The position numbers were made by a program, and so were the translations under genes. A stretch of 64,000 nucleotides of DNA, from positions 620,001 through 684,000 of the forward strand of contig NZ_STGI01000002.1 of assembly GCF_004804275.1 (NCBI RefSeq), given 5' to 3'. Below, piece after piece: positions 1 through 64,000 of this stretch (its first letter is position 1; each line of letters begins with the position of its first letter). Source of the stretch: Herbaspirillum sp. ST 5-3. GTDB taxonomy: Bacteria > Pseudomonadota > Gammaproteobacteria > Burkholderiales > Burkholderiaceae_D. The notes beneath the pieces were generated by a model. That model was not told where the DNA came from and did no database searches. It saw only the letters and a list, made by a program, of their open reading frames with translations.

Positions 1-1564
1 GGTTAATCGTGCGCAGATGGTGCCGGATTGCTGAACGCGCCTTGCCGGTGCGAACGAACGTAAGCCAGTTGGGGCTGGGACGCGAAGCGGGCGCCGTGAT
101 GATTTCCACGATGTCGCCGTTGCGCAACTCGGTGCGCAGCGCCGCCTGTTCGTGATTGATGCGCGCGGCAATCGCCTGGTCGCCGATATCGGTGTGGATG
201 GTGTAGGCGAAGTCCAGCACGGTCGCGCCGCGCGGCAAGGCAATGATTGTCGACTTCGGCGTGAACACGTAGACCGAATCCGGGAACAGGTCGACTTTCA
301 CGTGCTCAAGGAATTCGGCGGAATCGCCCGTCTGCTTCTGGATATCGAGCAGCGATTGCAGCCATGCGTGCGTGCGTTGCTGCAGATCGGTCAGGCTGGC
401 TTCTTCGTCCTTGTACAGCCAGTGCGCGGCGACACCGGCTTCCGCGACGCGGTGCATTTCCTGGGTGCGGATCTGGAATTCGACCGGCGTGCCGTAAGGG
501 CCGATCAGCGTCGTGTGCAGCGACTGATAGCCATTGAGTTTAGGTATGGCGATGTAATCCTTGAACTTGCCAGGCATCGGCTTGTACAGCGCGTGCAAGG
601 TTCCCAGTGCGACATAACAATTGGCAAAGCTGTCGACCACGATGCGGAAGCCGTAGACGTCGAGCACTTGCGAGAACGACAAGTGCTTGTTGCGCATCTT
701 GCGGTAGATGCCGTACAGCGTCTTTTCCCGTCCGTACACTTGTGCCTGGATACCGGTCGCCGCCAGCGTGTTCTTGACCGACTCCATGATCTTGCTCACC
801 ACTTCGCGCCGGTTGCCGCGCGCGGCCTTGACCGCTTTCGACAGCGTTTTGTAGCGCAATGGATACAGATGCGCGAATGCCAGGTCTTGCAGTTCGCGAT
901 AAATATTGTTCAGGCCGAGACGATGCGCAATCGGCACATAGACTTCCATCGTCTCGCGTGCGATGCGTCGCTTTTTCTCCGGGATCATGAACCCGAGCGT
1001 GCGCATGTTGTGCAGGCGGTCGGCCAGCTTGACGAGGATGACACGCACGTCGCGCGCCATGGCCAGCAGCATTTTGCGGAAGTTTTCCGCCTGTGCTTCG
1101 ATCTGGCTCTGGAATTCGATCTTGTCCAGCTTGGAAAGACCGTCGACGAGTGTGGCCACCGGCGCGCCGAAGCGCTCGATCAATTCATCCTTCTTGACGT
1201 CCGTGTCTTCCATGACGTCGTGCAAGAGTGCGGCCATGATGGCCTGCGCGTCGAGCTTCCAGTCGGCACAGATTTCCGCGACGGCGATCGGATGGGAGAT
1301 GTAGGGCTCGCCCGACTTGCGAATCTGACCCAGGTGGCGTTCATCCGAAAAGCGATACGCTTCCTTTACCTTCTTCATTTCCGAAGGCGTTAGATACTCG
1401 GCCAGCTTGTTGTTGAGATGGGTAACGGAAGCGACGCTAGCGTTCTGTCCCGCGGTGGGATCGGACTTCAAGGCGGGGTCGGCGTTCTTGGTGACCGGGC
1501 GATCGGGTGTCGCCCGGCTATTTGGAGCAGCTGATAGTGTTGAATCTGCAGGTGTCAGGTTCAT
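1..1564 (-). CDS. spoT: Bifunctional (p)ppGpp synthetase/hydrolase SpoT (3' end outside window)
   Basis: Makes and degrades (p)ppGpp, the stringent-response alarmone. Reading leftward from the ATG at 1564, the N-terminal HD hydrolase domain carries the HDVMED motif at about residues 115-120. At about residues 470-520 the frame reads NGDIVEIIT followed by PNWLTFVRT, which is the TGS domain of RelA/SpoT proteins. The window edge cuts the gene at about codon 521 of an expected 700-750, so the C-terminal helical and ACT domains are not visible. The intact HD motif and the position next to rpoZ and gmk favour SpoT over the monofunctional RelA. It is probably co-transcribed with yicC-gmk-rpoZ. Confidence 0.95.
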   Translation of the reverse strand, partial: MNLTPADSTLSAAPNSRATPDRPVTKNADPALKSDPTAGQNASVASVTHLNNKLAEYLTPSEMKKVKEAYRFSDERHLGQIRKSGEPYISHPIAVAEICADWKLDAQAIMAALLHDVMEDTDVKKDELIERFGAPVATLVDGLSKLDKIEFQSQIEAQAENFRKMLLAMARDVRVILVKLADRLHNMRTLGFMIPEKKRRIARETMEVYVPIAHRLGLNNIYRELQDLAFAHLYPLRYKTLSKAVKAARGNRREVVSKIMESVKNTLAATGIQAQVYGREKTLYGIYRKMRNKHLSFSQVLDVYGFRIVVDSFANCYVALGTLHALYKPMPGKFKDYIAIPKLNGYQSLHTTLIGPYGTPVEFQIRTQEMHRVAEAGVAAHWLYKDEEASLTDLQQRTHAWLQSLLDIQKQTGDSAEFLEHVKVDLFPDSVYVFTPKSTIIALPRGATVLDFAYTIHTDIGDQAIAARINHEQAALRTELRNGDIVEIITAPASRPSPNWLTFVRTGKARSAIRHHLRTIN

Positions 1565-1601
1565 ACTTCAAGCATATCAGCCGCATGGCGTTTGGTGTGA
1601 C

Positions 1602-1805
1602 TTAACTCGGGACTTTCTTCAGCATTTCGATCCCGACTTTGCCTGCTGCGATTTCACGCAAGGCGATGACCGTAGGTTTGTCCTTTGCGTCGACCTTTGG
1701 CGTGTGGCCTTGCAGCAGCTGACGGGCGCGATAAGTCGCAGCGAGAGTCAGTTGAAAGCGATTCGGAATTTGTTTGAGGCAATCTTCGATAGTGATGCGG
1801 GCCAT
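1602..1805 (-). CDS. rpoZ: RNA polymerase omega subunit
   Basis: Small subunit that helps assemble and stabilise RNA polymerase by holding the beta' subunit, and that contributes to the ppGpp binding site. The 67-residue protein begins [17 protein letters not shown] and contains the [10 protein letters not shown] segment typical of omega. The length matches the family. It lies between gmk and spoT on the same strand with short gaps, the usual gmk-rpoZ-spoT arrangement of proteobacteria. Confidence 0.97.
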
Positions 1806-1827
1806 GAATACTCCTAAAAATGCGGTA

Positions 1828-2472
1828 TCAGCTCAAACTGGCATGAATGCCAAGCTGGGTGAACAGGGAAGCGTTGCGTGCAGCCTGCTGCGGGAACCGG
1901 CAACGGGTCGCTTTGACGATTGCGGTCAATTCGGACAAAGCGGTCGCAAACTCTTGATTAATAATAACATATTCGAACTCCGGCGCGTGCGCGATTTCGC
2001 CTCCGGCGGCCAGAATCCGGCGTGTAATCACATGCGGCTCGTCCTGTCCGCGCTTCTTCAAACGTTCTTCCAGTGCGGCGATCGACGGTGGCAGGATGAA
2101 GATGCCGACCGCGTGCGGAAACTGTTTTTTTACCTGCTGCGCGCCTTGCCAGTCGATTTCCAGCAGAACGTCGGTCCCGGCTTTCATTTCTGCTTCGATC
2201 AGCAGCCGCGATGTTCCGTAATAGTTACCGTGGACTTCAGCGGATTCCAAAAATTCCCCGGCTTCGCGCCGTTTCAGAAAATCCTCGACCGACGTGAAGT
2301 AGTATTCGCGGCCATGCTGCTCAGCCGGGCGCGGCGCGCGTGTCGTAAAGGAAATCGAGAGCTTGATCGTCGGTTCCTGCGCCAGCAGCGCGTTGACCAG
2401 GGTTGATTTGCCCGCGCCGGAGGGCGCGACCACCATGAACAGGCTTCCGGACGAGGGGTGCGATTCGGACAT
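1828..2472 (-). CDS. gmk: Guanylate kinase
   Basis: Phosphorylates GMP to GDP with ATP in purine nucleotide metabolism. The P-loop APSGAGKST lies about 15-20 residues from the start, followed by the GMP-binding [13 protein letters not shown] region and a lid segment. I use the ATG at 2472 (MSESHPSS), giving 214 residues, close to the usual 205. An in-frame TTG at 2487 would add five residues and lies only 3 bp from the yicC stop. The gene sits between yicC and rpoZ in a conserved order. Confidence 0.96.
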
Positions 2473-2490
2473 GAGATTCTCGGTCAAGGC

Positions 2491-3405
2491 TTACTCCAGA
2501 TTCTGAACTTGTTCTCGCATCTGCTCAATCAGCAGCTTCATTGCCATCGAGGCGTCGGACAGATCCTTGATTGCAGCCTTGGATCCAACCGTATTGGCTT
2601 CGCGATTGAGCTCCTGCATCATGAAATCGAGACGCTTGCCGACCTGTCCACCTTTCTTGAGGATCTGGCGGGTTTCGGTCAGATGCGCGGACAGGCGCGA
2701 CAATTCCTCCGCCACGTCAATGCGAATGCCATACAGGGTCACTTCCTGACGAATACGTTCCAACGCGTCTTCCGAGGACACGCTTTGCGATGGCATGGCG
2801 CCGTTCTGCGTGGCAAGGCCGAGCGCTTCCTTCATGCGTTCGGTCGCTTTCTGCTGGAATTGCGCGATCGCCTGGGGAATGAGCGGCGTGATGCGCTGCA
2901 CGATGGCTTCCATGTCATCAATGCGGGTGAGCAGCATTGCTTGCAGGGCAGCGCCTTCGCGGGCACGGGTATCGACAAAGGCGTCAAGTGCTTCCGCCAG
3001 GACGGACTGGATATCGGCCTGCAGGGTTTCCTGGGTGATTTCAGGCTCTTCGATCACGCCGGGCCAGCGCAACAACTCATTGACCGACATGACCGGCGCG
3101 TTCGCAAAGACTTGGCGTACTTGGTGTTGCATTTGCGACAATGTTGTCAGCAGTGTCGCATTGAGGTTGAGCGCGCTTCCGGTGCCCGATTTACGACCAA
3201 AGCTGAGGCGGCATTCAACTTTGCCGCGGTTGATGCGGCCCATGATGGCCTCGCGCAATGCCGGTTCTACGGCGCGCAGCTCGTCGTTGATACGAAATTG
3301 CAAATCCAGAAAGCGGGAATTGACGCTTTTCAGCTCCACGGTGAGGGTTCCGGCGGCAGTTTCGCGTGTGGCTACTGCGTATCCGGTCATGCTGCTAATA
3401 GTCAA
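2491..3405 (-). CDS. yicC: YicC family endoribonuclease-like protein
   Basis: Member of the YicC/YloC family, which includes endoribonucleases acting on RNA. The protein starts with the family signature SMTGYA and contains SVNSRFLDLQFR and a C-terminal LIEQMREQVQNLE. The 304-residue length is slightly above the usual 287-290. The start used is a TTG at 3405, preceded by AAAGGA at a good distance; the nearest in-frame ATG (3390) would cut into the conserved N-terminus. It is the first gene of the leftward yicC-gmk-rpoZ-spoT run and is divergent from the kinase gene to its right. Confidence 0.93.
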   Translation of the reverse strand: MTISSMTGYAVATRETAAGTLTVELKSVNSRFLDLQFRINDELRAVEPALREAIMGRINRGKVECRLSFGRKSGTGSALNLNATLLTTLSQMQHQVRQVFANAPVMSVNELLRWPGVIEEPEITQETLQADIQSVLAEALDAFVDTRAREGAALQAMLLTRIDDMEAIVQRITPLIPQAIAQFQQKATERMKEALGLATQNGAMPSQSVSSEDALERIRQEVTLYGIRIDVAEELSRLSAHLTETRQILKKGGQVGKRLDFMMQELNREANTVGSKAAIKDLSDASMAMKLLIEQMREQVQNLE

Positions 3406-3502
3406 AGTGCAGTCCTTTTGCTTTACAAATCACTGATTTCTCAAGACAATCAATCCGGAAAGAATGCTTATGGCATTCGCATGTACATATGGTAAGGACA
3501 AG

Positions 3503-4510
3503 ATGGCTGCGCAAAACAATGCACCATTGCCGGACGGACTCGAAATTGCTGGATACCGCATTGTAAAGAAGATTGCGTCCGGCGGGTTCAGTATTGTCTA
3601 TCTGGCTTACGACGAAGATGGCAACGCCGTCGCAATCAAGGAATATTTGCCCAGTTCGTTGGTATTGCGACAGCCAGGCGAGCTCGTCCCTGCGATTTCC
3701 GCGGAAAACCTGCCGGTTTTCCGTATCGGCCTGAAATGCTTCTTCGAGGAAGGCAGGGCACTGGCGCGCATTTCCCACCCCAATGTGGTCAGCGTCATCA
3801 ATTTCTTCCGCGCCAACGACACCGTGTACATGGTGATGGCCTATGAATCGGGACGTTCCTTGCAGGATCATATTCTGCGCCGGCGCGACAAGGGCGAGCG
3901 ACCTTTGGTGTCGGAACGATTCATCCGCAAAATGTTCAATCAGGTGATGAACGGCCTGCGCGAAGTGCACGCAAACAAGCTGCTGCATCTGGATCTCAAG
4001 CCGGCAAACATCTATCTGCGCATGGACGGCACGCCCATCCTGCTCGATTTCGGTGCTGCGCGACAGACCCTGAAAACCGACATGCCGAAGCTGTACCCGA
4101 TGTACACGCCCGGCTTTGCGCCGCCTGAACTGTATGCAAAGAACGGCAGTCTCGGCCCGTGGACCGACATCTACAGCATTGGCGCGTCGATGTTCGCCTG
4201 CATGGTCGGCGCGCCGCCGCAACCGGCCGACCAGCGCAAGACCAACGACAAGATGGAAGATCACTTCCGCAAGCTCGAAGGCATGTACTCGCGTGAACTG
4301 ATCCAGGTCATTCGCTGGGCGTTGCGCATCGAGCCGCTGGAGCGGCCGCAAAGCGTGTTCGCCTTGCAAAAGGCCTTGCGTGAGCCGGTGCCGGAGAAAA
4401 AGGAAGCGGACCTGATGGAGAAAATGAGCAGCAAGCTGCGCGGCCTGTTCAGCGGTCTCGGCAAGCATCCTCATGCCGGTAACACCACGATCCAAAACAA
4501 CACACGCTAA
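3503..4510 (+). CDS. Hanks-type serine/threonine protein kinase
   Basis: Cytosolic eukaryotic-like protein kinase, about 335 residues with no obvious membrane segment. Visible kinase features in order are a glycine-rich loop (ASGGFSIVYLA), the ATP-positioning lysine in VAIKEY (about K46), a catalytic loop reading HLDLKPAN (about 162-169), DFG (about 182-184) and an APE-like PPEL. The catalytic loop has leucine where most such kinases have arginine (HRD), so it is a non-RD kinase. I chose the ATG at 3503 because AAGGA lies just upstream; an in-frame ATG at 3464 is possible. The PP2C phosphatase gene follows after 12 bp, suggesting a reversible phosphorylation pair. Confidence 0.92.
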   Translation: MAAQNNAPLPDGLEIAGYRIVKKIASGGFSIVYLAYDEDGNAVAIKEYLPSSLVLRQPGELVPAISAENLPVFRIGLKCFFEEGRALARISHPNVVSVINFFRANDTVYMVMAYESGRSLQDHILRRRDKGERPLVSERFIRKMFNQVMNGLREVHANKLLHLDLKPANIYLRMDGTPILLDFGAARQTLKTDMPKLYPMYTPGFAPPELYAKNGSLGPWTDIYSIGASMFACMVGAPPQPADQRKTNDKMEDHFRKLEGMYSRELIQVIRWALRIEPLERPQSVFALQKALREPVPEKKEADLMEKMSSKLRGLFSGLGKHPHAGNTTIQNNTR

Positions 4511-4522
4511 GTCGACAAGCGC

Positions 4523-5455
4523 ATGCGATTTTCTGTCTACCAAGAAAGCCACATCGGCGGCCGCAAGAACAACCAGGACCGCATGGGCTACTGTTTTACC
4601 CGCGATGCGCTGCTGCTGGTGCTGGCCGACGGCATGGGCGGGCATATCCAGGGTGAAATGGCCGCAACCATCGCCTTGCAGACCATCGGGTCGTTGTTCC
4701 AGCAGAATGCCAATCCGTATGTGAAAAAACCGGAGAAGTTTCTCGAAGACAGTTTCTTCGCAGCGCATCGCGAAATTCATCGCTATCGCGCGATCAACAA
4801 CTTGCCGGAAACGCCGCGCACCACGATTGTTGCCTGCCTTATCCAGCACAACAATGCGTTCTGGGCACATTGCGGCGATTCGCGGCTGTACTGGATGCGA
4901 CGCGGACAGATTCTTGCGCGGACCCGCGATCATTCACGCATCGAAACCCTGATCGCACAAGGCAAGGTCGATCCCTCCGAACGCGACACGCATCCGGAAC
5001 GCAACAAGCTGTTCAACTGCCTCGGCGCGCCCAACATGCCCATCGTCGAACTGTCGCGCCGCGCGAGCCTGCAGCCGGGGGATGTCATCCTCTTGTGTTC
5101 GGATGGTTTGTGGTCGGTGCTGCCGGACCACGTGCTTGCAGAAAACCTGGCCACCAATACCGTCGTGCGCGCGGTGCCGGAGTTGCTGGCAACCGCTACC
5201 GGCATCGCCGGCAAGAGCAGCGACAATGTCACCGCGCTGGCAATGATGTGGGAAGGCGCGACCACGCTGCAGGAATCACCGAACACCATCATCACGCATA
5301 CCCTGCCGATCGGCAGCGTCACCACAACCATCCAGGCGCCGCGCCATGCCGACCTGGAGGGCGCCGATGTCTTCAACGACATGGAAATCGAAAAAGCGAT
5401 CGAAGAGATCCGTGGCGCCATCGAAAAGACTTCCCGCGTAACTTCCAAAAATTAA
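4523..5455 (+). CDS. PP2C-family protein serine/threonine phosphatase
   Basis: Metal-dependent phosphatase expected to reverse the action of the adjacent kinase. PP2C motifs are visible: GGRKNNQDR near residue 12, ADGMGG at about 35-40, the HCGDSRLYW strand, and a late GKSSDNVTAL segment carrying a metal-binding aspartate. Length (310) is somewhat above the minimal 240-residue domain because of a C-terminal extension after about residue 245 with no recognised domain. It follows the kinase after 12 bp and precedes rph by 9 bp, so the three are probably one transcript. Confidence 0.92.
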   Translation: MRFSVYQESHIGGRKNNQDRMGYCFTRDALLLVLADGMGGHIQGEMAATIALQTIGSLFQQNANPYVKKPEKFLEDSFFAAHREIHRYRAINNLPETPRTTIVACLIQHNNAFWAHCGDSRLYWMRRGQILARTRDHSRIETLIAQGKVDPSERDTHPERNKLFNCLGAPNMPIVELSRRASLQPGDVILLCSDGLWSVLPDHVLAENLATNTVVRAVPELLATATGIAGKSSDNVTALAMMWEGATTLQESPNTIITHTLPIGSVTTTIQAPRHADLEGADVFNDMEIEKAIEEIRGAIEKTSRVTSKN

Positions 5456-5464
5456 GGCATACCC

Positions 5465-6199
5465 ATGTTGTTTGAAAATCGTCCGAGCGGACGTCCCGCC
5501 GATGCATTGCGTCCTGTCCGCCTGACCCGTCATTACACCAAGCACGCCGAAGGTTCCGTCCTGGTCGAGTTTGGCGACACCAAGGTGATCTGCACGGCAA
5601 GCATCGAAGAAAAAGTCCCGCCCTTCCTGAAAGGAAAAGGGCAGGGCTGGCTGACGGCGGAATACGGCATGCTGCCGCGCTCGACGCATTCGCGCATGGA
5701 CCGCGAAGCCGCGAAAGGCAAGCAGTCCGGCCGCACGCAGGAAATTCAACGCCTGATCGGCCGCTCGCTGCGCGCCGCGTTCGACCTGGAAGCATTCGGC
5801 GAGCGCACCCTGCATCTGGACTGCGACGTGATCCAGGCCGATGGCGGCACGCGTACGGCAGCGATTACCGGCGCCATGGTGGCTGCGTACGATGCATTCA
5901 GCAAACTCGCGCAGAAGAATCTGATTACCGCGATTCCGTTGAAGCATTTCGTTGCGGCCATTTCGGTCGGCGTCTATCGCGGCATGCCGGTACTCGATCT
6001 CGATTACCTTGAAGATTCCGACTGCGATACCGACATGAATGTCGTGATGACCGATGCCGGCCATTTTGTCGAAGTGCAAGGCACGGCGGAAGGCGCGGCC
6101 TTCGACCGTGCAACGATGAACAGACTGCTCGATCTCGCGCAGCAAGGTATCCTTGATCTGATTTCACTACAGAAGACAAGCCTCGGGTTGCCTGCCTGA
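5465..6199 (+). CDS. rph: Ribonuclease PH
   Basis: Phosphorolytic 3'-5' exoribonuclease that trims tRNA 3' ends. The protein has the family start ([20 protein letters not shown]), the [18 protein letters not shown] block, the [23 protein letters not shown] core and the phosphate-binding GTAEGAAF segment. Length 244 is normal (238-245). It overlaps nothing, lies 9 bp after the phosphatase and is followed by rdgB, a common pairing in betaproteobacteria. Confidence 0.97.
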
Positions 6200-6268
6200 T
6201 CATTGCCTTCACGTTCAAGCCACGCGGCCCGGTGATTGACGGTCGCGTGTTTTCTTTTAATGGTTCTC

Positions 6269-6853
6269 ATGACGCAACGTCTCGTTCTCGCATCGAATAA
6301 TGCCGGCAAGTTGAAGGAATTTGGCGAAATGCTCGCGCCGATCGGCTTTGAAGTGCATGCCCAAGGTGAATTCAACGTGCCGGAGGCGGAAGAGCCGCAT
6401 CCGACTTTTGTCGAAAATGCACTTGCCAAGGCACGTCACGCCGCGCGCATCACTGGCCTGCCGTCTTTGGCGGATGACTCGGGTGTCTGCGCTCTTGCGC
6501 TGGGCGGAGCGCCAGGCGTGTACTCCGCCCGCTACGCCGGCGAGCCGAAATCCGACGCGCGCAACAACCAGAAGCTGGTTGAGGACCTGGCCGCGCATGC
6601 CGACAAGTCGGCCTATTATTACTGTGTGCTGGTCTTCGTGCGCCATGCCGACGATCCGCAACCCGTGATCGCCGAAGGGCGTTGGAACGGCGAGATTATT
6701 GGCACGCCGCGCGGGCAAGGCGGCTTCGGTTATGACCCGCATTTCTTGCTGCCTGCACTCGGCAAGACCGCGGCCGAATTGTCCGCCGAGGAAAAAAATC
6801 GCTTGTCGCATCGAGGGCAGGCTTTGCGTGCATTGGTTGAGAAATTACGATGA
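6269..6853 (+). CDS. rdgB: RdgB/HAM1 family non-canonical purine NTP pyrophosphatase
   Basis: Hydrolyses ITP, dITP and XTP to monophosphates, keeping deaminated purines out of nucleic acids. The substrate-binding start QRLVLASNNAGKLKEF, the ADDSGVCALALGGAPGVYSARYAG block and the GQGGFGYDPHFL segment are all present. I use the ATG at 6269; an ATG three codons upstream (6260) is equally possible, while 6236 looks too far. The last four bases ATGA overlap the hemW start, implying translational coupling. Confidence 0.95.
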   Translation: MTQRLVLASNNAGKLKEFGEMLAPIGFEVHAQGEFNVPEAEEPHPTFVENALAKARHAARITGLPSLADDSGVCALALGGAPGVYSARYAGEPKSDARNNQKLVEDLAAHADKSAYYYCVLVFVRHADDPQPVIAEGRWNGEIIGTPRGQGGFGYDPHFLLPALGKTAAELSAEEKNRLSHRGQALRALVEKLR

Positions 6854-8082
6854 TTCCCATCAAGCCCGTTTCGTCGGGTGGCATGACGGCGAGTACGCCG
6901 ATTGAAACCGCAAGCGCATTCCTGAAACCCGGCGCGCTGCATTTGACAGCGCTACCGCCACTGTCGCTGTATGTGCATTTTCCCTGGTGCGTGCGGAAGT
7001 GCCCGTACTGTGATTTCAATTCGCATGAAGCGAAAGGCGGTTTTCCCGAGGACGACTACCTTGCCGCGCTGCGCGCCGACCTTGAACAGGCATTGCCGCT
7101 CATCTGGGGCCGCAAGATCTACACCATCTTCATCGGCGGCGGCACGCCCAGCCTGATGTCCGCAGCCGGCCTCGACAAGCTGCTCGCCGACATCCGCACG
7201 TTGCTGCCGCTCGACGGCGCAGTGGAAATCACGATGGAGGCTAATCCGGGCACCTTCGAGGCGGACAAGTTCAAGTCCTACCACGACAGCGGTATCAATC
7301 GTCTGTCGATCGGCATCCAGAGTTTCAATGCACGGCATCTGCAGGCGCTTGGCCGCATTCACGATGACAAGGAAGCCCGCAAGGCGATCGACATCGCGCA
7401 GGCGAATTTCGACAACTTCAATCTCGACCTGATGTATGCGCTGCCTTCGCAGACGCTGGAGGAGGCGCGCAGGGATGTGTCGACGGCGATCGGTTTCGCC
7501 CCGCCGCACTTGTCGCTGTACCACTTGACGCTCGAGCCGAATACCTACTTCGCGAAGTATCCGCCGGTGGTGCCGGACGACGATGCCAGCGCCGAAATGC
7601 AGGACATGATTCAGGAGCTGACCGGCGACGCCGGTTATCAGCACTACGAGGTTTCAGCTTACGCGCAGCCCAACCGGCAGGCACGCCACAATCTGAACTA
7701 CTGGCAGTTTGGCGACTATCTCGGCATCGGCGCAGGGGCGCATTCCAAGATTTCATTTCCGCATCGGATCGTGCGGCAGATGCGTTACAAGCAGCCGAAA
7801 TCCTACATGGAACAAGTGCAAGCCGGCCGGCCGGTGCAGGAAGAATTCGAAGTCGGCAGGAACGATCTCGGCTTTGAGTTCATGCTCAATGCCCTGCGGC
7901 TGAATAACGGGTTTGAAACCCATCTGTTTGCGGAGCGCACCGGATTGACGATCAATGCAATTGAAAAAGCACTCAACGCGGCTGAAGCCAAGGGGCTGCT
8001 GTACCGCGACCACAAGCTCATCAAGCCGACCGAACTCGGACAGCGCTTCCTGAACGACCTGCAACAGTTGTTTCTGAATTAA
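6850..8082 (+). CDS. hemW: Radical SAM heme chaperone HemW (HemN-like)
   Basis: Radical-SAM protein of the HemN family; HemW proteins bind heme and act as heme chaperones and lack coproporphyrinogen oxidase activity. The 4Fe-4S ligands are visible as C47-x3-C51-x2-C54 followed by DF, then GGGTPSLM and the NRLSIGIQSF segment. Length 410 fits HemW. The HemW-type CxxxCxxC ending in CDF, with no extra N-terminal cysteine, and its place beside rdgB support HemW over HemN. Overlaps rdgB by 4 bp; last gene of the plus-strand core block. Confidence 0.93.
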   Translation: MIPIKPVSSGGMTASTPIETASAFLKPGALHLTALPPLSLYVHFPWCVRKCPYCDFNSHEAKGGFPEDDYLAALRADLEQALPLIWGRKIYTIFIGGGTPSLMSAAGLDKLLADIRTLLPLDGAVEITMEANPGTFEADKFKSYHDSGINRLSIGIQSFNARHLQALGRIHDDKEARKAIDIAQANFDNFNLDLMYALPSQTLEEARRDVSTAIGFAPPHLSLYHLTLEPNTYFAKYPPVVPDDDASAEMQDMIQELTGDAGYQHYEVSAYAQPNRQARHNLNYWQFGDYLGIGAGAHSKISFPHRIVRQMRYKQPKSYMEQVQAGRPVQEEFEVGRNDLGFEFMLNALRLNNGFETHLFAERTGLTINAIEKALNAAEAKGLLYRDHKLIKPTELGQRFLNDLQQLFLN

Positions 8083-8119
8083 TTGCTATCGGCGACAGGG
8101 AAATCGCGCGCGACTTAGG

Positions 8120-8125
8120 TATAAT
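8120..8125 (+). promoter_or_regulatory. Candidate -10 element upstream of the tRNA-Ser region
   Basis: A perfect TATAAT lies between hemW and the tRNA-Ser region, but no convincing -35 hexamer is seen at the right distance. A second possible -10 (GATAAT in a TGTGATAAT context) lies just before 8212. Either could drive the tRNA transcript. Confidence 0.3.
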
Positions 8126-8211
8126 GCGCACTGCATAAAAATTGGCAGAGGGCGAATGCGCCCGCATTCGAAGGTCGTACCGCCGCCACTTGTGTGATAA
8201 TTCCCATGACC

Positions 8212-8310
<99 letters not shown>

Positions 8311-8351
8311 CGGGCGGATCATCTCCGCAACCAGGCATGGAAAAAGTTTAT

Positions 8352-8439
8352 GGAGACTTGGGTGAGTGGTTTAAACCAGCAGTCTTGAAAACTGCCGACG
8401 GGCAACCGTCCGTGAGTTCGAATCTCACAGTCTCCGCCA
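8352..8439 (+). tRNA. tRNA-Ser (anticodon UGA)
   Basis: Complete 88-nt serine tRNA with encoded CCA. The acceptor GGAGACT pairs with AGTCTCC, the D stem is GGT/ACC, the anticodon stem GCAGT/ACTGC closes the loop CTTGAAA (UGA), and a long variable arm is followed by the T stem GTGAG/CTCAC around TTCGAAT. Its 3' end (from 8414) is one copy of the direct repeat flanking the integrated element, so the present 3' end was supplied by the element. Confidence 0.96.
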
Positions 8440-8440
8440 G
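8414..8440 (+). repeat. Left attachment repeat (tRNA-Ser 3' end)
   Basis: The sequence from GAGTTCGA to the last bases CCGCCAG matches 19624-19650 with two mismatches (A/T at 8422 and C/T at 8424). It is the T arm and acceptor 3' strand of tRNA-Ser plus one base. The last 16 bases are identical in both copies. Confidence 0.88.
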
Positions 8441-8453
8441 GGAGCAAGGAAAC

Positions 8454-8480
8454 AAGCGGCTTTCGGGCCGCTTTTTCTTT
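8454..8480 (+). terminator. Rho-independent terminator after tRNA-Ser (element-borne)
   Basis: Stem AAGCGGC/GCCGCTT around the loop TTTCGG, followed by a T-rich run. It lies inside the element, so it replaces the host terminator that now sits at 19653-19681. Confidence 0.8.
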
Positions 8481-8528
8481 TCTACCCACAAATCATCCCT
8501 CAATTCAAATTTCGCTTGGACAAGCGGT

Positions 8529-8846
8529 TTAGCCAGTCGATTTGCACATCAGCACCAATTCCTCATTCCGCATATCGGAATTAATCACGCTCACGATGTT
8601 GTAGACCGTGCCGCGATGCGTAATCCGGTCGGTAACAGTCAAACCGTCCAGGTAACGTATTCTGATCCTCGTGGTCACTTCGGATAGTGTCGTATAGGCC
8701 GTGAAGTATTCCCGCCCGTTGATCGGTTCCACGCTTGCCGGAACAGTCGCCACGGTGCCCCAAGTCCGAACAATGCCGCCGTAATCGTCCTGGGTGATCG
8801 TTGCGCGCTCGATTGACACCTTATGCCTCAATTTCCCGGCTCTCAT
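8529..8846 (-). CDS. Phage head-tail adaptor / head closure protein
   Basis: 105-residue protein resembling the SPP1 gp16 / HK97 gp7-type head closure family: MRAGKLRHKVSIERAT at the N-terminus, a central GREYFTAYTTLSEVTTRIRIRY strand region and a GTVYNIVSV segment. Such proteins sit below the connector and form the interface on which a tail docks. Its ATG overlaps the stop of the upstream connector gene in an ATGA. It is the last gene of the head operon; no tail gene follows before the attachment site. Confidence 0.82.
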   Translation of the reverse strand: MRAGKLRHKVSIERATITQDDYGGIVRTWGTVATVPASVEPINGREYFTAYTTLSEVTTRIRIRYLDGLTVTDRITHRGTVYNIVSVINSDMRNEELVLMCKSTG

Positions 8847-9118
8847 ACTTCCATCGTCCTGTAAGGGTTCAGCAGGCGAATGAACGCTTTATTGTCAGTC
8901 AATGGCCGGTCGGTCTGCGCCTCGCGGTTCTCGTACAGGTCGCCCACCATCAGTAGCGCCGCCGATTTGACCGGGGCAGGGGCTTCGCCATCGGCATAGG
9001 TCACACCGAGATAGTTTTCGATGTGCGCCTGAGCGGTCGCAATCATCGCGGTGATTTCCGTATCGTCATCAGTGCCGGTGACACGAATATGTGTCTTTGC
9101 TTCATCCAAGGTAATCAT
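8843..9118 (-). CDS. Phage gp6-like head-tail connector protein
   Basis: 91-residue protein beginning MITLDEAKTHIRVTG with ATAQAHIENYLG and AALLMVGDLYENREA, the all-helical HK97 gp6-like connector pattern. Rings of this protein sit on the portal after DNA packaging. Overlaps the next gene by 4 bp (ATGA); its ATG directly follows the stop codon of a small upstream frame. Confidence 0.82.
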   Translation of the reverse strand: MITLDEAKTHIRVTGTDDDTEITAMIATAQAHIENYLGVTYADGEAPAPVKSAALLMVGDLYENREAQTDRPLTDNKAFIRLLNPYRTMEV

Positions 9119-9262
9119 TCAATTCTCCGTGTCATCCGAGAACCCCGAAACGGGGGGCGATAAAGTACCGGCCGCGCAAGCAAGGAGCAACAGAAAGAAG
9201 CCTGCCGCCGGTTGTCGGGGTTTTTCATCATGCGGGCACTGGCCGACAAATCCCGCGAGCAC
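9119..9262 (-). CDS. Possible small hydrophobic protein (47 aa) between TerL and the connector
   Basis: A GTG-started frame whose stop TGA abuts the ATG of the connector gene. The middle contains GFFLLLLACAAG, which looks like a signal or membrane segment with a lipobox-like cysteine, followed by a polar tail ending FSDDTEN. The ribosome site (AAAGGGATA before GTG) is close-spaced and weak. A second frame with tandem ATGs at 9231 and 9228 overlaps it. Since the rest of this operon is almost gap-free, a gene here is plausible, but it could also be a decayed one. Function unknown. Confidence 0.38.
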   Translation of the reverse strand: MLAGFVGQCPHDEKPRQPAAGFFLLLLACAAGTLSPPVSGFSDDTEN

Positions 9263-9298
9263 TATCCCTTTCGGGCCGGGTGCTCTCCGGTCTTAAAA

Positions 9299-10822
9299 TC
9301 ACACAAACATAATTTCCCCGCTGTCATAGACGCTTGCGCCTTCCTCTGCTGCTCGTGCTGCCACGCCCATCGCCATCGCAAGGGCTTGCATTCCGTCTAT
9401 ACGCCCCGTTGCGCGGCTCTTGTCCAGCTTGCGCGCTCCGGTCGGGTCTTTCGTTACTACCGCATTGGCCGCGCACATCGCCAATACCGGGTGCATTCCG
9501 TGCGCAATCCGGCCATTCAGCAATTCGGCTTCCAGCGCATCCAGCGCCGGTGCCATGTCCTTGTAACCTTGGCCCCATTCCACGAGGGGCAGCTCTGCGC
9601 CGATCTTGTCCAGTTCCTTGCGCAGCAGATCGATGCGCCAGCGGTCATAGGCGATGGCTTGGACGTTCAGACCGTCCAGAATCTCGGCCATGTCGTGCGC
9701 CACATACTCATAGTCCACCGTTGCGCCTGGGGTGGTGCGCAGATAGCCGCGCTGCTCCCATAGGTCATAAGGGGAGCGGTCGCGCTTGGCGCGCTCATGA
9801 ATTCCTTGTGCCGGTGTCCAGAAGTGCGGCACTACCTGCCACACGCCGCCCACCTTGCCGACGATCACAAGCGCGGTTAGGTCGGTGCGCGCCGATAGGT
9901 CAAGGCCGCCCCAAATTGGGGTAGCCTCGTCAAATCGCGTTTGTAGCGCGATTTCTCCCCCGCACGATTTCCACACATCTGGCGAGACAAACGGGCTTTC
10001 AGTCGATACGCGCTGATTCAGCAGTAGATTGCGTGCGCTGTTCTCCATGCTCGGCATGCGTTGCGCTTGCGTCATCTGCTCGCGCAGGTCATCTTCACTG
10101 CGGAACAGGCCCAAGGCAGGATTGGCCGCTTTCCACGCTTGCGCGTCCATCAAATCGCAACTATCAGGGGCTGCGTACAAGTGGCAGACCATGCGCGGGT
10201 CGTTGCTGGCCTTGGCATCGTCAAGCCATACGCTCAACAGGTCGGCATCACTTGCGGCTTGCGTGCTGATCGCAATCAGCAGCGGTTCAGCATGTGCACC
10301 TTGGCTGGTGGTGATTGCGTCCACAAAGTCCGATTGTGGGCCTCGTACCTGCCCGATTTCGTCCAGGATCGCCAGAACAGGGGAAAGGCCGTGTGCCGTC
10401 TTGCCGTCAGCGGCCAGCGCCTTGTATTCGGTATTTAGGGGCAGTCCTAGCAGGCGCTTTCCGCTCGGGACAATCCGCACGATCTGCGACAGCCGCGGCG
10501 ATAGCTGCACCATCTTGGCCGCCAGGTTGAACACAAGCGCGGCTTGATCGCGGCTCATGGCTCCGCTGACTAGCTGGCTATTCTGCTTGGCTTCAGGCCC
10601 GACAAGATGCGCCAGCAGCAGGCCGGCAATCAGGCCGGATTTGCCGTTCTTCCTCGCAATGGACAGGTAGGCGCGGCGGGTGCCGTGCGGATTGTCGTAC
10701 ACCTCGCGGATAAACCGCTTTTGAAACTCGGCCAGAATCATGGGCTTGCCCACATGCGCGCCGTCCGGTGTCAGACAGTGCTTTTCAATGAAGGCAATCA
10801 CACGTTCTGCGCGCGTCATCAT
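9299..10822 (-). CDS. Phage terminase large subunit
   Basis: ATP-driven DNA packaging motor and headful or cos nuclease. The Walker A variant SIARKNGKS is at about residues 54-62 and the Walker B AILDE at about 151-155. The C-terminal nuclease half has GGLDLSARTDLTAL (first acidic residue), AYDRWR, and an HGMHPVLAMCAANAVV region typical of HK97-type TerL proteins. Length 507 is normal. It overlaps TerS by 4 bp. An intact TerL shows the element can package DNA into its own heads. Confidence 0.92.
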   Translation of the reverse strand: MMTRAERVIAFIEKHCLTPDGAHVGKPMILAEFQKRFIREVYDNPHGTRRAYLSIARKNGKSGLIAGLLLAHLVGPEAKQNSQLVSGAMSRDQAALVFNLAAKMVQLSPRLSQIVRIVPSGKRLLGLPLNTEYKALAADGKTAHGLSPVLAILDEIGQVRGPQSDFVDAITTSQGAHAEPLLIAISTQAASDADLLSVWLDDAKASNDPRMVCHLYAAPDSCDLMDAQAWKAANPALGLFRSEDDLREQMTQAQRMPSMENSARNLLLNQRVSTESPFVSPDVWKSCGGEIALQTRFDEATPIWGGLDLSARTDLTALVIVGKVGGVWQVVPHFWTPAQGIHERAKRDRSPYDLWEQRGYLRTTPGATVDYEYVAHDMAEILDGLNVQAIAYDRWRIDLLRKELDKIGAELPLVEWGQGYKDMAPALDALEAELLNGRIAHGMHPVLAMCAANAVVTKDPTGARKLDKSRATGRIDGMQALAMAMGVAARAAEEGASVYDSGEIMFV

Positions 10823-11280
10823 TGCACCACGCGCAGAGTAGGAATCAGGTCATCGTCGTCTTGCTCGCGTGCTTGGCGTTCCAGTTCCAGCACCTTGGCC
10901 GCATCCTCCGACTTGCCGACAGTTGCCTCCGCATGGACATGAAGAACGCGCTTCAATGCCACGGCACGGCGGCTCAATGTCTCGACGATTGCGGCCAGAG
11001 GGTGCGGCTTGTCGCCCAGCAGATAACCAGCGGCGGCAAGGTCAGCATGTAGCTGTTCAATATCGGCCTGAGTCCTCGCCAGATTCGCGGCGGTCGCAAG
11101 GTCTACATCCGTCCAGGTATCACGCGCACGGGCTTGCATAATCGCGTTCCAGAACGGTCTATCGATCTGACGTAGGGTGATATGCGCCGGCGGCTCCAAT
11201 GGCCCCATAGCGGCTGCTTTCGCGGCTGCTATGGCTGCAGCGGCGCTATCGGATCGTTTGCGCTTGGGAGTCACTTTCAT
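10819..11280 (-). CDS. Phage terminase small subunit (P27-type)
   Basis: 153-residue DNA-recognition subunit that chooses the genome to be packaged. The N-terminus is basic and alanine-rich; ITLRQIDRPFWNAIMQ, then DVDLATAANLARTQADIEQ and GYLLGDKPHPLAAIVETLSR match the P27-family pattern. Overlaps TerL and HNH by ATGA at each end, so HNH-TerS-TerL are translationally coupled. A dedicated TerS implies the element specifies its own packaging signal. Confidence 0.82.
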   Translation of the reverse strand: MKVTPKRKRSDSAAAAIAAAKAAAMGPLEPPAHITLRQIDRPFWNAIMQARARDTWTDVDLATAANLARTQADIEQLHADLAAAGYLLGDKPHPLAAIVETLSRRAVALKRVLHVHAEATVGKSEDAAKVLELERQAREQDDDDLIPTLRVVQ

Positions 11281-11756
11281 GGCTCGTTTTCTCGGTTAGC
11301 GTTAAATGACGAGGTACCAGTCGGTCTGTTGGCCTGCCGATCTGGTGATTTTTCGCGCTCGTAGTCAATGCGCCAAGGATGGTTCGGATTAAGTGGAATG
11401 CCGTCCGCATCGCATCCATAACTCACGCGTCGTCCCATGTCGGCATTGGTCTTGCGTGAGTGGCACTCATGGCATAGCGCCTGCAAGTTATCCCGCCTGT
11501 TGTTGCTCGGGTCGTTGTCGATGTGATCCACGTCAGTGGCAGGCGTAACACGTCCTAAGGCTTGGCAATGACGGCACAGCGGTTCATCAGCAAGCACGGA
11601 GGCGCGCAGCTTGCGCCAAGCCGCGCTATCGAGTGCCAGCGTTCGCCCGTTCGCCTCTTGCTTCTGCTTCAGCGTCTTGATGCCGCGTGCCTTCATCGGA
11701 TCAAGCACCTGTAGCCGGGGCTTGAGCATTTGCAGCTTGCGCTTGGCGTTGGTCAT
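11277..11756 (-). CDS. HNH endonuclease of the packaging module
   Basis: 159 residues. CRHC followed by DVDHIDNDPSNNRRDNLQALCHECHSRKT gives the HNH core with two CxxC zinc pairs. In HK97-like phages, HNH proteins beside the terminase genes assist TerL in cutting DNA during packaging. The ATG at 11756 has GAGG seven bases upstream and overlaps the end of the portal gene by 56 bp; a later in-frame ATG at 11696 would avoid this overlap. The position between portal and TerS supports a packaging role over a homing role. Confidence 0.86.
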   Translation of the reverse strand: MTNAKRKLQMLKPRLQVLDPMKARGIKTLKQKQEANGRTLALDSAAWRKLRASVLADEPLCRHCQALGRVTPATDVDHIDNDPSNNRRDNLQALCHECHSRKTNADMGRRVSYGCDADGIPLNPNHPWRIDYEREKSPDRQANRPTGTSSFNANRENEP

Positions 11757-12882
11757 TGGTCATCCTCGGTAGGTTCTCGAACTTGCGCACTTCGTCGGGC
11801 AGGAGCCAGCCATCGGCAATGCCCTTGCTGTAGAACTCAGCACGGTTGCCGCTATCGCCACGCAGCAGTCCTTCGACGTTATGCTCTGCGAAGTAGATAC
11901 GCCGCCCGGCATCGGTCAGCAGTGCTCTCGATATGGCTTGCTCCCACATCGCCATGTGACGCCGCAGGGTGTGGACTACGAACACGCGGTTCATTTCCAC
12001 GCTGTTGCTGTAGTTGCCGTGCCTGAGATCCCCGATGATGGTCGGTGGTACGCGGAACAGTCGCGCTATCTCTTCGACAGAGAATTGACGTGCTTCCAGC
12101 CATTGCGCATCCTCCATGCTCATGGATACGGTCTGATACTCGACGCCTTCTTCGAGGATGGCTGTCTTGCCGGCATTCGTGCCGCCGCCGTACTGACTGC
12201 TCCAACTGTTCGCTATGTTCGTGCGCTGATCGGCCTTGAGCTTTTGCGGGAACTTCAGGATGCCGGCCAGCCGTGCGCCATTGGTAAAGGTCGAATTGCC
12301 GTGGTCACGCTCGGAGAGTGCGAGCTGTACCGTTTCGCGGCTGGCCGTGATCGGTGCCACGCCCACCAATCCATTTTCGGAGCGGTGCCGCAGGTGGAAC
12401 ATTTCCTCTTGCAGCAGTCGCCGGATAGTTCCCTTGCCGTCAGTGACTTCATAAGCCAGCCTGCCGTTTTCCAATTGGATGACGGTCACGCGGTCATTGT
12501 GAATCGGGGTCAGGCTTCTAACCTGGCCGTCATAACCGCGCTTGATTTCGGCGTAGGCATTCCCGCGCAGCAGAACGGCGGCTTGCATCTGCTCTCGAAA
12601 CTCCAAGGCGGTTTGCAAGTCGTTCGGTGCATCGTGAAGAACCTTGTAGAGCGGGTGATCGCTTGCGCGCTCGCGGCCTTCGTCCTCAGTTCTGCGGTAC
12701 AGGATGAGGGGCAGTGATGCAATCGTTTCGCTGATCGCACTGACGCACGCATAGACGGTCGAAAGGCTTTCGGCTTGGCCTGGTGATGTGCTGCCGGCCA
12801 TGAGCGCCACGGCATTCCATGAAGGATCGGTTGCGCGTTTCTCGAAACCGAAGCGGCTTAGGGTTCGGGTGATGAAGTTCAT
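11701..12882 (-). CDS. HK97-family phage portal protein
   Basis: 393-residue protein that forms the dodecameric vertex through which DNA enters. Family features include an early LSTVYACVSAISETIASLP, DHPLYKVLHDAPND, LLRGNAYAEI, a central VAPITASRETVQLAL and the late VEEIARLFRVPPTIIGD. Length is within the 390-430 range. Start ATGA overlaps the protease stop. An upstream position before HNH-TerS-TerL reverses the order common in many phages, where terminase genes precede the portal, and is seen in cf-PICI-type modules. Confidence 0.92.
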   Translation of the reverse strand: MNFITRTLSRFGFEKRATDPSWNAVALMAGSTSPGQAESLSTVYACVSAISETIASLPLILYRRTEDEGRERASDHPLYKVLHDAPNDLQTALEFREQMQAAVLLRGNAYAEIKRGYDGQVRSLTPIHNDRVTVIQLENGRLAYEVTDGKGTIRRLLQEEMFHLRHRSENGLVGVAPITASRETVQLALSERDHGNSTFTNGARLAGILKFPQKLKADQRTNIANSWSSQYGGGTNAGKTAILEEGVEYQTVSMSMEDAQWLEARQFSVEEIARLFRVPPTIIGDLRHGNYSNSVEMNRVFVVHTLRRHMAMWEQAISRALLTDAGRRIYFAEHNVEGLLRGDSGNRAEFYSKGIADGWLLPDEVRKFENLPRMTNDQRQAQAANAQAPATGA

Positions 12883-13427
12883 ACGGTCAGAGTCCAGAGC
12901 GTGAAATTGTTCAGGTAGTCGTCACGCTTCCATGCCTCCATGCTGCGCTTGGCGACTTCGGTATCCAGATAGGCAGGATTTGAGGTGATGGTGACTTCGC
13001 GCAGGTCAACGGTGATAAGGTCACGCTGTAACGTGCCGTCGCGCATTTCCCAATGGTCGCCGCCAGCCGGAACATTGAAACCAAACGAGCAACCCGCAAT
13101 GTCTCCACGTTCCACCAGCACGCCCACATCACGCGCATAGGTCACATCGGGCAGCGTCAGCTCGAAGGCTAGGCCGTGGTCATCTTCGGTCAGCTTCAAG
13201 GTGCCGCTGCGGGTGTTGCCAAGTACCTTGTGCCGGTCATGCTCGAACAAGCCGACAATCGGATCGGTGCCTGCAAGCGACTTGGAGAACGCACCCGGTA
13301 GGATGCGCTCGACAAAGCCGCCTAGGTCTTGACTGAGTGAGCCAAAAACCGCCGCATAGCCGGTGAGCTTGCCGGGGGATGCGGCGCGCAAAATTCCGCC
13401 GCTTCGTATCTCGAAACTATTGGTCAT
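12879..13427 (-). CDS. HK97-family prohead protease
   Basis: 182-residue serine protease that cleaves the capsid delta domain during head maturation. The catalytic histidine is visible in GLFEHDRHKVLG and the serine in GDIAGCSFGF. KLTGYAAVFGSLSQDLGGFVERI is the usual N-terminal strand pattern. It lies 14 bp after the capsid gene and overlaps the portal gene by 4 bp. Confidence 0.91.
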   Translation of the reverse strand: MTNSFEIRSGGILRAASPGKLTGYAAVFGSLSQDLGGFVERILPGAFSKSLAGTDPIVGLFEHDRHKVLGNTRSGTLKLTEDDHGLAFELTLPDVTYARDVGVLVERGDIAGCSFGFNVPAGGDHWEMRDGTLQRDLITVDLREVTITSNPAYLDTEVAKRSMEAWKRDDYLNNFTLWTLTV

Positions 13428-13441
13428 TTGCGCGCCTCCCG

Positions 13442-14668
13442 TTACAGCGTGATGTCGTCAACGATGGCGAACGCTTCTTCACGGCGCGGGGTCATGTCCA
13501 TCGTCGTCAGGATGCGAATCTGTACGCCGCCGCGCTCATACGGGCCGGTTGCATAAGGATTGGCAAGCACTTCCACGCCGCCCCAGGTGCCGATAATCAT
13601 TTCGCTGAAGTCGCCCAGGATAGCGCGGCCTGTTGCCGGTGCGCCTGCCTTGTTTGCAAGGTGCTTGGAGACTGCGACCGGAATGCCTGCCAATTGGCCG
13701 TTTTCCATCAGGTAGCCCGGTAAGCCGGCATCCTTCAATGTCTTGCGCAGGATCGTTGCCACGCCCGGCGAGGTAAGCCAGTAGTTCGGCGCGATGTTGT
13801 CCAGCGTCAGACCTTCCAGCACGGTTAGCACGGTGCCCCAATTGAGGGTAGCCAGTGTGCCGGTGCCGGTTGCAGCGGTGACCACGCCCTCGGGTTCCTT
13901 GATGCCATCGCCGTGCAACAGTGCCAGATCGACGGCAGCGGAAACCACGTTCACGAAATCGTCACGAACCAGTTGTTCAATCGCCGGATTAGCCTGTTGC
14001 AGCAGTTGGCGAGACAGTTCTGTAATCGCGCCGACGTGACGCGGTTTCAACGTGATGTTGTCGAAGGTCAGGCCGGAATCGGTCAAGCTATCGCCTTCAG
14101 CGAGCCATTGCGCGGTGCTCGATGTTTTCTGGCGCGGAATCACGGTATCGCCGCGCAGGTTCGGCAGCACGCGTGCGCCCAGGCTCTTGACTACCAAGGC
14201 ATTGCGCAGCAGGCCGACGAACTGATCGGGCCGGAAATCGTCAGGCACGATGCCGGCAGCGGTGGTGGTGGTTTGCGCAGCACGCTTTTCAAAGATGCTC
14301 ATCGGGACAGCCACGCCGGTAGCCTTGCGCCCGGTCATGCGCTCATGCTCTTGCGCATACTCGGCAAGCGCACCAGTCAGGCCACGTTGTTCTACTTGCG
14401 CGTTGATCGCGTCCACCAGATTGATGCGGCTTTCCAGATTGGCGAGCGGCTTGTCGGTGACGGCTTCGCCCTTCATGTGGCGTTCAGCTTCAGCCAGAAA
14501 TGCGGCTCGACTTTCTTCTGCTTCAAGGCTTGTAATCTTGGCTTTCAGTTGATCGAACTTCGCGGTTTCGTCAGCGTTCAAATTGCGCTTCTCGGCTTGC
14601 GCCTTTTCGACCATTCCGCGCATTTCGGCCACTGCCAGAGCGCGCTGCTCTTTGATGTTGTGGATCAT
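13442..14668 (-). CDS. HK97-family phage major capsid protein
   Basis: Shell protein of about 408 residues. An N-terminal coiled-coil delta (scaffold) region of about 100 residues (ALAVAEMRGMVEKAQAEKR, then TAKFDQLKAKITSLEAEE) precedes the HK97 fold, which shows LLRNALVVKSLGARVLPN, GDTVIPRQ, LTDSGLTFDNITLKPRHVGA and the C-terminal LANPYATGPYERGGVQIRIL. I chose the ATG at 14668 (MIHNIKEQ) since AAAGGAT lies seven bases upstream; an in-frame start at 14710 has no such site. First gene of the head operon, with its own promoter region at 14702-14770. Confidence 0.93.
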   Translation of the reverse strand: MIHNIKEQRALAVAEMRGMVEKAQAEKRNLNADETAKFDQLKAKITSLEAEESRAAFLAEAERHMKGEAVTDKPLANLESRINLVDAINAQVEQRGLTGALAEYAQEHERMTGRKATGVAVPMSIFEKRAAQTTTTAAGIVPDDFRPDQFVGLLRNALVVKSLGARVLPNLRGDTVIPRQKTSSTAQWLAEGDSLTDSGLTFDNITLKPRHVGAITELSRQLLQQANPAIEQLVRDDFVNVVSAAVDLALLHGDGIKEPEGVVTAATGTGTLATLNWGTVLTVLEGLTLDNIAPNYWLTSPGVATILRKTLKDAGLPGYLMENGQLAGIPVAVSKHLANKAGAPATGRAILGDFSEMIIGTWGGVEVLANPYATGPYERGGVQIRILTTMDMTPRREEAFAIVDDITL

Positions 14669-14701
14669 GTTTATCCTTTGCAAAGGGGTTGATGTAACCC
14701 C

Positions 14702-14770
14702 TAAATACACTGGATAAAAACACAGGTCAATGCCTATTTAATAGGCAATACTTCCTCGGATTTCCTCGGA
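14702..14770 (-). promoter_or_regulatory. Promoter and operator region of the head operon
   Basis: Read on the minus strand, TTGACC (14730-14725) is followed 17 bases later by TATTTA (14707-14702), a good sigma-70 spacing. Directly upstream of the -35 is a 17-bp perfect palindrome, TGCCTATT-T-AATAGGCA (14731-14747), and then a tandem repeat of the decamer YTTCCTCGGA (14751-14770). The placement of both elements just upstream of the -35 suits an activator. Confidence 0.6.
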
Positions 14771-14813
14771 TGAAAAATATTTTTGTGGTGTAGTTTTTCA
14801 GTCGCCAAATATG

Positions 14814-14841
14814 AAAAAAGCCAGCCGGTTAGGGCAGGCTT
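14814..14841 (-). terminator. Rho-independent terminator after the replication-type genes
   Basis: On the minus strand AAGCCTGCC pairs with GGCTGGCTT (one T-T mismatch) around CTAACC, followed by six T. It separates the ATPase operon from the head operon, so the two halves of the element are transcribed independently. Confidence 0.75.
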
Positions 14842-14863
14842 CAATGCGCGGTTTAATGGTCGG

Positions 14864-15394
14864 CTAACTGCTTTTTAGCTCATTGCGAAACCAGTCAAGG
14901 GAGTGCGCAATACTGAATAATGATTGCCGACTTCGCACCTCCAAGATGCGCTCTTTTGCAGCATCATCCAGCTTGAAGCGTTCGCAGAACTGACCGATCA
15001 AAGCATCCAGTTCCTTTATCATCGCCAGCCATTCATGCGCTGGCCGAATATTTGCGCAGTCCGCCGCAAGTTGCGTTGCCTCTGCAAGTGAGAGTCCGTC
15101 AACCTCCATAAACTCCGCTATCAAATCAGTTGCGCGGTTGCGCTCCTTAGGCAACGCAACTGCGCAACTTACCGGCGGATCGTGCGCAACTTTTGATGCA
15201 GCAGTTGCGGTTACTGTTTCCGCTTGGTTGCGGTACTGTTGCGCCTTGAGTTGCGCCCGCAACTCCCGGATTGATGCGGGTTTCCGGGGATTTTGATGCG
15301 TGCCGGTTGCACTCAAGGTTGCGTCATTTGCGGGAGTTGCGCAGTTGCGTTGTATAGGCAACGCAACTGCGCAACTTTTCTGAGCGGCGGTCAT
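14864..15394 (-). CDS. Hypothetical element protein with SCAVALP repeats (176 aa)
   Basis: I do not recognise a domain. The protein has two copies of a short motif, KSCAVALPIQRNCAT at the N-terminus and VSCAVALPKERNRAT around residue 75, an arginine- and glutamine-rich stretch between them, and a helical C-terminal half. The underlying DNA is full of GTTGCG/CGCAAC words and contains one perfect and one imperfect inverted repeat. The start overlaps the ATPase stop in ATGA, so it is the last gene of that operon. No function is proposed. Confidence 0.65.
   Translation of the reverse strand: MTAAQKSCAVALPIQRNCATPANDATLSATGTHQNPRKPASIRELRAQLKAQQYRNQAETVTATAASKVAHDPPVSCAVALPKERNRATDLIAEFMEVDGLSLAEATQLAADCANIRPAHEWLAMIKELDALIGQFCERFKLDDAAKERILEVRSRQSLFSIAHSLDWFRNELKSS
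15128..15169. repeat. Imperfect copy of the GTTGCG inverted repeat
   Basis: Arms 15128-15142 and 15155-15169 pair with one G-T wobble. Its right arm and the bases just before it are identical over 23 bases to the right part of the perfect repeat at 15335-15376. Confidence 0.65.
15335..15376. repeat. Perfect 18-bp inverted repeat inside the hypothetical gene
   Basis: Arms 15335-15352 and 15359-15376 are exact reverse complements around the 6-nt loop TATAGG. The arm is AGTTGCGCAGTTGCGTTG. It encodes the first SCAVALP motif of the 176-aa protein, so it is both coding and strongly foldable. Confidence 0.85.
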
Positions 15395-16419
15395 TTGGCA
15401 TCTCCCTTCAGCATTCCGAGTTCCCTAGCCTTGCGCATGTGTCTGGAAACATTCGACTTGTGAATGTCCAACTCAATGCAAATCTCGGCTTGACTTAATC
15501 CTTCGTTGGCTAGTGAAACGACACGATCAAAGGTCGCTTCGGCCAGCTTGGAGATTGCCCAAGATTGATTTCCGTGCGGGTCAGTTATCAATGCCGCTTC
15601 AAATGGCTCCGCTTCTGTACCGTGCAAGTCGCGGCCTTTCTCGAAATGCACTTCGAACTTTGCGCCTTCATCGGCTTGGTAGTCAGGCGGTCGTTTCAAG
15701 GTGATGACAGTATCAAGAATGTCCTCCTTCTTGGATGTGCCGCGCTGTCCTCCACCTTTGCCACTATGGTGAATGAACAGCACGGATCTCCCTTCCTGCC
15801 GCATCATCAGTGCCCACTCTGCAATTACCTGCCAAGATTCAGCGTCATTCTCGCGCCCACCCGATCTAGCCAGCGTCGATAGATTGTCAACGATGATTAG
15901 ATCGGCCTCTTTTGTAAGAGGGAATATTTCTTCTTGGCCTTGCACGGTCGATATGTCAGGCATCGCACCATCTTGCAAGTCCGGTGTCACGATTCTGAAA
16001 TTATCAGGATCAAAGTCAACGTCAGAACTTGAGATTAGCGATGCAAGACGTGATTGCAGCGATGCACCAGGCATCTCGCCATCCAGATAGAGCACTCGAC
16101 GCGGGGTAGTAGCCTGCCAGCCCAGAAAAGCGCCGCCGCTTGCGACTGCAAAGCCAATTCCAAGGGCAACGTGCGTCTTTCCGACGCCTCGCCATGCGTA
16201 GAGCATGGAAAGACTTTGCGTCAACAGCCAAGGCGATAAAATGCGCTCGCGTGGCTTCAGCGGGGTCTGTACCAGCTCCACGATATTGACGGCCCGATAG
16301 CAGCGCAAAACCTTAGGGGCAACGACTTTTGCAACAGCTTGCTCAACGAGTTTGCGCGCTTCTGCAGCGTGCTCGGCTTCCGGTTCAACGTCGAAGCCTT
16401 GTTCGACATATGTACTCAT
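15391..16419 (-). CDS. AAA-family ATPase, RepA/DnaB-like, with C-terminal HTH
   Basis: 342-residue P-loop ATPase of the RSF1010 RepA / RecA-like helicase group. Walker A is AWRGVGKT (about 75-82), then LYLDGEMPG, Walker B LIIVDN (about 174-179) with LFIHHSGKGGGQRGTS after it. The last 50 residues look like a helix-turn-helix (GLSQAEICIELDIHKSNVSRHMRK). Proteins of this type act as replicative helicases or loaders in mobile elements, so it is the best candidate for the element's replication protein. Flanked by ATGA overlaps on both sides. Confidence 0.82.
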   Translation of the reverse strand: MSTYVEQGFDVEPEAEHAAEARKLVEQAVAKVVAPKVLRCYRAVNIVELVQTPLKPRERILSPWLLTQSLSMLYAWRGVGKTHVALGIGFAVASGGAFLGWQATTPRRVLYLDGEMPGASLQSRLASLISSSDVDFDPDNFRIVTPDLQDGAMPDISTVQGQEEIFPLTKEADLIIVDNLSTLARSGGRENDAESWQVIAEWALMMRQEGRSVLFIHHSGKGGGQRGTSKKEDILDTVITLKRPPDYQADEGAKFEVHFEKGRDLHGTEAEPFEAALITDPHGNQSWAISKLAEATFDRVVSLANEGLSQAEICIELDIHKSNVSRHMRKARELGMLKGDAK

Positions 16420-16793
16420 CGGCAGCCCCCATTCTTCAAGAACGCAATGCGCTTATAGTCCAGGTCGATAACTTGCAATCGCCGCGGCCTAGCAGCCAGC
16501 AGGGAACCGCATAACTTGCGTAGCGGGGAGTATTTACTCAGATAGCCGTTGACCATCAGAACAACGTCCAGGCCGGCAACGGATTTGCATTCCTCATCAG
16601 TCGGCAGTCGTTCTGGGTCAATCGTCAGTGCATTGCGCTTCGGTGGACAGCATCCCAAGCCAATCCAGATAAGGCCGGATTTCGGCATAACGCCATTGCT
16701 GCGCAGCTCGATCAGGGGGGATAGGCTGCTAATATTTTGGCGTGAGCTTTCCCAGGCTGCCGTGCTACCGGCTGCCTTTTTTATTTGCGTCAT
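16416..16793 (-). CDS. Hypothetical element protein (125 aa)
   Basis: No domain recognised. The protein contains two CxxxK/C-type cysteine spots (GLGCCPPKRNAL) and a basic C-terminus (RPRRLQVIDLDYKRIAFLKNGGC). It is translationally coupled to the ATPase gene (ATGA overlap) and starts 12 bp after the AlpA gene, so it belongs to the same replication or regulation operon. Confidence 0.6.
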   Translation of the reverse strand: MTQIKKAAGSTAAWESSRQNISSLSPLIELRSNGVMPKSGLIWIGLGCCPPKRNALTIDPERLPTDEECKSVAGLDVVLMVNGYLSKYSPLRKLCGSLLAARPRRLQVIDLDYKRIAFLKNGGCR

Positions 16794-16805
16794 CTTGTCG
16801 CCTCC

Positions 16806-17003
16806 TTACGCTGCTTTAGAGGCTTGGATGCGCGATTGCTGCCATTCGGCTATGGAAGTGGAAGTCCATGCAACGGCACGCGGGCCGATGCGGACAGGCG
16901 CGGGAAACTCGCCGTCTTTAATGGCTTGATAGATGGAGCTGCGCGATTTCCCGGTTTTGCCCATCACGACAGCCAGCTTGAGAAATTCAATATTCGTTGT
17001 CAT
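16806..17003 (-). CDS. alpA: AlpA-family excisionase/transcriptional regulator
   Basis: 65-residue MerR/excisionase-type helix-turn-helix protein: FLKLAVVMGKTGKSRSSIYQAIKDG followed by the wing FPAPVRIGPRAVAW and SIAEWQQSR. AlpA homologues control integrase or excision in satellites such as P4-like elements and Gram-negative PICIs. It heads the alpA-ATPase operon, downstream of a 551-bp non-coding region. It is the only recognisable DNA-binding regulator on the element apart from the ATPase HTH. Confidence 0.88.
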   Translation of the reverse strand: MTTNIEFLKLAVVMGKTGKSRSSIYQAIKDGEFPAPVRIGPRAVAWTSTSIAEWQQSRIQASKAA

Positions 17004-17156
17004 ATTGCCACCTTCTTAAAAAGTGGCGAGAACCCCAGTTCCGCTAAAGAAGTCCATTACCGTGCAACAAAGTGTTTAGTTTTCTTTAGCAATCTGGTAT
17101 AAAATCGAGTTGCCCTTAGCCGGGTGCAATCGTTTCTGGCCCTCGCCTTAAACATC

Positions 17157-17188
17157 GCAACCCTTGGGATTGCCGTCCCTTGGGTTGC
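17157..17188. repeat. Inverted repeat / hairpin
   Basis: GCAACCC-TT-GGGA is followed after TTGCCG by TCCC-TT-GGGTTGC: eleven base pairs with a symmetric TT/TT internal bulge. It lies between the repeat array and alpA. Confidence 0.6.
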
Positions 17189-17370
17189 TCCCTTCCTCAA
17201 TTCCCCCGCCACATCCAGCAAGCGCCGCTTAATTCTTACTGTATCTAGTAGGTTTCTCTTGGACTTGAAGCAATTGTAATGAAAAAAGGGGGCTTCTCCA
17301 TAGAAAAAATTCTCGTTATTTTGTAATGATATTAATTTTCATGACCTGTACGGCTGAACAGTAGTTTTTT

Positions 17371-17430
17371 GCGGTGTGCAATAAGTGCATAGAGGTGCAT
17401 AGAGGTGCATTGAGGGGTAATAAGTGCGAT
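17371..17430. repeat. 10-bp phased repeats (candidate iterons or operators)
   Basis: Consecutive decamers from 17381 read ATAAGTGCAT, AGAGGTGCAT, AGAGGTGCAT, TGAGGGGTAA, TAAGTGCGAT, with a GTGCA also just before 17381. The common core is GTGCAT at one-helical-turn spacing, the pattern of replication iterons or stacked operator sites. Confidence 0.6.
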
Positions 17431-17521
17431 TTCTATAGTGCAGATCGCCTTTGTTGCAAAAGCGTAACGCTTAGATAATGAAGTTATCGCCTAGGAATTA
17501 TTCTGTGTGACTTATCAAGAT

Positions 17522-17544
17522 AAAAACCGCCGGTTTCCCGGCGG
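17522..17544 (-). terminator. Rho-independent terminator after the small-gene operon
   Basis: On the minus strand CCGCCGG-GAAA-CCGGCGG is followed by five T. It lies 11 bp downstream of the stop of the 55-aa gene and insulates the integrase/small-gene operon from the control region. Confidence 0.85.
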
Positions 17545-17554
17545 TGGTTGAGAT

Positions 17555-17722
17555 TCAGCGATTCATTGGCGCTCTTGGTGTATTTGCCACAAGGTGCAGT
17601 GCTGGCCGCTGGTTCTTGCGGCTCTCGATGTGCATTTGCGCGAACTCGACCATGAATTCCCGCTCGTCTTCGTTCATGCGTCGAAACGCTGCGAGCAATG
17701 CCTGTTCCTGTTGATGTTTCAT
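17555..17722 (-). CDS. Hypothetical small protein (55 aa)
   Basis: Unrecognised small protein (MKHQQEQALLAAFRRMNEDER at the start), mostly helical and charged with a proline-rich C-terminus. I place the start at the ATG overlapping the upstream stop (ATGA, 17719-17722); a longer frame to 17773 begins without a ribosome site. The FRRMNEDEREFMVEFAQ pattern resembles small regulatory proteins of prophages. Confidence 0.55.
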   Translation of the reverse strand: MKHQQEQALLAAFRRMNEDEREFMVEFAQMHIESRKNQRPALHLVANTPRAPMNR

Positions 17723-17964
17723 TGCGCTGACTCCACTGTATGTAAGTCGCTCACACGGTCTGCAGCACGGCAAATTTGATCGTTTGCGGTAGCTACCACG
17801 CCGGCCAATAAGTGCAAGGTGTTTCCTCTGCCTGCGGGTTTTTCGCCCATTTCCCGCAAGACTTCCTCGACTCCTGCAAGGCGCGCGGCGATTGCGTGGA
17901 GGTCGTCACATAAGGTCACTGCTTCGCTTTTTTTAGTCACCATAGAAACGCTCTTGACCATCAT
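17719..17964 (-). CDS. Hypothetical small protein (81 aa)
   Basis: Unrecognised helical protein (VTLCDDLHAIAARLAGVEEVLREMG, then LLAGVVATANDQICRAADRVSDL). It overlaps both neighbours by 4 bp, so the three small genes after the integrase form a coupled set. A role in element control or in affecting a helper phage is possible but not shown by sequence. Confidence 0.55.
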   Translation of the reverse strand: MMVKSVSMVTKKSEAVTLCDDLHAIAARLAGVEEVLREMGEKPAGRGNTLHLLAGVVATANDQICRAADRVSDLHTVESAQ

Positions 17965-18143
17965 GCGGCTCCTTCCAATTGCTTCAGAATGCCGAACTCG
18001 TCGTCAAGGTAACGGCGCGCCGAATGAATTAACGTTTCTCCTTCATCCTGAACTTTCTTTTCCAAGAGGCTAAGCAGGTTTGCAAGGTGGAGGTTAATCT
18101 CTAACAGTCTTTCGACTGATTGCGGTACATTGGCATTAGCCAT
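17961..18143 (-). CDS. Hypothetical small protein (60 aa)
   Basis: Unrecognised. VERLLEINLHLANLLSLLEKKVQDEGE suggests an amphipathic or coiled-coil helix. The ATG at 18143 is preceded by AGGAG at good distance. First of three overlapping small genes downstream of the integrase; the 96-bp gap to the integrase stop could hold a promoter. Confidence 0.55.
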   Translation of the reverse strand: MANANVPQSVERLLEINLHLANLLSLLEKKVQDEGETLIHSARRYLDDEFGILKQLEGAA

Positions 18144-18239
18144 GATTCAAACTCCTGTTTAGTTTGGGTTTTGGTTAGGCCGGTAATGATGTTCGCGCAT
18201 CCTTACTGGCCGCTTTCCCGGTGCCGCCGGGTCGGTGTG

Positions 18240-19487
18240 CTACTTCTTCTTCCTTTTCTCTCCGATGCCGACTACCTCCGCCGGCTTCTTCTCAGTCGCG
18301 CAGTAGGTCGCCCAGGCTTCCATGAGCTGGCGTCGCTTCTCGAATAGATCACTTCTAAAATATGCTGCCTCGGTCGCGTCCTTGGCCGATACGTGCGCCA
18401 ATGCCGCCTCGCAGACTTCACGCGGGAATGCGGTTTGCTCTGCCGCCCAATCGCGGAACGTGGAGCGGAAACCGTGAACGGTGAACTCGTGGCCCAGGCG
18501 CCGCAACGCCATCGTGAAGGTCATATCGGAGTAGGGCTTGTCCTTGTCGCTTGCAAAGATCAATCCTGACGCGTTCTTGCCCGTCACTTGCTGTTGCGCC
18601 TTCAGAATTTCGATAGCACGCGGAGAAAGCGGAACACGATGTTCCCGCTTGGCCTTCATGCGTTCGGCGGGAATAGTCCATTTCTTTTCCTCAAAGTCGA
18701 TTTCCGCCCATTGCGCGCCGCGCACTTCGCCGGATCGTGCCGCCGCCAGTATGATGAACTCGAAGGCGTGTTTTACCGTCTCGCCGGCATTGGAGTTCTT
18801 AATTGACGTCAAGGCGTCATAGATGCCGGTATAGGGGCATGCCGCAAAGTGCTTTGATTTCTTGATGTCCTTGGTCTTGGGTAGGGACTGGCTTATCTGA
18901 TCCCAGATATGCGGATCGTGGCCGCGCCGATAGTCACGCGCTGCCGCCCAATCCAGTACGGCGCGGATGCGCTGACGAACTCGGGATGCCGTTTCCGGCT
19001 TGGTGGCCCAGATCGGTTCCAGTGCGCGCAGAACGTCCGCCTTCGACACGTCCGAAATGTCTTTCTTGCCGAACTCCGGGAATGCGTAGGTTGCCAGGGT
19101 GTTCACCCACTGACTAGCGTGCTTGGCGTTCTTCCATCCGCTCGCGTGGAGCTTTTGATATTCGTGCGCGCATTCCTCAAAGGTGCGACGTTGCGCAGTT
19201 GCCATCAAGTTCTTTTCGCGCTCAGCCTTCCGATGTTCAATCGGGTCGATGCCATCCTTGACCAGTTGACGATACTTCTTTGCTCGCTCGCGTGCTTCCG
19301 ACAGGGAATAGAGCGGGTACGCGCCTATCCCCATTTCGCGTGCGCGCTTGTTCAGCATGAAGCGCAAAATCCATGACTTCGCGCCGGTCGCTGACACTTG
19401 CAAGTAAAGGCCATCACCATCCGCGTGATAGCCCTCTTTCAAGTGCTTGATTCCTACCGCCGAAATCCGCATCCGAACTCGTGTCAT
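18240..19487 (-). CDS. Tyrosine recombinase/integrase (P4/DUF4102 type)
   Basis: Site-specific recombinase that inserts the element at tRNA-Ser. The N-terminal DUF4102-like part shows GDGLYLQVSATGAKSWILRF and YPLYSLSEARERAKKYR; the catalytic domain shows the first arginine in ARSGEVRG, HGFRSTFRD (HxxR), LAHV and the tyrosine in TEAAYFRSD. I use the ATG at 19487 (415 aa); a longer TTG-started frame from 19550 is possible. It is adjacent to the right attachment repeat. A basic lysine-rich tail ends the protein. Confidence 0.93.
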   Translation of the reverse strand: MTRVRMRISAVGIKHLKEGYHADGDGLYLQVSATGAKSWILRFMLNKRAREMGIGAYPLYSLSEARERAKKYRQLVKDGIDPIEHRKAEREKNLMATAQRRTFEECAHEYQKLHASGWKNAKHASQWVNTLATYAFPEFGKKDISDVSKADVLRALEPIWATKPETASRVRQRIRAVLDWAAARDYRRGHDPHIWDQISQSLPKTKDIKKSKHFAACPYTGIYDALTSIKNSNAGETVKHAFEFIILAAARSGEVRGAQWAEIDFEEKKWTIPAERMKAKREHRVPLSPRAIEILKAQQQVTGKNASGLIFASDKDKPYSDMTFTMALRRLGHEFTVHGFRSTFRDWAAEQTAFPREVCEAALAHVSAKDATEAAYFRSDLFEKRRQLMEAWATYCATEKKPAEVVGIGEKRKKK

Positions 19488-19623
19488 CCTCAAATCAACC
19501 CACAAATGAAAAGTTGATGTAAGCGTATCACTTCGGATTGCGTTGGACAAACTATTTTTGCTAATCGTTTAAAAACAACGACTTAAGTATGAGTTGACTG
19601 TCCAGTAAAATCCGAGAAAAGCC

Positions 19624-19650
19624 GAGTTCGATTTTCACAGTCTCCGCCAG
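19624..19650 (+). repeat. Right attachment repeat
   Basis: Copy of the tRNA-Ser 3' end (GAGTTCGATTTTCAC and on to CCGCCAG). The bases before it do not complete a tRNA, so this is the displaced host 3' end. With host sequence on its right and the original terminator 3 bp further on, it marks the right border of the element. Confidence 0.87.
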
Positions 19651-19652
19651 AT

Positions 19653-19681
19653 AAAGCAGCCCAAATGGGCTGCTTTTTTTT
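19653..19681 (+). terminator. Original terminator of host tRNA-Ser
   Basis: AGCAGCCC-AAAT-GGGCTGCT followed by eight T. It directly follows the displaced tRNA 3' end, consistent with it having terminated the tRNA-Ser transcript before integration. Confidence 0.85.
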
Positions 19682-19781
19682 CGCCTTGTGCGCCCGTGCC
19701 ATTTCCAGCGGCGCCTTGCCAGCCGTTCCGGCAGCGCCAATCGAATAATTCAATCGGTCAGCTGGTGCGGGTCATCGTCGC

Positions 19782-19824
19782 ATCGAAATTCGCTACTTAT
19801 TTTTTTCATCCGGCATCAGTAAAG
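19782..19824 (+). promoter_or_regulatory. Shared upstream element, copy 1 (before wzc-like gene)
   Basis: ATCGAAATT-N3-TACTTATTTTTTT followed ten bases later by CAGTAAAG. The same words recur at 39576-39623 before the capD-like gene. About 110 bp upstream of the wzc-like start. Confidence 0.5.
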
Positions 19825-19933
19825 TAAAAAGGGGCTGCGGCATGCGTCGCGGCCGGAAGACGACTGATTACAACGCAGCGATATCGTCGGCGCCTCGCAT
19901 TCCTGCATGGAAAAATCCGGGAGGCGAGAGACG

Positions 19934-22228
19934 ATGCTGTGCAAACCGCCAGGCACTACTGTCCAGCAAAGCATGCACATGAACGCACCCATCCAGCAAG
20001 TACAACCTCTTGCCGTCCGGCAGATCCATCCCATGAACGAGAGGAGCGATGCGATCGAGGTCGGAAAACATCTCTCCTTCCTTGCTGACTACCGCTGGCT
20101 GATCGCCGGCATCGCGTTGCTGGTCACCTTGCTCGCCGTGACGTATGTTCTTGTTGCCGCGCCGATCTACGAAGCGAACATTCTTGTCCAGGTCGAAGAC
20201 ACCTCGGCCAGTTCCAGTACCGGCGCGCCAAAGAATATCCAAAGCGATCTGTCGACTGCGTTTGACATTCGCACTGCGACGGCATCGGAAATGGAAATCC
20301 TGCGCTCGCGCACTGTCCTGTCGCGGGCGGTGCAGCATATGCGGCTTGATATCGTCGTGAAACCGAAGTATTTCCCCGGTATCGGCGCATGGGTCGCGCG
20401 CCGCAGCAAGGGGCTCTCGAATCCGGGATTGCTTGGCTATGGCGGCTATGTCTGGGGCGCGGAGCGCGCGGATGTGGATGTCTTCAATGTGCCGGCCGCG
20501 CTGGAAGGCCGCGCCTTCGTCCTGACGGCGCAAGGGGACGGCACGTACCGCCTGACGCGCAACAGGGACGGGATCGATCTCAAGGGAAAGGTAGGCGAAC
20601 GCCTGGTCGCAAGGACTGACGGCGGTGACATCGAACTGAGTGTGACGCATCTTGCCGCGAGGCCCGGCGCGCAGTTCGAGCTCATCCGCCATGCCGAGCT
20701 GGAGGCTGTCGAAAAGCTGCAGAAAGACCTGCGCGTGACGGAAAAGGGCAAGCAATCCGGCATCATCGCGGTGGCACTGGAAGGTGGCGATCCCGTACTG
20801 ACCAGCGACGTGCTGAACCAGATCGGCCGTGAGTATGTGGGCCTGAACGTGGACCGCAAGTCGGAGAAGGCGCAAAAATCATTGGCATTCCTCGACAAGC
20901 AGTTGCCCGAGCTGAAGGAACAGCTCGAAACCTCGGAAGACCGCTACAAGGAGTTCCGCAACCGACACAGGACTTATGACCTCGCCGCCGAAAGCAAGAT
21001 GCTGCTGGACCAGTCGGTAGGTATCCAGAATCGGCTCGTCGAGCTCAACCAGAAGAAAATCGAATTCCAGACCAACTACCAGGACCAGCATCCGGCGCTG
21101 GTCCAGGTGAACAGGCAGATCGAGGGACTTGACCGGCAACTGGCCCGGCTGGAATCCAGGATCAGGGAACTGCCCGACCTCGAACAGGAGGCAATTCACC
21201 TGAGCCGTGACGTGAAGGTGAATACCGACCTCTACACCAGCCTGCTCGGAACAGCGCAGCAGCTGCGGCTGGCCGCCTCCAGCGAAGTCGGCAATGCGCG
21301 CCTGCTGGATATCGCGGCGGTGCCGATCAAGCCCGTCAAGCCAAAGGAGCTGTTGATCATCTCGCTGGCGGCCATCGCCGGCACCGTGTTGGGGATCATT
21401 TTCGCGTTCATATGGAAGACGATTCATGGCCGTGTCGACGCCCCGCACGAAATCGAACAATTGCTCGGGCTTCCGGTCAGTGCGACGATCCCGCACCGGC
21501 CTGGCCAGGCGAGGCTGCCCGGGCCATTTGGCGGCGGCGCGCGCAAGCCTTCCATCCTGTCGCAGGATGCGCCTTTCGACAGCACGCTCGACAGCCTGCG
21601 CCGGTTGCGTAATTTCCTGCAGTATGCGATGGCCAGTTCCAGCAACAACATCATCATGATCACCGGCCCGACGCAGGGTGTCGGCAAGTCTTTCGTGTCA
21701 GTGAATTTTGCCGCAGTGCTCGCATCGCTCGGCAAGAGGGCGCTGCTCATTGATGCGGATCTGCGCGCCGGCGACCTGCATCGCTACTTCGATATGGAAC
21801 GTGGCACCGGCCTGGCGGATGCCATCAGCGACAACATCGGACCGGAACGGGTCGTTCACCGGGGCGTGGTCGATAACGTCGACTTCATCACGGCCGGCAG
21901 CATGACGAAGCGGCCGGCGGAACTGCTGGCGCATGGCAACTTCGGTCAGCTCCTGACGGCGCTTGCACGGCATTACGACTACGTCCTGATCGATACCCCT
22001 CCGGTGCTGGCGGCATCGGACGCGCTCGCCGTCGCATCCCACGCAGGTGTGATCCTGAATGTGGTGCGCGGCGGCTACAGCACCGTTGTCGAAATCGAGG
22101 ATGCGGTGAAAGGCCTGAACCAGGCTGGCTATACGGTGACCGGCACGGTATTCAATGATGCGCGAACCGGATCCGCGCGCTATGGCTATGGGTCCAGGTA
22201 TGGGAAATACAAGGCTTCCAGTGTGTGA
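19934..22228 (+). CDS. Polysaccharide co-polymerase / tyrosine autokinase (Wzc-like)
   Basis: Inner-membrane chain-length determinant with a cytosolic bacterial tyrosine kinase. An N-terminal membrane segment (WLIAGIALLVTLLAVTYVLV) precedes a Wzz periplasmic domain with coiled coils and a second membrane segment (ELLIISLAAIAGTVLGIIFAF). The kinase has Walker A GPTQGVGKS (about 577-585), Walker A' LLIDADLR (about 604) and Walker B VLIDTPP (about 684). The C-terminus YGYGSRYGKYK is the expected tyrosine cluster. I chose the ATG at 19934 because GGGAGG lies nine bases upstream; ATGs at 19907, 19973 and 19979 also exist. First gene of the locus. Confidence 0.92.
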   Translation: MLCKPPGTTVQQSMHMNAPIQQVQPLAVRQIHPMNERSDAIEVGKHLSFLADYRWLIAGIALLVTLLAVTYVLVAAPIYEANILVQVEDTSASSSTGAPKNIQSDLSTAFDIRTATASEMEILRSRTVLSRAVQHMRLDIVVKPKYFPGIGAWVARRSKGLSNPGLLGYGGYVWGAERADVDVFNVPAALEGRAFVLTAQGDGTYRLTRNRDGIDLKGKVGERLVARTDGGDIELSVTHLAARPGAQFELIRHAELEAVEKLQKDLRVTEKGKQSGIIAVALEGGDPVLTSDVLNQIGREYVGLNVDRKSEKAQKSLAFLDKQLPELKEQLETSEDRYKEFRNRHRTYDLAAESKMLLDQSVGIQNRLVELNQKKIEFQTNYQDQHPALVQVNRQIEGLDRQLARLESRIRELPDLEQEAIHLSRDVKVNTDLYTSLLGTAQQLRLAASSEVGNARLLDIAAVPIKPVKPKELLIISLAAIAGTVLGIIFAFIWKTIHGRVDAPHEIEQLLGLPVSATIPHRPGQARLPGPFGGGARKPSILSQDAPFDSTLDSLRRLRNFLQYAMASSSNNIIMITGPTQGVGKSFVSVNFAAVLASLGKRALLIDADLRAGDLHRYFDMERGTGLADAISDNIGPERVVHRGVVDNVDFITAGSMTKRPAELLAHGNFGQLLTALARHYDYVLIDTPPVLAASDALAVASHAGVILNVVRGGYSTVVEIEDAVKGLNQAGYTVTGTVFNDARTGSARYGYGSRYGKYKASSV

Positions 22229-22313
22229 CACTGCCATGGCAGAGGCTGCAAGCGCTTCATGCCATTCCCGTGCGTCGTTAATCATTCATCCCAACAGTCC
22301 GAACGATTGAACA

Positions 22314-23174
22314 GTGAAAGCATTATTTGTGGGTAGCCGGCCCGCGGTCCTTGATGCGGCATGGGAGCTTGGCCTGGAGCTGTCCGCAATTCTCGCGGTG
22401 GAAGGCTCGCTGCTGCAGGAACGGCTCGCGCGCAGCGGCGTGGAATTCACCGTGCTGCGCAGCAAGCGGCAATTGATCGACGCGGTGCGGCAGGCGGATT
22501 TCGAGCTGCTGATATCGAATGGCTGCCCTTACATCATTCCGGTCTCCCTGCTCAAGAAGGACGGCCAGCAATTCGTCAACGTCCATCCTTCCCTGCTGCC
22601 CAACCTGAAAGGCAAGCATCCGGTGAACGGCGCGATCTTGTTCAGCCAGCCACTCGGTGCAAGCTGCCATGAGATGGATGACGGCATCGATACGGGTGCT
22701 GTCATTGCGCGCGTCCACGTGGATGTGGAAGAGGGCGCCGATCTCGGCCTGCTCTATCGGCTTGCGTTCATGGCAGAAGGCGATGCCTTCAGAAAGGCCT
22801 ATGCCCGCAATTTTTTGCCCGGCCAGGATGAGCTGCGTCATTTGAGCAGCGGCCGACTTTACTTCAACCGCAGCGATAGTGCGATGCGGATCGATTTCAA
22901 CGATCCGATTGACCTGACGCTGCGCCGGATCGCGGCGTTTTCTGTTCCAGGACAAATGGCGCGATTCCGGTTTGGAGACAATCTCTATCTTGTGCCGCGT
23001 GCCTCACGCGTCGGGGGCAAGTACATGGACGAAAAATTTTCTTCCGTGAGTGATGGGACGGTCATCTTCAACTATGACGATACGCTCGTCGTGAAGCTCA
23101 GGGATGGCTATCTCCGCATGTCCGGAATTGACGATGGCCGGGAGCTGCGCGAAGGAACGGTCTTGACGAACTGA
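22314..23174 (+). CDS. Formyltransferase-family protein (sugar N-formyltransferase-like)
   Basis: Likely transfers a formyl group from N10-formyl-THF to an amino sugar nucleotide. The formyltransferase triad is visible: N69 (ISNGCPY), H91 (VNVHPSLLPNLKG) and D126 (DDGIDTGAVI). The C-terminal 90 residues may be a small substrate-binding domain. The start is a GTG at 22314. The stop overlaps the next ATG by one base. It is much more like sugar formyltransferases in context than a methionyl-tRNA formyltransferase, given its setting among amino-sugar genes. Confidence 0.78.
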   Translation: MKALFVGSRPAVLDAAWELGLELSAILAVEGSLLQERLARSGVEFTVLRSKRQLIDAVRQADFELLISNGCPYIIPVSLLKKDGQQFVNVHPSLLPNLKGKHPVNGAILFSQPLGASCHEMDDGIDTGAVIARVHVDVEEGADLGLLYRLAFMAEGDAFRKAYARNFLPGQDELRHLSSGRLYFNRSDSAMRIDFNDPIDLTLRRIAAFSVPGQMARFRFGDNLYLVPRASRVGGKYMDEKFSSVSDGTVIFNYDDTLVVKLRDGYLRMSGIDDGRELREGTVLTN

Positions 23175-24310
23175 TGAGGAAGATTCAATTGCCGGAAACC
23201 ACAACACGCAGTGAGGAAAGATGGGAGCAGGGGTCGGATTTCCACCTGATGCAGTATGCGGCCGCCGACCGGCCGGTCGATCCGTGGCAGGGCGACGCAA
23301 GACCTTATGCCTCGGGACGGGATGCCTTCCGCGCGCTTCTTCTGCATGGCATGAAGACACGCGGATGGAAGCGCCTGCTGGTGCCGTCGTATTACTGCCA
23401 GTTTGTGGTCGCCAGCCTCAAGGGCGCAGGCATGGACATGGCCTTGTACCCGGATGAGCCCGGGCGGCGGCAGATATCCCTCGGCGATGTTGCGACGAGA
23501 GAGGGCGATGTCGTCCTGAGAGTAAACTTCTTCGGCCTCGGCCGCAGGCCGGATTACCGGGACATGGCGCGCGGACGGATCGAGATCATCGAGGATCATA
23601 CGCACGACCCCTGGTCGGAATGGGCCATGTCAAGCAAGGCCGACTGGTGCGTCGCTTCCCTGCGCAAAACGCTGCCGGTTCCCGACGGCGCGATGTTATG
23701 GTCGCCGGCCGGCTACGCGTTGCCACCGTCGGTCGGACCGACTCGGGAACGGCAAGAAGCATCGTCGAAAAAGATCGCCGCGATGCTTCTCAAGAGTCTG
23801 TACCTGCACGGGCATGCGATCAGCAAGGACGATTTCCGCAATCTCTACACCGAGGCAGAGGGCAGCCTGCGCACCGGGGATGCCTCGGCGATGACGGTGT
23901 GGAGCGCGAACCTGCTGCGCAGTCTTCCCGTGCAGCACATGCGTTCGGCGCGCCGGCAAAACCACGCGTGCCTGAGCCAGGCATTGCGAGACATTCCCGG
24001 CCTGGAAGTATTGCAGCCGGACGACGAGCAAGGGATATGCCCGTTTTCCTGCGTCATTGTGCTCGATACGCCGGCACGGCGGGCTTATCTGCTGGAAAAC
24101 CTGATCAGCCGCCGCGTCTATCCCGCAGTCCTGTGGCCGCTGGAGACCCCAGTGTGTGAAGGCGTGCCGCCGGAGCACCGGGAGTTGAGCCGCAGGATGC
24201 TCTCCATTCATTGCGATGCGCGCTATTCCGAGGCGGACATGGCCCGCGTGGCCGGCCTTGTCCGCGAATTTTCCATCGCGTATGCGCCGCAGCGGCACGG
24301 CGAGGCATGA
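23174..24310 (+). CDS. DegT/PLP-aminotransferase-fold protein of the polysaccharide locus
   Basis: 378-residue protein with a DegT/AHBA-synthase-like layout: YASGRDAFRALL near residue 45, RLLVPSYYCQFVVASL, VNFFGLGRRPDY, then IIEDHTHDPWS and VASLRKTLPVPDGAML, which carries the lysine at the PLP position. It diverges from classic sugar aminotransferases and lacks their usual GTDAL-type glycine motif, so the reaction is uncertain. Overlaps both neighbours (1 and 4 bp), so it is tightly coupled to the formyltransferase and the FemAB-like gene. Confidence 0.65.
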   Translation: MRKIQLPETTTRSEERWEQGSDFHLMQYAAADRPVDPWQGDARPYASGRDAFRALLLHGMKTRGWKRLLVPSYYCQFVVASLKGAGMDMALYPDEPGRRQISLGDVATREGDVVLRVNFFGLGRRPDYRDMARGRIEIIEDHTHDPWSEWAMSSKADWCVASLRKTLPVPDGAMLWSPAGYALPPSVGPTRERQEASSKKIAAMLLKSLYLHGHAISKDDFRNLYTEAEGSLRTGDASAMTVWSANLLRSLPVQHMRSARRQNHACLSQALRDIPGLEVLQPDDEQGICPFSCVIVLDTPARRAYLLENLISRRVYPAVLWPLETPVCEGVPPEHRELSRRMLSIHCDARYSEADMARVAGLVREFSIAYAPQRHGEA

Positions 24311-25476
24311 CGATCCGAGACATGGACAAGAACACATCGATAACCTGGTTGAACCTGGATGACCGCACAGATTGCGCCACCTACGAGAAATACTGGGAGG
24401 AAAGCGAACACAAGCGGCCGCATGACCATCCTGGCTTCCTGGAGCTGGTGCGGCCCGAACACTTCCAGCCGGCGGCCGTGGTCTGCCAGCATGCGGAAGA
24501 CGCGAGGATCATTTATCCCTTCTTTCACTGCAGCGTTAACAGTTTCCTCCCGTTCAGGGACGTCCGGCAATCCTGGAGGCATCTCGTGTCCCCTTACGGA
24601 TACGGCGGTGCGCTCTTTGAAGGCAAGGTGGAGCACATGCAGGCCGCCTCGCAAGCTTTCGAATGCCTGCTGGACCAGGAGCTGAAGGAGCGGCATTTCG
24701 TCAGTGAATTCGTGCGCGAAGATATTTTCCCGGCGAGGCTTGCACGCCGCGCGCAAGGGGAAGTGGACCAGCAGCCGAATGTCCTCGTCAAGCTTGACCG
24801 CTCGCCGGATGAGATCTGGAGCAATTACAAGCATGCCGTGCGCAGCAATGTGAATCGCGCCATGAAATCGGGTTTGCGCGTGGCGTTCGATCCGGAGGGC
24901 GAGCATCTCGACAGCTTCCTCGATATCTACTACCAGACAATGACGCGCCGTGGCGCGGCAGGCAGCTACTTCTTTCCTTCCGAGCGTTTCAGGCAACTGG
25001 CTTTCAGCTTGGGAAAGCGCAAGGCGACGATGTATGCGCATGTCTATGATCAGGATCAGATCGTGTCGTCGGAACTTCTGCTGCTTTCGCATGACACGAT
25101 TTATTCCTTCCTTGGCGGATCGCTGGCATCCGCGTTTGCGAAGCGGCCCAACAATCTGCTCAAACATGAAGTGATCCAGTGGGGAGGACGGAACGGCTAC
25201 AAATGGCTGGTGCTGGGCGGTGGGCTGGCGCCAGGCGATGAGTTGTTCCGGTTCAAGCAGTCGTTTGATCCGGACCACGTCGTCCCATTCACCCTGCGCA
25301 GAATCATCCACGATCCGGATGCCTACCGTTTTCTTGAGGAAGTGCGGCGTGACCATGAACACCGTAATGGAAGGTGCTGGCTGCCCGTTCCCGGTTTTTT
25401 CCCGCGGTACCTGGCGCCCGTGGAAAACCAGCAGGACGAGGGAAACGAAGAGCTGCGGCGCAGCGGGCCGCAATGA
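24307..25476 (+). CDS. FemAB/BioF2-type GNAT acyl- or aminoacyltransferase
   Basis: About 389 residues with a FemAB-like double GNAT pattern: an SPYGYGGALFEG segment, EIWSNYKHAVRSNVNRAMKSG, then DIYYQTMTRRGA, SELLLLSHDTIYSFLGG and a C-terminal WGGRNGYKWLVLGGG. Proteins of this group in polysaccharide loci probably attach acyl or aminoacyl groups to sugars. No signal peptide, so cytosolic action before export is likely. The ATG overlaps the upstream stop (ATGA); the stop overlaps the first possible start of the sugar transferase gene. Confidence 0.72.
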   Translation: MTIRDMDKNTSITWLNLDDRTDCATYEKYWEESEHKRPHDHPGFLELVRPEHFQPAAVVCQHAEDARIIYPFFHCSVNSFLPFRDVRQSWRHLVSPYGYGGALFEGKVEHMQAASQAFECLLDQELKERHFVSEFVREDIFPARLARRAQGEVDQQPNVLVKLDRSPDEIWSNYKHAVRSNVNRAMKSGLRVAFDPEGEHLDSFLDIYYQTMTRRGAAGSYFFPSERFRQLAFSLGKRKATMYAHVYDQDQIVSSELLLLSHDTIYSFLGGSLASAFAKRPNNLLKHEVIQWGGRNGYKWLVLGGGLAPGDELFRFKQSFDPDHVVPFTLRRIIHDPDAYRFLEEVRRDHEHRNGRCWLPVPGFFPRYLAPVENQQDEGNEELRRSGPQ

Positions 25477-25499
25477 TGAAGGCGGGGCGGGGGCAGGCA

Positions 25500-26072
25500 A
25501 TGTACAGGATTTTCTTGAAGCGACCCTTTGACGTACTGGCAGCGTTTGTCCTGCTGCTGCTCGTCGCGCCGATCCTGCTCCTGACCGCCGTATTGCTGAA
25601 GCTGGACAGCCCCGGTCCCATCCTGTTCACCCAAAAAAGGCTGGGGTTGAACGGAAGGATATTCGATTTGTACAAGTTCAGGTCCATGGTGGACGTGCCG
25701 CGCACGCCGGCGAGACAGGTATATGGCGGCGACCCGGAAGTCACGCGCGTCGGGAAGTTCATCCGGCGATTCAAGATCGATGAATTGCCGCAGCTGTTGA
25801 ACGTATTGAAAGGGGACATGAGCATCGTCGGCCCCCGGCCATGCCTGCCCGACCTTCAGGCGGAGTTCGACGAGAACGGCAGATCGCGCATTGCCGTGCG
25901 TCCGGGCCTGACGGGACTGGCGCAGGTCAATGGAAACATCTTCCTGAGCTGGCCGGAGCGTTGGCGCCTGGACCGCATGTACGTTGATAACCTGAGTTTC
26001 GCCACCGATTGTCAGATCCTCTGGAAAACGGTTTTTGTCGTGCTGCTTGGTGAAAAGAGAGCGGTGCCATGA
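25500..26072 (+). CDS. Initiating sugar-1-phosphate transferase (PglC/WcaJ type)
   Basis: Transfers a sugar-1-phosphate from a nucleotide sugar to undecaprenyl phosphate, starting the repeat unit on the inner membrane. A single reentrant hydrophobic segment (DVLAAFVLLLLVAPILLLTAVLL) is followed by PGPILFTQKRLG, YKFRSMV, KIDELPQLLNVLKGDMSIVGPRP and RPGLTGLAQVNG, all hallmarks of the family. The short length (about 190) matches the minimal PglC type. I prefer the ATG at 25500 (MYRIFLKRPFD); starts at 25473/25476 overlapping the upstream stop are also possible. PglC-type enzymes often use diacetyl-bacillosamine. Confidence 0.9.
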   Translation: MYRIFLKRPFDVLAAFVLLLLVAPILLLTAVLLKLDSPGPILFTQKRLGLNGRIFDLYKFRSMVDVPRTPARQVYGGDPEVTRVGKFIRRFKIDELPQLLNVLKGDMSIVGPRPCLPDLQAEFDENGRSRIAVRPGLTGLAQVNGNIFLSWPERWRLDRMYVDNLSFATDCQILWKTVFVVLLGEKRAVP

Positions 26073-27043
26073 AGCTGGCATTGATCGGTGCCGTCAATTC
26101 CAGTCTGCTTACCCTGCAGAAGCTGCTCCAGCATGGGATGGCGCCGCACCGCGTTTATGGTTATGAGCCGGAGGACGTTTCCCAGGTGAGCGGCTACGCA
26201 TCCCTGCGTGCGCCTTCCATGGAGAGCGGCGTCGCCTATACGCCCTTCCGGAAAATCAATGCCCACGAGGAGGAAATCGCTGCGGCAGGCTACGACCTCA
26301 TATTCGTGGTCGGCTTGTCGCAGCTGGTGTCGGAAGCGATCATCGCCAGCGCGCGCCTGGGCTGCATCGGCTTTCATCCGACCTGCCTGCCGAAGGGCAG
26401 GGGCAGGGCGCCGATCGCCTGGCTCGTGCTGGAGGAGAGCGTTGGCGCGTCCACGCTGTTCCTCATCGATCATGAAGCCGATGCGGGCCCGATATTCAGG
26501 CAGGTGCCCTTTGCAATCCTGCCGGATGACGATGCCGGGACAGTGGAGAAGAAGGCACTGCAGGCGCTTGCAACAGCCCTGGACGAGTGGCTGCCCGCGC
26601 TCAAGCGCGGCGAATGGGACCCGGTACCGCAGGACGATCGGCTTGTCACCGAGTATGGCCGGCGTGCGCCGGAAGACGGCAGGATCGACTGGCATCGCGA
26701 TGCGCAGGAAATCGATCGGCTGGTCAAGGCCAGCACGCGGCCGCATCCCGGCGCATTCACCTTCACCGGTGCGCGCAGGCTGTTCGTCTGGCAGAGCGCG
26801 ATCGAGACCGGACTGGCGATCAAGGGCGTGGTCGGGCGCATTCTGAAGATGACAAGCGACCGCCGCGCGCTGGTGCAAACGGGGAACGGCCTGCTCTGGA
26901 TCAACGACTATTCCTTCGAGCACGACGCGGGACGGCAGGAAACCGGGCTGCGCGTTGGCATGCGCCTGGGCTATTGCCCGGAAACCGAAATCCATGCGCT
27001 CAGGCGTGAACTTGATCTCATCAAGGGGAGGCTCGGCTTATGA
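26069..27043 (+). CDS. Formyltransferase-family protein lacking the catalytic asparagine
   Basis: 324-residue two-domain formyltransferase homologue. H103 (IGFHPTCLPKGRGRAP) and D138 (HEADAGPI) of the triad are present, but the asparagine position reads VVGLSQLV (residues 80-87), so serine or glutamine replaces it. The C-terminal 100 residues resemble the OB-like C-terminal domain of methionyl-tRNA formyltransferases (IDWHRDAQEIDRLVKASTRPHPGAFTF is cut short here). Overlaps the sugar transferase and the PIG-L gene by 4 bp each. It may act on the same amino sugar as its neighbours. Confidence 0.75.
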   Translation: MKLALIGAVNSSLLTLQKLLQHGMAPHRVYGYEPEDVSQVSGYASLRAPSMESGVAYTPFRKINAHEEEIAAAGYDLIFVVGLSQLVSEAIIASARLGCIGFHPTCLPKGRGRAPIAWLVLEESVGASTLFLIDHEADAGPIFRQVPFAILPDDDAGTVEKKALQALATALDEWLPALKRGEWDPVPQDDRLVTEYGRRAPEDGRIDWHRDAQEIDRLVKASTRPHPGAFTFTGARRLFVWQSAIETGLAIKGVVGRILKMTSDRRALVQTGNGLLWINDYSFEHDAGRQETGLRVGMRLGYCPETEIHALRRELDLIKGRLGL

Positions 27044-27717
27044 ATATCCTGGTGGTTGCGCCGCATGCGGATGATGAAGTGCTGGGCTGCGGCGCCAGCA
27101 TCGCCCGGCATGTGGCCGCCGGAGACAAGGTGGCCGTCGCGATCATGACCAACGCATCTCTCGGCGCGCCGGAGATTTTCCCGGTCGCGGCAGTGGAAAC
27201 GGCGCGCAGGGAGGCGCAACGCGCCCACGCATTGCTCGGCGTGCAGCGGACAGTCTTTTTCGATTTCCCCGCGCCCCGGCTCGACCAGTATCCCCGCTAC
27301 AAGATATCGCAGTCGATTGGCGAAGCGATCGCCGAGTTCAGGCCGGAGACCGTCTATGTGCCGCACCGCGGCGACCTGCACCATGACCATGCGGTTGTGT
27401 TCGGCGCGGCTCTGGTGGCATGCCGGCCGCTGGCACAGTCGAGCGTGCGTAATATCTATGCGTACGAAACGCTGTCCGAAACGGAATGGGGCCATCCCTT
27501 TGGCGATGATGCCTTCATCCCGGACCACTTCGTCGAAGTCAGCAGCGTATTTTCGAAAAAGCTCGATGCGATGCGCTGCTTCGCTTCGCAGCTCAAGGAC
27601 TCTCCGCATCCCCGCTCGCTCGATGCCATGGACGCGCTGGCGCGTTTCCGCGGCGCGACCATTTCGGTGAAGCATGCGGAGGCTTTCATGACGGTCCGCA
27701 CAGTGCTGCGGGAGTAA
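27040..27717 (+). CDS. PIG-L/LmbE-family N-deacetylase
   Basis: Zinc-dependent deacetylase acting on N-acetylated sugars. The metal motif PHADDE is at residues 9-14 and the later HRGDLHHDHAVV supplies further ligands and the catalytic histidine. 225 residues, normal for the family. ATGA overlap with the formyltransferase suggests a deacetylate-then-formylate sequence on one sugar, which is an inference. Confidence 0.87.
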   Translation: MNILVVAPHADDEVLGCGASIARHVAAGDKVAVAIMTNASLGAPEIFPVAAVETARREAQRAHALLGVQRTVFFDFPAPRLDQYPRYKISQSIGEAIAEFRPETVYVPHRGDLHHDHAVVFGAALVACRPLAQSSVRNIYAYETLSETEWGHPFGDDAFIPDHFVEVSSVFSKKLDAMRCFASQLKDSPHPRSLDAMDALARFRGATISVKHAEAFMTVRTVLRE

Positions 27718-27791
27718 TCCAGGAGTGAGGAAGAATGCGATAGATGCGGTGAGGGCTCAGGCATGAACGGACAACTCAGGGATAAACCCAC

Positions 27792-28490
27792 GTGAGGCGG
27801 CTTGCCATTCTCGGCGGAGGCGGCCACGGCAAGGTCGTAGCTGATGCGGCGGAAGCTTGCCGTCGCTGGGACGATATCGTCTTCTACGACGACGCCTGGC
27901 CGCAGCGCGTGGAGAATGGGCCATGGCCTTATGTCGGATCGATCCACGCCTTCATGCAACTACCGCCGGACAGCTGCGACGTAGTGGTTGCCATTGGCGA
28001 CAATGCGCTGCGCGCACGTATTGCGTTTCAGTTGCAGGATGCGGGCTTCTCACTGGTGAACGTGATTCATCCGGCGAGTACCGTCAGCCGGCACGCCAGC
28101 ATTGGTGCCGGCAGCGTGGTGTTTGCCGGCGCGGTAATCAATATCGGCGCCACGCTTGGACCTGCCTGCATCATCAATACCTGCGCGATTGTGGAGCACG
28201 ACTGCGTGCTGGGAACCGCCGTGCACGTCAGCCCGGGGGCCAATCTTGCCGGCGAGGTGTGCATCGGCGATGCGAGCTGGGTTGGCATCGGGGCGTGCAT
28301 CCGCCAGCAGATTACCGTCGGCAGCAAGGTCATGATCGGTGCCGGCGCAGTGGTGGTGGCGGACGTTCCGGACGGCGTCACCATGGTGGGCAATCCGGCA
28401 AGGATCATGCAAAGGAAAGAAACAGACCATCGAGAGGAAACCAACCATGCTGAATACCCCGTTCCCCCCGTGGCCAAGCTTCACAAGTGA
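27792..28490 (+). CDS. NeuD/PglD-type sugar O/N-acetyltransferase
   Basis: Left-handed beta-helix acetyltransferase with an N-terminal Rossmann-like part: LAILGGGGHGKVVADAA at the start, VVAIGDNALR, then hexapeptide repeats from INPASTV-like IHPASTVSRHASIG to GIGACIRQQITVG and the catalytic histidine in AIVEHDCVLG. PglD proteins acetylate UDP-4-amino-4,6-dideoxy-GlcNAc to diacetyl-bacillosamine. GTG start at 27792. The C-terminus overlaps the following DegT gene by 44 bp. Confidence 0.85.
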   Translation: MRRLAILGGGGHGKVVADAAEACRRWDDIVFYDDAWPQRVENGPWPYVGSIHAFMQLPPDSCDVVVAIGDNALRARIAFQLQDAGFSLVNVIHPASTVSRHASIGAGSVVFAGAVINIGATLGPACIINTCAIVEHDCVLGTAVHVSPGANLAGEVCIGDASWVGIGACIRQQITVGSKVMIGAGAVVVADVPDGVTMVGNPARIMQRKETDHREETNHAEYPVPPVAKLHK

Positions 28491-29637
28491 AGAGGCGAAC
28501 TCGGCCAGGAACATACTGCTTTCCAATAAGGTGAATTACTGGACCGGCACCGAGTGCCGCGAGTTCGAGCGGGAGTTCGCGGCCTGGGTCGGAACGCATC
28601 ATGCCATCGCGCTTGCCAATGGTACGGCGGCGCTGGAGGTGGCGCTCCATGCGCTTCGTATCGGGCCGGGCGATGAGGTGGTGGTCACGCCGCGCACCTT
28701 CATGGCTTCCGTCAGTTGCATCATCGGCTGCGGTGCCAGGCCGGTGTTTGCCGATGTCGACCGGGACAGCCAGAACATCAGCGCAGACACCATCCGCGCG
28801 GTGCTGACGCCGCGCACCCGGGCGGTCATCTGCGTTCACCTGGCGGGCATGCCGTGCGACATGGACCCGATCATGGCGCTGGCGGGCGGATATGGCCTGC
28901 ATGTGATCGAAGACTGCGCGCAGGCGCATGGCGCGCGCTACAAGGGGCGCAGCGTGGGCAGCCTGGGTCATATCGCGGCCTGGTCCTTTTGCCAAGACAA
29001 GATCATGACGACAGGCGGCGAGGGCGGCATGGTGACGACCAGCAACCGGGAATGGTGGGCTTCCATGTGGTCGTTCAAGGATCATGGAAAGTCGTGGGAT
29101 GCGATGCACGAGCATGCTGCCGCGCCGGGCTTCCGTTGGGTGCATGAATCCTTCGGCACCAACATGCGGATGCTGGAAATGCAGGCGGCGATCGGCCGCA
29201 TCCAGTTGCGTCACATGCCGGCATGGAGCGAGCGGCGGCGAATGCACGCCGAGCGCATTGCCACCGTGTGCCGGCAGTTTCCCGCCGTGCGGGTGCCGGA
29301 AGTTCCCGGCCATGTGCGGCATGCCTATTACAAGTTCTATGCCTTTGTCGAGCCGGAGCGACTGGCCGACGGCTGGTCGCGCGACCGCATTCTTGCCGAA
29401 ATCGTTGCGCGCGGCGTACCGTGCTATCACGGCACCTGCCCCGAGGTCTATCTTGAGAAGGCATTCGACGGCAGCGGCTACCGGCCGGCGGAACGCCTCC
29501 CGGTTGCCAGGGAACTGGGCGAAACCAGCTTGATGTTCCTGGTGCATCCGACGCTGTCCGAAGCCGACATTGAAAAGACATGCAGCGTGCTCGAAGAGGT
29601 TCTGGCGCAGGCGTCCGGCGGAACCAGCGGCACATGA
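28447..29637 (+). CDS. DegT/DnrJ/EryC1 sugar aminotransferase (PglE-like)
   Basis: PLP enzyme that probably aminates a 4-keto sugar nucleotide. It begins PPWPSFTSEEANSARNILLS and has ALANGTAALEVALHAL, VVVTPRTFMAS, HVIEDCAQAHGARYKG and the PLP lysine in SFCQDKIMTTGGEGGM. Placed with the NeuD-type acetyltransferase, PglC-type transferase and a WbpM/PglF-type dehydratase elsewhere in the locus, it completes a bacillosamine-like route. The ATG at 28447 lies within the 3' end of the acetyltransferase gene. Confidence 0.88.
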   Translation: MLNTPFPPWPSFTSEEANSARNILLSNKVNYWTGTECREFEREFAAWVGTHHAIALANGTAALEVALHALRIGPGDEVVVTPRTFMASVSCIIGCGARPVFADVDRDSQNISADTIRAVLTPRTRAVICVHLAGMPCDMDPIMALAGGYGLHVIEDCAQAHGARYKGRSVGSLGHIAAWSFCQDKIMTTGGEGGMVTTSNREWWASMWSFKDHGKSWDAMHEHAAAPGFRWVHESFGTNMRMLEMQAAIGRIQLRHMPAWSERRRMHAERIATVCRQFPAVRVPEVPGHVRHAYYKFYAFVEPERLADGWSRDRILAEIVARGVPCYHGTCPEVYLEKAFDGSGYRPAERLPVARELGETSLMFLVHPTLSEADIEKTCSVLEEVLAQASGGTSGT

Positions 29638-29650
29638 GGAGGGACCTGAC

Positions 29651-30259
29651 TTGATTCCATGGATGAAACTGGTTTATGTGGGCGGCACGTCGTTCATGCT
29701 GCCTGCCGCGGCGGCCATCGGTGCCTGGCTTCTCGTATCGCGCGGATATCGCGTCGCGCTGTGGTGGTCCTTGCTGTTCCTGTCCGGCCTTGGTCTGATC
29801 ATTGCATCGAAGATGGCCTTCATGGGATGGGGCGTGGGGATCCCGTCGATCGAGTTCAAGGCCATGAGCGGCCATGCATACCTGACCACCTCCGTGGCAC
29901 CGGTGGGGATGTATCTGCTGTTGCAGGGGAATTCAGTGAAGGTGCGGGCCGTCGGCGTGCTGCTTGGCGTCGCCTTCAGCCTGGCGATGGGCGCATGCCT
30001 GGCATTCTACGATTTCCATTCGATCCCGGAAATCGTCGGCGGCACCCTGATCGGAGGCGCGGTCAGCCTCGGATTCATCAGGAAGTCGGCCAGCCTGCCG
30101 ACGGCGCCGGTCAACCCTGCACTGCTCGCGGGCAGCGCACTTGTCTTTCTCGTGGTCTGGCAGCTCAGACCAGGGTCGCTGGAGCGCTGGATGGTGTCGG
30201 CCGCGCTGCACTTGTCCGGCAACGAAAAACCCTTTATCACCCGTGACTCGCGCTGCTGA
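29651..30259 (+). CDS. PAP2-like integral membrane protein
   Basis: About 202 residues, with at least five hydrophobic segments. A phosphatase-like pattern is present: AMSGHAYLTTSVAP resembles the PAP2 SGH motif and FHSIPEIVGGTLIGG resembles the later H-x3-D region with glutamate in place of aspartate. It might dephosphorylate a lipid carrier such as undecaprenyl diphosphate. The start is a TTG at 29651, seven bases after GGAGGG; an ATG at 29663 is the alternative. Last gene of the first plus-strand block. Confidence 0.62.
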   Translation: MIPWMKLVYVGGTSFMLPAAAAIGAWLLVSRGYRVALWWSLLFLSGLGLIIASKMAFMGWGVGIPSIEFKAMSGHAYLTTSVAPVGMYLLLQGNSVKVRAVGVLLGVAFSLAMGACLAFYDFHSIPEIVGGTLIGGAVSLGFIRKSASLPTAPVNPALLAGSALVFLVVWQLRPGSLERWMVSAALHLSGNEKPFITRDSRC

Positions 30260-30271
30260 CGGCGCGCCGAC

Positions 30272-30304
30272 AAAAAAAGCCGGCATGTTGCCATGCCGGC
30301 TTTT
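30272..30304. terminator. Bidirectional terminator
   Basis: AAAAGCCGGCATG-TTGC-CATGCCGGCTTTT, a perfect 13-bp stem flanked by A and T runs. It lies between two convergent genes and can end both transcripts. Confidence 0.92.
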
Positions 30305-30330
30305 CCATATGCGCGGTCAACAGGTAGCGC

Positions 30331-32070
30331 TTACCATCCCACGACGTTCGGCACGCCGACCAGGCTCGGAATGAACATGAACTGCGAAATGGCCTTGTTC
30401 TCCGGATCACCCGAGGCGCTCAGACGCTGGTAGTACTTGGTCATGAATGGCGACGCCGAATCGGTCGGCGAATTCATCATGTCGTACAACCGGACGCCAA
30501 GCTCGGCGATGAGCGGGAAGTGGCGCGCCCAGGTGATGTAGCCGCCGGTCGCGAACGAGTCGGTAATCCCGTAAGGCACATGTCCTTCCACGCAGCTCGA
30601 GCTGTCGTACTGGGCGAGATAGTAGCCGTTGGCACCGCTCCAGTAGTTGGAGAACAGCGGCGCGGCCTTGTCGCCATTCCAGATCGTATTCACCAGGCTG
30701 GCGGCAAATGCGCGCGGCAACGCGGTCGATGGCAGCTGCGCATCGGTCAAGCCGAAGGCGCTCTTGAGGGTGTCGCGGCTGCGCTCCAGCGCATCCATGC
30801 CGTGCACGAGACGACGCGCGTGGTTGAAGTCCCAGCCGATATCCGGGCTGCGGGTCGAGCTGCTGGATGCAACATTGACCTGCTTGGTCGGCGAGCACTG
30901 CACCGGCTTGGTGCTGCCTTGATAGCCGGACCAGCCGTTATGCGCGGCGAGCCTCCAGTAGCCGCGGTCCAGGTCGGCCATGTCCGCCGTCGACATGTCC
31001 GCGCCGAGACGGCCGGTCGAGGTGCGCAGCAGCGAAACGCGTGCGTTGAAGAGCTTCAGCAGGGCGCTCAGATGGTCGTGCATGCGGGTGGCGTTGTTCA
31101 GAACGACGGAGCTTTCTGCAATGTTCTGGTCGTGCTGCCATTGGCGCAGGCCGGACAGTTCCGAATAGATGATGATCTGCCAGAGGTATTTGTCGGAGAA
31201 GAAATACGCATCCGAGCTGTCCGTGATGTCCGCCGCAGTCTTGGTGGCGATCTGGTTCAGGTTGTTGATAGTCCAGTCGCTGCCCCAGCGAGCCATGTGC
31301 TCGGCGGTGATCTGGATCGTGTCGTTGATGAACTGCTTGTCAGCGTCGGTCAGCGTCGCGCCGGAATGCGCGAGCGCATTGGCAACCTGGGTGGCGAGGC
31401 CGAGGAACTGCACGCTTGCCAGCATCACTTCCTTGCCGATGTAACCGTTGTCGGTGCAGATAGAGCCGCCGCGGCAGATCCACTGGCGTCCCGTCGAGGT
31501 TTGCTCAAGGGCGCTGTATGCCGTTCGGATGTGCTGCGCGACCTCCTGCAGGCGGCTGGGCTCGCCGCAACGCTGCGCCATGAACCAGGTGTTGTTGGAA
31601 ATGATCTGGAACTCGTACAAGGCATACACATCATGCTGCGTGAGCAGACGGTCTTGCAGCAGGTTTTGCACCAGATAGTTGTGCATATAGGTATTGCCGT
31701 CCCACAGCTTCCATACCGCGGCTTCCGCACTGCCGCCACAGGCGAAGCGGTTGACCGTTCCCGGATCGGGAGCTGGCGCAGGAGCCGGTGCGGGCGCGGG
31801 CGCAGGAGCAGGCGCGGGCGCAGGAGCCGGCGCGGGTGCCGGAGCAGGCGCGGGTGCCGGAGCAGGCGCGGGTGCCGGATCGGTTGTCGAGGACTTCTTT
31901 TTCCAGTGCAGATATCCTGCCGTGAGGTTCGTACCCGCATTTTCGGAGGCGGCTTGATCGGATTGCGCCGGATCGTCGGTGCTGCCGCCGCCACAGGCGG
32001 CGAGCAAGACACTAGCACAGGCGCAGGACACTGCAGCTCGGAAAAATTGCTGCTTGAATATAGATGACAC
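30331..32070 (-). CDS. Lipoprotein with Ala-Pro linker and unknown C-terminal domain (paralogue A)
   Basis: Exported lipoprotein of about 579 residues. A GTG start at 32070 with AGGGA upstream gives a signal peptide ending in the lipobox LLAAC. After about 45 polar residues comes an Ala-Pro linker of roughly 19 repeats, then a domain of about 460 residues shared with the gene at 36335-37858. Shared blocks are FACGGSAEA/VWKLWD, WICRGGSICT, EVMLASVQFLGLA, ADLDRGYWR, DIGWDFNHARRLVH, LFSNYWSGANGYY and GGYITWAR. I do not recognise the family. Its aromatic- and helix-rich sequence and its place in a polysaccharide locus suggest a carbohydrate-active role, which is an inference. A longer in-frame start at 32157 exists. 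Confidence 0.8.
   Translation of the reverse strand: MSSIFKQQFFRAAVSCACASVLLAACGGGSTDDPAQSDQAASENAGTNLTAGYLHWKKKSSTTDPAPAPAPAPAPAPAPAPAPAPAPAPAPAPAPAPAPAPDPGTVNRFACGGSAEAAVWKLWDGNTYMHNYLVQNLLQDRLLTQHDVYALYEFQIISNNTWFMAQRCGEPSRLQEVAQHIRTAYSALEQTSTGRQWICRGGSICTDNGYIGKEVMLASVQFLGLATQVANALAHSGATLTDADKQFINDTIQITAEHMARWGSDWTINNLNQIATKTAADITDSSDAYFFSDKYLWQIIIYSELSGLRQWQHDQNIAESSVVLNNATRMHDHLSALLKLFNARVSLLRTSTGRLGADMSTADMADLDRGYWRLAAHNGWSGYQGSTKPVQCSPTKQVNVASSSSTRSPDIGWDFNHARRLVHGMDALERSRDTLKSAFGLTDAQLPSTALPRAFAASLVNTIWNGDKAAPLFSNYWSGANGYYLAQYDSSSCVEGHVPYGITDSFATGGYITWARHFPLIAELGVRLYDMMNSPTDSASPFMTKYYQRLSASGDPENKAISQFMFIPSLVGVPNVVGW
31766..31880. repeat. GC-rich tandem repeat encoding the Ala-Pro linker
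   Basis: Units of 6, 12 and 18 bp built from GCAGGAGCCGGCGCGGGT-like words. All length changes in multiples of 6 would stay in frame, so linker length could vary between strains without breaking the gene. Confidence 0.8.
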
Positions 32071-32383
32071 GTTGGCTTCCCTCTGAATTGACGAAACAAA
32101 AATGCCCACGTCAGAGCTTGCCGGCGGGAAAATAGTTCCCATCGGAATTTGTTTCATTGCGTTACAAGGGAAGCAATACGATGAAAGATGCGCTAAAAAA
32201 ATCGCACTATCGCTGCGTGCGACACGCCGTCGGCATGCATGCGTGGAGGGGGATGCGGTTCATGAACTTCGTTCGCAATGCGCTGCGATGAAGTCCATGA
32301 GCAGCCCGTGCCGATGCAGCACGGGTCTTCAGGAAGCGCGGAATTGCTGCGTCATTCGTGTGACGCAGCCGCGTTGCATTGCG
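32071..32383. other. Non-coding region with two hairpins upstream of paralogue A
   Basis: No gene seen. Two stems lie just past the DegT stop: GCTGCGTCA/TGACGCAGC (32346-32369, perfect 9 bp) and CCCGTGC/GCACGGG (32305-32325). Neither has a long T run on the minus strand. The rest probably holds the promoter of paralogue A. Confidence 0.55.
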
Positions 32384-33508
32384 TCAGGAGGCGTTCGCCC
32401 TGCAAAAGCGTGACACTTCGGCCACGACATGTGAATGCTGATCGTGCGTCATTTCCGGAAAGAGCGGCAAGGAGAGAATCGTTTGCTGATTCGCGAACGC
32501 ATTCGGAAAATCTTCGTGGCGATGCCCGAGGTGGCGATAGGCGGGCAGAAAGGGAAGTGCAACCGGGTAATTGACAACAGTCTGGATGCCGGCATCGCGC
32601 AGATGCGCCCCCAGCGCGTCGCGCAGGCGGTGGCGCACGACATACAGATGGAACACATGGTCCCGTCCCGGGGCCGCATGCGGGACCGTCAGGTCCGGCG
32701 TGCCGGGCAGCGCCTTGCGATAGCCGGCGGCCCACTCGCGGCGCGCATCGGTCCACGCAGCGAGATGCCGCAGCTTCACCGACAGGATCGCCGCCTGCAT
32801 GCCGTCCAGCCGGCTGTTGATCCCCTCGATCTGATGGTCGCCCTTGAACAAGCCGCCGTGCCGTGCGTACATTGCCATCTGCCGTGCCAGTTCGGCATCG
32901 GCGGTCACGATTGCGCCGGCATCGCCCATCGCGCCGAGGTTCTTGCCCGGATAGAAGGAGAAGGTGGCGGCATTGCCGAAGGTGCCGACCATGCGCCCCT
33001 GGTAACGGGCGAAGTGGGCCTGCGCGCAATCCTCGATCACCCACAGCTTGTGCTTGCGTGCGATCGCCATGATCGGCTCCATGTCGGCAGCCTGGCCGTA
33101 GAGATGCACCGGAATGATGCCGACGGTGCGCGGCGTGATGCGGGCTTCGACCTGCGCCGGATCGATCGTGAAGGTGTCGGCATCGGTGTCGCAGAACACC
33201 ACCTTGCCGCCCGCCTGCGTGATGGTTTCCGACGTCGCGATCCATGAGTGCGCGGAGGTGATCACCTCGTCGCCAGGACGCACCCCCAGTGCATGCATGG
33301 CAATGTAGAGCGCATCGGTGCCGTTGCCGCAGGAAACGCAATGCGGAATGCCCTGCGCCGCCGCGAATTCCTGCTCGAACGTCTCGACATGCGGGCCGCG
33401 GATGAAGGCCGATTCGCGAATTACCGCGGCGATCGCGGCATCGATTTCAGGCTTGATGGAGAGGTATTGTGTATACAGGTCTGCAAACGGGACGGCGATG
33501 TTTTCCAT
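32384..33508 (-). CDS. DegT-family sugar aminotransferase
   Basis: PLP-dependent aminotransferase acting on a keto nucleotide sugar (WbpE/ArnB/PglE group). MENIAVPFADLYTQYLSIKPEI at the start, CGNGTDALYIAMHAL, VITSAHSWIATSETI, VIEDCAQAHFARYQG and the PLP lysine in SFYPGKNLGAMGDAG are clear. I use the ATG at 33508; a GTG-started frame extending to 33757 overlaps Ugd and has no support. 35 bp after Ugd on the same strand, so co-transcribed. It is one of several aminotransferases in the locus, so its substrate cannot be fixed from sequence. Confidence 0.9.
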   Translation of the reverse strand: MENIAVPFADLYTQYLSIKPEIDAAIAAVIRESAFIRGPHVETFEQEFAAAQGIPHCVSCGNGTDALYIAMHALGVRPGDEVITSAHSWIATSETITQAGGKVVFCDTDADTFTIDPAQVEARITPRTVGIIPVHLYGQAADMEPIMAIARKHKLWVIEDCAQAHFARYQGRMVGTFGNAATFSFYPGKNLGAMGDAGAIVTADAELARQMAMYARHGGLFKGDHQIEGINSRLDGMQAAILSVKLRHLAAWTDARREWAAGYRKALPGTPDLTVPHAAPGRDHVFHLYVVRHRLRDALGAHLRDAGIQTVVNYPVALPFLPAYRHLGHRHEDFPNAFANQQTILSLPLFPEMTHDQHSHVVAEVSRFCRANAS

Positions 33509-33543
33509 GGTATGGGTAGCGATGGTGGTTGGCAATTTCCGGA

Positions 33544-34977
33544 TCAGGACCAGGCTGCATTGTGCGCGCCCGCGATCGGCTCGCAGGATGGCAGGGAAGG
33601 CGGGGACGGCATGCGCGAACTGCGGCCGATTGCGCGATAGTCGATTCCGGCCTCGCGCATCTGTGCGGGGTCGTACAGGTTGCGGCCGTCGAAGATCAGC
33701 GGTTGCCTGAGCCCGGCCTTGATCGCCGCAAAGTCCGGGCTGCGGAACGCCTTCCACTCTGTCACGATCACCAGCGCATCGGCGTCGGTTAGCGCATCCA
33801 TGGATCGCCCGACATAGGAGATATGCTCCAGCAGCCGGGGCGCGTCCGCGAAATCCCGCGCGAGCACGTGCTGTGCTTCCGGCATCGCCACGGGGTCATG
33901 GGCGCGGATACGCGCGCCGCGCGTGAGCAGTTCGCGGATCAGGACACGGCTCGGTGCCTCACGCATGTCATCGGTGTTCGGCTTGAACGCGAGACCCCAC
34001 AGGGCAAAGGTCCGGCCTGAAAGATCATCGCCGAAGCAGTCGACGATCTTTTCGGCCAGTACCCGCTTCTGGCTGTCGTTGACCGCATCGACCGCATCCA
34101 GCACGTTCAGCGTATGGCCGAAGCGGGCTGCGACGCGCGACAGCGCTTGCACGTCCTTGGGAAAGCAGGATCCGCCATAGCCCGTGCCGGCATACAGGAA
34201 GCTGTAGCCGATGCGCGGGTCGGAGCCGATTCCCTGGCGCACCAGCTCGATATCCGCGCCCACCTTGTCGGCGAGGTTGGCCAGTTCGTTCATGAAGCTG
34301 ATGCGGGTGGCGAGCATGGCATTGGCGGCGTACTTGGTCAGCTCCGCCGAAATGACGTCCATGTAAAAGGTGCGCTCATGGTTGCGCGTGAACGGCGCGT
34401 ACACGGCACGCATGAGGCCTTGCGCGCGCGCCCCGGTGGCATTGTCTTCCACGCCGATCACAATGCGATCCGGATGCATGAAATCCTCCACCGCCGATCC
34501 CTCCTTCAGGAACTCGGGATTGGACACCACCGCAAACTCCAGCCGGGGCAGGTCGCGTTGCGCCAGTTCTTCCGTGATCGCCTGCCGCACGCGTTGCGCG
34601 GTGCCGACCGGCACGGTCGACTTGTTCACGATGACCTTGAACCGGTCCATGTGACGGCCGATGTTGCGAGCAGCGGCCAGCACGTGGCTCAGGTCGGCCG
34701 AGCCGTCTTCGTCCGGCGGCGTGCCGACCGCGATGAACTGGATATCGCCGTGGGCCACGCCGGCCTTCACGTCGGTGGAAAAGAGCAGGCGCCCCGCCGC
34801 GCTGTTGCGCTCGATGATGTCCTTGAGTCCCGGTTCGTAGATTGGCACCTCGCCGGCGTTGAGCATGGCGACCTTGCGTGCATCCACGTCCAAGCAGAAG
34901 ACGGTGTTGCCCAGCTCGGCGAGGCAGGCGCCAGTCACAAGGCCGACATAGCCGGATCCGATAATCGTGATGTTCAT
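33544..34977 (-). CDS. ugd: UDP-glucose 6-dehydrogenase
   Basis: Oxidises UDP-glucose to UDP-glucuronic acid with two NAD. The NAD-binding start [21 protein letters not shown], the [19 protein letters not shown] block, [24 protein letters not shown] and the catalytic cysteine in [10 protein letters not shown] are all present. The last 40 residues form a Ser/Pro-rich extension. Its product supplies the polymer directly or through further amination. Part of the minus-strand operon paralogue B-GT4-ugd-DegT. Confidence 0.95.
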
Positions 34978-35025
34978 TCCTGGTTTCCAGTCAGTAGTTT
35001 GAAGGCGAAATTGATAACTCGGGCG

Positions 35026-36297
35026 TCAGCCGATGTGCACCCTGTCGTTTGCTTCGGCTTGCGTCGCGCTGGGCAGGCATTCGTCGAGTGCGACTGCCAG
35101 TCGTGCGGCCAGGCGGGCGAAGCTGTAATGCATTTCCACATGGCGGCGTCCGGCGGCGCCCATGTGCAGGCGTTCCTGCGGCGACATGCGGTAGAGCGTG
35201 AGAATGGCTTGCGCCAGTGCGTCCGGATCATCCGGCGGCACCGTGAGACCGGCATTGGCATCGCGCACGGGATTGTTGGCGGCGCTGGAGGCGATGATCA
35301 CCGGCCGTGCCGCAGCCAGATAGTCGAACAGCTTGTTCATGCTGATGCCGAAACGATACAGGCGCGACAGGCCGACCACCGTGATCACGAACGCATCGGC
35401 CTGGGCGGCGAGCGCGGGGATCGCATGCTTGGGGACGGCCGCTTCAAAGGAGATGTTGTCAATGCCGAGTGACTGCGCCAGCTGCATCAGCCGCGGCTTC
35501 AGCGGACCGTCGCCGATCATGCGCAGGCGCACTGCACCCTTCGGAACGTGACCGGACACGAGTTTCATGGCGTGCACCAGCGGTTCCAGTCCGTTGGCCT
35601 GTCCATGTGAACCAAAATACATCAGGTCAAAAGCCGCCACCGGTCCCGGCCGCGACATGCCGGTGCTCTCCCGGAAGGCGGACAATTCGACGCCATTCGG
35701 AATCCAGACGACCTTCTCCCGGGAAATGCCCATCGATGCGATGTAGTCGCCGGCGTAGGGCAGCAAGACCACGATGCGCGCCGCGCGCCGATACAGCCAG
35801 CTCTCGAGTCGGCGCAGCATCCATGCAGTCATGCTCCGCTCGCGCAGCTTTCCGAAATCGATGAGCGTTTGCGGCCAGAGGTCGCGCACCTCGAAGATGA
35901 ACGGGACGCCATGGCGCCGCGCCAGGACCAGCCCGGCCAGTGCCGCCAGCGGGTGCACGCTGGAGCCGACCACAATATCGGGTGGGGCAAGCCCGCGCAC
36001 GGAGGCGGGCAGCAGCACGCGCCAGGTGTAGGCAAACATGTTGAGGATGCGGGATAGGCCGTTGCCCTTGTATTCCGGGGTACGTATCCACAGGAAGGGA
36101 ATGCCGGAGAGACACTCGTGGCGCTGCCGTTCATCTGGCGCGAGGCGCTGCCGGCCGGTCGGATGCTCGACGCTGGCCGCAATGATCGTCGCCTGCCAGC
36201 CATGCTCGCGCAGGTTCGCGGCGAGGTCGAAGTGGCGCGTCCCGCCCGCGCTGTTGGGCTCGAGCGCGTAGTGATTGAGGATCCATACCTGTTTCAT
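35026..36297 (-). CDS. Glycosyltransferase family 4 (WbuB/WcaI-like)
   Basis: Retaining GT-B glycosyltransferase adding a sugar to the lipid-linked repeat. The N-terminal part has ILNHYALEPNSAGGTRHFDLA and VVGSSVHPLAALAG, FEVRDLWPQTLIDFG; the C-terminal part has IPNGVELSAF, YFGSHGQANGLEPLVHAM and the donor-binding region MNKLFDYLAAARPVI. This matches WbuB-type transferases, which often transfer N-acetyl-fucosamine-type sugars. 48 bp upstream of ugd and 37 bp after paralogue B. Confidence 0.88.
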   Translation of the reverse strand: MKQVWILNHYALEPNSAGGTRHFDLAANLREHGWQATIIAASVEHPTGRQRLAPDERQRHECLSGIPFLWIRTPEYKGNGLSRILNMFAYTWRVLLPASVRGLAPPDIVVGSSVHPLAALAGLVLARRHGVPFIFEVRDLWPQTLIDFGKLRERSMTAWMLRRLESWLYRRAARIVVLLPYAGDYIASMGISREKVVWIPNGVELSAFRESTGMSRPGPVAAFDLMYFGSHGQANGLEPLVHAMKLVSGHVPKGAVRLRMIGDGPLKPRLMQLAQSLGIDNISFEAAVPKHAIPALAAQADAFVITVVGLSRLYRFGISMNKLFDYLAAARPVIIASSAANNPVRDANAGLTVPPDDPDALAQAILTLYRMSPQERLHMGAAGRRHVEMHYSFARLAARLAVALDECLPSATQAEANDRVHIG

Positions 36298-36334
36298 GCA
36301 GCACTCTCCCGGAATGGCCGGCCTGGGTGGTTTG

Positions 36335-37858
36335 TCATTTGCCCACGCTTCCGGCCAGCGACGACACGAACATGAATCGCGACAGCATGCGTGCCGGCGC
36401 GCTCGCCGTCGGCCCCAGCGATCGATAGTAATGATCGACGAAGGACCGGGCGTCCGGGTCGGAGCGGTTCGTCAATGCGTAGAGATTTTTCCCGAGCGCC
36501 CCGATGGCCGGGTTGTAGCGCGCCCAGGTCACATAGCCGCCGGTGGGAAAGGCATCGCTCAATCCAAAGGGCGGCGTTCCTTCGACGCACTGGCCGGTGC
36601 CATTATCATAGGCAACGCGATACCAGCCGTTCGCGCCTGACCAGTAATTGGAGAACAGCGGGCGCTCGGTGTCGCCGTTCCAGATATCGGCGACCAGCGT
36701 GTTGGCAAATGCGTTGACAAGGCCGGCCGGCGGCAATTGCCTGTCGTCCAGCGCATAGACCGCCTTCACCGCCGCACGGTTGCGTTCGAGCGCATCGAAT
36801 GCATGCACCAGGCGCCGTGCGTGGCTGATATCCCAGCCGGTGTCCTTGCGGCGCGGCACCGATTCGGCCGTCACCCGCACATGCGGCCTGACATCCTTGC
36901 CCCCATCGTCCGCGGGTGAACACACCACCGGCTTCTCCGCGCCTTCGTAAGCGGCGTAGCGGCCGTCGGCATAGTGACGCCAGTAGCCGCGGTCCAGGTC
37001 TGCCGCTTTTCCGCGCACAGGCGCTTGCTTTCCTGGAACGTGATATGAAACGCGTGCCGAGAAGAAGCGCAACAATGCGCCGAGATGCCTGCGCATGCGC
37101 TCGGCCTCGGCGCGGTTGACTGTGCCGTTCAATGTGGCGAGCGAGGGATCCTTGCGATAAAAGATACCGGCCAGCTCCGCGTAGATCGTGATCTGCCAAA
37201 GGGGCTTGTCGGTGAAGAACAGCTCGGAAGTGCCGTCCTTGACCTGGTCCGGACGCGCGCGGGCATTGACCTCCATGTACTTGATCGCCGCGTCGTTTCC
37301 CCATCGCAGCAGATGTTCGGCAGCGATTTTGGCGGTGTCATGTACGAAGGCGCGATCCGTGTTTCCCAAGGGACGGCCGGAGGTTGCCAGCGCGTTGGCA
37401 AGCGAGGACGCGAGGCCGAGAAACTGCACGCTGGTGAGCATCACTTCCGTGTTGAGAAGACGGTTTTTTTCCGTGCAAATGGTGCCGCCGCGACATATCC
37501 ATTTCCGGCCCGGTGACAGCATTGTTCCTGGTTCCATGGCCTTGTAGGCATCATCGACCAGCGCCGCAATGTCGGAAAGGCGATCGACGCGGCCGCAGCG
37601 CCGCGCCATCGATACCGCGTTGTGGGTGAAGGTCTGGAAATCGTAGAGCGCGTACACATCGCCTTGCCCCAGCAGGCGATCACGCAGCAGGTGCTGTTGC
37701 AGGTAGGCGCGCACGTCCGCATCCCACAAAGCCCATGCCTCGGCCTCGACGCTTGAACCGCATGCAAATCCGGAATGCGGTGTCGCGACCTGCTGGCCGC
37801 TTGCACCTGTCCAGAAAACCGCGAGGAAACAAAAAGCGTAAGGTCGAAAGATTCTCAA
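36335..37858 (-). CDS. Secreted protein with unknown domain (paralogue B)
   Basis: 507 residues with a Sec signal peptide (PYAFCFLAVFWTGASG) and no lipobox or linker. The mature part aligns throughout with the C-terminal domain of the lipoprotein at 30331-32070: FACGSSVEAEAWALWD, WICRGGTICT, EVMLTSVQFLGLA, ADLDRGYWRHYADG, DTGWDISHARRLVH, LFSNYWSGANGWY and GGYVTWAR. The start is a TTG at 37858; no in-frame ATG exists before the conserved domain. It heads the minus-strand operon and faces the Wzy-like gene. Likely periplasmic or secreted; function unknown. Confidence 0.78.
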   Translation of the reverse strand: MRIFRPYAFCFLAVFWTGASGQQVATPHSGFACGSSVEAEAWALWDADVRAYLQQHLLRDRLLGQGDVYALYDFQTFTHNAVSMARRCGRVDRLSDIAALVDDAYKAMEPGTMLSPGRKWICRGGTICTEKNRLLNTEVMLTSVQFLGLASSLANALATSGRPLGNTDRAFVHDTAKIAAEHLLRWGNDAAIKYMEVNARARPDQVKDGTSELFFTDKPLWQITIYAELAGIFYRKDPSLATLNGTVNRAEAERMRRHLGALLRFFSARVSYHVPGKQAPVRGKAADLDRGYWRHYADGRYAAYEGAEKPVVCSPADDGGKDVRPHVRVTAESVPRRKDTGWDISHARRLVHAFDALERNRAAVKAVYALDDRQLPPAGLVNAFANTLVADIWNGDTERPLFSNYWSGANGWYRVAYDNGTGQCVEGTPPFGLSDAFPTGGYVTWARYNPAIGALGKNLYALTNRSDPDARSFVDHYYRSLGPTASAPARMLSRFMFVSSLAGSVGK

Positions 37859-38181
37859 TTTTCAGCCGGCACGTGCGTGGATAAAGGCGACACGGAAAAA
37901 GCGCTTCCCATGCGAATGCATACTGAAGCGCAGCCCCGTGCCCAGTCTAGCGAAGGCCGTGAAAAATAAAAAATACAAGATATTGATGCGTCGGCCGCAA
38001 ACGCGTCGGATCTGAGCAGTTTTTTCGATGCATTCCGTGCGTCGCATCGATGTTTGAAAAAGCTCAAGCCGTGAAGACTATCTTCTGCACAGACTGCGGA
38101 CTTGGAGCCTGCTTGAAAAACTGCAGTGCTCGACGATTTTTCAAACAGACGCTTGGGCCGCTGCGGCCACCTGCGATCAAC
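37859..38181. other. Divergent intergenic region
   Basis: No gene is accepted here. It separates paralogue B (leftward) from the Wzy-like gene (rightward) and should contain promoters for both. A/T-rich runs occur near 37965-37985. An upstream extension of the Wzy-like frame to 38050 is open but cysteine-rich and unlike a polymerase start. Confidence 0.5.
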
Positions 38182-39429
38182 ATGACAAGAGTGATGTTCA
38201 GTTCAGTCAGCCGGAGCATGGCGCACCTCGCCTTCTTCGCGTTGTTTCCCTGTTTTTTCTTTTACCATTCAGCCCTGGGCACCGGAATGATCGGTCCCGT
38301 GCTGGGCGGATATTTTTCATGGGTTGCGCTGGCGTTCGCGCCGTTCCTGTTCGGTCTCTATCTGATCGAAGTCATGAAGGACTTGCGTTACCTGCCGCGC
38401 TTCGACATCTTCTTCTTTCTTTATCTCCTGTATTTTCTCTTGGTCGTTGCATTCAATGCTGCCGGCGGGGCCGACCAGGATGTCGTCAAGGACCACCTTC
38501 TTGCGATTCTCCAGTTTGCCGTCGTCTTCATCGTCTTCAAGATGGCCGACTTCCGTGCCAGCCTTGTCAGATGGGCTGCCTTTGTGTCCTTGATTGCCAT
38601 GACGGTGCTGGTGTTCTATCTGTCGGTCGACGGCATGTTCTACCTCAAACAGGACAGTGCGCTGGGCGACACGGAAAGCCTTGCGTCCTACCAGGGATTC
38701 GCGCGATCCTACTTCCTGACGGCACTGGCAGTGGCGGCATTCACGAACAGCATTCCGCTGCGCATGCTGATTTACGCGCTCTGCATTCCGGCGTTGTTCA
38801 TGAACGGCGCGCGCAGCGAACTCGTCGCCTTGGCGATCACAGTACTCCTGATCGAAGTCTTCTATGCGAGGTATCGGTGGCTGATCCTTGTATTCGCGGG
38901 TGTCGTGATCTCGCTGTGTGCACTTTACTTCGATGAACTGATTGCCAGCCTGCCGAACAATAGAACGCTGGAAATGCTGGACTTGTCCGCCGATTCTTCA
39001 TGGCAAGCGCGCAATTCCCTCCTGCTGCACGGCCTCGGGACGATTGCGGACCATCCCCTGCTGGGTGACTATGGAAGTTATGTGGCGCTCGGCGGGTCCG
39101 GCGACTATATCCATAATATTTTCTCCGCCTGGGTCGACCTCGGCCTGTTTGGCTTCCTGTTCCTGGCCGGCCTGATGCTGGTGCCGATGTATCGCGTGTG
39201 TGCCGACATGGCAACGCAGGACAGGAAAGCGCGATCGGATGAATTTGTGCTGACGTTCGCGCTGCTGTTCGTCACGATACTTTTGCTTTTGACCGCAAAG
39301 AATTTCACTGACGTCCTCATTGCCGCCGCGCTTGGCAGATATTCGCATTACTGCTGCAGCCGATCGTCCTGGCAAGGTCATCCATCTTCCGCACGCCCGC
39401 AGCCGGGCATCATGCCGCTGTCCGCCTGA
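38182..39429 (+). CDS. O-antigen polymerase/ligase-like membrane protein (Wzy-like)
   Basis: About 415 residues with 10-12 hydrophobic segments and a large loop near the C-terminus, the pattern of Wzy polymerases and WaaL ligases. The only family-like motifs are NGARSELVALAI and GDYIHNIFSAWVDLGLFGFLFL, the latter resembling the HNxxL..E/D region of the family. In a locus with Wzx and Wzc a polymerase is the likelier role. I use the ATG at 38182 (MTRVMFSS); the ribosome site is weak for all starts. The last 25 residues after the final membrane segment look low-complexity. Confidence 0.8.
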   Translation: MTRVMFSSVSRSMAHLAFFALFPCFFFYHSALGTGMIGPVLGGYFSWVALAFAPFLFGLYLIEVMKDLRYLPRFDIFFFLYLLYFLLVVAFNAAGGADQDVVKDHLLAILQFAVVFIVFKMADFRASLVRWAAFVSLIAMTVLVFYLSVDGMFYLKQDSALGDTESLASYQGFARSYFLTALAVAAFTNSIPLRMLIYALCIPALFMNGARSELVALAITVLLIEVFYARYRWLILVFAGVVISLCALYFDELIASLPNNRTLEMLDLSADSSWQARNSLLLHGLGTIADHPLLGDYGSYVALGGSGDYIHNIFSAWVDLGLFGFLFLAGLMLVPMYRVCADMATQDRKARSDEFVLTFALLFVTILLLLTAKNFTDVLIAAALGRYSHYCCSRSSWQGHPSSARPQPGIMPLSA

Positions 39430-39575
39430 CGCGCCATTCCACACGACCTACTGATCGCAAATTTCAATTGGCAGCGCCTGCGCGCGGCGCATGCCATCGG
39501 CTCGCCTGCATCTGATGGTTGCGCGTGCCGCGCATCGAAAAAATGGATCAGCAAGGCGGCTTATCCAATAAATCG

Positions 39576-39623
39576 ATCGAAATTAAATACTTATTTTTTC
39601 GTCACTCGAACGTTACAGTAAAG
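39576..39623 (+). promoter_or_regulatory. Shared upstream element, copy 2 (before capD-like gene)
   Basis: ATCGAAATT-N3-TACTTATTTTTT followed after 16 bases by CAGTAAAG, matching 19782-19824. It ends 70 bp before the start of the capD-like gene, in a 264-bp gap with no gene. Confidence 0.5.
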
Positions 39624-39693
39624 GTGTCGTTTCGACGGCAGGGATGATGGAGTTTTGTTCATCAATACGCATCAATGTGCGAGGGAGATTCGG

Positions 39694-41676
39694 TTGGAAA
39701 CAAGCCAGACGCTTGCCTATCGCTTCGGATTGGCATTGGTGTCCATGTCGAGACGCAGCAAGGTAGCGCTGATGATAGCCGCCGACCTGGTTTCCCTTCC
39801 ACTCTGCTTCCTCGTCGCGATGCTGCTCCGCATCGGCTACGCAGGGGCGATCGCGGACTATGGCATCGCTCCGTATATCCTGATCCCTCTGATCACCATC
39901 AGCGTGTTCGCGATGACCGGCCTGTATGGCGCGGTCGTCCGCTTCATCGACCAGCGGCTGTTGACTGCGACCGGATTCGGGCTCGCCCTTGCCATCCTGT
40001 TCACCTATATGCTGCTGCGCCTGCTGGATTATCGCGGCCTGCCGCACAACGCGCTGATGATCTACTGGTTCACGGCGTTTTCCTATGTTGTCACGTCGCG
40101 GCTGGTGGCGCGCGCCTTCCTGCGCAACAGCAACCCGGCCGCACGCATGAAGCCGGAATGCCTGGTGGGAATCTATGGCGCGGGTGAAGCGGGCTCCAAG
40201 CTGGCGCGTGCCATGCGCGTCAACGGCCGCTATCTGCCGGTCTGCTTTTTCGACGACAAGCGCTCGCTCGATCAGCGCAACGTGGCCGGTCTGAAGGTGT
40301 TCCACTCGGAGCGCCTGGTTGAGATTGCAAATCAGCGGCGCATCGGCCTGATTGTCATCGCGATTCCTTCCGCGACGGCCGAGCAGCGCAGGGAAATCAT
40401 GTATCGCGCCAACCGGTCGAACGCGCGGGTGAAAATCCTGTGCAGCCTGATGGAGCTGGCGGACAACGCGATTTCGACGCGCTCCATCCGTGACCTGAAG
40501 GTCGACGACCTGCTCGGCCGCGAGCCGATCCGGCCCGATCCCGATCTGTTCGCCAGATGCGTGCGGGGCAAGAACGTGCTCGTGACGGGCGGCGGCGGCT
40601 CCATCGGCAGCGAGCTGTGTCGTCAGATCATCACTCTGGCGCCGCGCGCACTGCATGTGCTGGATCATTCCGAATACGCGCTCTACAGCATCGAGTCCGA
40701 ACTCCAAGCGCGCTTCCCGGACGGCTGCATCGTCAGCCATCTTGGCTCGGCATGCGACGCCGGGCTGGTGGAACGCATCATCGATGAACACGAAATCAAT
40801 ACGATCTACCATGCAGCGGCCTACAAGCATGTGCCGCTCGTGGAAAGCAACATGGCCGAGGGAGTGCGCAACAATGTAATGAGCGCCCAGGTCGTCGCCA
40901 ACGCGGCCCACAAGCTCCATGTCCAGACCTGCGTGCTGATATCGAGCGACAAGGCGGTGCGTCCCACCAGCGTGATGGGCGCCAGCAAGCGCGTCGCCGA
41001 ACTGATCTTCCAGGCCGCGGCACTCAAGGCTGCCACCGGCACGAAGTTCTGCATGGTGCGCTTCGGCAATGTGCTGGGATCCTCCGGATCGGTAGTCCCT
41101 TTATTCCGAAAGCAGATCGAGTGCGGCGGTCCGATCACCATTACCCATCCTGATATCGTCCGCTACTTCATGTCGATCCCGGAGGCAGCCCAGCTCGTGA
41201 TGCAGGCAGGCGCCATGGCGACCGGCGGTGATGTGTTTGCGATGGATATGGGCGAACCGGTGAGGATAGTGGATCTGGCGCGCACCATGATCGCCATGAG
41301 CGGGCTGAGCGAGAGAAATGAAAAGAACAGCCGCGGCGATATCGAGATCCGGTTTGTTGGCTTGCGTCCGGGGGAAAAACTGTATGAAGAACTGTTTACC
41401 GCATCGGACGCCGTACGCAGCAAGCACCCGCGCATCATGACGACGACGGAATACGTGATCGATCCCGAAGAACTCAACCAGCAGCTCATTTACCTGATGG
41501 TGGCATGCACGACCAATGACAGGAACATGATCCGTTTCCTCCTGCAGAAACTGGTCCGGGAGTACACGCCGAGGACGAATGACGAGGGCATGCCGGAAGA
41601 CATCAGGGCATTGACCGGCGCATTGGCGTCGACATCACGGCTGCGGACCCTGTCGCTTGTCGAGAATTTCAGGTAG
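39694..41676 (+). CDS. UDP-N-acetylglucosamine 4,6-dehydratase (WbpM/CapD/PglF type)
   Basis: Large membrane-bound dehydratase making a UDP-4-keto-6-deoxy sugar for bacillosamine or fucosamine-type sugars. Four N-terminal membrane helices are followed by one Rossmann domain (VGIYGAGEAGSKLARAM) and the catalytic SDR domain (VLVTGGGGSIGSELCRQI, AAAYKHVPLVE, SSDKAVRPTSVMGASKR). Methionine replaces the usual SDR tyrosine, as in WbpM-type enzymes. I chose a TTG at 39694 because GGGAG lies six bases upstream; the first in-frame ATG is at 39745. It opens a run of co-directional sugar-nucleotide genes. Confidence 0.9.
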   Translation: METSQTLAYRFGLALVSMSRRSKVALMIAADLVSLPLCFLVAMLLRIGYAGAIADYGIAPYILIPLITISVFAMTGLYGAVVRFIDQRLLTATGFGLALAILFTYMLLRLLDYRGLPHNALMIYWFTAFSYVVTSRLVARAFLRNSNPAARMKPECLVGIYGAGEAGSKLARAMRVNGRYLPVCFFDDKRSLDQRNVAGLKVFHSERLVEIANQRRIGLIVIAIPSATAEQRREIMYRANRSNARVKILCSLMELADNAISTRSIRDLKVDDLLGREPIRPDPDLFARCVRGKNVLVTGGGGSIGSELCRQIITLAPRALHVLDHSEYALYSIESELQARFPDGCIVSHLGSACDAGLVERIIDEHEINTIYHAAAYKHVPLVESNMAEGVRNNVMSAQVVANAAHKLHVQTCVLISSDKAVRPTSVMGASKRVAELIFQAAALKAATGTKFCMVRFGNVLGSSGSVVPLFRKQIECGGPITITHPDIVRYFMSIPEAAQLVMQAGAMATGGDVFAMDMGEPVRIVDLARTMIAMSGLSERNEKNSRGDIEIRFVGLRPGEKLYEELFTASDAVRSKHPRIMTTTEYVIDPEELNQQLIYLMVACTTNDRNMIRFLLQKLVREYTPRTNDEGMPEDIRALTGALASTSRLRTLSLVENFR

Positions 41677-41757
41677 GCCGGACTCGATCCGCGCCTGCCC
41701 AACCCCGGCAGTCTTGCCTGATTGCCCAGTCACTCAACTTTCGTTTGCGCCAATGAC

Positions 41758-43068
41758 ATGAGACTCCTTGAACAGCTCGTTTCCAGATTCGAAAACCGAT
41801 CGGCCGTGATCGGCATTGTCGGCCTTGGCTATGTCGGATTGCCGCTTGCATTGCGTTATGCCTATGCCGGGTTCAAAGTGATCGGCTTTGATGTCGACCA
41901 CGACAAGGTCCGCAGGCTGAACGACGGTGACAGCTATATCGAGCACATCACCACCAAGTCGATCAGGGAAGCATCGGAGAGGGGGTTCGAAGCGACTGCC
42001 GAATTTTCGCGCGCGGCGGAGCCGGATGCCCTCATCATCTGCGTCCCGACGCCGCTCAATGCTTTCCGCGAGCCGGACCTGAGCTTCATCCTGAATACGG
42101 CGGATACCCTGGTGCCTTACATGCGCATCGGGCAGGTCCTGTCGCTGGAAAGTACGACTTATCCCGGCACCACGGAGGAAGAGCTCAAGCCGCGTATCGA
42201 GGCGCGCGGATTCAAGATCGGGGAGGAAGTGTTTCTCGTGTTTTCTCCTGAGCGCGAAGACCCGGGCAACCCGAAATTCAATACCCGCTCGATTCCCAAG
42301 GTGTGCGGAGGCGTCACCCCGGCATGCCGGGAGGCCGGCGTCGCGCTCTATAGCGCGGCTGTGGACAAGGTGGTTCCGGTCAGCTCGACAAGGGCGGCGG
42401 AACTGACCAAGCTGCTGGAGAACATTCACCGCTCGGTCAACATCGGCCTGGTCAATGAAATGAAAATCATCGCCGACCGCATGGGCATCGATATCTATGA
42501 GGTCATCCATGCGGCGGCGTCGAAGCCGTTCGGCTTCACTGCCTATTACCCCAGCGCCGGGGTCGGCGGGCACTGCATTCCGATCGATCCCTTCTATCTG
42601 ACATGGAAGGCGCGGCAGTATGGCCTGCATACCCGCTTCATTGAACTGGCCGGCGAGATCAACAATGACATGCCGCACTGGGTCGTCAACAAGGTGACCG
42701 GCGCGCTGAACGAACACGGCCGCTCCGTCAAGGGCAGCAGGATCCTCGTGCTCGGCGTGGCGTACAAGAAAAACGTCGACGACACGCGCGAATCGCCGTC
42801 GGTGAAGCTGATGGAACTGCTGCGCGAGAAGGGCGCGCACATCGACTATTCCGATCCCCATGTGCCGGTATTCCCGAAGATGCGCGAGCACCATTTCGAT
42901 CTGGAAAGCGTCCGTCTGACGCCCGAGACGCTCGGCTCCTACGACCTGGTGCTGCTCGCCACCGACCACAGCGCATTCGACTATGAACTCATCCAGAAGC
43001 GCGCCAGGCTGATCGTGGATACGCGCGGCGTGTACCTCGAGCGGCTGCCGAATGTGATCAAGTCATGA
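41758..43068 (+). CDS. wbpA: UDP-N-acetylglucosamine 6-dehydrogenase (WbpA-like)
   Basis: Oxidises UDP-GlcNAc at C6 to the uronic acid, first step to UDP-2,3-diacetamido-2,3-dideoxy-glucuronic acid. NAD-binding [61 protein letters not shown] and the catalytic cysteine in [18 protein letters not shown] fit the WbpA/WbpO group and not Ugd. The ATG at 41758 is used; a frame from 41722 is also open. WbpB, WbpD and WbpE activities follow immediately. Confidence 0.93.
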
Positions 43069-43086
43069 TGATGGAAGGATAAAGTG

Positions 43087-44160
43087 ATGAATCAGTTTCC
43101 CCCTGCATACAGCAACAGGTACGAGGACCGAAAGATCCGCTTCGGACTGGTCGGCTGCGGACGCATCTCGAAGAACCATATCGCCGCCATACGACAGCAT
43201 GAAGACAGCTGCGAGCTGATCGGCGTGTGCGACGTGGACCCGCGGGCGTTGGAGGCCGCTGTCGATGCGACGGACGTGAAGGCCTACCGCAGCCTGGATG
43301 TCATGCTGGCCGACTGCAAGGCAGACGTGTTCGTGCTGGCCACGCCCTCCGGCCTGCACTCTTCGCAGGCGATCCAGGTCGCCCAGGCAGGGCGCCATGT
43401 GATCACCGAGAAACCGATGGCCACGCGCTGGGAGGACGGCAAGCGCATGGTCGCCGCCTGTGACGAGGCGCGCGTGCGTCTGTTCGTCGTCAAGCAGAAC
43501 CGGCACAACACAACCTTGCAATTGCTGAAGAAGGCGATCGAAGGAAAGCGCTTTGGCAAGATCAATATGGTCAACCTCAACGTTTTCTGGACGCGGCCGC
43601 AGGAATATTACGACAGCGCCAAGTGGCGCGGCACCTGGGAATACGACGGCGGCGCCTTCATGAACCAGGCGAGCCATTATGTCGACCTGGTCGAGTGGCT
43701 GGTCGGGCCGGTGGAGAGCCTGCACGCCTACACCGCAACCCTGCAGCGCAATATCGAGGTCGAGGATACCGGCGTACTGAGCCTGCGCTGGCGCAACGGC
43801 GCGCTGGGGTCGGTGAACGTCACCATGCTGACCTATCCGAAGAACCTGGAAGGCAGCATCACGGTGCTCGGCGAACGCGGCACGGTACGCATCGGCGGTG
43901 TCGCGCTCAACGAAGTGCAGCACTGGGAATTCGCCGACCACGGCGACGATGATGACAAAGTAAAGGCGGCAAGCTACGAAACCGGCTCGGTGTACGGATT
44001 CGGCCATGCGAAGTACTACGACAATGTGATCAAGGTGCTGCGTGGCGATGCGGAGCCGGAAACCGATGGCCGCGAGGGCCTGAAAACGCTGGAGGTGCTG
44101 ATCGCTACCTACCTGTCCGCGCGCGACGGCAAGCGCATCGCCTTGCCGATGGAATACTGA
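43087..44160 (+). CDS. wbpB: Gfo/Idh/MocA oxidoreductase (WbpB-like)
   Basis: Probably oxidises C3 of UDP-GlcNAcA to the 3-keto form, second step of the diacetamido-uronate route. The Rossmann motif [13 protein letters not shown], the family signature [12 protein letters not shown] and the [21 protein letters not shown] region are clear. The ATG at 43087 follows AAGGATAAAGTG; a GTG one codon upstream is possible. It starts 18 bp after wbpA and ends 1 bp before the WbpD-WbpE fusion gene. Confidence 0.9.
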
Positions 44161-44161
44161 C

Positions 44162-45862
44162 ATGCAGCAGGCCATCCATCCCAGCGCCATCGTGGACGAG
44201 GGCGCAATCCTCGGCGAGGGCACGCGCGTCTGGCATTTCGCGCATGTGTGCGGCGGCGCCCGCGTCGGCCGCGGTTGTTCGCTTGGACAGAACGTGTTTG
44301 TCGGCAACGAGGTGGTGATCGGGAATAACGTCAGGATCCAGAACAATGTCTCGGTGTATGACGCGGTCACGATCCAGGACGACGCCTTCTGCGGGCCGAG
44401 CATGGTGTTCACCAACGTCTACAACCCGCGGTCAGCCATACCACGCAAGGACCAGTACCGCCCGACGCTGGTCAGGCGCGGTGCCACGCTCGGCGCCAAT
44501 TCGACCATCGTGTGCGGCACCACCGTGGGGCAATATGCATTTGTCGCGGCCGGCGCCGTGGTCAATCGCGACGTGCCCGATTTTGCGCTGATGGCCGGCG
44601 TCCCCGCCCGGCAGATCGGCTGGATGAGCCGTTTTGGCGAGCGCCTGGACCTCCCGCTGCGCGGCGATGCAGAAACCACCTGCCCGCATACGGGGGAACG
44701 TTATGTGCTGAAGAACGGCGTGTGCGCGCTTGCGGAGCAGGCCGCGCCGGCGGGGCAGAGCGCCGGGAAAATGGAATTCATCGACCTCAAGAGTCAATAC
44801 CAGGCGTTGCGACCGCAGATCCATGCGCGGATGCAGACGGTGCTCGACCACGGCAACTACATCATGGGGCCGGAAGTGCAGGAACTGGAAGCGCACCTGG
44901 CTGAATACACCGGCGCAAGCGATTGCGTCACGGTCGCATCCGGAACGGAAGCGCTGCTGATCGCGCTGATGGCCATCGGCATCGAGCCGGGTGACGAAGT
45001 GATCACCACGCCGTTCTCCTTCATCGCCACGGCGGAAGTCATCGTCCTGCTGGGGGCGATCCCGGTGTTCGTCGATATCGAACCTGACACCTGCAACATC
45101 AATGCCGCCCTGATCGAGGAAAAGATCACGCCGCGCACGCGCGCAATCCTTCCGGTGTCCCTGTATGGCCAGCCGGCGGACATGGACCAGATCAATGCCG
45201 TCGCCAAACGGCACGGGCTGTTCGTGATCGAGGACGGCGCCCAAAGTTTCGGAGCGACATACAAGGGTCGGAAGAGCTGCAGCCTGTCCACCATCGGGTG
45301 CACCAGCTTCTTTCCCAGCAAACCGCTCGGTTGCTATGGCGACGGCGGCGCAATTTTCACCAGCGACGCGACATTGGCGCAGGCGATGCGCGAAATCCGG
45401 ATTCACGGGCAATCCGGCCGCTATGTGCACACCCGCGTGGGCGTGGGCGGGCGCATGGATACGCTGCAATGCGCGATCGTGCTGGCGAAGCTGGAGCGCT
45501 TCGACTGGGAACTGGCGCAACGGCGCCGGATCGCCGCGCGCTACGACGAACTGTTCGACGGGCGCATCGACGTGGTGCGCCAGCGGCCCGGCTGCGCCAG
45601 CGTGTTCGCTCAGTACACGATCAAGGTCGCCAACCGCGCCGAGGTACAGGCCGAGCTCAGGGAACGCAACATTCCGGTGGCGGTCCATTATCCGGTGCCG
45701 ATTCCCATGCAACCCGCGTATGCGAAGCATGGCCCGTCCGCGCATATTCCCGTCGCAGAGGAAATGGCACGCAGCGTAATGAGCCTGCCGATGGGGCCGT
45801 ACATGGACGACGCTTCGTTGGAGCGTGTCGCGGCTGCCGTGCTGCACGCGGCCGGTCGCTGA
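44162..45862 (+). CDS. Fused N-acetyltransferase (WbpD) and aminotransferase (WbpE)
   Basis: 566 residues joining two enzymes that are usually separate. Residues 1-190 are a left-handed beta-helix acetyltransferase with hexapeptide repeats ([20 protein letters not shown] through [16 protein letters not shown], then [10 protein letters not shown]), like WbpD. From about residue 200 a DegT aminotransferase follows ([47 protein letters not shown] and PLP lysine K387 in [15 protein letters not shown]), like WbpE. The fusion would aminate and then acetylate C3. The order in the protein is opposite to the reaction order. Confidence 0.92.
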
Positions 45863-45889
45863 ACATCACAATGCCTGGAGTCATCCTTC

Positions 45890-47791
45890 ATGTGTGGAAT
45901 TGCAGGAAAGATTCGCAAGGGAGCTGCGCGCGCCGACGAGATGCTGTCCGAAGACCTGCCGGCCATCCTGCGTCGCGGACCGGATAGCCGTGATGCGAAG
46001 ACCTTCGCCTGCCGCGGGCATACGATAGGCTTGGCGCACAGCCGCCTTTCGGTCATCGACCTGTCCGATCTCGGCCATCAACCCATGCATGATTCCGTTT
46101 CCGACTGGTGGATTGCGTATAACGGCGAAATCTACAACTACGTCGAGCTGCGCGACGACTTGCAGCGCATCGGCTGGACTTTCCGGTCAGGCAGCGACAG
46201 TGAAGTCGTGCTCAAGGCATGGGCGCAATGGGGGCCGGATGCCTTGCCGCGTTTTAACGGCATGTTCGCCTTTGCCGCGCTGCATTGTCCTTCTGGCCAA
46301 TTGTGGCTGGTGCGGGATCGGTTCGGCGTGAAACCCCTGTGCTGGGGCAGGATGCCGGATGGAGGAATCGCGTTTTCCTCCTCCGTGGCCGGGATCGCCG
46401 CCCAGGCCGGCGACGAGGTGGATCTCGATTATTGCGCGCGCGGCGTGCGCTACAAGGTCTTCGAGACCGCGCAGTCGGGGTCGCCGTTCCGGCATGTCAG
46501 GTCGGTGCCGGCCGGAGGCTGGATCAGGTTCCAGGTGTCCGACAGCGCGGTGGCGATCGAGGAGGGTCGGTGGTACGACCTGAAAAGCGCTGTCGACGCA
46601 TGCGGACAGACCATCCTGCGCAGCAGCCATGACGAACTGGTCGATCGCTGCCGGCATCTGCTGGAAAGCGCGGTCCGTTTGCGCTTGCGCAGCGACGTTC
46701 CGGTTGCCGTATCCCTCAGTGGCGGGCTGGATTCTTCGACGATTGCCGCGTTGGCGGCCCGGAAGGTGAAAAAACTCGCCGGATTCACCTACGGATCACC
46801 GTCGGCAGCGGCATCGGAAGGGCCGCAGGTGCAGGAATTTGCTGGAATGCTGGACATCGACGTGCGCTACGTATGGCCGGAGTCGGGCGCCGCGACGCTG
46901 GGTGCGGCGCTCGAACGTACGATGGCCTGGCAGGAAGCGCCGTTTTCCGGCCTGAGTCCGATTGCGCAGAACGAGGTATTCCGCGCCGTGCGCATGGCGG
47001 GATACAAGGTGCTGCTCGGCGGGCAAGGGGCGGACGAAGTATTCGCCGGCTACCGGAAATTTTTCATCGTCGCTCTGCGCGAAGCACTGCACGCGCGCCA
47101 GCCGACAAGCATATTGCGCCTGCTTTATTCCTTCGGCCTGATGCTGATGCATGAAGGAAGCCACGCGCGTCTCTATTGGGAAAATCGGCATCGTTATTGG
47201 GGAAAGACAGGATGTACCTTCCGTCTGCTTGACTGGAAGCCGCCCAGCGAAAACCTGCTGGGCAGCCCCGGCCTGACGGCGCGCCAGATCGACGATGTGC
47301 AGCAGTGGAGCTTGCCGACCCTGCTGCGCTATGAGGATCGCAATTCGATGGGATACGGCGTCGAAAGCCGTCTTCCCTTCATGGACTATCGCCTCGTCGA
47401 ACTGGCGCTGGCATTGCCAGCGCGTCTGAAGCTGCACAAGGGTTTCGGCAAGTGGGCGCTCCGCGAAGCGAGCGCACAAGCCGTGCCGGATTTCATCCGC
47501 CTGAACCGCTTGAAGCGGGGCTTCGACGTGACGCAGGCCTGGCTGTCCGAGGGCATGGGGGCGAGCCTGCGCGCGCAGATATTCGATCAGCGCGCTGCGC
47601 TTTCCAGCCATCTGCGCCCCGATGCCGATCTTGACCACCTGCTGTCCGACGCATCGCTCGCTGCGGACAGCAATCTGCTGTGCGAAGCCTTGATGCTCGC
47701 ATGGCTTGCCAAGCCTGTCAGGCCACCCGTCGTCGATCACATGGAAAAAACCCATCATGAAAAAGATTTGTCATATTTCGTCGGTCCATAG
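45890..47791 (+). CDS. Asparagine synthetase B-type amidotransferase (first copy)
   Basis: Glutamine-dependent amidotransferase. The class II glutaminase nucleophile is Cys2 of MCGIAG; RRGPDSR, HSRLSVIDLSDLGHQPM and YNGEIYN line the glutamine pocket; the synthetase domain has SLSGGLDSSTIAAL and GGQGADEVFAGYRK. In polysaccharide loci such enzymes usually amidate uronic acids and do not make asparagine. 633 residues. It starts 27 bp after the WbpD-WbpE gene and overlaps the following glycosyltransferase by 35 bp. Confidence 0.9.
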   Translation: MCGIAGKIRKGAARADEMLSEDLPAILRRGPDSRDAKTFACRGHTIGLAHSRLSVIDLSDLGHQPMHDSVSDWWIAYNGEIYNYVELRDDLQRIGWTFRSGSDSEVVLKAWAQWGPDALPRFNGMFAFAALHCPSGQLWLVRDRFGVKPLCWGRMPDGGIAFSSSVAGIAAQAGDEVDLDYCARGVRYKVFETAQSGSPFRHVRSVPAGGWIRFQVSDSAVAIEEGRWYDLKSAVDACGQTILRSSHDELVDRCRHLLESAVRLRLRSDVPVAVSLSGGLDSSTIAALAARKVKKLAGFTYGSPSAAASEGPQVQEFAGMLDIDVRYVWPESGAATLGAALERTMAWQEAPFSGLSPIAQNEVFRAVRMAGYKVLLGGQGADEVFAGYRKFFIVALREALHARQPTSILRLLYSFGLMLMHEGSHARLYWENRHRYWGKTGCTFRLLDWKPPSENLLGSPGLTARQIDDVQQWSLPTLLRYEDRNSMGYGVESRLPFMDYRLVELALALPARLKLHKGFGKWALREASAQAVPDFIRLNRLKRGFDVTQAWLSEGMGASLRAQIFDQRAALSSHLRPDADLDHLLSDASLAADSNLLCEALMLAWLAKPVRPPVVDHMEKTHHEKDLSYFVGP

Positions 47792-48932
47792 AGGGCTGGA
47801 TATCCGGATTTTCCGCAAGGAGTGCATATCGCTCGCGAACGCAGGCTACGACACTCACCTTGTGATCGACGCCAGTGCCGCCGATATCGCCGAAGCCGCC
47901 ACGCATGGGGTGACGGTCCATCCGGTCGCACCTGACATGGGGGGAGGCAGGCTGTCGCGCATGATTGCACACACCCGGCGTTGCTACCAGACGGCGCGTG
48001 AACTCGATGCCCATCTGTACCACTTCCATGACCCGGAACTGATCCCATATGGCGTCATGCTTGCGCGGGCCGGGAAAAAGGTGATTTTCGATGCGCATGA
48101 AGATCTCGTCGGCGACATCCATGCCAAGGACTGGGTGCCGGTACGCGCGCGGCGCGCCGTGGCGGCCATTGCCGGCGCGGTGCAGGATTTCGGCGCACGT
48201 CGGTTCTCCGCGGTGGTGGCGGCGACGCCATTCATCGGATCGCTGTTCGTGTGCCTCGCAAAACGTGTCGTGGTGGTCAACAACTTCCCGCTGCTGCACG
48301 AGTTGCCGCCGGCACGGGAAGTCAATATCAACCAGCGCACCAGCGTCTGCTATGTCGGCAACATTCACAAGCATCGTGGCATACAGGAAATGGTGAAAGC
48401 GATCGGCCTGAGCGATGAGGAACTGCTGCTTGCCGGCGACTTCCAAGCCGGCCAGTTGCGGGACGAGGTGACGGGCTATGACGGCTGGCGGCATGTCCGG
48501 GAATGCGGCGTGGTCGACCGCAAGGGCGTAGCCGACATCATGGCGCAAAGCTTTGCCGGCATGGTCATCTTCCATCCGGTGCCGAATTTCATCAATGCGC
48601 AGCCGATCAAGATGTTTGAATACATGTCGGCCGGGGTGCCGGTCATTGCATCCGATTTTCCGCTGTGGCGAGAATTTATCGAAGGTAACCAGTGCGGCAT
48701 ATGTGTCGACCACACAAGGCCGGAGGCCATCGCCGCTGCCATCCGACATCTGCGCACGCATCCCGAAGACGTGATTCGCATGGGCGCCAACGGGCGGCGC
48801 GCGACTGCGGAAAAATATCGATGGGACCGTGAGGAAGCGAAATTGCTCTCCCTTTACCGCGCCCTGCTGGAGGATTGCCAACGGAGCCGATCCTTGTCCG
48901 ATGCGGATGACCATCGGTTGTCCGAAGCTTGA
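47757..48932 (+). CDS. Glycosyltransferase family 4
   Basis: GT-B glycosyltransferase of about 391 residues. KKICHISSVHRGLDIRIFRKECISLANAGYD is cut here to its start: ICHISSVHRGLDIRIF. It also has LYHFHDPELIPYG, VIFDAHEDL, a C-terminal YVGNIHKHRGIQEMVKAI and KMFEYMSAGVPVIASDFPLW with the donor-site glutamate. The ATG at 47757 lies inside the 3' end of the amidotransferase gene, suggesting translational coupling. Acts on the cytosolic face on a lipid-linked intermediate; sugar specificity unknown. Confidence 0.87.
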   Translation: MKKICHISSVHRGLDIRIFRKECISLANAGYDTHLVIDASAADIAEAATHGVTVHPVAPDMGGGRLSRMIAHTRRCYQTARELDAHLYHFHDPELIPYGVMLARAGKKVIFDAHEDLVGDIHAKDWVPVRARRAVAAIAGAVQDFGARRFSAVVAATPFIGSLFVCLAKRVVVVNNFPLLHELPPAREVNINQRTSVCYVGNIHKHRGIQEMVKAIGLSDEELLLAGDFQAGQLRDEVTGYDGWRHVRECGVVDRKGVADIMAQSFAGMVIFHPVPNFINAQPIKMFEYMSAGVPVIASDFPLWREFIEGNQCGICVDHTRPEAIAAAIRHLRTHPEDVIRMGANGRRATAEKYRWDREEAKLLSLYRALLEDCQRSRSLSDADDHRLSEA

Positions 48933-48948
48933 TCACCGGGGCTGTTGC

Positions 48949-50208
48949 ATGTCCGATCAAGTCCATTCGCGGAAATCCTTTCTGAACCATACGCTGGTCA
49001 ACGCTGGCGGCATCGCTGCCGGGCAACTGATCGTGCTGCTGGCCACGCCCGTCCTGGCTCGCAGGTACACGCCCGCCGAATTCGGCGTGTATGCCAGCCT
49101 GGTTGCCGTCTGCGGCGTGATCGCCACTGGCGCTGCGCTGCGCTTCGACAAGGCCCTGCCGGCAACGCAGGATGGGGAAATTCCGTCCACGTACCGCCTC
49201 GGTTTGCTGGCATGCGTGGCGAGCCTTCTGCTTGGCGCGTTCGCGGTCGGACTCGGCGCGCAGCGTTACCTGCCGTGGCCACAGCCGCTGGCGTCAATGG
49301 CCCTGGCCATGCTTTGCGTCGCGAGCGGCGCCTTGCAGGCGCTGATGGCGATGTCCGCCGCGGTCCTGGTGCGGCGCGGCGCATTTCTTCCGCTCGCATT
49401 CCTGCGGATGACGCAGCCCGCATGCTTCGTCACGGCGGCGCTGCTGCCCGTGCCTGGCGGCTTGCCGGTCGCATTCACGATCGGGCTGGTCGCGGCCGTC
49501 TTGTCGGGCCTCGCCTTTTCCTTGCGCGAGCTGGTGGCATCGGCACGGGTCCGCGCAAAAGCGGTTGCCCGCAAATACTGGGAATACCCGGTGGTTTCAC
49601 TGCCGATGGCGGTGCTCGATACCCTGACGCTTTCCCTGCCGCTCTTGTTCATCGTGCAGCACTACGGCGACGCGGCCGGCGGGAACTACTCGCAGGTGCA
49701 AAGGCTTGCCGCCGCGCCCTTGCTGTTGTTGGCCAATGCCATTTCGCAGGTGTTTTACAAGCACGCCGGCGACGTGGCACGGGCCGGGCAATCGCCGCGC
49801 GCGCTGATGTGGCGGACGGTGCGCGACCTGGTGCTGGCCGGAGCGGCGATCATTGCGTTCGTCGCGCTGGCCGGCGAGCCGGTGCTGTCGTTGTTCCTCG
49901 GCAAGGGATGGCGCACCGATTCACACTACCTGCTGCTGGTGCTGTTGCCGGCCGTCTTCCGCGTAAGCGTCTCGCCGATCACGTCGATCTTCCTCGTCAT
50001 GGAACAGGTCAGGTTCGGCGCGCTGTGGCAGGTGATCTATGCCGCAGCGACATGGGGCGTGCTGAGCTTTGCCAGCGGACGCTCCTCGCTGGACGACCTG
50101 CTGCTGGCGGTGCTGCTCAACGAACTGGTCTTGTACGGACTGTATTTGTGGATGGCCGATATTGCCGTCCGCCGAGGTGAAAGGAAAGCAATTCAATGTG
50201 CGGCATAA
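48949..50208 (+). CDS. Wzx-type polysaccharide flippase
   Basis: Integral membrane protein of about 419 residues with 10-12 helices, matching the MATE/MOP-type Wzx exporters that flip lipid-linked repeats. The N-terminal FLNHTLVNAGGIAAGQLIVLL and ARRYTPAEFGVYASLVAV blocks are typical (RYLGPEEFG-type motif), and KYWEYPVVSLPMAVLD and NYSQVQRLAAAPLLLLANA recur in the family. Start at the ATG 48949 (MSDQVHSRK). Overlaps the second amidotransferase by 13 bp. Confidence 0.9.
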   Translation: MSDQVHSRKSFLNHTLVNAGGIAAGQLIVLLATPVLARRYTPAEFGVYASLVAVCGVIATGAALRFDKALPATQDGEIPSTYRLGLLACVASLLLGAFAVGLGAQRYLPWPQPLASMALAMLCVASGALQALMAMSAAVLVRRGAFLPLAFLRMTQPACFVTAALLPVPGGLPVAFTIGLVAAVLSGLAFSLRELVASARVRAKAVARKYWEYPVVSLPMAVLDTLTLSLPLLFIVQHYGDAAGGNYSQVQRLAAAPLLLLANAISQVFYKHAGDVARAGQSPRALMWRTVRDLVLAGAAIIAFVALAGEPVLSLFLGKGWRTDSHYLLLVLLPAVFRVSVSPITSIFLVMEQVRFGALWQVIYAAATWGVLSFASGRSSLDDLLLAVLLNELVLYGLYLWMADIAVRRGERKAIQCAA

Positions 50209-52208
50209 GCGGATTTCTGTCGAGCCGGGCAATTCCTGCCGAACCGGTCGTCCGGATGAACGACCTGATCCGGCATCGCGGCCCGGATGACGAAGGTTTT
50301 GTATTGTTCCAGTCGCCGGTGTCGCAACCACTTGTCTGCGGCGGCGCCGACACGCCTCGGGACGGCTACGCGGCCGCACTTGCGTGGTCGCCGGAGCGCA
50401 GGATTGCGGAGTGCAGGGAAACACCGGTCACGCTCGCATTGGGCCATCGCCGCCTGGCAATCGTCGACCTCAGTCCGGGTGGCCATCAACCGATGTGCAC
50501 GCCCGATCGGCGCTACTGGATCGTGTACAACGGTGAAATCTACAACCATATCGAGCTGCGCGCGGAACTGGAGGCGCTCGGCTACCGCTTTCAGTCGCAT
50601 TCGGACACCGAAGTGGTGCTGGCTGCCTATGCTGCATGGGGCCCGGAGTGCCTGCGTCGCTTCAATGGCATGTGGGCTTTCGCGCTCTACGATGTCGCGA
50701 AGCAGGCCTTGTTCCTGGCGCGTGACCGCTTCGGCATCAAGCCCTTGTACTACTGGGTCGCACCGGACGGCAGTTTCTGCTTTGCCTCGGAGATCAAGCA
50801 GTTCACGGCCTTTCCCGGCTGGTCGGCATCGCTCAATCCGGACGCCGCCTATGACTATCTTGTGTGGGGGTTGATCGACCACACGCATCAAACCCTGTTC
50901 TCGCGGGTGCATCAACTCAGGCCCGGGCATTTCATGTACCTCGACATCTCCCGCATCGTCGCCGACACCCAGGGCAGGGTTGACTCGACCCAGTGGTACG
51001 AGCTGCAGGCAGCGCGCTTCGACGGCACCTTCGCGGATGCGGCCCAGATGTTCCGGGAGCGATTTACCGATGCGGTGCGCCTGCACCTGCGTGCCGATGT
51101 CCCGGTAGGATCCTGTCTGTCGGGCGGGCTGGATTCCTCATCCATTGTCTGCGTGGTGAACCGTTTGCTGCGCGAGCAGGATGCGACGCAACTGCAGATG
51201 AGTTTTTCCGCGTGCGCCGAAGACAAGCGCGTCGACGAGAGCGCGTGGATAGATGAAGTGGTGCGCGCGACCGGCGTGCAGGCGCACTACGTATGCCCCG
51301 CGATCGACAAGCTGTTTCATGAATTGCCGCTCATCACCTGGCATCAGGACGAGCCTTTCAGCTCCACCAGCATCTATGCGCAATGGAACGTATTCCGTCT
51401 CGCCGCCAGGAATAACGTGAAGGTGATGCTGGACGGGCAGGGCGCCGATGAGCAACTGGCCGGCTACCATATGTATTTCGGCCCGCGCTTTGCCGCGTTG
51501 TTGCGCGCCGGCCGCTTGCTGCATCTGTGGCAGGAAATCCAGCTGACCAAGCGCGCGCACGGCTATTCCGAGCTGCGCGCGATGATGTACATGGCCAACG
51601 TGCTGCTGCCGGAAGTCATCAAGCAGCCATTGCGTGCATTTGCGGGACGTGCGTACAGCAAGCCGTCCTGGCTCAACATCGATGCCCTCGGCGTGGTACC
51701 GAGCGATCCGCTGACGCGACCGGGCATCGACATGGATAGCATCCACAACATGTCGCGCGCGCAGCTCACCGCCACCAACCTGCAGATGCTGCTGCATTGG
51801 GAAGACCGCGATTCCATGGCGCACTCGGTCGAGTCGCGGGTTCCCTTCCTGGACTACCGCCTCGTCGAATTCGTGCTTGGGCTGCCCGATGAATTCAAGC
51901 TGTCCGGTGGCGTCACCAAGCGTGTGCAGCGCACAGGGATGAGCGGCATCCTGCCCCCACGGATTCGTGACCGCGTGGACAAGATCGGCTTCGCGACGCC
52001 GGAAGAAGTCTGGCTGCGCCAGCGTGTTCCGAATCTGTTCAGGACACGGATGCGGCGCGCCGTGCAGGCGGCGGATGGGCTGTTTTCGCCCGCGTGCTTC
52101 GACATGCTCGAAGATATCATCGACGGAAAGAAGCCTTTCAGTCACATGCCATGGCGCGTAATCAATTTCGGCGAATGGATCAATACGTTTTCGGTTTCAA
52201 TAAAGTGA
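50196..52208 (+). CDS. Asparagine synthetase B-type amidotransferase (second copy)
   Basis: 670-residue glutamine amidotransferase. Cys2 in MCGISGFL, RHRGPDDEG, ALGHRRLAIVDLSPGGHQPM, YNGEIYNHIELR and ARDRFGIKPLYYW form the glutaminase part; SCLSGGLDSSSIVCV and GQGADEQLAGYHM form the ATP domain, with EDRDSMAHSVESRVPFLDYR near the C-terminus. More canonical than the first copy. AAAGGAAAG precedes the ATG, which lies within the end of wzx. Probably amidates a second uronic acid or the same sugar at another stage. Confidence 0.9.
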   Translation: MCGISGFLSSRAIPAEPVVRMNDLIRHRGPDDEGFVLFQSPVSQPLVCGGADTPRDGYAAALAWSPERRIAECRETPVTLALGHRRLAIVDLSPGGHQPMCTPDRRYWIVYNGEIYNHIELRAELEALGYRFQSHSDTEVVLAAYAAWGPECLRRFNGMWAFALYDVAKQALFLARDRFGIKPLYYWVAPDGSFCFASEIKQFTAFPGWSASLNPDAAYDYLVWGLIDHTHQTLFSRVHQLRPGHFMYLDISRIVADTQGRVDSTQWYELQAARFDGTFADAAQMFRERFTDAVRLHLRADVPVGSCLSGGLDSSSIVCVVNRLLREQDATQLQMSFSACAEDKRVDESAWIDEVVRATGVQAHYVCPAIDKLFHELPLITWHQDEPFSSTSIYAQWNVFRLAARNNVKVMLDGQGADEQLAGYHMYFGPRFAALLRAGRLLHLWQEIQLTKRAHGYSELRAMMYMANVLLPEVIKQPLRAFAGRAYSKPSWLNIDALGVVPSDPLTRPGIDMDSIHNMSRAQLTATNLQMLLHWEDRDSMAHSVESRVPFLDYRLVEFVLGLPDEFKLSGGVTKRVQRTGMSGILPPRIRDRVDKIGFATPEEVWLRQRVPNLFRTRMRRAVQAADGLFSPACFDMLEDIIDGKKPFSHMPWRVINFGEWINTFSVSIK

Positions 52209-52243
52209 TACAGGATCCACCTTCACCAGCATAAGGAGGCGTT

Positions 52244-53383
52244 ATGTCCCCAGGAATGCAGAGCGAAGCAAAGCCGGATGGGCGCTACTCCCGCCGGCAA
52301 AACCCGCGGCAGGGCGAAGGGAGGCGCGGGCCTGACCTCGATCGCGTCGAATGGGTCGATTATGCCAAGGGGATCTGCATCATCCTGGTGGTGACGCTCT
52401 ACGCGACGCATCACGTGCATCAGCTGACGCATGCGACCGGCTGGATGCAGCACGTGGTCGATTTCGCCCAGCCGTTCCGCATGCCGGACTTCTTCCTGAT
52501 TTCAGGTCTGTTCGTCTCGCGCGTCATTGATCGGCCATTGCGATCCTACATCGACACGAAGATCCTGCATTTCGTTTATTTCTACGCGCTCTGGGTCACG
52601 TTCCGTTTTACCTATACCGACCTGCGCCATGTGCTCGACGCGGACAAGCTCGCTGTCCTGTCCGGCTATCTCCACCTGTATGTGCAACCACCTGACGGGC
52701 CGCTCTGGTTCATTTACATCCTGTCACTCTTTTTTCTTGCAGTCAGGCTCTTGCGTCGTGTTCCCGCGCCGCTGGTGCTGGCTGGCGCGGCCGCTCTGCA
52801 GGTGGCGAATTTCAATACAGGGCTGCTCCTGTTCGACAAATTCACCCACTATTTCGTCTTCTTCTATTCGGGGCACGTCTTCGCTCGCCATGTGCTTGGC
52901 GCCGCGGCCTGGGCGCAATCCCATGCTGTCGCAACCGTCGCAACGCTCGCCGTATGGTTCCTTGTCAACTGGACGCTGGTCGACCACGGGTTTGCCATGC
53001 GGCCGGGGGTATCACTGCTGATGGGGTACGCCGGCGCATTCGCCGTGCTGCTGCTCGCTACGCTGCTGTCCCGCGTGCGATGGACGCACTGGCTGCGGTA
53101 CCTCGGCCAGCATTCCATTGTAGTGTACCTCGGGTTCGTCCTCCCTCTCGCATTGATGCGGGGACTGATCAGCAAACGTCTCATCATCCACGATATCGGC
53201 AACCTTGCGCTGACGGTTACGGTCGTGTCCGTTGCCGGCGCCATGATGCTGTACTGGATGGTGCGCAATACGCCGCTCCGCTTCCTGTTTGCAAGGCCGG
53301 TGTGGGCCGCAATCCAGGCCAGGCCTGTATCCTTGCCACGACCGGCGGGCGAGCGGGCGACGCTGAACCAGGCGGGGGAGTAG
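52244..53383 (+). CDS. Acyltransferase 3 / OpgC-like membrane protein
   Basis: About 379 residues with roughly ten membrane helices. The N-terminal VEWVDYAKGICIILVV segment, the first-helix histidine region ATHHVHQL and MPDFFLISGLFVSR match acyltransferase family 3 (PF01757), which O-acylates sugars. A perfect AAGGAGG lies seven bases before the ATG. It is the last gene of the third block; a Ser/Pro-rich C-terminus follows the last helix. The likely role is O-acetylation of the polymer. Confidence 0.83.
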   Translation: MSPGMQSEAKPDGRYSRRQNPRQGEGRRGPDLDRVEWVDYAKGICIILVVTLYATHHVHQLTHATGWMQHVVDFAQPFRMPDFFLISGLFVSRVIDRPLRSYIDTKILHFVYFYALWVTFRFTYTDLRHVLDADKLAVLSGYLHLYVQPPDGPLWFIYILSLFFLAVRLLRRVPAPLVLAGAAALQVANFNTGLLLFDKFTHYFVFFYSGHVFARHVLGAAAWAQSHAVATVATLAVWFLVNWTLVDHGFAMRPGVSLLMGYAGAFAVLLLATLLSRVRWTHWLRYLGQHSIVVYLGFVLPLALMRGLISKRLIIHDIGNLALTVTVVSVAGAMMLYWMVRNTPLRFLFARPVWAAIQARPVSLPRPAGERATLNQAGE

Positions 53384-53513
53384 GGCACAGGAATCAAATC
53401 TGGTTGCCGAACGGCGGCCACACAATCCTCACTGCAGCGATCGATGCGATCACATTGCCTGGCTGACCCGGATGGCCCCGGCCAGGCGCTTCCAGCGTCT
53501 TGTGCGATTTCAA

Positions 53514-54272
53514 CTACGCAAATTGTCGCCCTGACTCCGGAGAGCGCACCAGTGCAGGCAGACATGCCGCACCGAGTTCCGTAAAGATCCTGTGCACTTG
53601 CACGCCGTCTGCCCCGGCCGCATAGGCTGCCTGCGCGTCCTCGGCATTTCGTATGCCGCCCACTGCAACAAGACCGGCCCTGCCGCGCAATCGATCAGCC
53701 AGCAGTCGCAGTCGATCAAGCCGGCGAACGCTCTCAGGAAGCACCGCGATGATCGCGTCGAAACCTTCGGCGACCGCCGCCTCTGCCAGGACAAGCGGAA
53801 ACGCGTCTTGAACACCAAGTGGCATCTTGAGCACGAGTGGGACATGGCACCCCTGTTCTGATTGACGCACGTCAGCGACAGTTTGAAAGGCATGTTGGAG
53901 CAGCGGCAGGTGCGCGGCGTTGAGCAAGGATTGATAGCGACGGGCACTCAGATTGAAGCAGACGTAATCGGCAATATCTCGCGCGCCACGCAATCCTGAA
54001 GCCCACTCGTCGGGAAGAGCGGATGGCGGGACGCCGCTGCTCATGCCTATGCCGATCCCGATACGTGGTTTGACAGTCAGGTCCGCCGAGAATGCCGCGA
54101 GGCGTGAGACCAGCGCGGCGAGGCCGGGATTGCCGCCTTCCTCCGGCCGCGGCGTGACGGTGCCGAATTCCACGCTGTCGAAGCCTGCGGCAAGCAATTC
54201 GGCTGCGCGGCTGCCATCCTTGTCGATGCCGCCGGCCAGTCCCAGCCGGCACGGCCATGATCGCTTGTTCAT
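53514..54272 (-). CDS. Dihydroorotate dehydrogenase-like flavoprotein
   Basis: 252-residue TIM-barrel protein similar to PyrD. Conserved parts are GLAGGIDKDGSRAAELLAAGF with FGTVTPRPEEGGNPG, a CFNLSA strand, LVLKMPLGV with the FMN-contacting lysine, and the FMN-phosphate site AVGGIRNAEDAQAAYAAGADGVQ. The PyrD catalytic-loop sequence SSPN is not evident (the position reads NLSARRYQ) and the protein is about 80 residues shorter than PyrD. So a dedicated pyrimidine enzyme is doubtful. It overlaps the SerC-family gene in an ATGA and ends the pqqE operon. Confidence 0.72.
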   Translation of the reverse strand: MNKRSWPCRLGLAGGIDKDGSRAAELLAAGFDSVEFGTVTPRPEEGGNPGLAALVSRLAAFSADLTVKPRIGIGIGMSSGVPPSALPDEWASGLRGARDIADYVCFNLSARRYQSLLNAAHLPLLQHAFQTVADVRQSEQGCHVPLVLKMPLGVQDAFPLVLAEAAVAEGFDAIIAVLPESVRRLDRLRLLADRLRGRAGLVAVGGIRNAEDAQAAYAAGADGVQVHRIFTELGAACLPALVRSPESGRQFA

Positions 54273-55378
54273 CCCTTGCACCTACTGAATTCGGCCATGA
54301 AGTCGACCAGGGCGGTTACGCCAGCCAAGGGCATGGCGTTGTAGAGGCTCGCCCGCAGGCCGCCCACATGACGATGGCCGCGCAGATTTATCAAGCCGGC
54401 CTTTTCCACATCGATCAGGAAGCGTTCGGTCAGGCTGTCGTCGGCAAGGTGGAAACGCACATTCGTCATCGAGCGATGCGCGGGGACGATCGGCGCGGTG
54501 TAGAAGCCATCGCTGCTGTCGATCGCTCGATACAGCAGGTCGGCCTTGCGCCGGTTGGCTTCTGCCATGGCGGACAGTCCACCTGATTCCGCAATCCATT
54601 CGAAGACCAGCGCCGCGAGATAAATCGCCATGACGGGCGGCGTGTTCAGACATCCATCCTGCTCGGCCTGCAGGCGATAGCAAAGCGGTGATGGCGCCGA
54701 CTGCGCGGGACGCCGCAGCAGGTCCTCGCGCACAATGACGACGGTCATGCCGGACGGCCCGATGTTCTTCTGCGCACTGGCGTAGACGAGACCGAAGCGC
54801 GAGATATCGAGAGGCTCTGCGAGAAAACTGGAAGTGGTGTCCGCCACCAGCGGAACCTCACCCGTGTCGGGCCATGCGGGATAGGCAAGGCCGTCCACGG
54901 TCTCGTTTGCAGTGATGTGGCAGTAGGCGCAGCCCTGCGGCAAACGCCAGTTGTCCACGATCGGAGCGGCGAGGACTTCGCTTCCGTTGTGTCTGGCGAC
55001 CACGCTGACTTCCGCAAAGCGCGCTGCTTCCTGCATGGCGCGTCGCGACCAGTAGCCCGAGTCCGCATAGGCTGCGGTTCGCAGGCCGGATGCCGGATCG
55101 AGGAGATTCATCGGGACCGCGGAAAACTGGTGCATGGCACCGCCGGCCAGGAAAAGCACGCGATAGTTGGAAGGAATGTCGAGCAGTTGCGTCAGACGCT
55201 CGCGCGCCGACTCCAGCACTGCACGAACGGCGTTGCCGGTGAACGGCCGCTCGATGGCTGCTGCGCCATCCGCGCCGCGCCGGAACAAGATATCGCCCGC
55301 GCGCGCCAGGACGGCGTCCGGCAACCGGGCGGGCCCGGACGCGAAATTCCACACCGTGCCGGATGAAGAAAGCGTCAT
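54269..55378 (-). CDS. Phosphoserine aminotransferase family protein (SerC-like)
   Basis: 369-residue class V PLP enzyme. WNFASGPARLPDAVL at the N-terminus, LFLAGGAMHQFSAVPMNLL, VADTTSSFLAEPLDIS and the PLP lysine in VYASAQKNIGPSGM, then NTPPVMAIYLAALVFEW and LRGHRHVGGLRASLYNAMP are typical of SerC. SerC makes phosphoserine for serine and pyridoxal-phosphate synthesis. Here it lies 4 bp after a PuuD-like gene in the pqqE operon and away from the usual serC-pheA-aroA setting, so it may be a specialised paralogue. Start at the ATG 55378. Confidence 0.88.
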   Translation of the reverse strand: MTLSSSGTVWNFASGPARLPDAVLARAGDILFRRGADGAAAIERPFTGNAVRAVLESARERLTQLLDIPSNYRVLFLAGGAMHQFSAVPMNLLDPASGLRTAAYADSGYWSRRAMQEAARFAEVSVVARHNGSEVLAAPIVDNWRLPQGCAYCHITANETVDGLAYPAWPDTGEVPLVADTTSSFLAEPLDISRFGLVYASAQKNIGPSGMTVVIVREDLLRRPAQSAPSPLCYRLQAEQDGCLNTPPVMAIYLAALVFEWIAESGGLSAMAEANRRKADLLYRAIDSSDGFYTAPIVPAHRSMTNVRFHLADDSLTERFLIDVEKAGLINLRGHRHVGGLRASLYNAMPLAGVTALVDFMAEFSRCKG

Positions 55379-55382
55379 CGTC

Positions 55383-55889
55383 TCATCCCGCCAGCACACC
55401 GCCATGGGAACCGCCGGCCATGAAGAACAACAGCGGAATCGACAACATGGTATTGGTACGCGAAGACAAATGCGTGATCCGCGAGCAGCGCAGCCGCTCT
55501 TCCACCGTGGCCGGTTTCAGACCGAGGACCTTTTGCTGATGCGGCCAGAGCACCAGCCATACATTGGCCATCATCAGCGTGCCGATATAAGCGCCGATAC
55601 CGATGGGCGCCAGCGCGCCCTGCAATTCGAGCGCGCCGCCCAGCCAGCCGCGCTGCCAGAGCATCAGGATGCCGGCGCACCAGGCGACGACAGAGGCCCA
55701 GCGGAAGAAGCCATGCTCGCGGTTCAGCAGTGCCTGGAAGCGCGGGCTCTGGTCGTCGATCAGGTCGGCGGCGGTCAGCGGCTGCCAGGACGGTCGCTGC
55801 ACAACGCTCGAATAGTTGTGCCCGACCCAGATGATGCCAGCGATGAAATGTGTCCAGCGCAGCAGGAGATCGAAGGGAATGCTGTCCAT
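55383..55889 (-). CDS. PuuD-like (urate oxidase N-terminal type) four-helix membrane protein
   Basis: 168 residues with four hydrophobic segments: LLRWTHFIAGIIWVGHNY, RWASVVAWCAGILMLW, GAYIGTLMMANVWLVLW and MLSIPLLFFMAGG. The H-x(8)-H in the first helix and the ILPHQQ-like WPHQQKVLG resemble the membrane part of urate hydroxylase PuuD (PF06181), which may bind heme. It is much shorter than PuuD and has no cytochrome c domain. It follows a 31-aa membrane peptide by 6 bp in the pqqE operon. Function here unknown. Confidence 0.7.
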   Translation of the reverse strand: MDSIPFDLLLRWTHFIAGIIWVGHNYSSVVQRPSWQPLTAADLIDDQSPRFQALLNREHGFFRWASVVAWCAGILMLWQRGWLGGALELQGALAPIGIGAYIGTLMMANVWLVLWPHQQKVLGLKPATVEERLRCSRITHLSSRTNTMLSIPLLFFMAGGSHGGVLAG

Positions 55890-55895
55890 GATGCT

Positions 55896-55991
55896 TCATC
55901 CCGCAAGCAGCCGGACCAGTGCGGCGAGCAATGTCGTCAGCATCACGCCGAGCAGTATCGTGCCGGTCGCTGTGTCGTAGGGGTGGCGCAT
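55896..55991 (-). CDS. Small single-pass membrane peptide (31 aa) in the pqqE operon
   Basis: Begins MRHPYDTATGTILLG and continues as one hydrophobic helix ending LVRLLAG. The ATG directly follows the pqqE stop (TGAATG), and GGAGG lies six bases upstream inside the end of pqqE. The strong ribosome site and tight packing between two genes support a real product. It may be a subunit of, or assembly factor for, the PuuD-like protein. Confidence 0.65.
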   Translation of the reverse strand: MRHPYDTATGTILLGVMLTTLLAALVRLLAG

Positions 55992-57137
55992 TCAATCCTC
56001 CATGAAGGAGGTGGACACCGCGGCGCTGGTGCGCTTGAGCAGCGGCTTGCGAAAACGCAGCGGGCGCACGACGTTCTTGACCGTGTCCTGCACGATGTGG
56101 TGATGCGGCGAGCGGCTGCAGGCCGGATCGGTGTTGGTCGGATCGCCGGTCAGCAGGAAGGCCTGGCAGCGGCAGCCGCCGAAATCCTTTTCCTTTTCGG
56201 AACAGGAGCTGCATGGCTCGGGCAGCCAGTCGAGGCCGCGGTACTTGCGGAACAGCGGCGATTCATGCCAGAGCCAGGACAGCGGTTTGTCGCGCACCGA
56301 CTGGAAGTCCAGCCCCGGGATCACGCGCGCTTCCTGGCAGGGCATGGCCACACCGTCCGGTGCGATGGTCAGGTGGATCGCACCCCAGCCGTTCATGCAG
56401 GCTTTCGGGCGGCCTTCGTAGTAATCGGGAATGACGAAATAGATCGTCATGCTGTCGCCCAGCTTCTTGCGCCAGCGTTGCACGGTGGCTTCCGCTTCGC
56501 GCACTTCCTCCAGGCTGGGCATCAGTTCCTCGCGGTTGACCAGCGCCCAGTTGTAGTACTGCAGGTTGGCGAACTCGATGTACTCGACGCCGATCGACGA
56601 GGCGAACTCGCACATGGCATCGATGTCGCGGATATTCTGCTTGCAGACCGGCATGTTCATCACCATCGGAAATCCGTGCGCCTTGATCAGGCGAGCGGCC
56701 TCCAGTTTGAGGGCATGCGCCCTGGCGCCGACCAGTTCATCGGTCAGTGCCGCCTTGGTCGATTGCAGCGACAGCTGCACCTGCTTGAGGCCGGCTTCCT
56801 TCAAGGCGATCATGCGCGCTTCGGTGAGGCCGATGCCGGAGGTGATGAGATTGGTGTAGTAGCCGAGGCCGTCGGCATAGGCGACCAGCTCTTCGAGGTC
56901 CTCGCGCAGCAGCGGTTCGCCGCCGGTGAAGCCGAGTTGCAGCGCGCCCAGCTCGCGGCCCTCGCGCAGTACCCGTTTCCATTCCTCCGTTGCCAGCTCG
57001 TGTTGCGCATAGTCCTTGAAGTTCAGCGGGTTGTTGCACCACGGGCATTTCAAGGGGCAGCGGTAAGTCAGTTCCAGTGTCAGCCACAGCGGCTTGCCGT
57101 CGCCGTCCAGGCTGACGCCGCGCGATTCCTTCGGCAT
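55992..57137 (-). CDS. pqqE: PQQ biosynthesis radical SAM protein PqqE
   Basis: Cross-links the glutamate and tyrosine of PqqA, the first step of PQQ synthesis. The radical-SAM cluster is C27-x3-C31-x2-C34 (YRCPLKCPWC). The C-terminal SPASM domain has ACMNGW, MPCQEAR, and CSSCSEKEKDFGGCRCQAF. Length 381. I use the ATG at 57137 (MPKESRG), preceded by AAAGGA at seven bases; an upstream frame to 57191 has no such site. Unusually, it is not next to pqqABCD but heads a separate minus-strand operon. Confidence 0.96.
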   Translation of the reverse strand: MPKESRGVSLDGDGKPLWLTLELTYRCPLKCPWCNNPLNFKDYAQHELATEEWKRVLREGRELGALQLGFTGGEPLLREDLEELVAYADGLGYYTNLITSGIGLTEARMIALKEAGLKQVQLSLQSTKAALTDELVGARAHALKLEAARLIKAHGFPMVMNMPVCKQNIRDIDAMCEFASSIGVEYIEFANLQYYNWALVNREELMPSLEEVREAEATVQRWRKKLGDSMTIYFVIPDYYEGRPKACMNGWGAIHLTIAPDGVAMPCQEARVIPGLDFQSVRDKPLSWLWHESPLFRKYRGLDWLPEPCSSCSEKEKDFGGCRCQAFLLTGDPTNTDPACSRSPHHHIVQDTVKNVVRPLRFRKPLLKRTSAAVSTSFMED

Positions 57138-57305
57138 GATTGCGTCCTTTCGTCTCCATCGCAGCGGTGCGGAAAGCCCGCTGTCTTGCATGTATTGTGG
57201 ATTGGCGTGGAAGCCGGCGCGACGAGAAGGCGCGGAGATAGCCGTGGTGCTTTTATCGGCTTAGGCCTCGTGATTTTCTGGAGGCCGGATTGGCAGACCC
57301 TTAGC

Positions 57306-58232
57306 TCAGAAATCGGCAGATACCGCAACGGAGGCCAGCGCCGCGATGCATACGGCGGCCATGTCGGCGGCAAGCGCGTTGTGCCCGCCGGCCTCGACAT
57401 GGCGCAGTACCGCATGCGGCAGCGCGCGCTGCAGGTGCTCGGCGGCGCGCGGCGGACAGACTGTATCGCGGCGGCCCTGCACGATGCAGACGGGTAGATT
57501 GCGCAAGCGCGAACACGAGGCGAGCACCTCGGCCACATCGGAGAAGCAGGCGTGGGCGAGGTAATGCGCCTGGATCATGGTCTTGGCGAGACGCCGTGCA
57601 TCCGGCACGTCCGACAGCGGCGGTTCGCCCATCAGCGCGCGTTCGTAGTCGAGCCAGCGGCGGGCCGCGGCGGTATCGCCGGCCAGCAGGCGTGACGTGT
57701 AGGCGCGCAGCAGGTCGCCGCGCTCCTCCTCGGGAATGCCGTCGGCGAGTGCCTTCCATGCGTGCGGCGCGGCGCCTTCGGCATCGGTTACGTAGCGCCG
57801 CAATTCCTCGTCGGAGCCGAGGAAGATGCCGCGCAATACGAGCCCGGCGACACGCGACGGATGCTGTCCGGCGTAGACGAGTGCCAGCAGGCTGCCCCAG
57901 GAGCCGCCGAAGACGATCCAGCGTTCGATGCCGAGCGCTGTGCGGATGCGCTCGATATCCTCGACAAGATGCGCGGTCGTGTTGCACCTCAGGCCAGAAA
58001 GGGGTGTGCTTCGACCGCAACCGCGCTGGTCGAACAGAACCGCGCGAAAGCGCGCCGGGTCGAAGAATCGGCGGTGTTCGGTGGAACAGCCGCTGCCGGG
58101 GCCGCCATGCAGAAACACCACCGGTATGCCGTCCTGTCGCCCGCACTCTTCCACATGCAGGACATGTCCGTCGCCGACCGGCAGTTGTTGCGTGCGGTAC
58201 GGCGTCGTCGGCGGAAAGAGTGGGTCGGGCAT
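57306..58232 (-). CDS. pip: Proline iminopeptidase (S33 family alpha/beta hydrolase)
   Basis: Removes N-terminal proline from peptides. The HGGPGSGC oxyanion motif, the DQRGCGRS segment, the nucleophile serine in GGSWGSLLA, the aspartate in VQGRRDTVCPP and the histidine in EAGGHNA are all present. 308 residues, normal for the family. 23 bp after the response regulator and part of its operon. Its place beside pqqE raises the possibility that it helps trim PqqA-derived peptides, which is speculative. Confidence 0.9.
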   Translation of the reverse strand: MPDPLFPPTTPYRTQQLPVGDGHVLHVEECGRQDGIPVVFLHGGPGSGCSTEHRRFFDPARFRAVLFDQRGCGRSTPLSGLRCNTTAHLVEDIERIRTALGIERWIVFGGSWGSLLALVYAGQHPSRVAGLVLRGIFLGSDEELRRYVTDAEGAAPHAWKALADGIPEEERGDLLRAYTSRLLAGDTAAARRWLDYERALMGEPPLSDVPDARRLAKTMIQAHYLAHACFSDVAEVLASCSRLRNLPVCIVQGRRDTVCPPRAAEHLQRALPHAVLRHVEAGGHNALAADMAAVCIAALASVAVSADF

Positions 58233-58255
58233 CACGGCAGGGCGATGTGCGCGGC

Positions 58256-58903
58256 TTACGCCTCCATCAAGCCGGAGCGCATCGCGATCACCGCAAGTTC
58301 GGCCGCATTGCTCGCATTGAGCTTTTGCTTGATGTGGTACAGGTGCGTTCCGACGGTGCTCGCGCTCAGATGGAAATCCTGCGCGACCTGGTTGACGGAA
58401 CGTCCCTGCGCCAGTTGCAGGAAGACAGTGAATTCCTTCTCCGTCAGCGTATCGGCAGGATGCGCGGTTCCTGAAATCTGCGCGAGGGCGACCTGCTGCG
58501 CAAGTTCCGGGTCGAGATAGCGCCGCTGCTGGCTGACTTGGCGCACCGCCTGCAGGAACTCGTCGGGAAGGCAGCGTTTGCACAGGTAGCCGATGGCGCC
58601 GGCCTTGAGCGCGCGCACCGGGATGAGCGCGTCCTGGTGTGCGGACAGCATCAGCACACGCGCACCGGGATGGCGTGCCGACAGGCGTTCGAGCGCGGCA
58701 AGTCCGCCGATGCCCGGCATCGATACGTCCATCACCAGTACGTCCGGCGCCAGCTCGCCATAGAGGCGCAAGGCCTCTTCGCCGCTGCCGGCTTCGCCGG
58801 TCACGACCGCACCAGCACCTTCCAGTAACAGGCGAAACCCCATGCGCACGATGGCATGGTCGTCGGCGAGCAGGATCTTCAGGCCGGAAAGGGATGTGCT
58901 CAT
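58256..58903 (-). CDS. NarL/LuxR-family response regulator
   Basis: Two-component DNA-binding regulator of about 215 residues. The receiver has the acidic pair in LLADDHAIVRMG, the phospho-acceptor aspartate in VLVMDVSMPG and the lysine in GYLCKRC. The C-terminal LuxR-type HTH reads LTEKEFTVFLQLAQGRSVNQVA and STVGTHLYHIKQKL. Start at the ATG 58903, overlapping the sensor kinase stop. Similar regulators control PQQ-dependent dehydrogenases in Pseudomonas (AgmR/ExaE type), so regulation of the pqq genes is a reasonable inference. Confidence 0.93.
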   Translation of the reverse strand: MSTSLSGLKILLADDHAIVRMGFRLLLEGAGAVVTGEAGSGEEALRLYGELAPDVLVMDVSMPGIGGLAALERLSARHPGARVLMLSAHQDALIPVRALKAGAIGYLCKRCLPDEFLQAVRQVSQQRRYLDPELAQQVALAQISGTAHPADTLTEKEFTVFLQLAQGRSVNQVAQDFHLSASTVGTHLYHIKQKLNASNAAELAVIAMRSGLMEA

Positions 58904-60294
58904 GTTGTTTGCTCCACGGGATGGTTTTTCGTGACAGGCAGGCGTACGCACAGGCGCGTGCCGCCGCCGGCCGAGGTATCGAACCGGAGTTCTCCTGCCA
59001 GGGCGACGGCGCGCTCGCGCATGCCGGCCAGGCCGAGGCCGCAGCCGGCCGATGATGTCGGCGCGCCCAGACCGCGGCCATTATCGGCAAGGACCAGTTC
59101 CAGCCAGCCGCCGTCGCCGGTTTCAAGCCGCCGCAGGGAAATCTCCACCCGCGTCGCCGCCGCATGGCGCACCACGTTCGTCAATCCTTCCTGCGTGATG
59201 CGGACAATCGCCTCGATGACGCTGTCGCTGACTGGTTCGTTGCCGCCGGCAAGCTGCATGCCGAGACGGATATCCGGATAGTGCCGCTGCCAGGCCTGCA
59301 GGTAGCGTCCCAGCGCGTCATCCACGCTGGCGCCATGGCTGCCCTGTTGCGGGCGCAGGCGATGCAGGATGGTGCGCACGCCGTCCTGCATCTGGCTGGT
59401 GACGGCGACGATACTTTGCGCCGGGGCATGCAGTGCCGGCTGGCCGGCGGTGCGCTGCGCGATCGCGCCGGCGAGGGCGCGTACGGCGGTGATGCCCTGC
59501 GCCAGCTCATCATGCAGTTCGCGGGCGATGCTGCGGCGGTCGGCTTCGATCCGGGCCTGCAGGCGTTCATTCAGTTCCCTCTCGCTGCCGAGACGCACGT
59601 TGTCATTGACCGCTTCCACGAGACGGTCCGCCATGCCGTTGAATGCCTTTGCGAGGCGGCCGAGTTCCGGCTCGGGGAAGACCGGCAGGCGGGTATCGAA
59701 GCAGCCGCGCCCGGTGCGGTCCAGTGCTGCCATCACCTGCCCGAGCGGACGAAGCGCGCGGTCGAGCGCATGGCGGACCGTGAGGAACAGCGCGGCAAGC
59801 AGGACGGCGGCCCAGCCTGCCATCGCGCAGAGATCGTCCCAGGCGTCCAGCGTCGCGCGCGAGGCATCCGGATGGAGTATCAGCGCCAGTTCGCCCGCGT
59901 CGATGCGGCGCGTGGCGAAGCCGGTCTCGACTATGGCGGCAAACCAGCCGGGAGCGGCGCGGCCAGCCTTGTAGGTTGGGCGCGGCGACAGGTAGCGGCG
60001 CGCGCCGGTGGCATCGACGACCTCCAGCGCATTGGCGCGGATCCGGCCCACGGCCCGCAGGTGCGCGAGCAGTTGCTCGCTGCTCAATCCGCCTTGCCGG
60101 GCATGCAGTTCGCGCGCCGAGACGGTCAGCCATTGTTCGGCGACGCGCGTGGCGGCTTCCACTTCCTCGTGGATGCCATCCCGCGTCTGCTTCAGCCACA
60201 GGCTCCCCAGCGCCAGCACGAGCGCGGCGGCGAGGGCCGTCAGCACAAGGCTGATGCGCGTGTGCAGGCGCATTTCATCCAGTCGCAACGTCAT
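58900..60294 (-). CDS. NarL-type sensor histidine kinase (HisKA_3)
   Basis: Membrane sensor of about 464 residues. Two membrane segments (LVLTALAAALVLALGSLWL and WAAVLLAALFLTVRHAL) flank a periplasmic domain of about 120 residues, followed by a HAMP domain. The HisKA_3 motif RSIARELHDELAQGITA carries the phospho-acceptor histidine, and the ATPase has ITQEGLTNVVRHAAATRVEI and LVLADNGRGLG, GLGLAGMRERA. Start at 60294; ATG 60273 is possible. Divergent from pqqB. Confidence 0.92.
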   Translation of the reverse strand: MTLRLDEMRLHTRISLVLTALAAALVLALGSLWLKQTRDGIHEEVEAATRVAEQWLTVSARELHARQGGLSSEQLLAHLRAVGRIRANALEVVDATGARRYLSPRPTYKAGRAAPGWFAAIVETGFATRRIDAGELALILHPDASRATLDAWDDLCAMAGWAAVLLAALFLTVRHALDRALRPLGQVMAALDRTGRGCFDTRLPVFPEPELGRLAKAFNGMADRLVEAVNDNVRLGSERELNERLQARIEADRRSIARELHDELAQGITAVRALAGAIAQRTAGQPALHAPAQSIVAVTSQMQDGVRTILHRLRPQQGSHGASVDDALGRYLQAWQRHYPDIRLGMQLAGGNEPVSDSVIEAIVRITQEGLTNVVRHAAATRVEISLRRLETGDGGWLELVLADNGRGLGAPTSSAGCGLGLAGMRERAVALAGELRFDTSAGGGTRLCVRLPVTKNHPVEQTT

Positions 60295-60562
60295 GGCGGC
60301 ACTCACTCCTGATGGGATCCCGGGACCCGGCCCTTCCATCAACGCAAATTTCGAGCCAAGCCCGGGAAGGGGCGAGCGTGCAGTGCTGATACTGCGCACC
60401 GCAAGTCGTCAATCCATTACGCAACACCTGTCACTGTCCAGAAATCGAACAAGCTGTACCAAAGTGGAACACTCACCTTGATGGCCAACTCCAGAAAACC
60501 ATGATGGCGTTTTCGTAAATCCCGGTACGCGGCGCGTTGGCCGCCGCGCCCATACTGAACGC
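60295..60562. other. Divergent intergenic region between the sensor kinase and pqqB
   Basis: No gene seen. It must contain the promoters for the sensor-regulator-pip operon (leftward) and pqqB (rightward), and so is a likely target for the response regulator. Confidence 0.5.
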
Positions 60563-61489
60563 ATGAAACTGCTTGTACTTGGATCTGCAGCGGGCGGCGG
60601 CTTCCCGCAATGGAATTGCAACTGCCGCAATTGTGACGGCGTGCGCAAGGGGACGGTGCGCGCGCTGCCGCGCACCCAGTCGTCGATCGCGGTCAGCACG
60701 GATGGCCGCGATTGGGTGCTGTTCAACGCCTCGCCGGACATCCATGCCCAGATCCGCGCCAATCCTTGCCTGCAGCCGGGCAGGGGGCTGCGCGATACCG
60801 GTATCGCGGGCGTGGTCCTGATCGACGCCCAGATTGACCACACCACCGGCCTCTTCATGCTGCGCGAAGGCAGGCCGCTCGATATCTGGTGCACGCCGCA
60901 GGTTTGCGAAGATCTGAGCACCGGCAACCCGATCTTCAATGTGCTGTCGCACTTCTGCACGGTGCGCTGGCAGCCGCTGCAGGTGACGCCGCCGGTCGCC
61001 TTCACCGTGCCCGCCGCGCCGGGACTGCGCTTCACTCCCGTGCCGCTGGCCAGCAAGGCTCCGCCTTATTCGCCGCACCGGCACGACGCGCATGCCGGCG
61101 ACAACATCGGCGTGCTGATCGAGGAAATCGCCACTGGAAAAAGAATCTTCTACGCGCCCGGTTTCGGCGCCATGGAGGACCATCTGGAACCCTGTATCGG
61201 CGATGCGGACTGCATCCTGCTTGACGGCACCTTCTGGACCGATGACGAAATGATCCGCATGGGCCTGTCCGCCAACACCGCGCGCGGCATCGGGCACCTG
61301 CCCCAGAGCGGACCGGGCGGGATGATGGCCTTGCTGTCGCGCTACCGCAAACCGCGCAAGGTGCTTATTCATATCAATAACACCAATCCGATCCTGGACG
61401 AGGACTCGCCGGAACGCGCCGAACTGACGCGCGCCGGAATCGAGGTGGCGTGGGACGGCATGCTGATCGACACGGGAGACAAGCAATGA
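60563..61489 (+). CDS. pqqB: PQQ biosynthesis protein PqqB
   Basis: Metallo-beta-lactamase-fold hydroxylase acting on the Glu-Tyr intermediate. [20 protein letters not shown] with three zinc-binding cysteines, [26 protein letters not shown] and [16 protein letters not shown] are diagnostic. 308 residues. Overlaps pqqC in ATGA. First gene of the plus-strand pqqBCAD set; normally pqqA comes first. Confidence 0.96.
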
Positions 61490-62244
61490 AGATGAATGAC
61501 ATGCGGCCATGGACCGATGAGGAATTCGAAGCCCGCCTGCGTGCCATGGGCGAGCGCTACCATATCCATCATCCCTTCCAGGTGATGATGCACCGCGGCC
61601 AGCTCAGCCGCGAACAGATCCAGGGCTGGGTGGCGAATCGCTACTATTATCAGATCAACATTCCCATCAAGGACGCGGCGATTCTTGCCAACTGCCCGGA
61701 ACGCGAAGTGCGTCGTCATTGGGTGCAACGCATTCTCGACCATGACGGCTTCAATGGAGAGGATGGCGGCATCGAGGCCTGGATCCGGCTCGGCGAGGCA
61801 GTGGGTATGTCGCGCGAGACGATCGTGTCGCAGAAGCTGGTGCTCCCCGGCGTGCGCTTCGCCGTTGACGCCTATGTGAACTTCGCTCGCCAGCGCCCCT
61901 GGCAGGAAGCGGCAGCGGCGTCGTTGACAGAATTGTTCGCTCCGACCATCCATCAGTCCCGCCTCGACTTCTGGCCGAAATACTATCCATGGATCGAGCC
62001 GGAAGGTTACGACTATTTCCGCCGCCGCCTGAGCGAAGCGCCGCGCGACGTCGTCAACGGACTGCGCATCACGCTCGGACACTTCACTACGCGCGAGTTG
62101 CAGGAGCGTGCTTTGAATATCCTGCAATTCAAGCTCGATATCCTCTGGTCCATGCTTGATGCGATGCTGCTGGCGTATGCCGATGTGCAGATCGAGGGCT
62201 GGGGTGCGTATAGACCGATGGGGGCGGGCACTACCCAATCATGA
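61486..62244 (+). CDS. pqqC: PQQ synthase PqqC
   Basis: Catalyses the final eight-electron oxidation and ring closure to PQQ without a metal. The [13 protein letters not shown] start, [42 protein letters not shown] and [22 protein letters not shown] regions are all conserved PqqC blocks. 252 residues, normal length. The ATG at 61486 overlaps the pqqB stop; 110 bp separate it from pqqA. Confidence 0.96.
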
Positions 62245-62313
62245 TTTTCATGAGCGGCTTCTGGCAAAAGCATGCTGTTGCGTGCCGGCGTGAATGCCGA
62301 TAATCAGTCAAGG

Positions 62314-62330
62314 GGCGGCATGTCGCCGCC
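62314..62330 (+). promoter_or_regulatory. Hairpin in the pqqA leader
   Basis: GGCGGC-ATGTC-GCCGCC, 24 bp before the pqqA ATG. It could stabilise a processed pqqA transcript or end part of the pqqBC read-through. Confidence 0.45.
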
Positions 62331-62353
62331 TCATTCAACAAAGGAGACTTGCC

Positions 62354-62428
62354 ATGACTTGGGAAACCCCCGCTTTCTGTGAAATTCGCCTCGGCTTCGA
62401 GGTAACCGCCTACGTCTACGTGCGCTGA
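62354..62428 (+). CDS. pqqA: PQQ precursor peptide PqqA
   Basis: 24-residue precursor from which PQQ is built. The sequence is MTWETPAFCEIRLG then FEVTAYVYVR, with E16 and Y20 as the conserved E-x3-Y pair linked by PqqE. AAGGAGA lies seven bases upstream. It sits between pqqC and pqqD, not at the head of the cluster. Confidence 0.96.
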   Translation: MTWETPAFCEIRLGFEVTAYVYVR

Positions 62429-62435
62429 GCGGCCT

Positions 62436-62467
62436 CCGGGCGGCGGACGAGTGACCCTTCCGCCCGG
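62436..62467 (+). promoter_or_regulatory. Hairpin between pqqA and pqqD
   Basis: Perfect 8-bp stem CCGGGCGG/CCGCCCGG with a 16-nt loop, starting 8 bp after the pqqA stop. A 3' stem like this can protect a short abundant pqqA transcript and reduce read-through into pqqD. There is no T run. Confidence 0.5.
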
Positions 62468-62486
62468 CGCCGCAGCCCCTGCTGCC

Positions 62487-62783
62487 ATGACCAACACTGC
62501 ACCAGAAACCTCAACGAGCGGCCACGCCTGTCCGAGGCTGTCGCCGCACTTCGTCTTCCGCTGGGAGAACAGCCAGAATGCCTACATCCTGCTGTATCCG
62601 GAAGGCCTGATCAAACTCAATCCGTCCGCCGGCGAGATCCTGAAGCGCTGTGACGGCAAGCAAAGTGTCGACGCCATCATCGCCGACCTCCAGTCGGCAT
62701 TTTCCGACGCTACCGGCGAAGTCGCCGAAGGCGCGCGTTCCTTCATCGACATCGCACGCACCAAAGGCTGGCTGCGCTGCTGA
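62487..62783 (+). CDS. pqqD: PQQ biosynthesis chaperone PqqD
   Basis: Binds PqqA and presents it to PqqE. The protein of about 98 residues has LSPHFVFRWENSQNAYILLYPEG, INLNPSAGEILKRCDG-like KLNPSAGEILKRCDGK, and a C-terminal FIDIARTKGWL, all typical of PqqD. I use the ATG at 62487; a GTG at 62451 would lie in the loop of the preceding hairpin. Because PqqD works with PqqE, separation of the two genes on opposite strands is notable. Confidence 0.93.
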   Translation: MTNTAPETSTSGHACPRLSPHFVFRWENSQNAYILLYPEGLIKLNPSAGEILKRCDGKQSVDAIIADLQSAFSDATGEVAEGARSFIDIARTKGWLRC

Positions 62784-62923
62784 TTTTCCGGCGGCGGCCA
62801 TGCCGCCTGCCGGACAACTGCGGCCATGTCTGGCAAGAATGGCTTCTACAGTCAATCAATAAATGTTGCAGGACTGAAAACTGTCCATATCATTGGCGTT
62901 TTACGCTGGGAAATTAAAACCAC

Positions 62924-63463
62924 TTGACACTCTTGAGCACAATCCTGAAGCGGCCGCTGTCGATCGTGATGATCTCTCTTTTCCTCTGCGCTTGCGGCGG
63001 CGGTGGCAAGGACACGCCTTCAGGAGCGGATACCGTATTAACGCAGCCGACAACAACAGCGGTATCAAGCACGAATCCAAAGGCGACATTCGTCGACACG
63101 CAAACGTTTTCGTTCAAGCTTGCAATCAACCCAGGTACGTTCACTACGATCCCGGAGAGGACCATCAGCTTTTACAATCTCTTGCTGACCGGGCTCGGCA
63201 GGTCTTATTCGATCGCCACGCAGGAAGAGTTGAACGCCTTTAATCAGAAAGTGCCCGCCAGTCAGATGCTGTCACTGGATGACCTCGGAACGTATACCTA
63301 TTTCCTTGTCAGCATTCCCGGCTGCAGCGAGTTCCTTGAATACGCGAGCAGCACCTACGGAGACGGGACCTTTGCGGTGTCCTTCAATCATTTCAGACTA
63401 CCTGACTCTACGTGCCTGGGTGTGATGGTTGACTCGTACTACGTTTTTAGAGCGAGGAAATAA
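62924..63463 (+). CDS. Hypothetical lipoprotein (179 aa)
   Basis: A signal peptide with lipobox (SIVMISLFLCACGGGG) is followed by a low-complexity Thr/Ser linker and a mature domain of about 130 residues with no recognised family. Two cysteines in the C-terminal part (IPGCSEFLEY and DSTCLGVMV) may form a disulfide. The start shown is a TTG at 62924; a TTG at 62936 is also possible, and no in-frame ATG precedes the signal peptide core. Base composition is clearly less GC-rich than its neighbours, suggesting separate acquisition. Confidence 0.6.
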   Translation: MTLLSTILKRPLSIVMISLFLCACGGGGKDTPSGADTVLTQPTTTAVSSTNPKATFVDTQTFSFKLAINPGTFTTIPERTISFYNLLLTGLGRSYSIATQEELNAFNQKVPASQMLSLDDLGTYTYFLVSIPGCSEFLEYASSTYGDGTFAVSFNHFRLPDSTCLGVMVDSYYVFRARK

Positions 63464-63854
63464 GCTTTTTTCAACGGCGAGGAATTGACTGTTTTGACAG
63501 TAAAGCGCAGCCAACGGATTTGTCGAGGCCGATCCTGTTTGTCCTGTCGGTGACCGGGCATCGCCAGGACAATTCTTTCTATTGGAAGCGGCGTTCATCC
63601 TCGCATGTTGCAATCTGCAGACAGACACGCAAGATCAGTTTACGGGGCAAATCCGCGCTGCTATTGTTTCGTTGACGCACCACTTCCTTCCGTTTCTGCC
63701 CCATTTGCATCGCCATGCTATTCCGTGATCTCGCCGACATTGCACTTCGTGCCACTCTAGCCTCAATCGCTGTGACAGGCATCGCTATTCTGCTCGCGAA
63801 CTATTCCGGTTTTTGATGTCGCTGCGGTTCAGGCCGAACGTGTCGCCTGTCGCT
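63464..63854. other. Region without a confident gene
   Basis: AT-richer than the rest of the window. It contains only short frames; the one with some support is the 33-aa membrane peptide at 63715. A 67-aa frame on the minus strand (63579-63782) has no domain or ribosome site and was not accepted. Confidence 0.5.
63715..63816 (+). CDS. Possible small membrane peptide (33 aa)
   Basis: Begins MLFRDLADIALRATLASI and ends with a hydrophobic helix, AVTGIAILLANYSGF. No clear ribosome site. Only length, hydrophobicity and an otherwise empty region support it. Confidence 0.25.
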   Translation: MLFRDLADIALRATLASIAVTGIAILLANYSGF

Positions 63855-64000
63855 TCAGAAATTTCCTTGTTGATCCGATGTGTCGATCTCGCTGACGGAG
63901 ACGCCGCTCAGGATGAGGTCGCCGGCATTCCGCATGGCCATGTGAAGAACGTCGCCGGCTGATCGCGCCAACGTCGGAACGCAAGCGCGCCCGACTTCAT
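63855..64000 (-). CDS. 3' end of a gene entering from the right edge
   Basis: An open frame runs from the window edge to a TGA at 63855. The visible 48 residues (VGRACVPTLARSAGDVLHMA, then MRNAGDLILSGVSVSEID) have a normal coding look and high third-position GC. Too short to identify. Confidence 0.4.
   Translation of the reverse strand, partial: EVGRACVPTLARSAGDVLHMAMRNAGDLILSGVSVSEIDTSDQQGNF

Follow-up and report, generated by a model that had tools for sequence, protein, structure and literature searches.

How PQQ is supplied to the quinoprotein dehydrogenases of nitrate-respiring bacteria is an open question, since the known last steps of its synthesis use O2 and PqqC requires it (PMC12423496). 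Klebsiella and P. aeruginosa, which contain the canonical genes only, make no anaerobic PQQ according to work cited in that paper. The window, i.e. the whole stretch of 64,000 nucleotides of Herbaspirillum sp. ST 5-3 DNA that was analysed, contains a pqqE gene heading an operon of five genes that could carry out PQQ synthesis without O2, which makes the question directly testable. The reading developed here is an alternative branch of PQQ synthesis that does not depend on O2, with the operon encoding its distal half, and it is given about an even chance of being correct.

Organization of the PQQ locus

The five genes are placed head-to-tail on the minus strand (57137-53514) and encode PqqE, a small membrane peptide, the membrane protein UoxN and paralogs of SerC and PyrD (Table 1). 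The stop codon of pqqE abuts the start codon of the peptide gene (TGAATG), the next two gaps measure 6 bp (peptide/UoxN) and 4 bp (UoxN/SerC2), and the last two genes overlap (ATGA). The reading frames and junctions were re-checked and all agree with the close packing described in the earlier note. The genes pqqB, pqqC, pqqA and pqqD, to which the earlier note does not refer, occupy 60563-62783 of the plus strand at a distance of 3.4 kb and, consequently, form with the operon a single divergent PQQ locus. The prolyl aminopeptidase-type hydrolase gene is kept in locus L035 and was not found in the g13 loci; a role of its product in peptide trimming is possible.

Table 1. Genes of the PQQ locus and their positions in the window.
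Feature	Position	Strand	Remarks
PyrD paralog (PyrD2), FMN-type TIM barrel	53514..54272	-	without dihydroorotate pocket and quinone-binding N-terminus
SerC paralog (SerC2), class V aminotransferase	54269..55378	-	SHRG motif replaced
UoxN, 168-aa four-helix membrane protein, Urate_ox_N/PuuD-like	55383..55889	-	PF06181 50 bits; without cytochrome c domain
31-aa membrane peptide, single span (judged by eye)	55896..55991	-	similar peptides in other cassettes
pqqE, cassette type (PqqE2), radical SAM/SPASM, 381 aa	55992..57137	-	TIGR02109 470 bits; only pqqE found in genome
Prolyl aminopeptidase-type hydrolase	57306..58232	-	directly upstream of pqqE; TIGR01249 267 bits, cut-off 260
NarL/LuxR-type response regulator	58256..58903	-	PF00072 and PF00196
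Sensor histidine kinase	58900..60399	-	HAMP, HisKA_3, HATPase_c; true start uncertain
pqqB	60563..61489	+	TIGR02108 427 bits
pqqC	61486..62244	+	TIGR02111 370 bits
pqqA, cassette type (PqqA2, 24 aa)	62354..62428	+	Cys before E-x3-Y
pqqD	62487..62783	+	homology to cassette pqqD, two of which are annotated pqqD

Conservation of the gene set

The gene order pqqE, UoxN, SerC2, PyrD2, hereafter the cassette, is repeated in 13 loci, including the window. These belong to 10 genomes (that of the window among them), one MAG and two alphaproteobacterial plasmids, and span 9 genera, L035 not counted. A peptide resembling the 31-residue one is present in 12 of the 13 cassettes, with an unsure start codon in L075 and L159, and none was seen in L091. 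The only genes common to at least five of the nine locus groups are pqqE, UoxN, SerC2, PyrD2 and pqqD. The earlier note had taken the neighbours of pqqE as one functional unit linked to PQQ, and had named beforehand their absence beside pqqE in relatives as a finding that would speak against it. The neighbours are conserved in the 13 loci, and the retention of the same genes beside pqqE in distant bacteria supports the claim.

A scan of the genome contigs with a single protein returned only 2 loci, and an alignment query would reach further. The UoxN search matched 32 genomes, with the loci read in G618, G138, G505, G110 and the window, and more diverged cassettes among the rest are possible. 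The loci of G618 and G138, candidate carriers from this search, hold UoxN alone and were excluded from the counts.

The operon forms the distal portion of a separate pqqA-D-E cassette, a point absent from the earlier note; on two plasmids this cassette occurs without pqqB and pqqC. Both plasmids hold pqqA, pqqD and pqqE with the extra genes, and tblastn over both whole plasmids found neither pqqB nor pqqC, which the host chromosomes may hold. The identical search detected both genes on a control plasmid (L185).

Sequence features of UoxN, SerC2 and PyrD2

UoxN matches the Urate_ox_N profile at positions 172-237 of 295 only. Compared with the cytochrome c urate oxidase PuuD, it lacks the full N-terminal membrane domain as well as the cytochrome c domain, and it has no other Pfam domain. 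Its AF2 model (pLDDT 88) shows four long helices. Residues H24, N25, E58 and H59 are cassette-specific and absent from relatives; H117, which at first appeared in 10 of 10 sequences, is an Asn in an Acidibrevibacterium protein and was dropped as a mark of the cassette. Searched with Foldseek, the model had no PDB match reaching E 0.001, and structural comparison lists varied four-helix bundles such as cytochrome b561 (Z 10.3) and cytochrome b6 (Z 10.1). These values fall below Z ~13, which is attainable for unrelated helical bundles, and therefore haem binding by UoxN is only a guess from the model. Kinship with HemJ (UPF0093) is not claimed, as the hhalign probabilities are weak (4% and 8%, the HemJ alignment using 29 of 30 sequences); a HemJ match occurs in 4 of 38 UoxN relatives, with a best E of 0.02.

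SerC2 is 43% identical to the separate SerC of the window genome and has the PLP lysine motif AQKN, invariant in 12 aligned sequences. The SHRG motif is replaced by [PT]F[TSG][GH] in 13/13, with Phe in place of His, and Thr, Ser or Gly in place of Arg. SHR is retained in the separate SerC of the genome and in the three solved chains printed out of 20 matched. The Ser-His-Arg motif of SerC presumably binds the substrate side chain (H41-R42 in E. coli), and SerC2 has, judging from the alignments, lost the residues that bind the usual one.

PyrD2 is likewise separate from the PyrD of the same genome (G000:C12:19451). Its fold superimposes on the E. coli dihydroorotate dehydrogenase (DHOD) with Z 26.7 over 234 residues at 2.0 A, and it lacks the N-terminal quinone-binding region: in the window protein, residue 6 already corresponds to profile position 54, and the region is also absent in 12 aligned sequences and in L159 (start taken at MGLEF). 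The segments INRMGFNN, NxSSPNT, ATNTT and GGLSG, which we take to form the orotate pocket of class-2 DHOD, are absent or altered in the 13 PyrD2, the closest remnant being NLSSPFA in L091. The six canonical PyrD printed, out of 15 aligned, contain all four segments save small variants. The FMN-site lysine and VGG[IV] are present in 13/13. By these motifs PyrD2 has lost the dihydroorotate pocket and kept the FMN motifs. The locus L036 stands at 24% to PyrD2.

The earlier note had suggested either a membrane electron-transfer step or amino-acid recycling. The former fits the gene kinds, namely a four-helix membrane protein, a single-span peptide and a flavoenzyme devoid of the class-2 DHOD N-terminal region, and stays a fair inference. 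The latter finds no support: SerC2 lacks the SerC substrate motif and no amino-acid pathway gene is found beside the cassette in at least five of the nine locus groups.

Nitrate respiration and oxygen context

The gene narG, used as a proxy for anaerobic growth, is present in 9/11 cassette genomes, that of the window included, versus 18/69 pqqE genomes without the cassette (Fisher p = 0.0007); it was not found in the cassette genomes G204 and G448. Counted by genus (majority rule) the values are 6/7 versus 9/36 (p = 0.005). This is a crude correction for kinship: g115, g72 and g82 have members on either side, and G849 is assumed to be part of g1 in the count of seven cassette genera. Of 70 control genomes 69 were used (G121 left out). 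They were scored as free of the cassette by UoxN identity, which is at least 61% in the cassette members of the order and 50% in the next best, so that a cassette of greater divergence would escape notice. G505 (UoxN 58% identical) is counted as a cassette genome and lies outside the order of the controls.

Several neighbourhoods point in the same direction. On the Methylovirgula plasmid, a nitrate reductase alpha gene is accompanied by narH, narJ and narI at 16-22 kb from the cassette. L074 and L075 both have NnrS close to the cassette, L074 also NirJ and a cytochrome d1-domain protein, and in L071 an Fnr/FtrB-like regulator is adjacent to it. The Fnr box TTGAT-N4-ATCAA was sought within 350 bp upstream of the 13 cassettes. 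It is exact in one (L092), has one mismatch in one (L074) and two mismatches in two (L035 and L037), and none was seen in the other nine, including the window. Fnr control as a general rule was rejected, the exact box occurring in 1/13 cassettes only.

The cassette types of PqqE and PqqA

The window PqqE exceeds the curated TIGR02109 cut-off (381 bits) and contains the PF04055 and PF13186 domains. It groups with the 12 other cassette PqqE (branch support 97/95) and not with the PqqE of ordinary pqq loci. In this tree, built from tblastn-matched parts of the proteins and leaving out L147 (the same gene as the canonical pqqE of L159), the 13 cassette rows and 17 others are separated by 1 change versus a shuffled mean of 10. 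PqqA2 is also distinct in 13/13 (11 genomes and two plasmids), with an invariant Cys and a distinct C-terminus, and the E-x3-Y motif is unchanged.

The genomes G000 (that of the window), G849, G204 and G448 each have one match to the PqqA pattern and one pqqE, both of the cassette type, together with pqqB and pqqC. The PqqA counts use an exact pattern that a divergent PqqA could escape. In the window genome this pattern yielded no canonical pqqA, and a canonical pqqE was likewise not found, the one pqqE match (E 1e-50 or better) being of the cassette type. As PqqA2 and PqqE2 are the sole copies found beside pqqB and pqqC in the four genomes, both branches apparently share one intermediate.

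Proposed function

The proposal of an O2-independent branch builds on the gene set and its conservation, the separate PqqE and PqqA types, the active-site changes and the co-occurrence with narG. The product, the order of the steps, the electron acceptor, the cofactors and the part of each enzyme would then be as follows. PqqE2 and PqqD would introduce the Glu-Tyr cross-link into PqqA2 in the manner of the ordinary pathway, as family membership and the kept E-x3-Y suggest. From this shared cross-linked intermediate, the O2-using PqqB and PqqC steps would be bypassed. UoxN and its 31-residue partner may replace the oxygenase, oxidizing the tyrosine-derived ring and delivering the electrons to the respiratory chain. 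PyrD2, an FMN-type enzyme with an emptied dihydroorotate pocket, may dehydrogenate the ring system instead of PqqC, and SerC2 could perform PLP chemistry on an amino group of the cross-linked diamino acid. This assignment of individual steps to enzymes is a guess and is unlikely to be right throughout. In the window genome, the aerobic PqqB/PqqC route and the O2-independent branch would both be supplied by a single PqqA2/PqqD/PqqE2 set.

Alternative explanations

The cassette might instead make a different redox cofactor from PqqA2, a relative of PQQ, much as mycofactocin arises from MftA, with SerC2 and PyrD2 processing the cross-linked residues and the invariant Cys perhaps participating. 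This is improbable, though it has points in its favour. A second, ordinary pqqE is present in 6/11 cassette genomes, all six also having ordinary pqqA, pqqB and pqqC, and the presence of both sets in such genomes is also compatible with a second product. The invariant Cys and distinct C-terminus of PqqA2 and the two plasmids devoid of pqqB and pqqC agree with it as well. However, E-x3-Y is unchanged, and the four genomes with only PqqA2 and PqqE2 found keep pqqB and pqqC, so that the product of this pair seems to feed ordinary PQQ synthesis. A non-PQQ cofactor of nitrate-respiring and plasmid-bearing proteobacteria, tailored by SerC2 and PyrD2 and with the UoxN pair as electron outlet, is doubtful to the same degree. 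If the product is not PQQ, the cassette would provide a new peptide-derived cofactor.

The extra genes might also aid the ordinary route when oxygen is low, or salvage shunt products such as amino-acid adducts of PQQ, without replacing PqqB and PqqC. In line with this, pqqB and pqqC are kept in all 11 cassette genomes searched, and hence the sufficiency of the cassette alone does not follow. On the other hand, the plasmid pqqA-D-E sets, considered apart from the host chromosomes, resemble a pathway that has an entry of its own more than an accessory. A helper role is accordingly held to be rather unlikely.

It is quite improbable that the operon serves a particular PQQ enzyme or regulon, for instance alcohol oxidation under the adjacent two-component system, with SerC2, PyrD2 and UoxN acting on the substrate or electrons of that enzyme and not on PQQ. 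The histidine kinase and response regulator accompany the cassette in the window, L035 and g13 (kept in L035 and L037-L039), and a PQQ alcohol dehydrogenase gene (TIGR03075) is near two cassettes, L039 and L159; yet the regulator pair and the dehydrogenase each occur in two of the nine locus groups. Chance or loosely selected co-location, in favour of which nothing was found, is hardly credible given the identical order in 13 loci on chromosomes and plasmids of distant bacteria.

Comparison with known systems

Mycofactocin synthesis starts from MftA and employs a PqqE-like radical SAM enzyme together with an FMN enzyme. It shares with the proposed branch a peptide-derived redox cofactor, the PqqE-like enzyme and an FMN TIM-barrel enzyme, whereas the precursor is another one and the cassette flavoprotein is class-2 DHOD-like and not of the MftD type. 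To our knowledge, mycofactocin synthesis has no counterpart of the cassette aminotransferase and PuuD-like membrane protein. HemG and HemJ are O2-independent membrane oxidases of haem synthesis. The idea is analogous, in that a small membrane protein draining electrons into respiration replaces an O2-using oxidase, and homology of UoxN with HemJ is not established.

With the canonical pqqABCDE set the window shares PqqA with E-x3-Y, PqqB, PqqC, PqqD and PqqE. It differs in that four non-pqq genes accompany pqqE on the opposite strand, and in that PqqA and PqqE are of the cassette type.

The closest system is the pqqAED-puuD-serC-pyrD cluster of Hyphomicrobium denitrificans and other denitrifiers, for which O2-independent final steps of PQQ synthesis were speculated, as a hypothesis (PMC12423496, Mol Microbiol 2025). 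It contains the same gene kinds as the window operon, pqqE followed by puuD-, serC- and pyrD-like genes. As described there, that cluster is a second copy beside canonical pqqABCDE, whereas in the window pqqA2 and pqqD are with pqqB and pqqC on the other strand. Beyond section 2.9 of that paper, the present analysis adds the membrane peptide, the PqqE grouping, the PqqA type and the active-site changes. It also adds that, in the window genome and three others, no PqqA or PqqE but those of the cassette type was found alongside pqqB and pqqC. The window genome is a useful case, since the PqqB/PqqC route and the new one both seem to draw on one PqqA2/PqqE2 set.

Gene Organization in the Window

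The cassette comprises pqqE, a 31-aa membrane peptide, the PuuD-like protein UoxN and the paralogs SerC2 and PyrD2, together with pqqA2 and pqqD. In the window (G000:C12:620001-684000, in a 5.8 Mb genome) five of these genes are successive frames with no promoter space between them, and the gene junctions described in the earlier note were borne out when the frames were read again. The PqqE is a full TIGR02109 match (470 bits), and the match of UoxN covers only part of the Urate_ox_N family. A separate SerC, 43% identical to SerC2, and a second PyrD are encoded in the genome outside the operon, which leaves the two paralogs free for another function. The histidine kinase and response regulator genes are also present beside the cassettes of genus g13.

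Features of the window and of related loci
Locus	Position	Strand	Feature
Window	57137-53514	-	Operon, in order: pqqE, 31-aa peptide, 168-aa membrane protein (UoxN), SerC paralog, PyrD paralog
Window	57306-60399	-	Histidine kinase, response regulator, prolyl aminopeptidase-type hydrolase; upstream of pqqE, remainder of the minus-strand run from pqqE to pqqB
Window		+	pqqB, pqqC, 24-aa pqqA, pqqD; divergent from the pqqE operon
Window	62354-62428	+	Cassette-type PqqA with an invariant Cys seven residues ahead of the Glu in E-x3-Y, missing in the 12 ordinary PqqAs compared
L091 (Methylovirgula plasmid)	12980-14559		Second peptide-modifying radical SAM pair, cbpA/cbpB, adjoining the cassette (TIGR04163, 719 bits)
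L074 (cassette locus)	2638-4506		B12-binding radical SAM protein; remote BchE likeness (73 bits, far under the BchE cut-off)
L075 (cassette locus)	12359-14221		B12-binding radical SAM protein
L086 (UoxN relative)	7486-8074		UoxN relative directly preceded by a 31-aa peptide of weak similarity; PqqE matches absent over a distance of about 8 kb

Distribution of the Cassette

In total, pqqE, UoxN, SerC2 and PyrD2 are conserved in this order in 13 loci. UoxN with at least 61% identity occurs in 6 of 399 genomes of the order, the window genome counted, and all six carry pqqE-UoxN-SerC2-PyrD2. Close PyrD2 relatives (52-55% identity) were found in three genomes of another genus, among 97 searched in the family, with the order pqqE-peptide-UoxN-SerC2-PyrD2-pqqA2-pqqD. 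The arrangement of the window recurs at 78-97% identity in a metagenome-assembled genome (L035). In a phylum sample of 398 genomes, where the loci of three weaker matches were inspected, G505 is one more clear carrier. Two plasmids, one from Methylovirgula sp. HY1 and the other from Acidibrevibacterium fodinaquatile, contain pqqA-pqqD-pqqE-UoxN-serC-PyrD2, directly followed in the latter by an M48 metalloprotease gene; tblastn over the entire plasmids found pqqB and pqqC on neither, and a control plasmid gave both. In two families, a gene for a B12-binding radical SAM protein stands close to the cassette.

The small membrane peptide is present in 12 of the 13 cassettes (unannotated in Acidibrevibacterium) and was not seen in that of Methylovirgula. 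Opposite-strand shadows aside, only pqqE, UoxN, SerC2, PyrD2 and pqqD are common to at least five of nine locus groups, compared by frames of at least 60 aa; pqqA, below that length, was located by motif. No PqqE, SerC2 or PyrD2 matches were found within about 8 kb on each side of 15 loci of remoter UoxN relatives. Judging from L086, the peptide and UoxN may form a module in their own right.

Types of PqqE and PqqA

The PqqE tree of 30 proteins is split by one branch (support 97/95) into 13 cassette and 17 ordinary members, and the cassette label requires 1 change, where shuffled labels average 10. The ordinary PqqEs from relatives of the window genome cluster with their counterparts in Paraburkholderia, Burkholderia, Cupriavidus and Variovorax (98/98), a placement that points to Burkholderiales. 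Of the 12 genomes searched with the PqqA core pattern, 11 gave matches, 23 in total, and G618, which has no cassette, gave none. Eleven matches, one per cassette genome, are of the cassette type (...C[DE][IL]RLGFEVTAYVY[VT]R); the other 12, which have no Cys, belong to the ordinary type (...R[FI]GFE[VI]TMY..NR). If Val is permitted at the third place, both plasmid PqqAs are of the cassette type, for a total of 13/13.

All 12 genomes, 11 of them cassette carriers, contain pqqB and pqqC. At least two pqqE occur in 6 of the 11 (G053, G095, G400, G159, G134 and G505). G095 (92% complete, 2% contaminated) has three copies each of pqqB, pqqC and pqqE on contigs C64, C94, C117 and C123 (L125, L145, L149 and L039), either true copies or a mixed assembly. 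G076 has one pqqE and two kinds of pqqA; the contig stops at most 0.7 kb from its pqqC, and the assembly may therefore lack a second pqqE. In each of the window genome, G849, G204 and G448, pqqB and pqqC are accompanied by a single cassette-type pqqE and a single cassette-type match to the PqqA pattern. If PQQ is made in these four, PqqB/PqqC must take the product of PqqE2 from PqqA2, which argues that the cassette leaves the ordinary pathway after the cross-link.

Active Sites of the Associated Enzymes

PyrD2 was aligned with 15 canonical PyrD of the family, six of which were compared side by side with the 13 PyrD2. The latter lack the INRMGFNN segment, an intact NxSSPNT, the ATNTT motif, the GGLSG lid and the class-2 N-terminal region, and retain the FMN-site lysine and VGG[IV]. 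The predicted structure is a DHOD barrel (Z 26.7 against E. coli DHOD, 234 residues, 2.0 A). The Ser-His-Arg motif of SerC grips the side chain of the substrate; all 13 SerC2 have Pro/Thr-Phe-Thr/Ser/Gly instead and retain the AQKN lysine. UoxN residues H24, N25, E58 and H59 occur in 13/13 cassette proteins (12 in one alignment, L159 from another covering 10) and in 0/28 other family members aligned; among the cassette proteins, H117 is missing only in that of Acidibrevibacterium. These changes look like altered substrates rather than decay.

Possible Link to Anaerobic Nitrate Respiration

The respiratory nitrate reductase gene narG is present in 9/11 cassette genomes, against 18/69 pqqE genomes without the cassette (Fisher p = 0.0007). 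By genus, with three genera on both sides, the counts are 6/7 against 9/36 under a majority rule (p = 0.005), the comparison genera rising to 12/36 under an any-member rule (p = 0.015). The carriers G204 and G448 lack narG, which is evidence against the link. On the Methylovirgula plasmid, a nitrate reductase alpha gene with narH, narJ and narI is located at a distance of 16-22 kb from its cassette. NnrS is found near the cassette in two families; in one of the two, a protein with a cytochrome d1 domain and NirJ, which belongs to haem d1 synthesis, are also encoded nearby. Fnr boxes are not general among cassettes. Two cassettes (L039, L159) have a gene for a PQQ alcohol dehydrogenase nearby.

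Proposed Pathway and Relation to Published Work

We give about even chances to the cassette being an O2-independent PQQ branch that bypasses PqqB and PqqC. It is unlikely that the product is a cofactor other than PQQ, and slightly less likely still that the cassette has an accessory role; other readings take the remaining probability. In the O2-independent branch, PqqE2 would make the usual Glu-Tyr cross-link and a protease would free the product, perhaps the neighbouring aminopeptidase in the window and the M48 enzyme in Acidibrevibacterium. UoxN and its peptide could then oxidize the ring, passing electrons into the respiratory chain, an amino group would be the target of SerC2, and PyrD2 might perform the final dehydrogenation. 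The assignment of single steps to single enzymes is weak.

In the literature searched, PMC12423496 was the only paper that turned up with both pqqE and puuD. The searches, among whose matches this paper was the one examined in its text, gave no earlier statement that the cassette leaves the ordinary pathway after the cross-link. According to the consulted part of that paper, Hyphomicrobium denitrificans has pqqA, D and E in a second copy; the cluster and the idea of O2-independent PQQ synthesis are already published there. Relative to that part, the present comparative tests and the split arrangement of the window are the additions.
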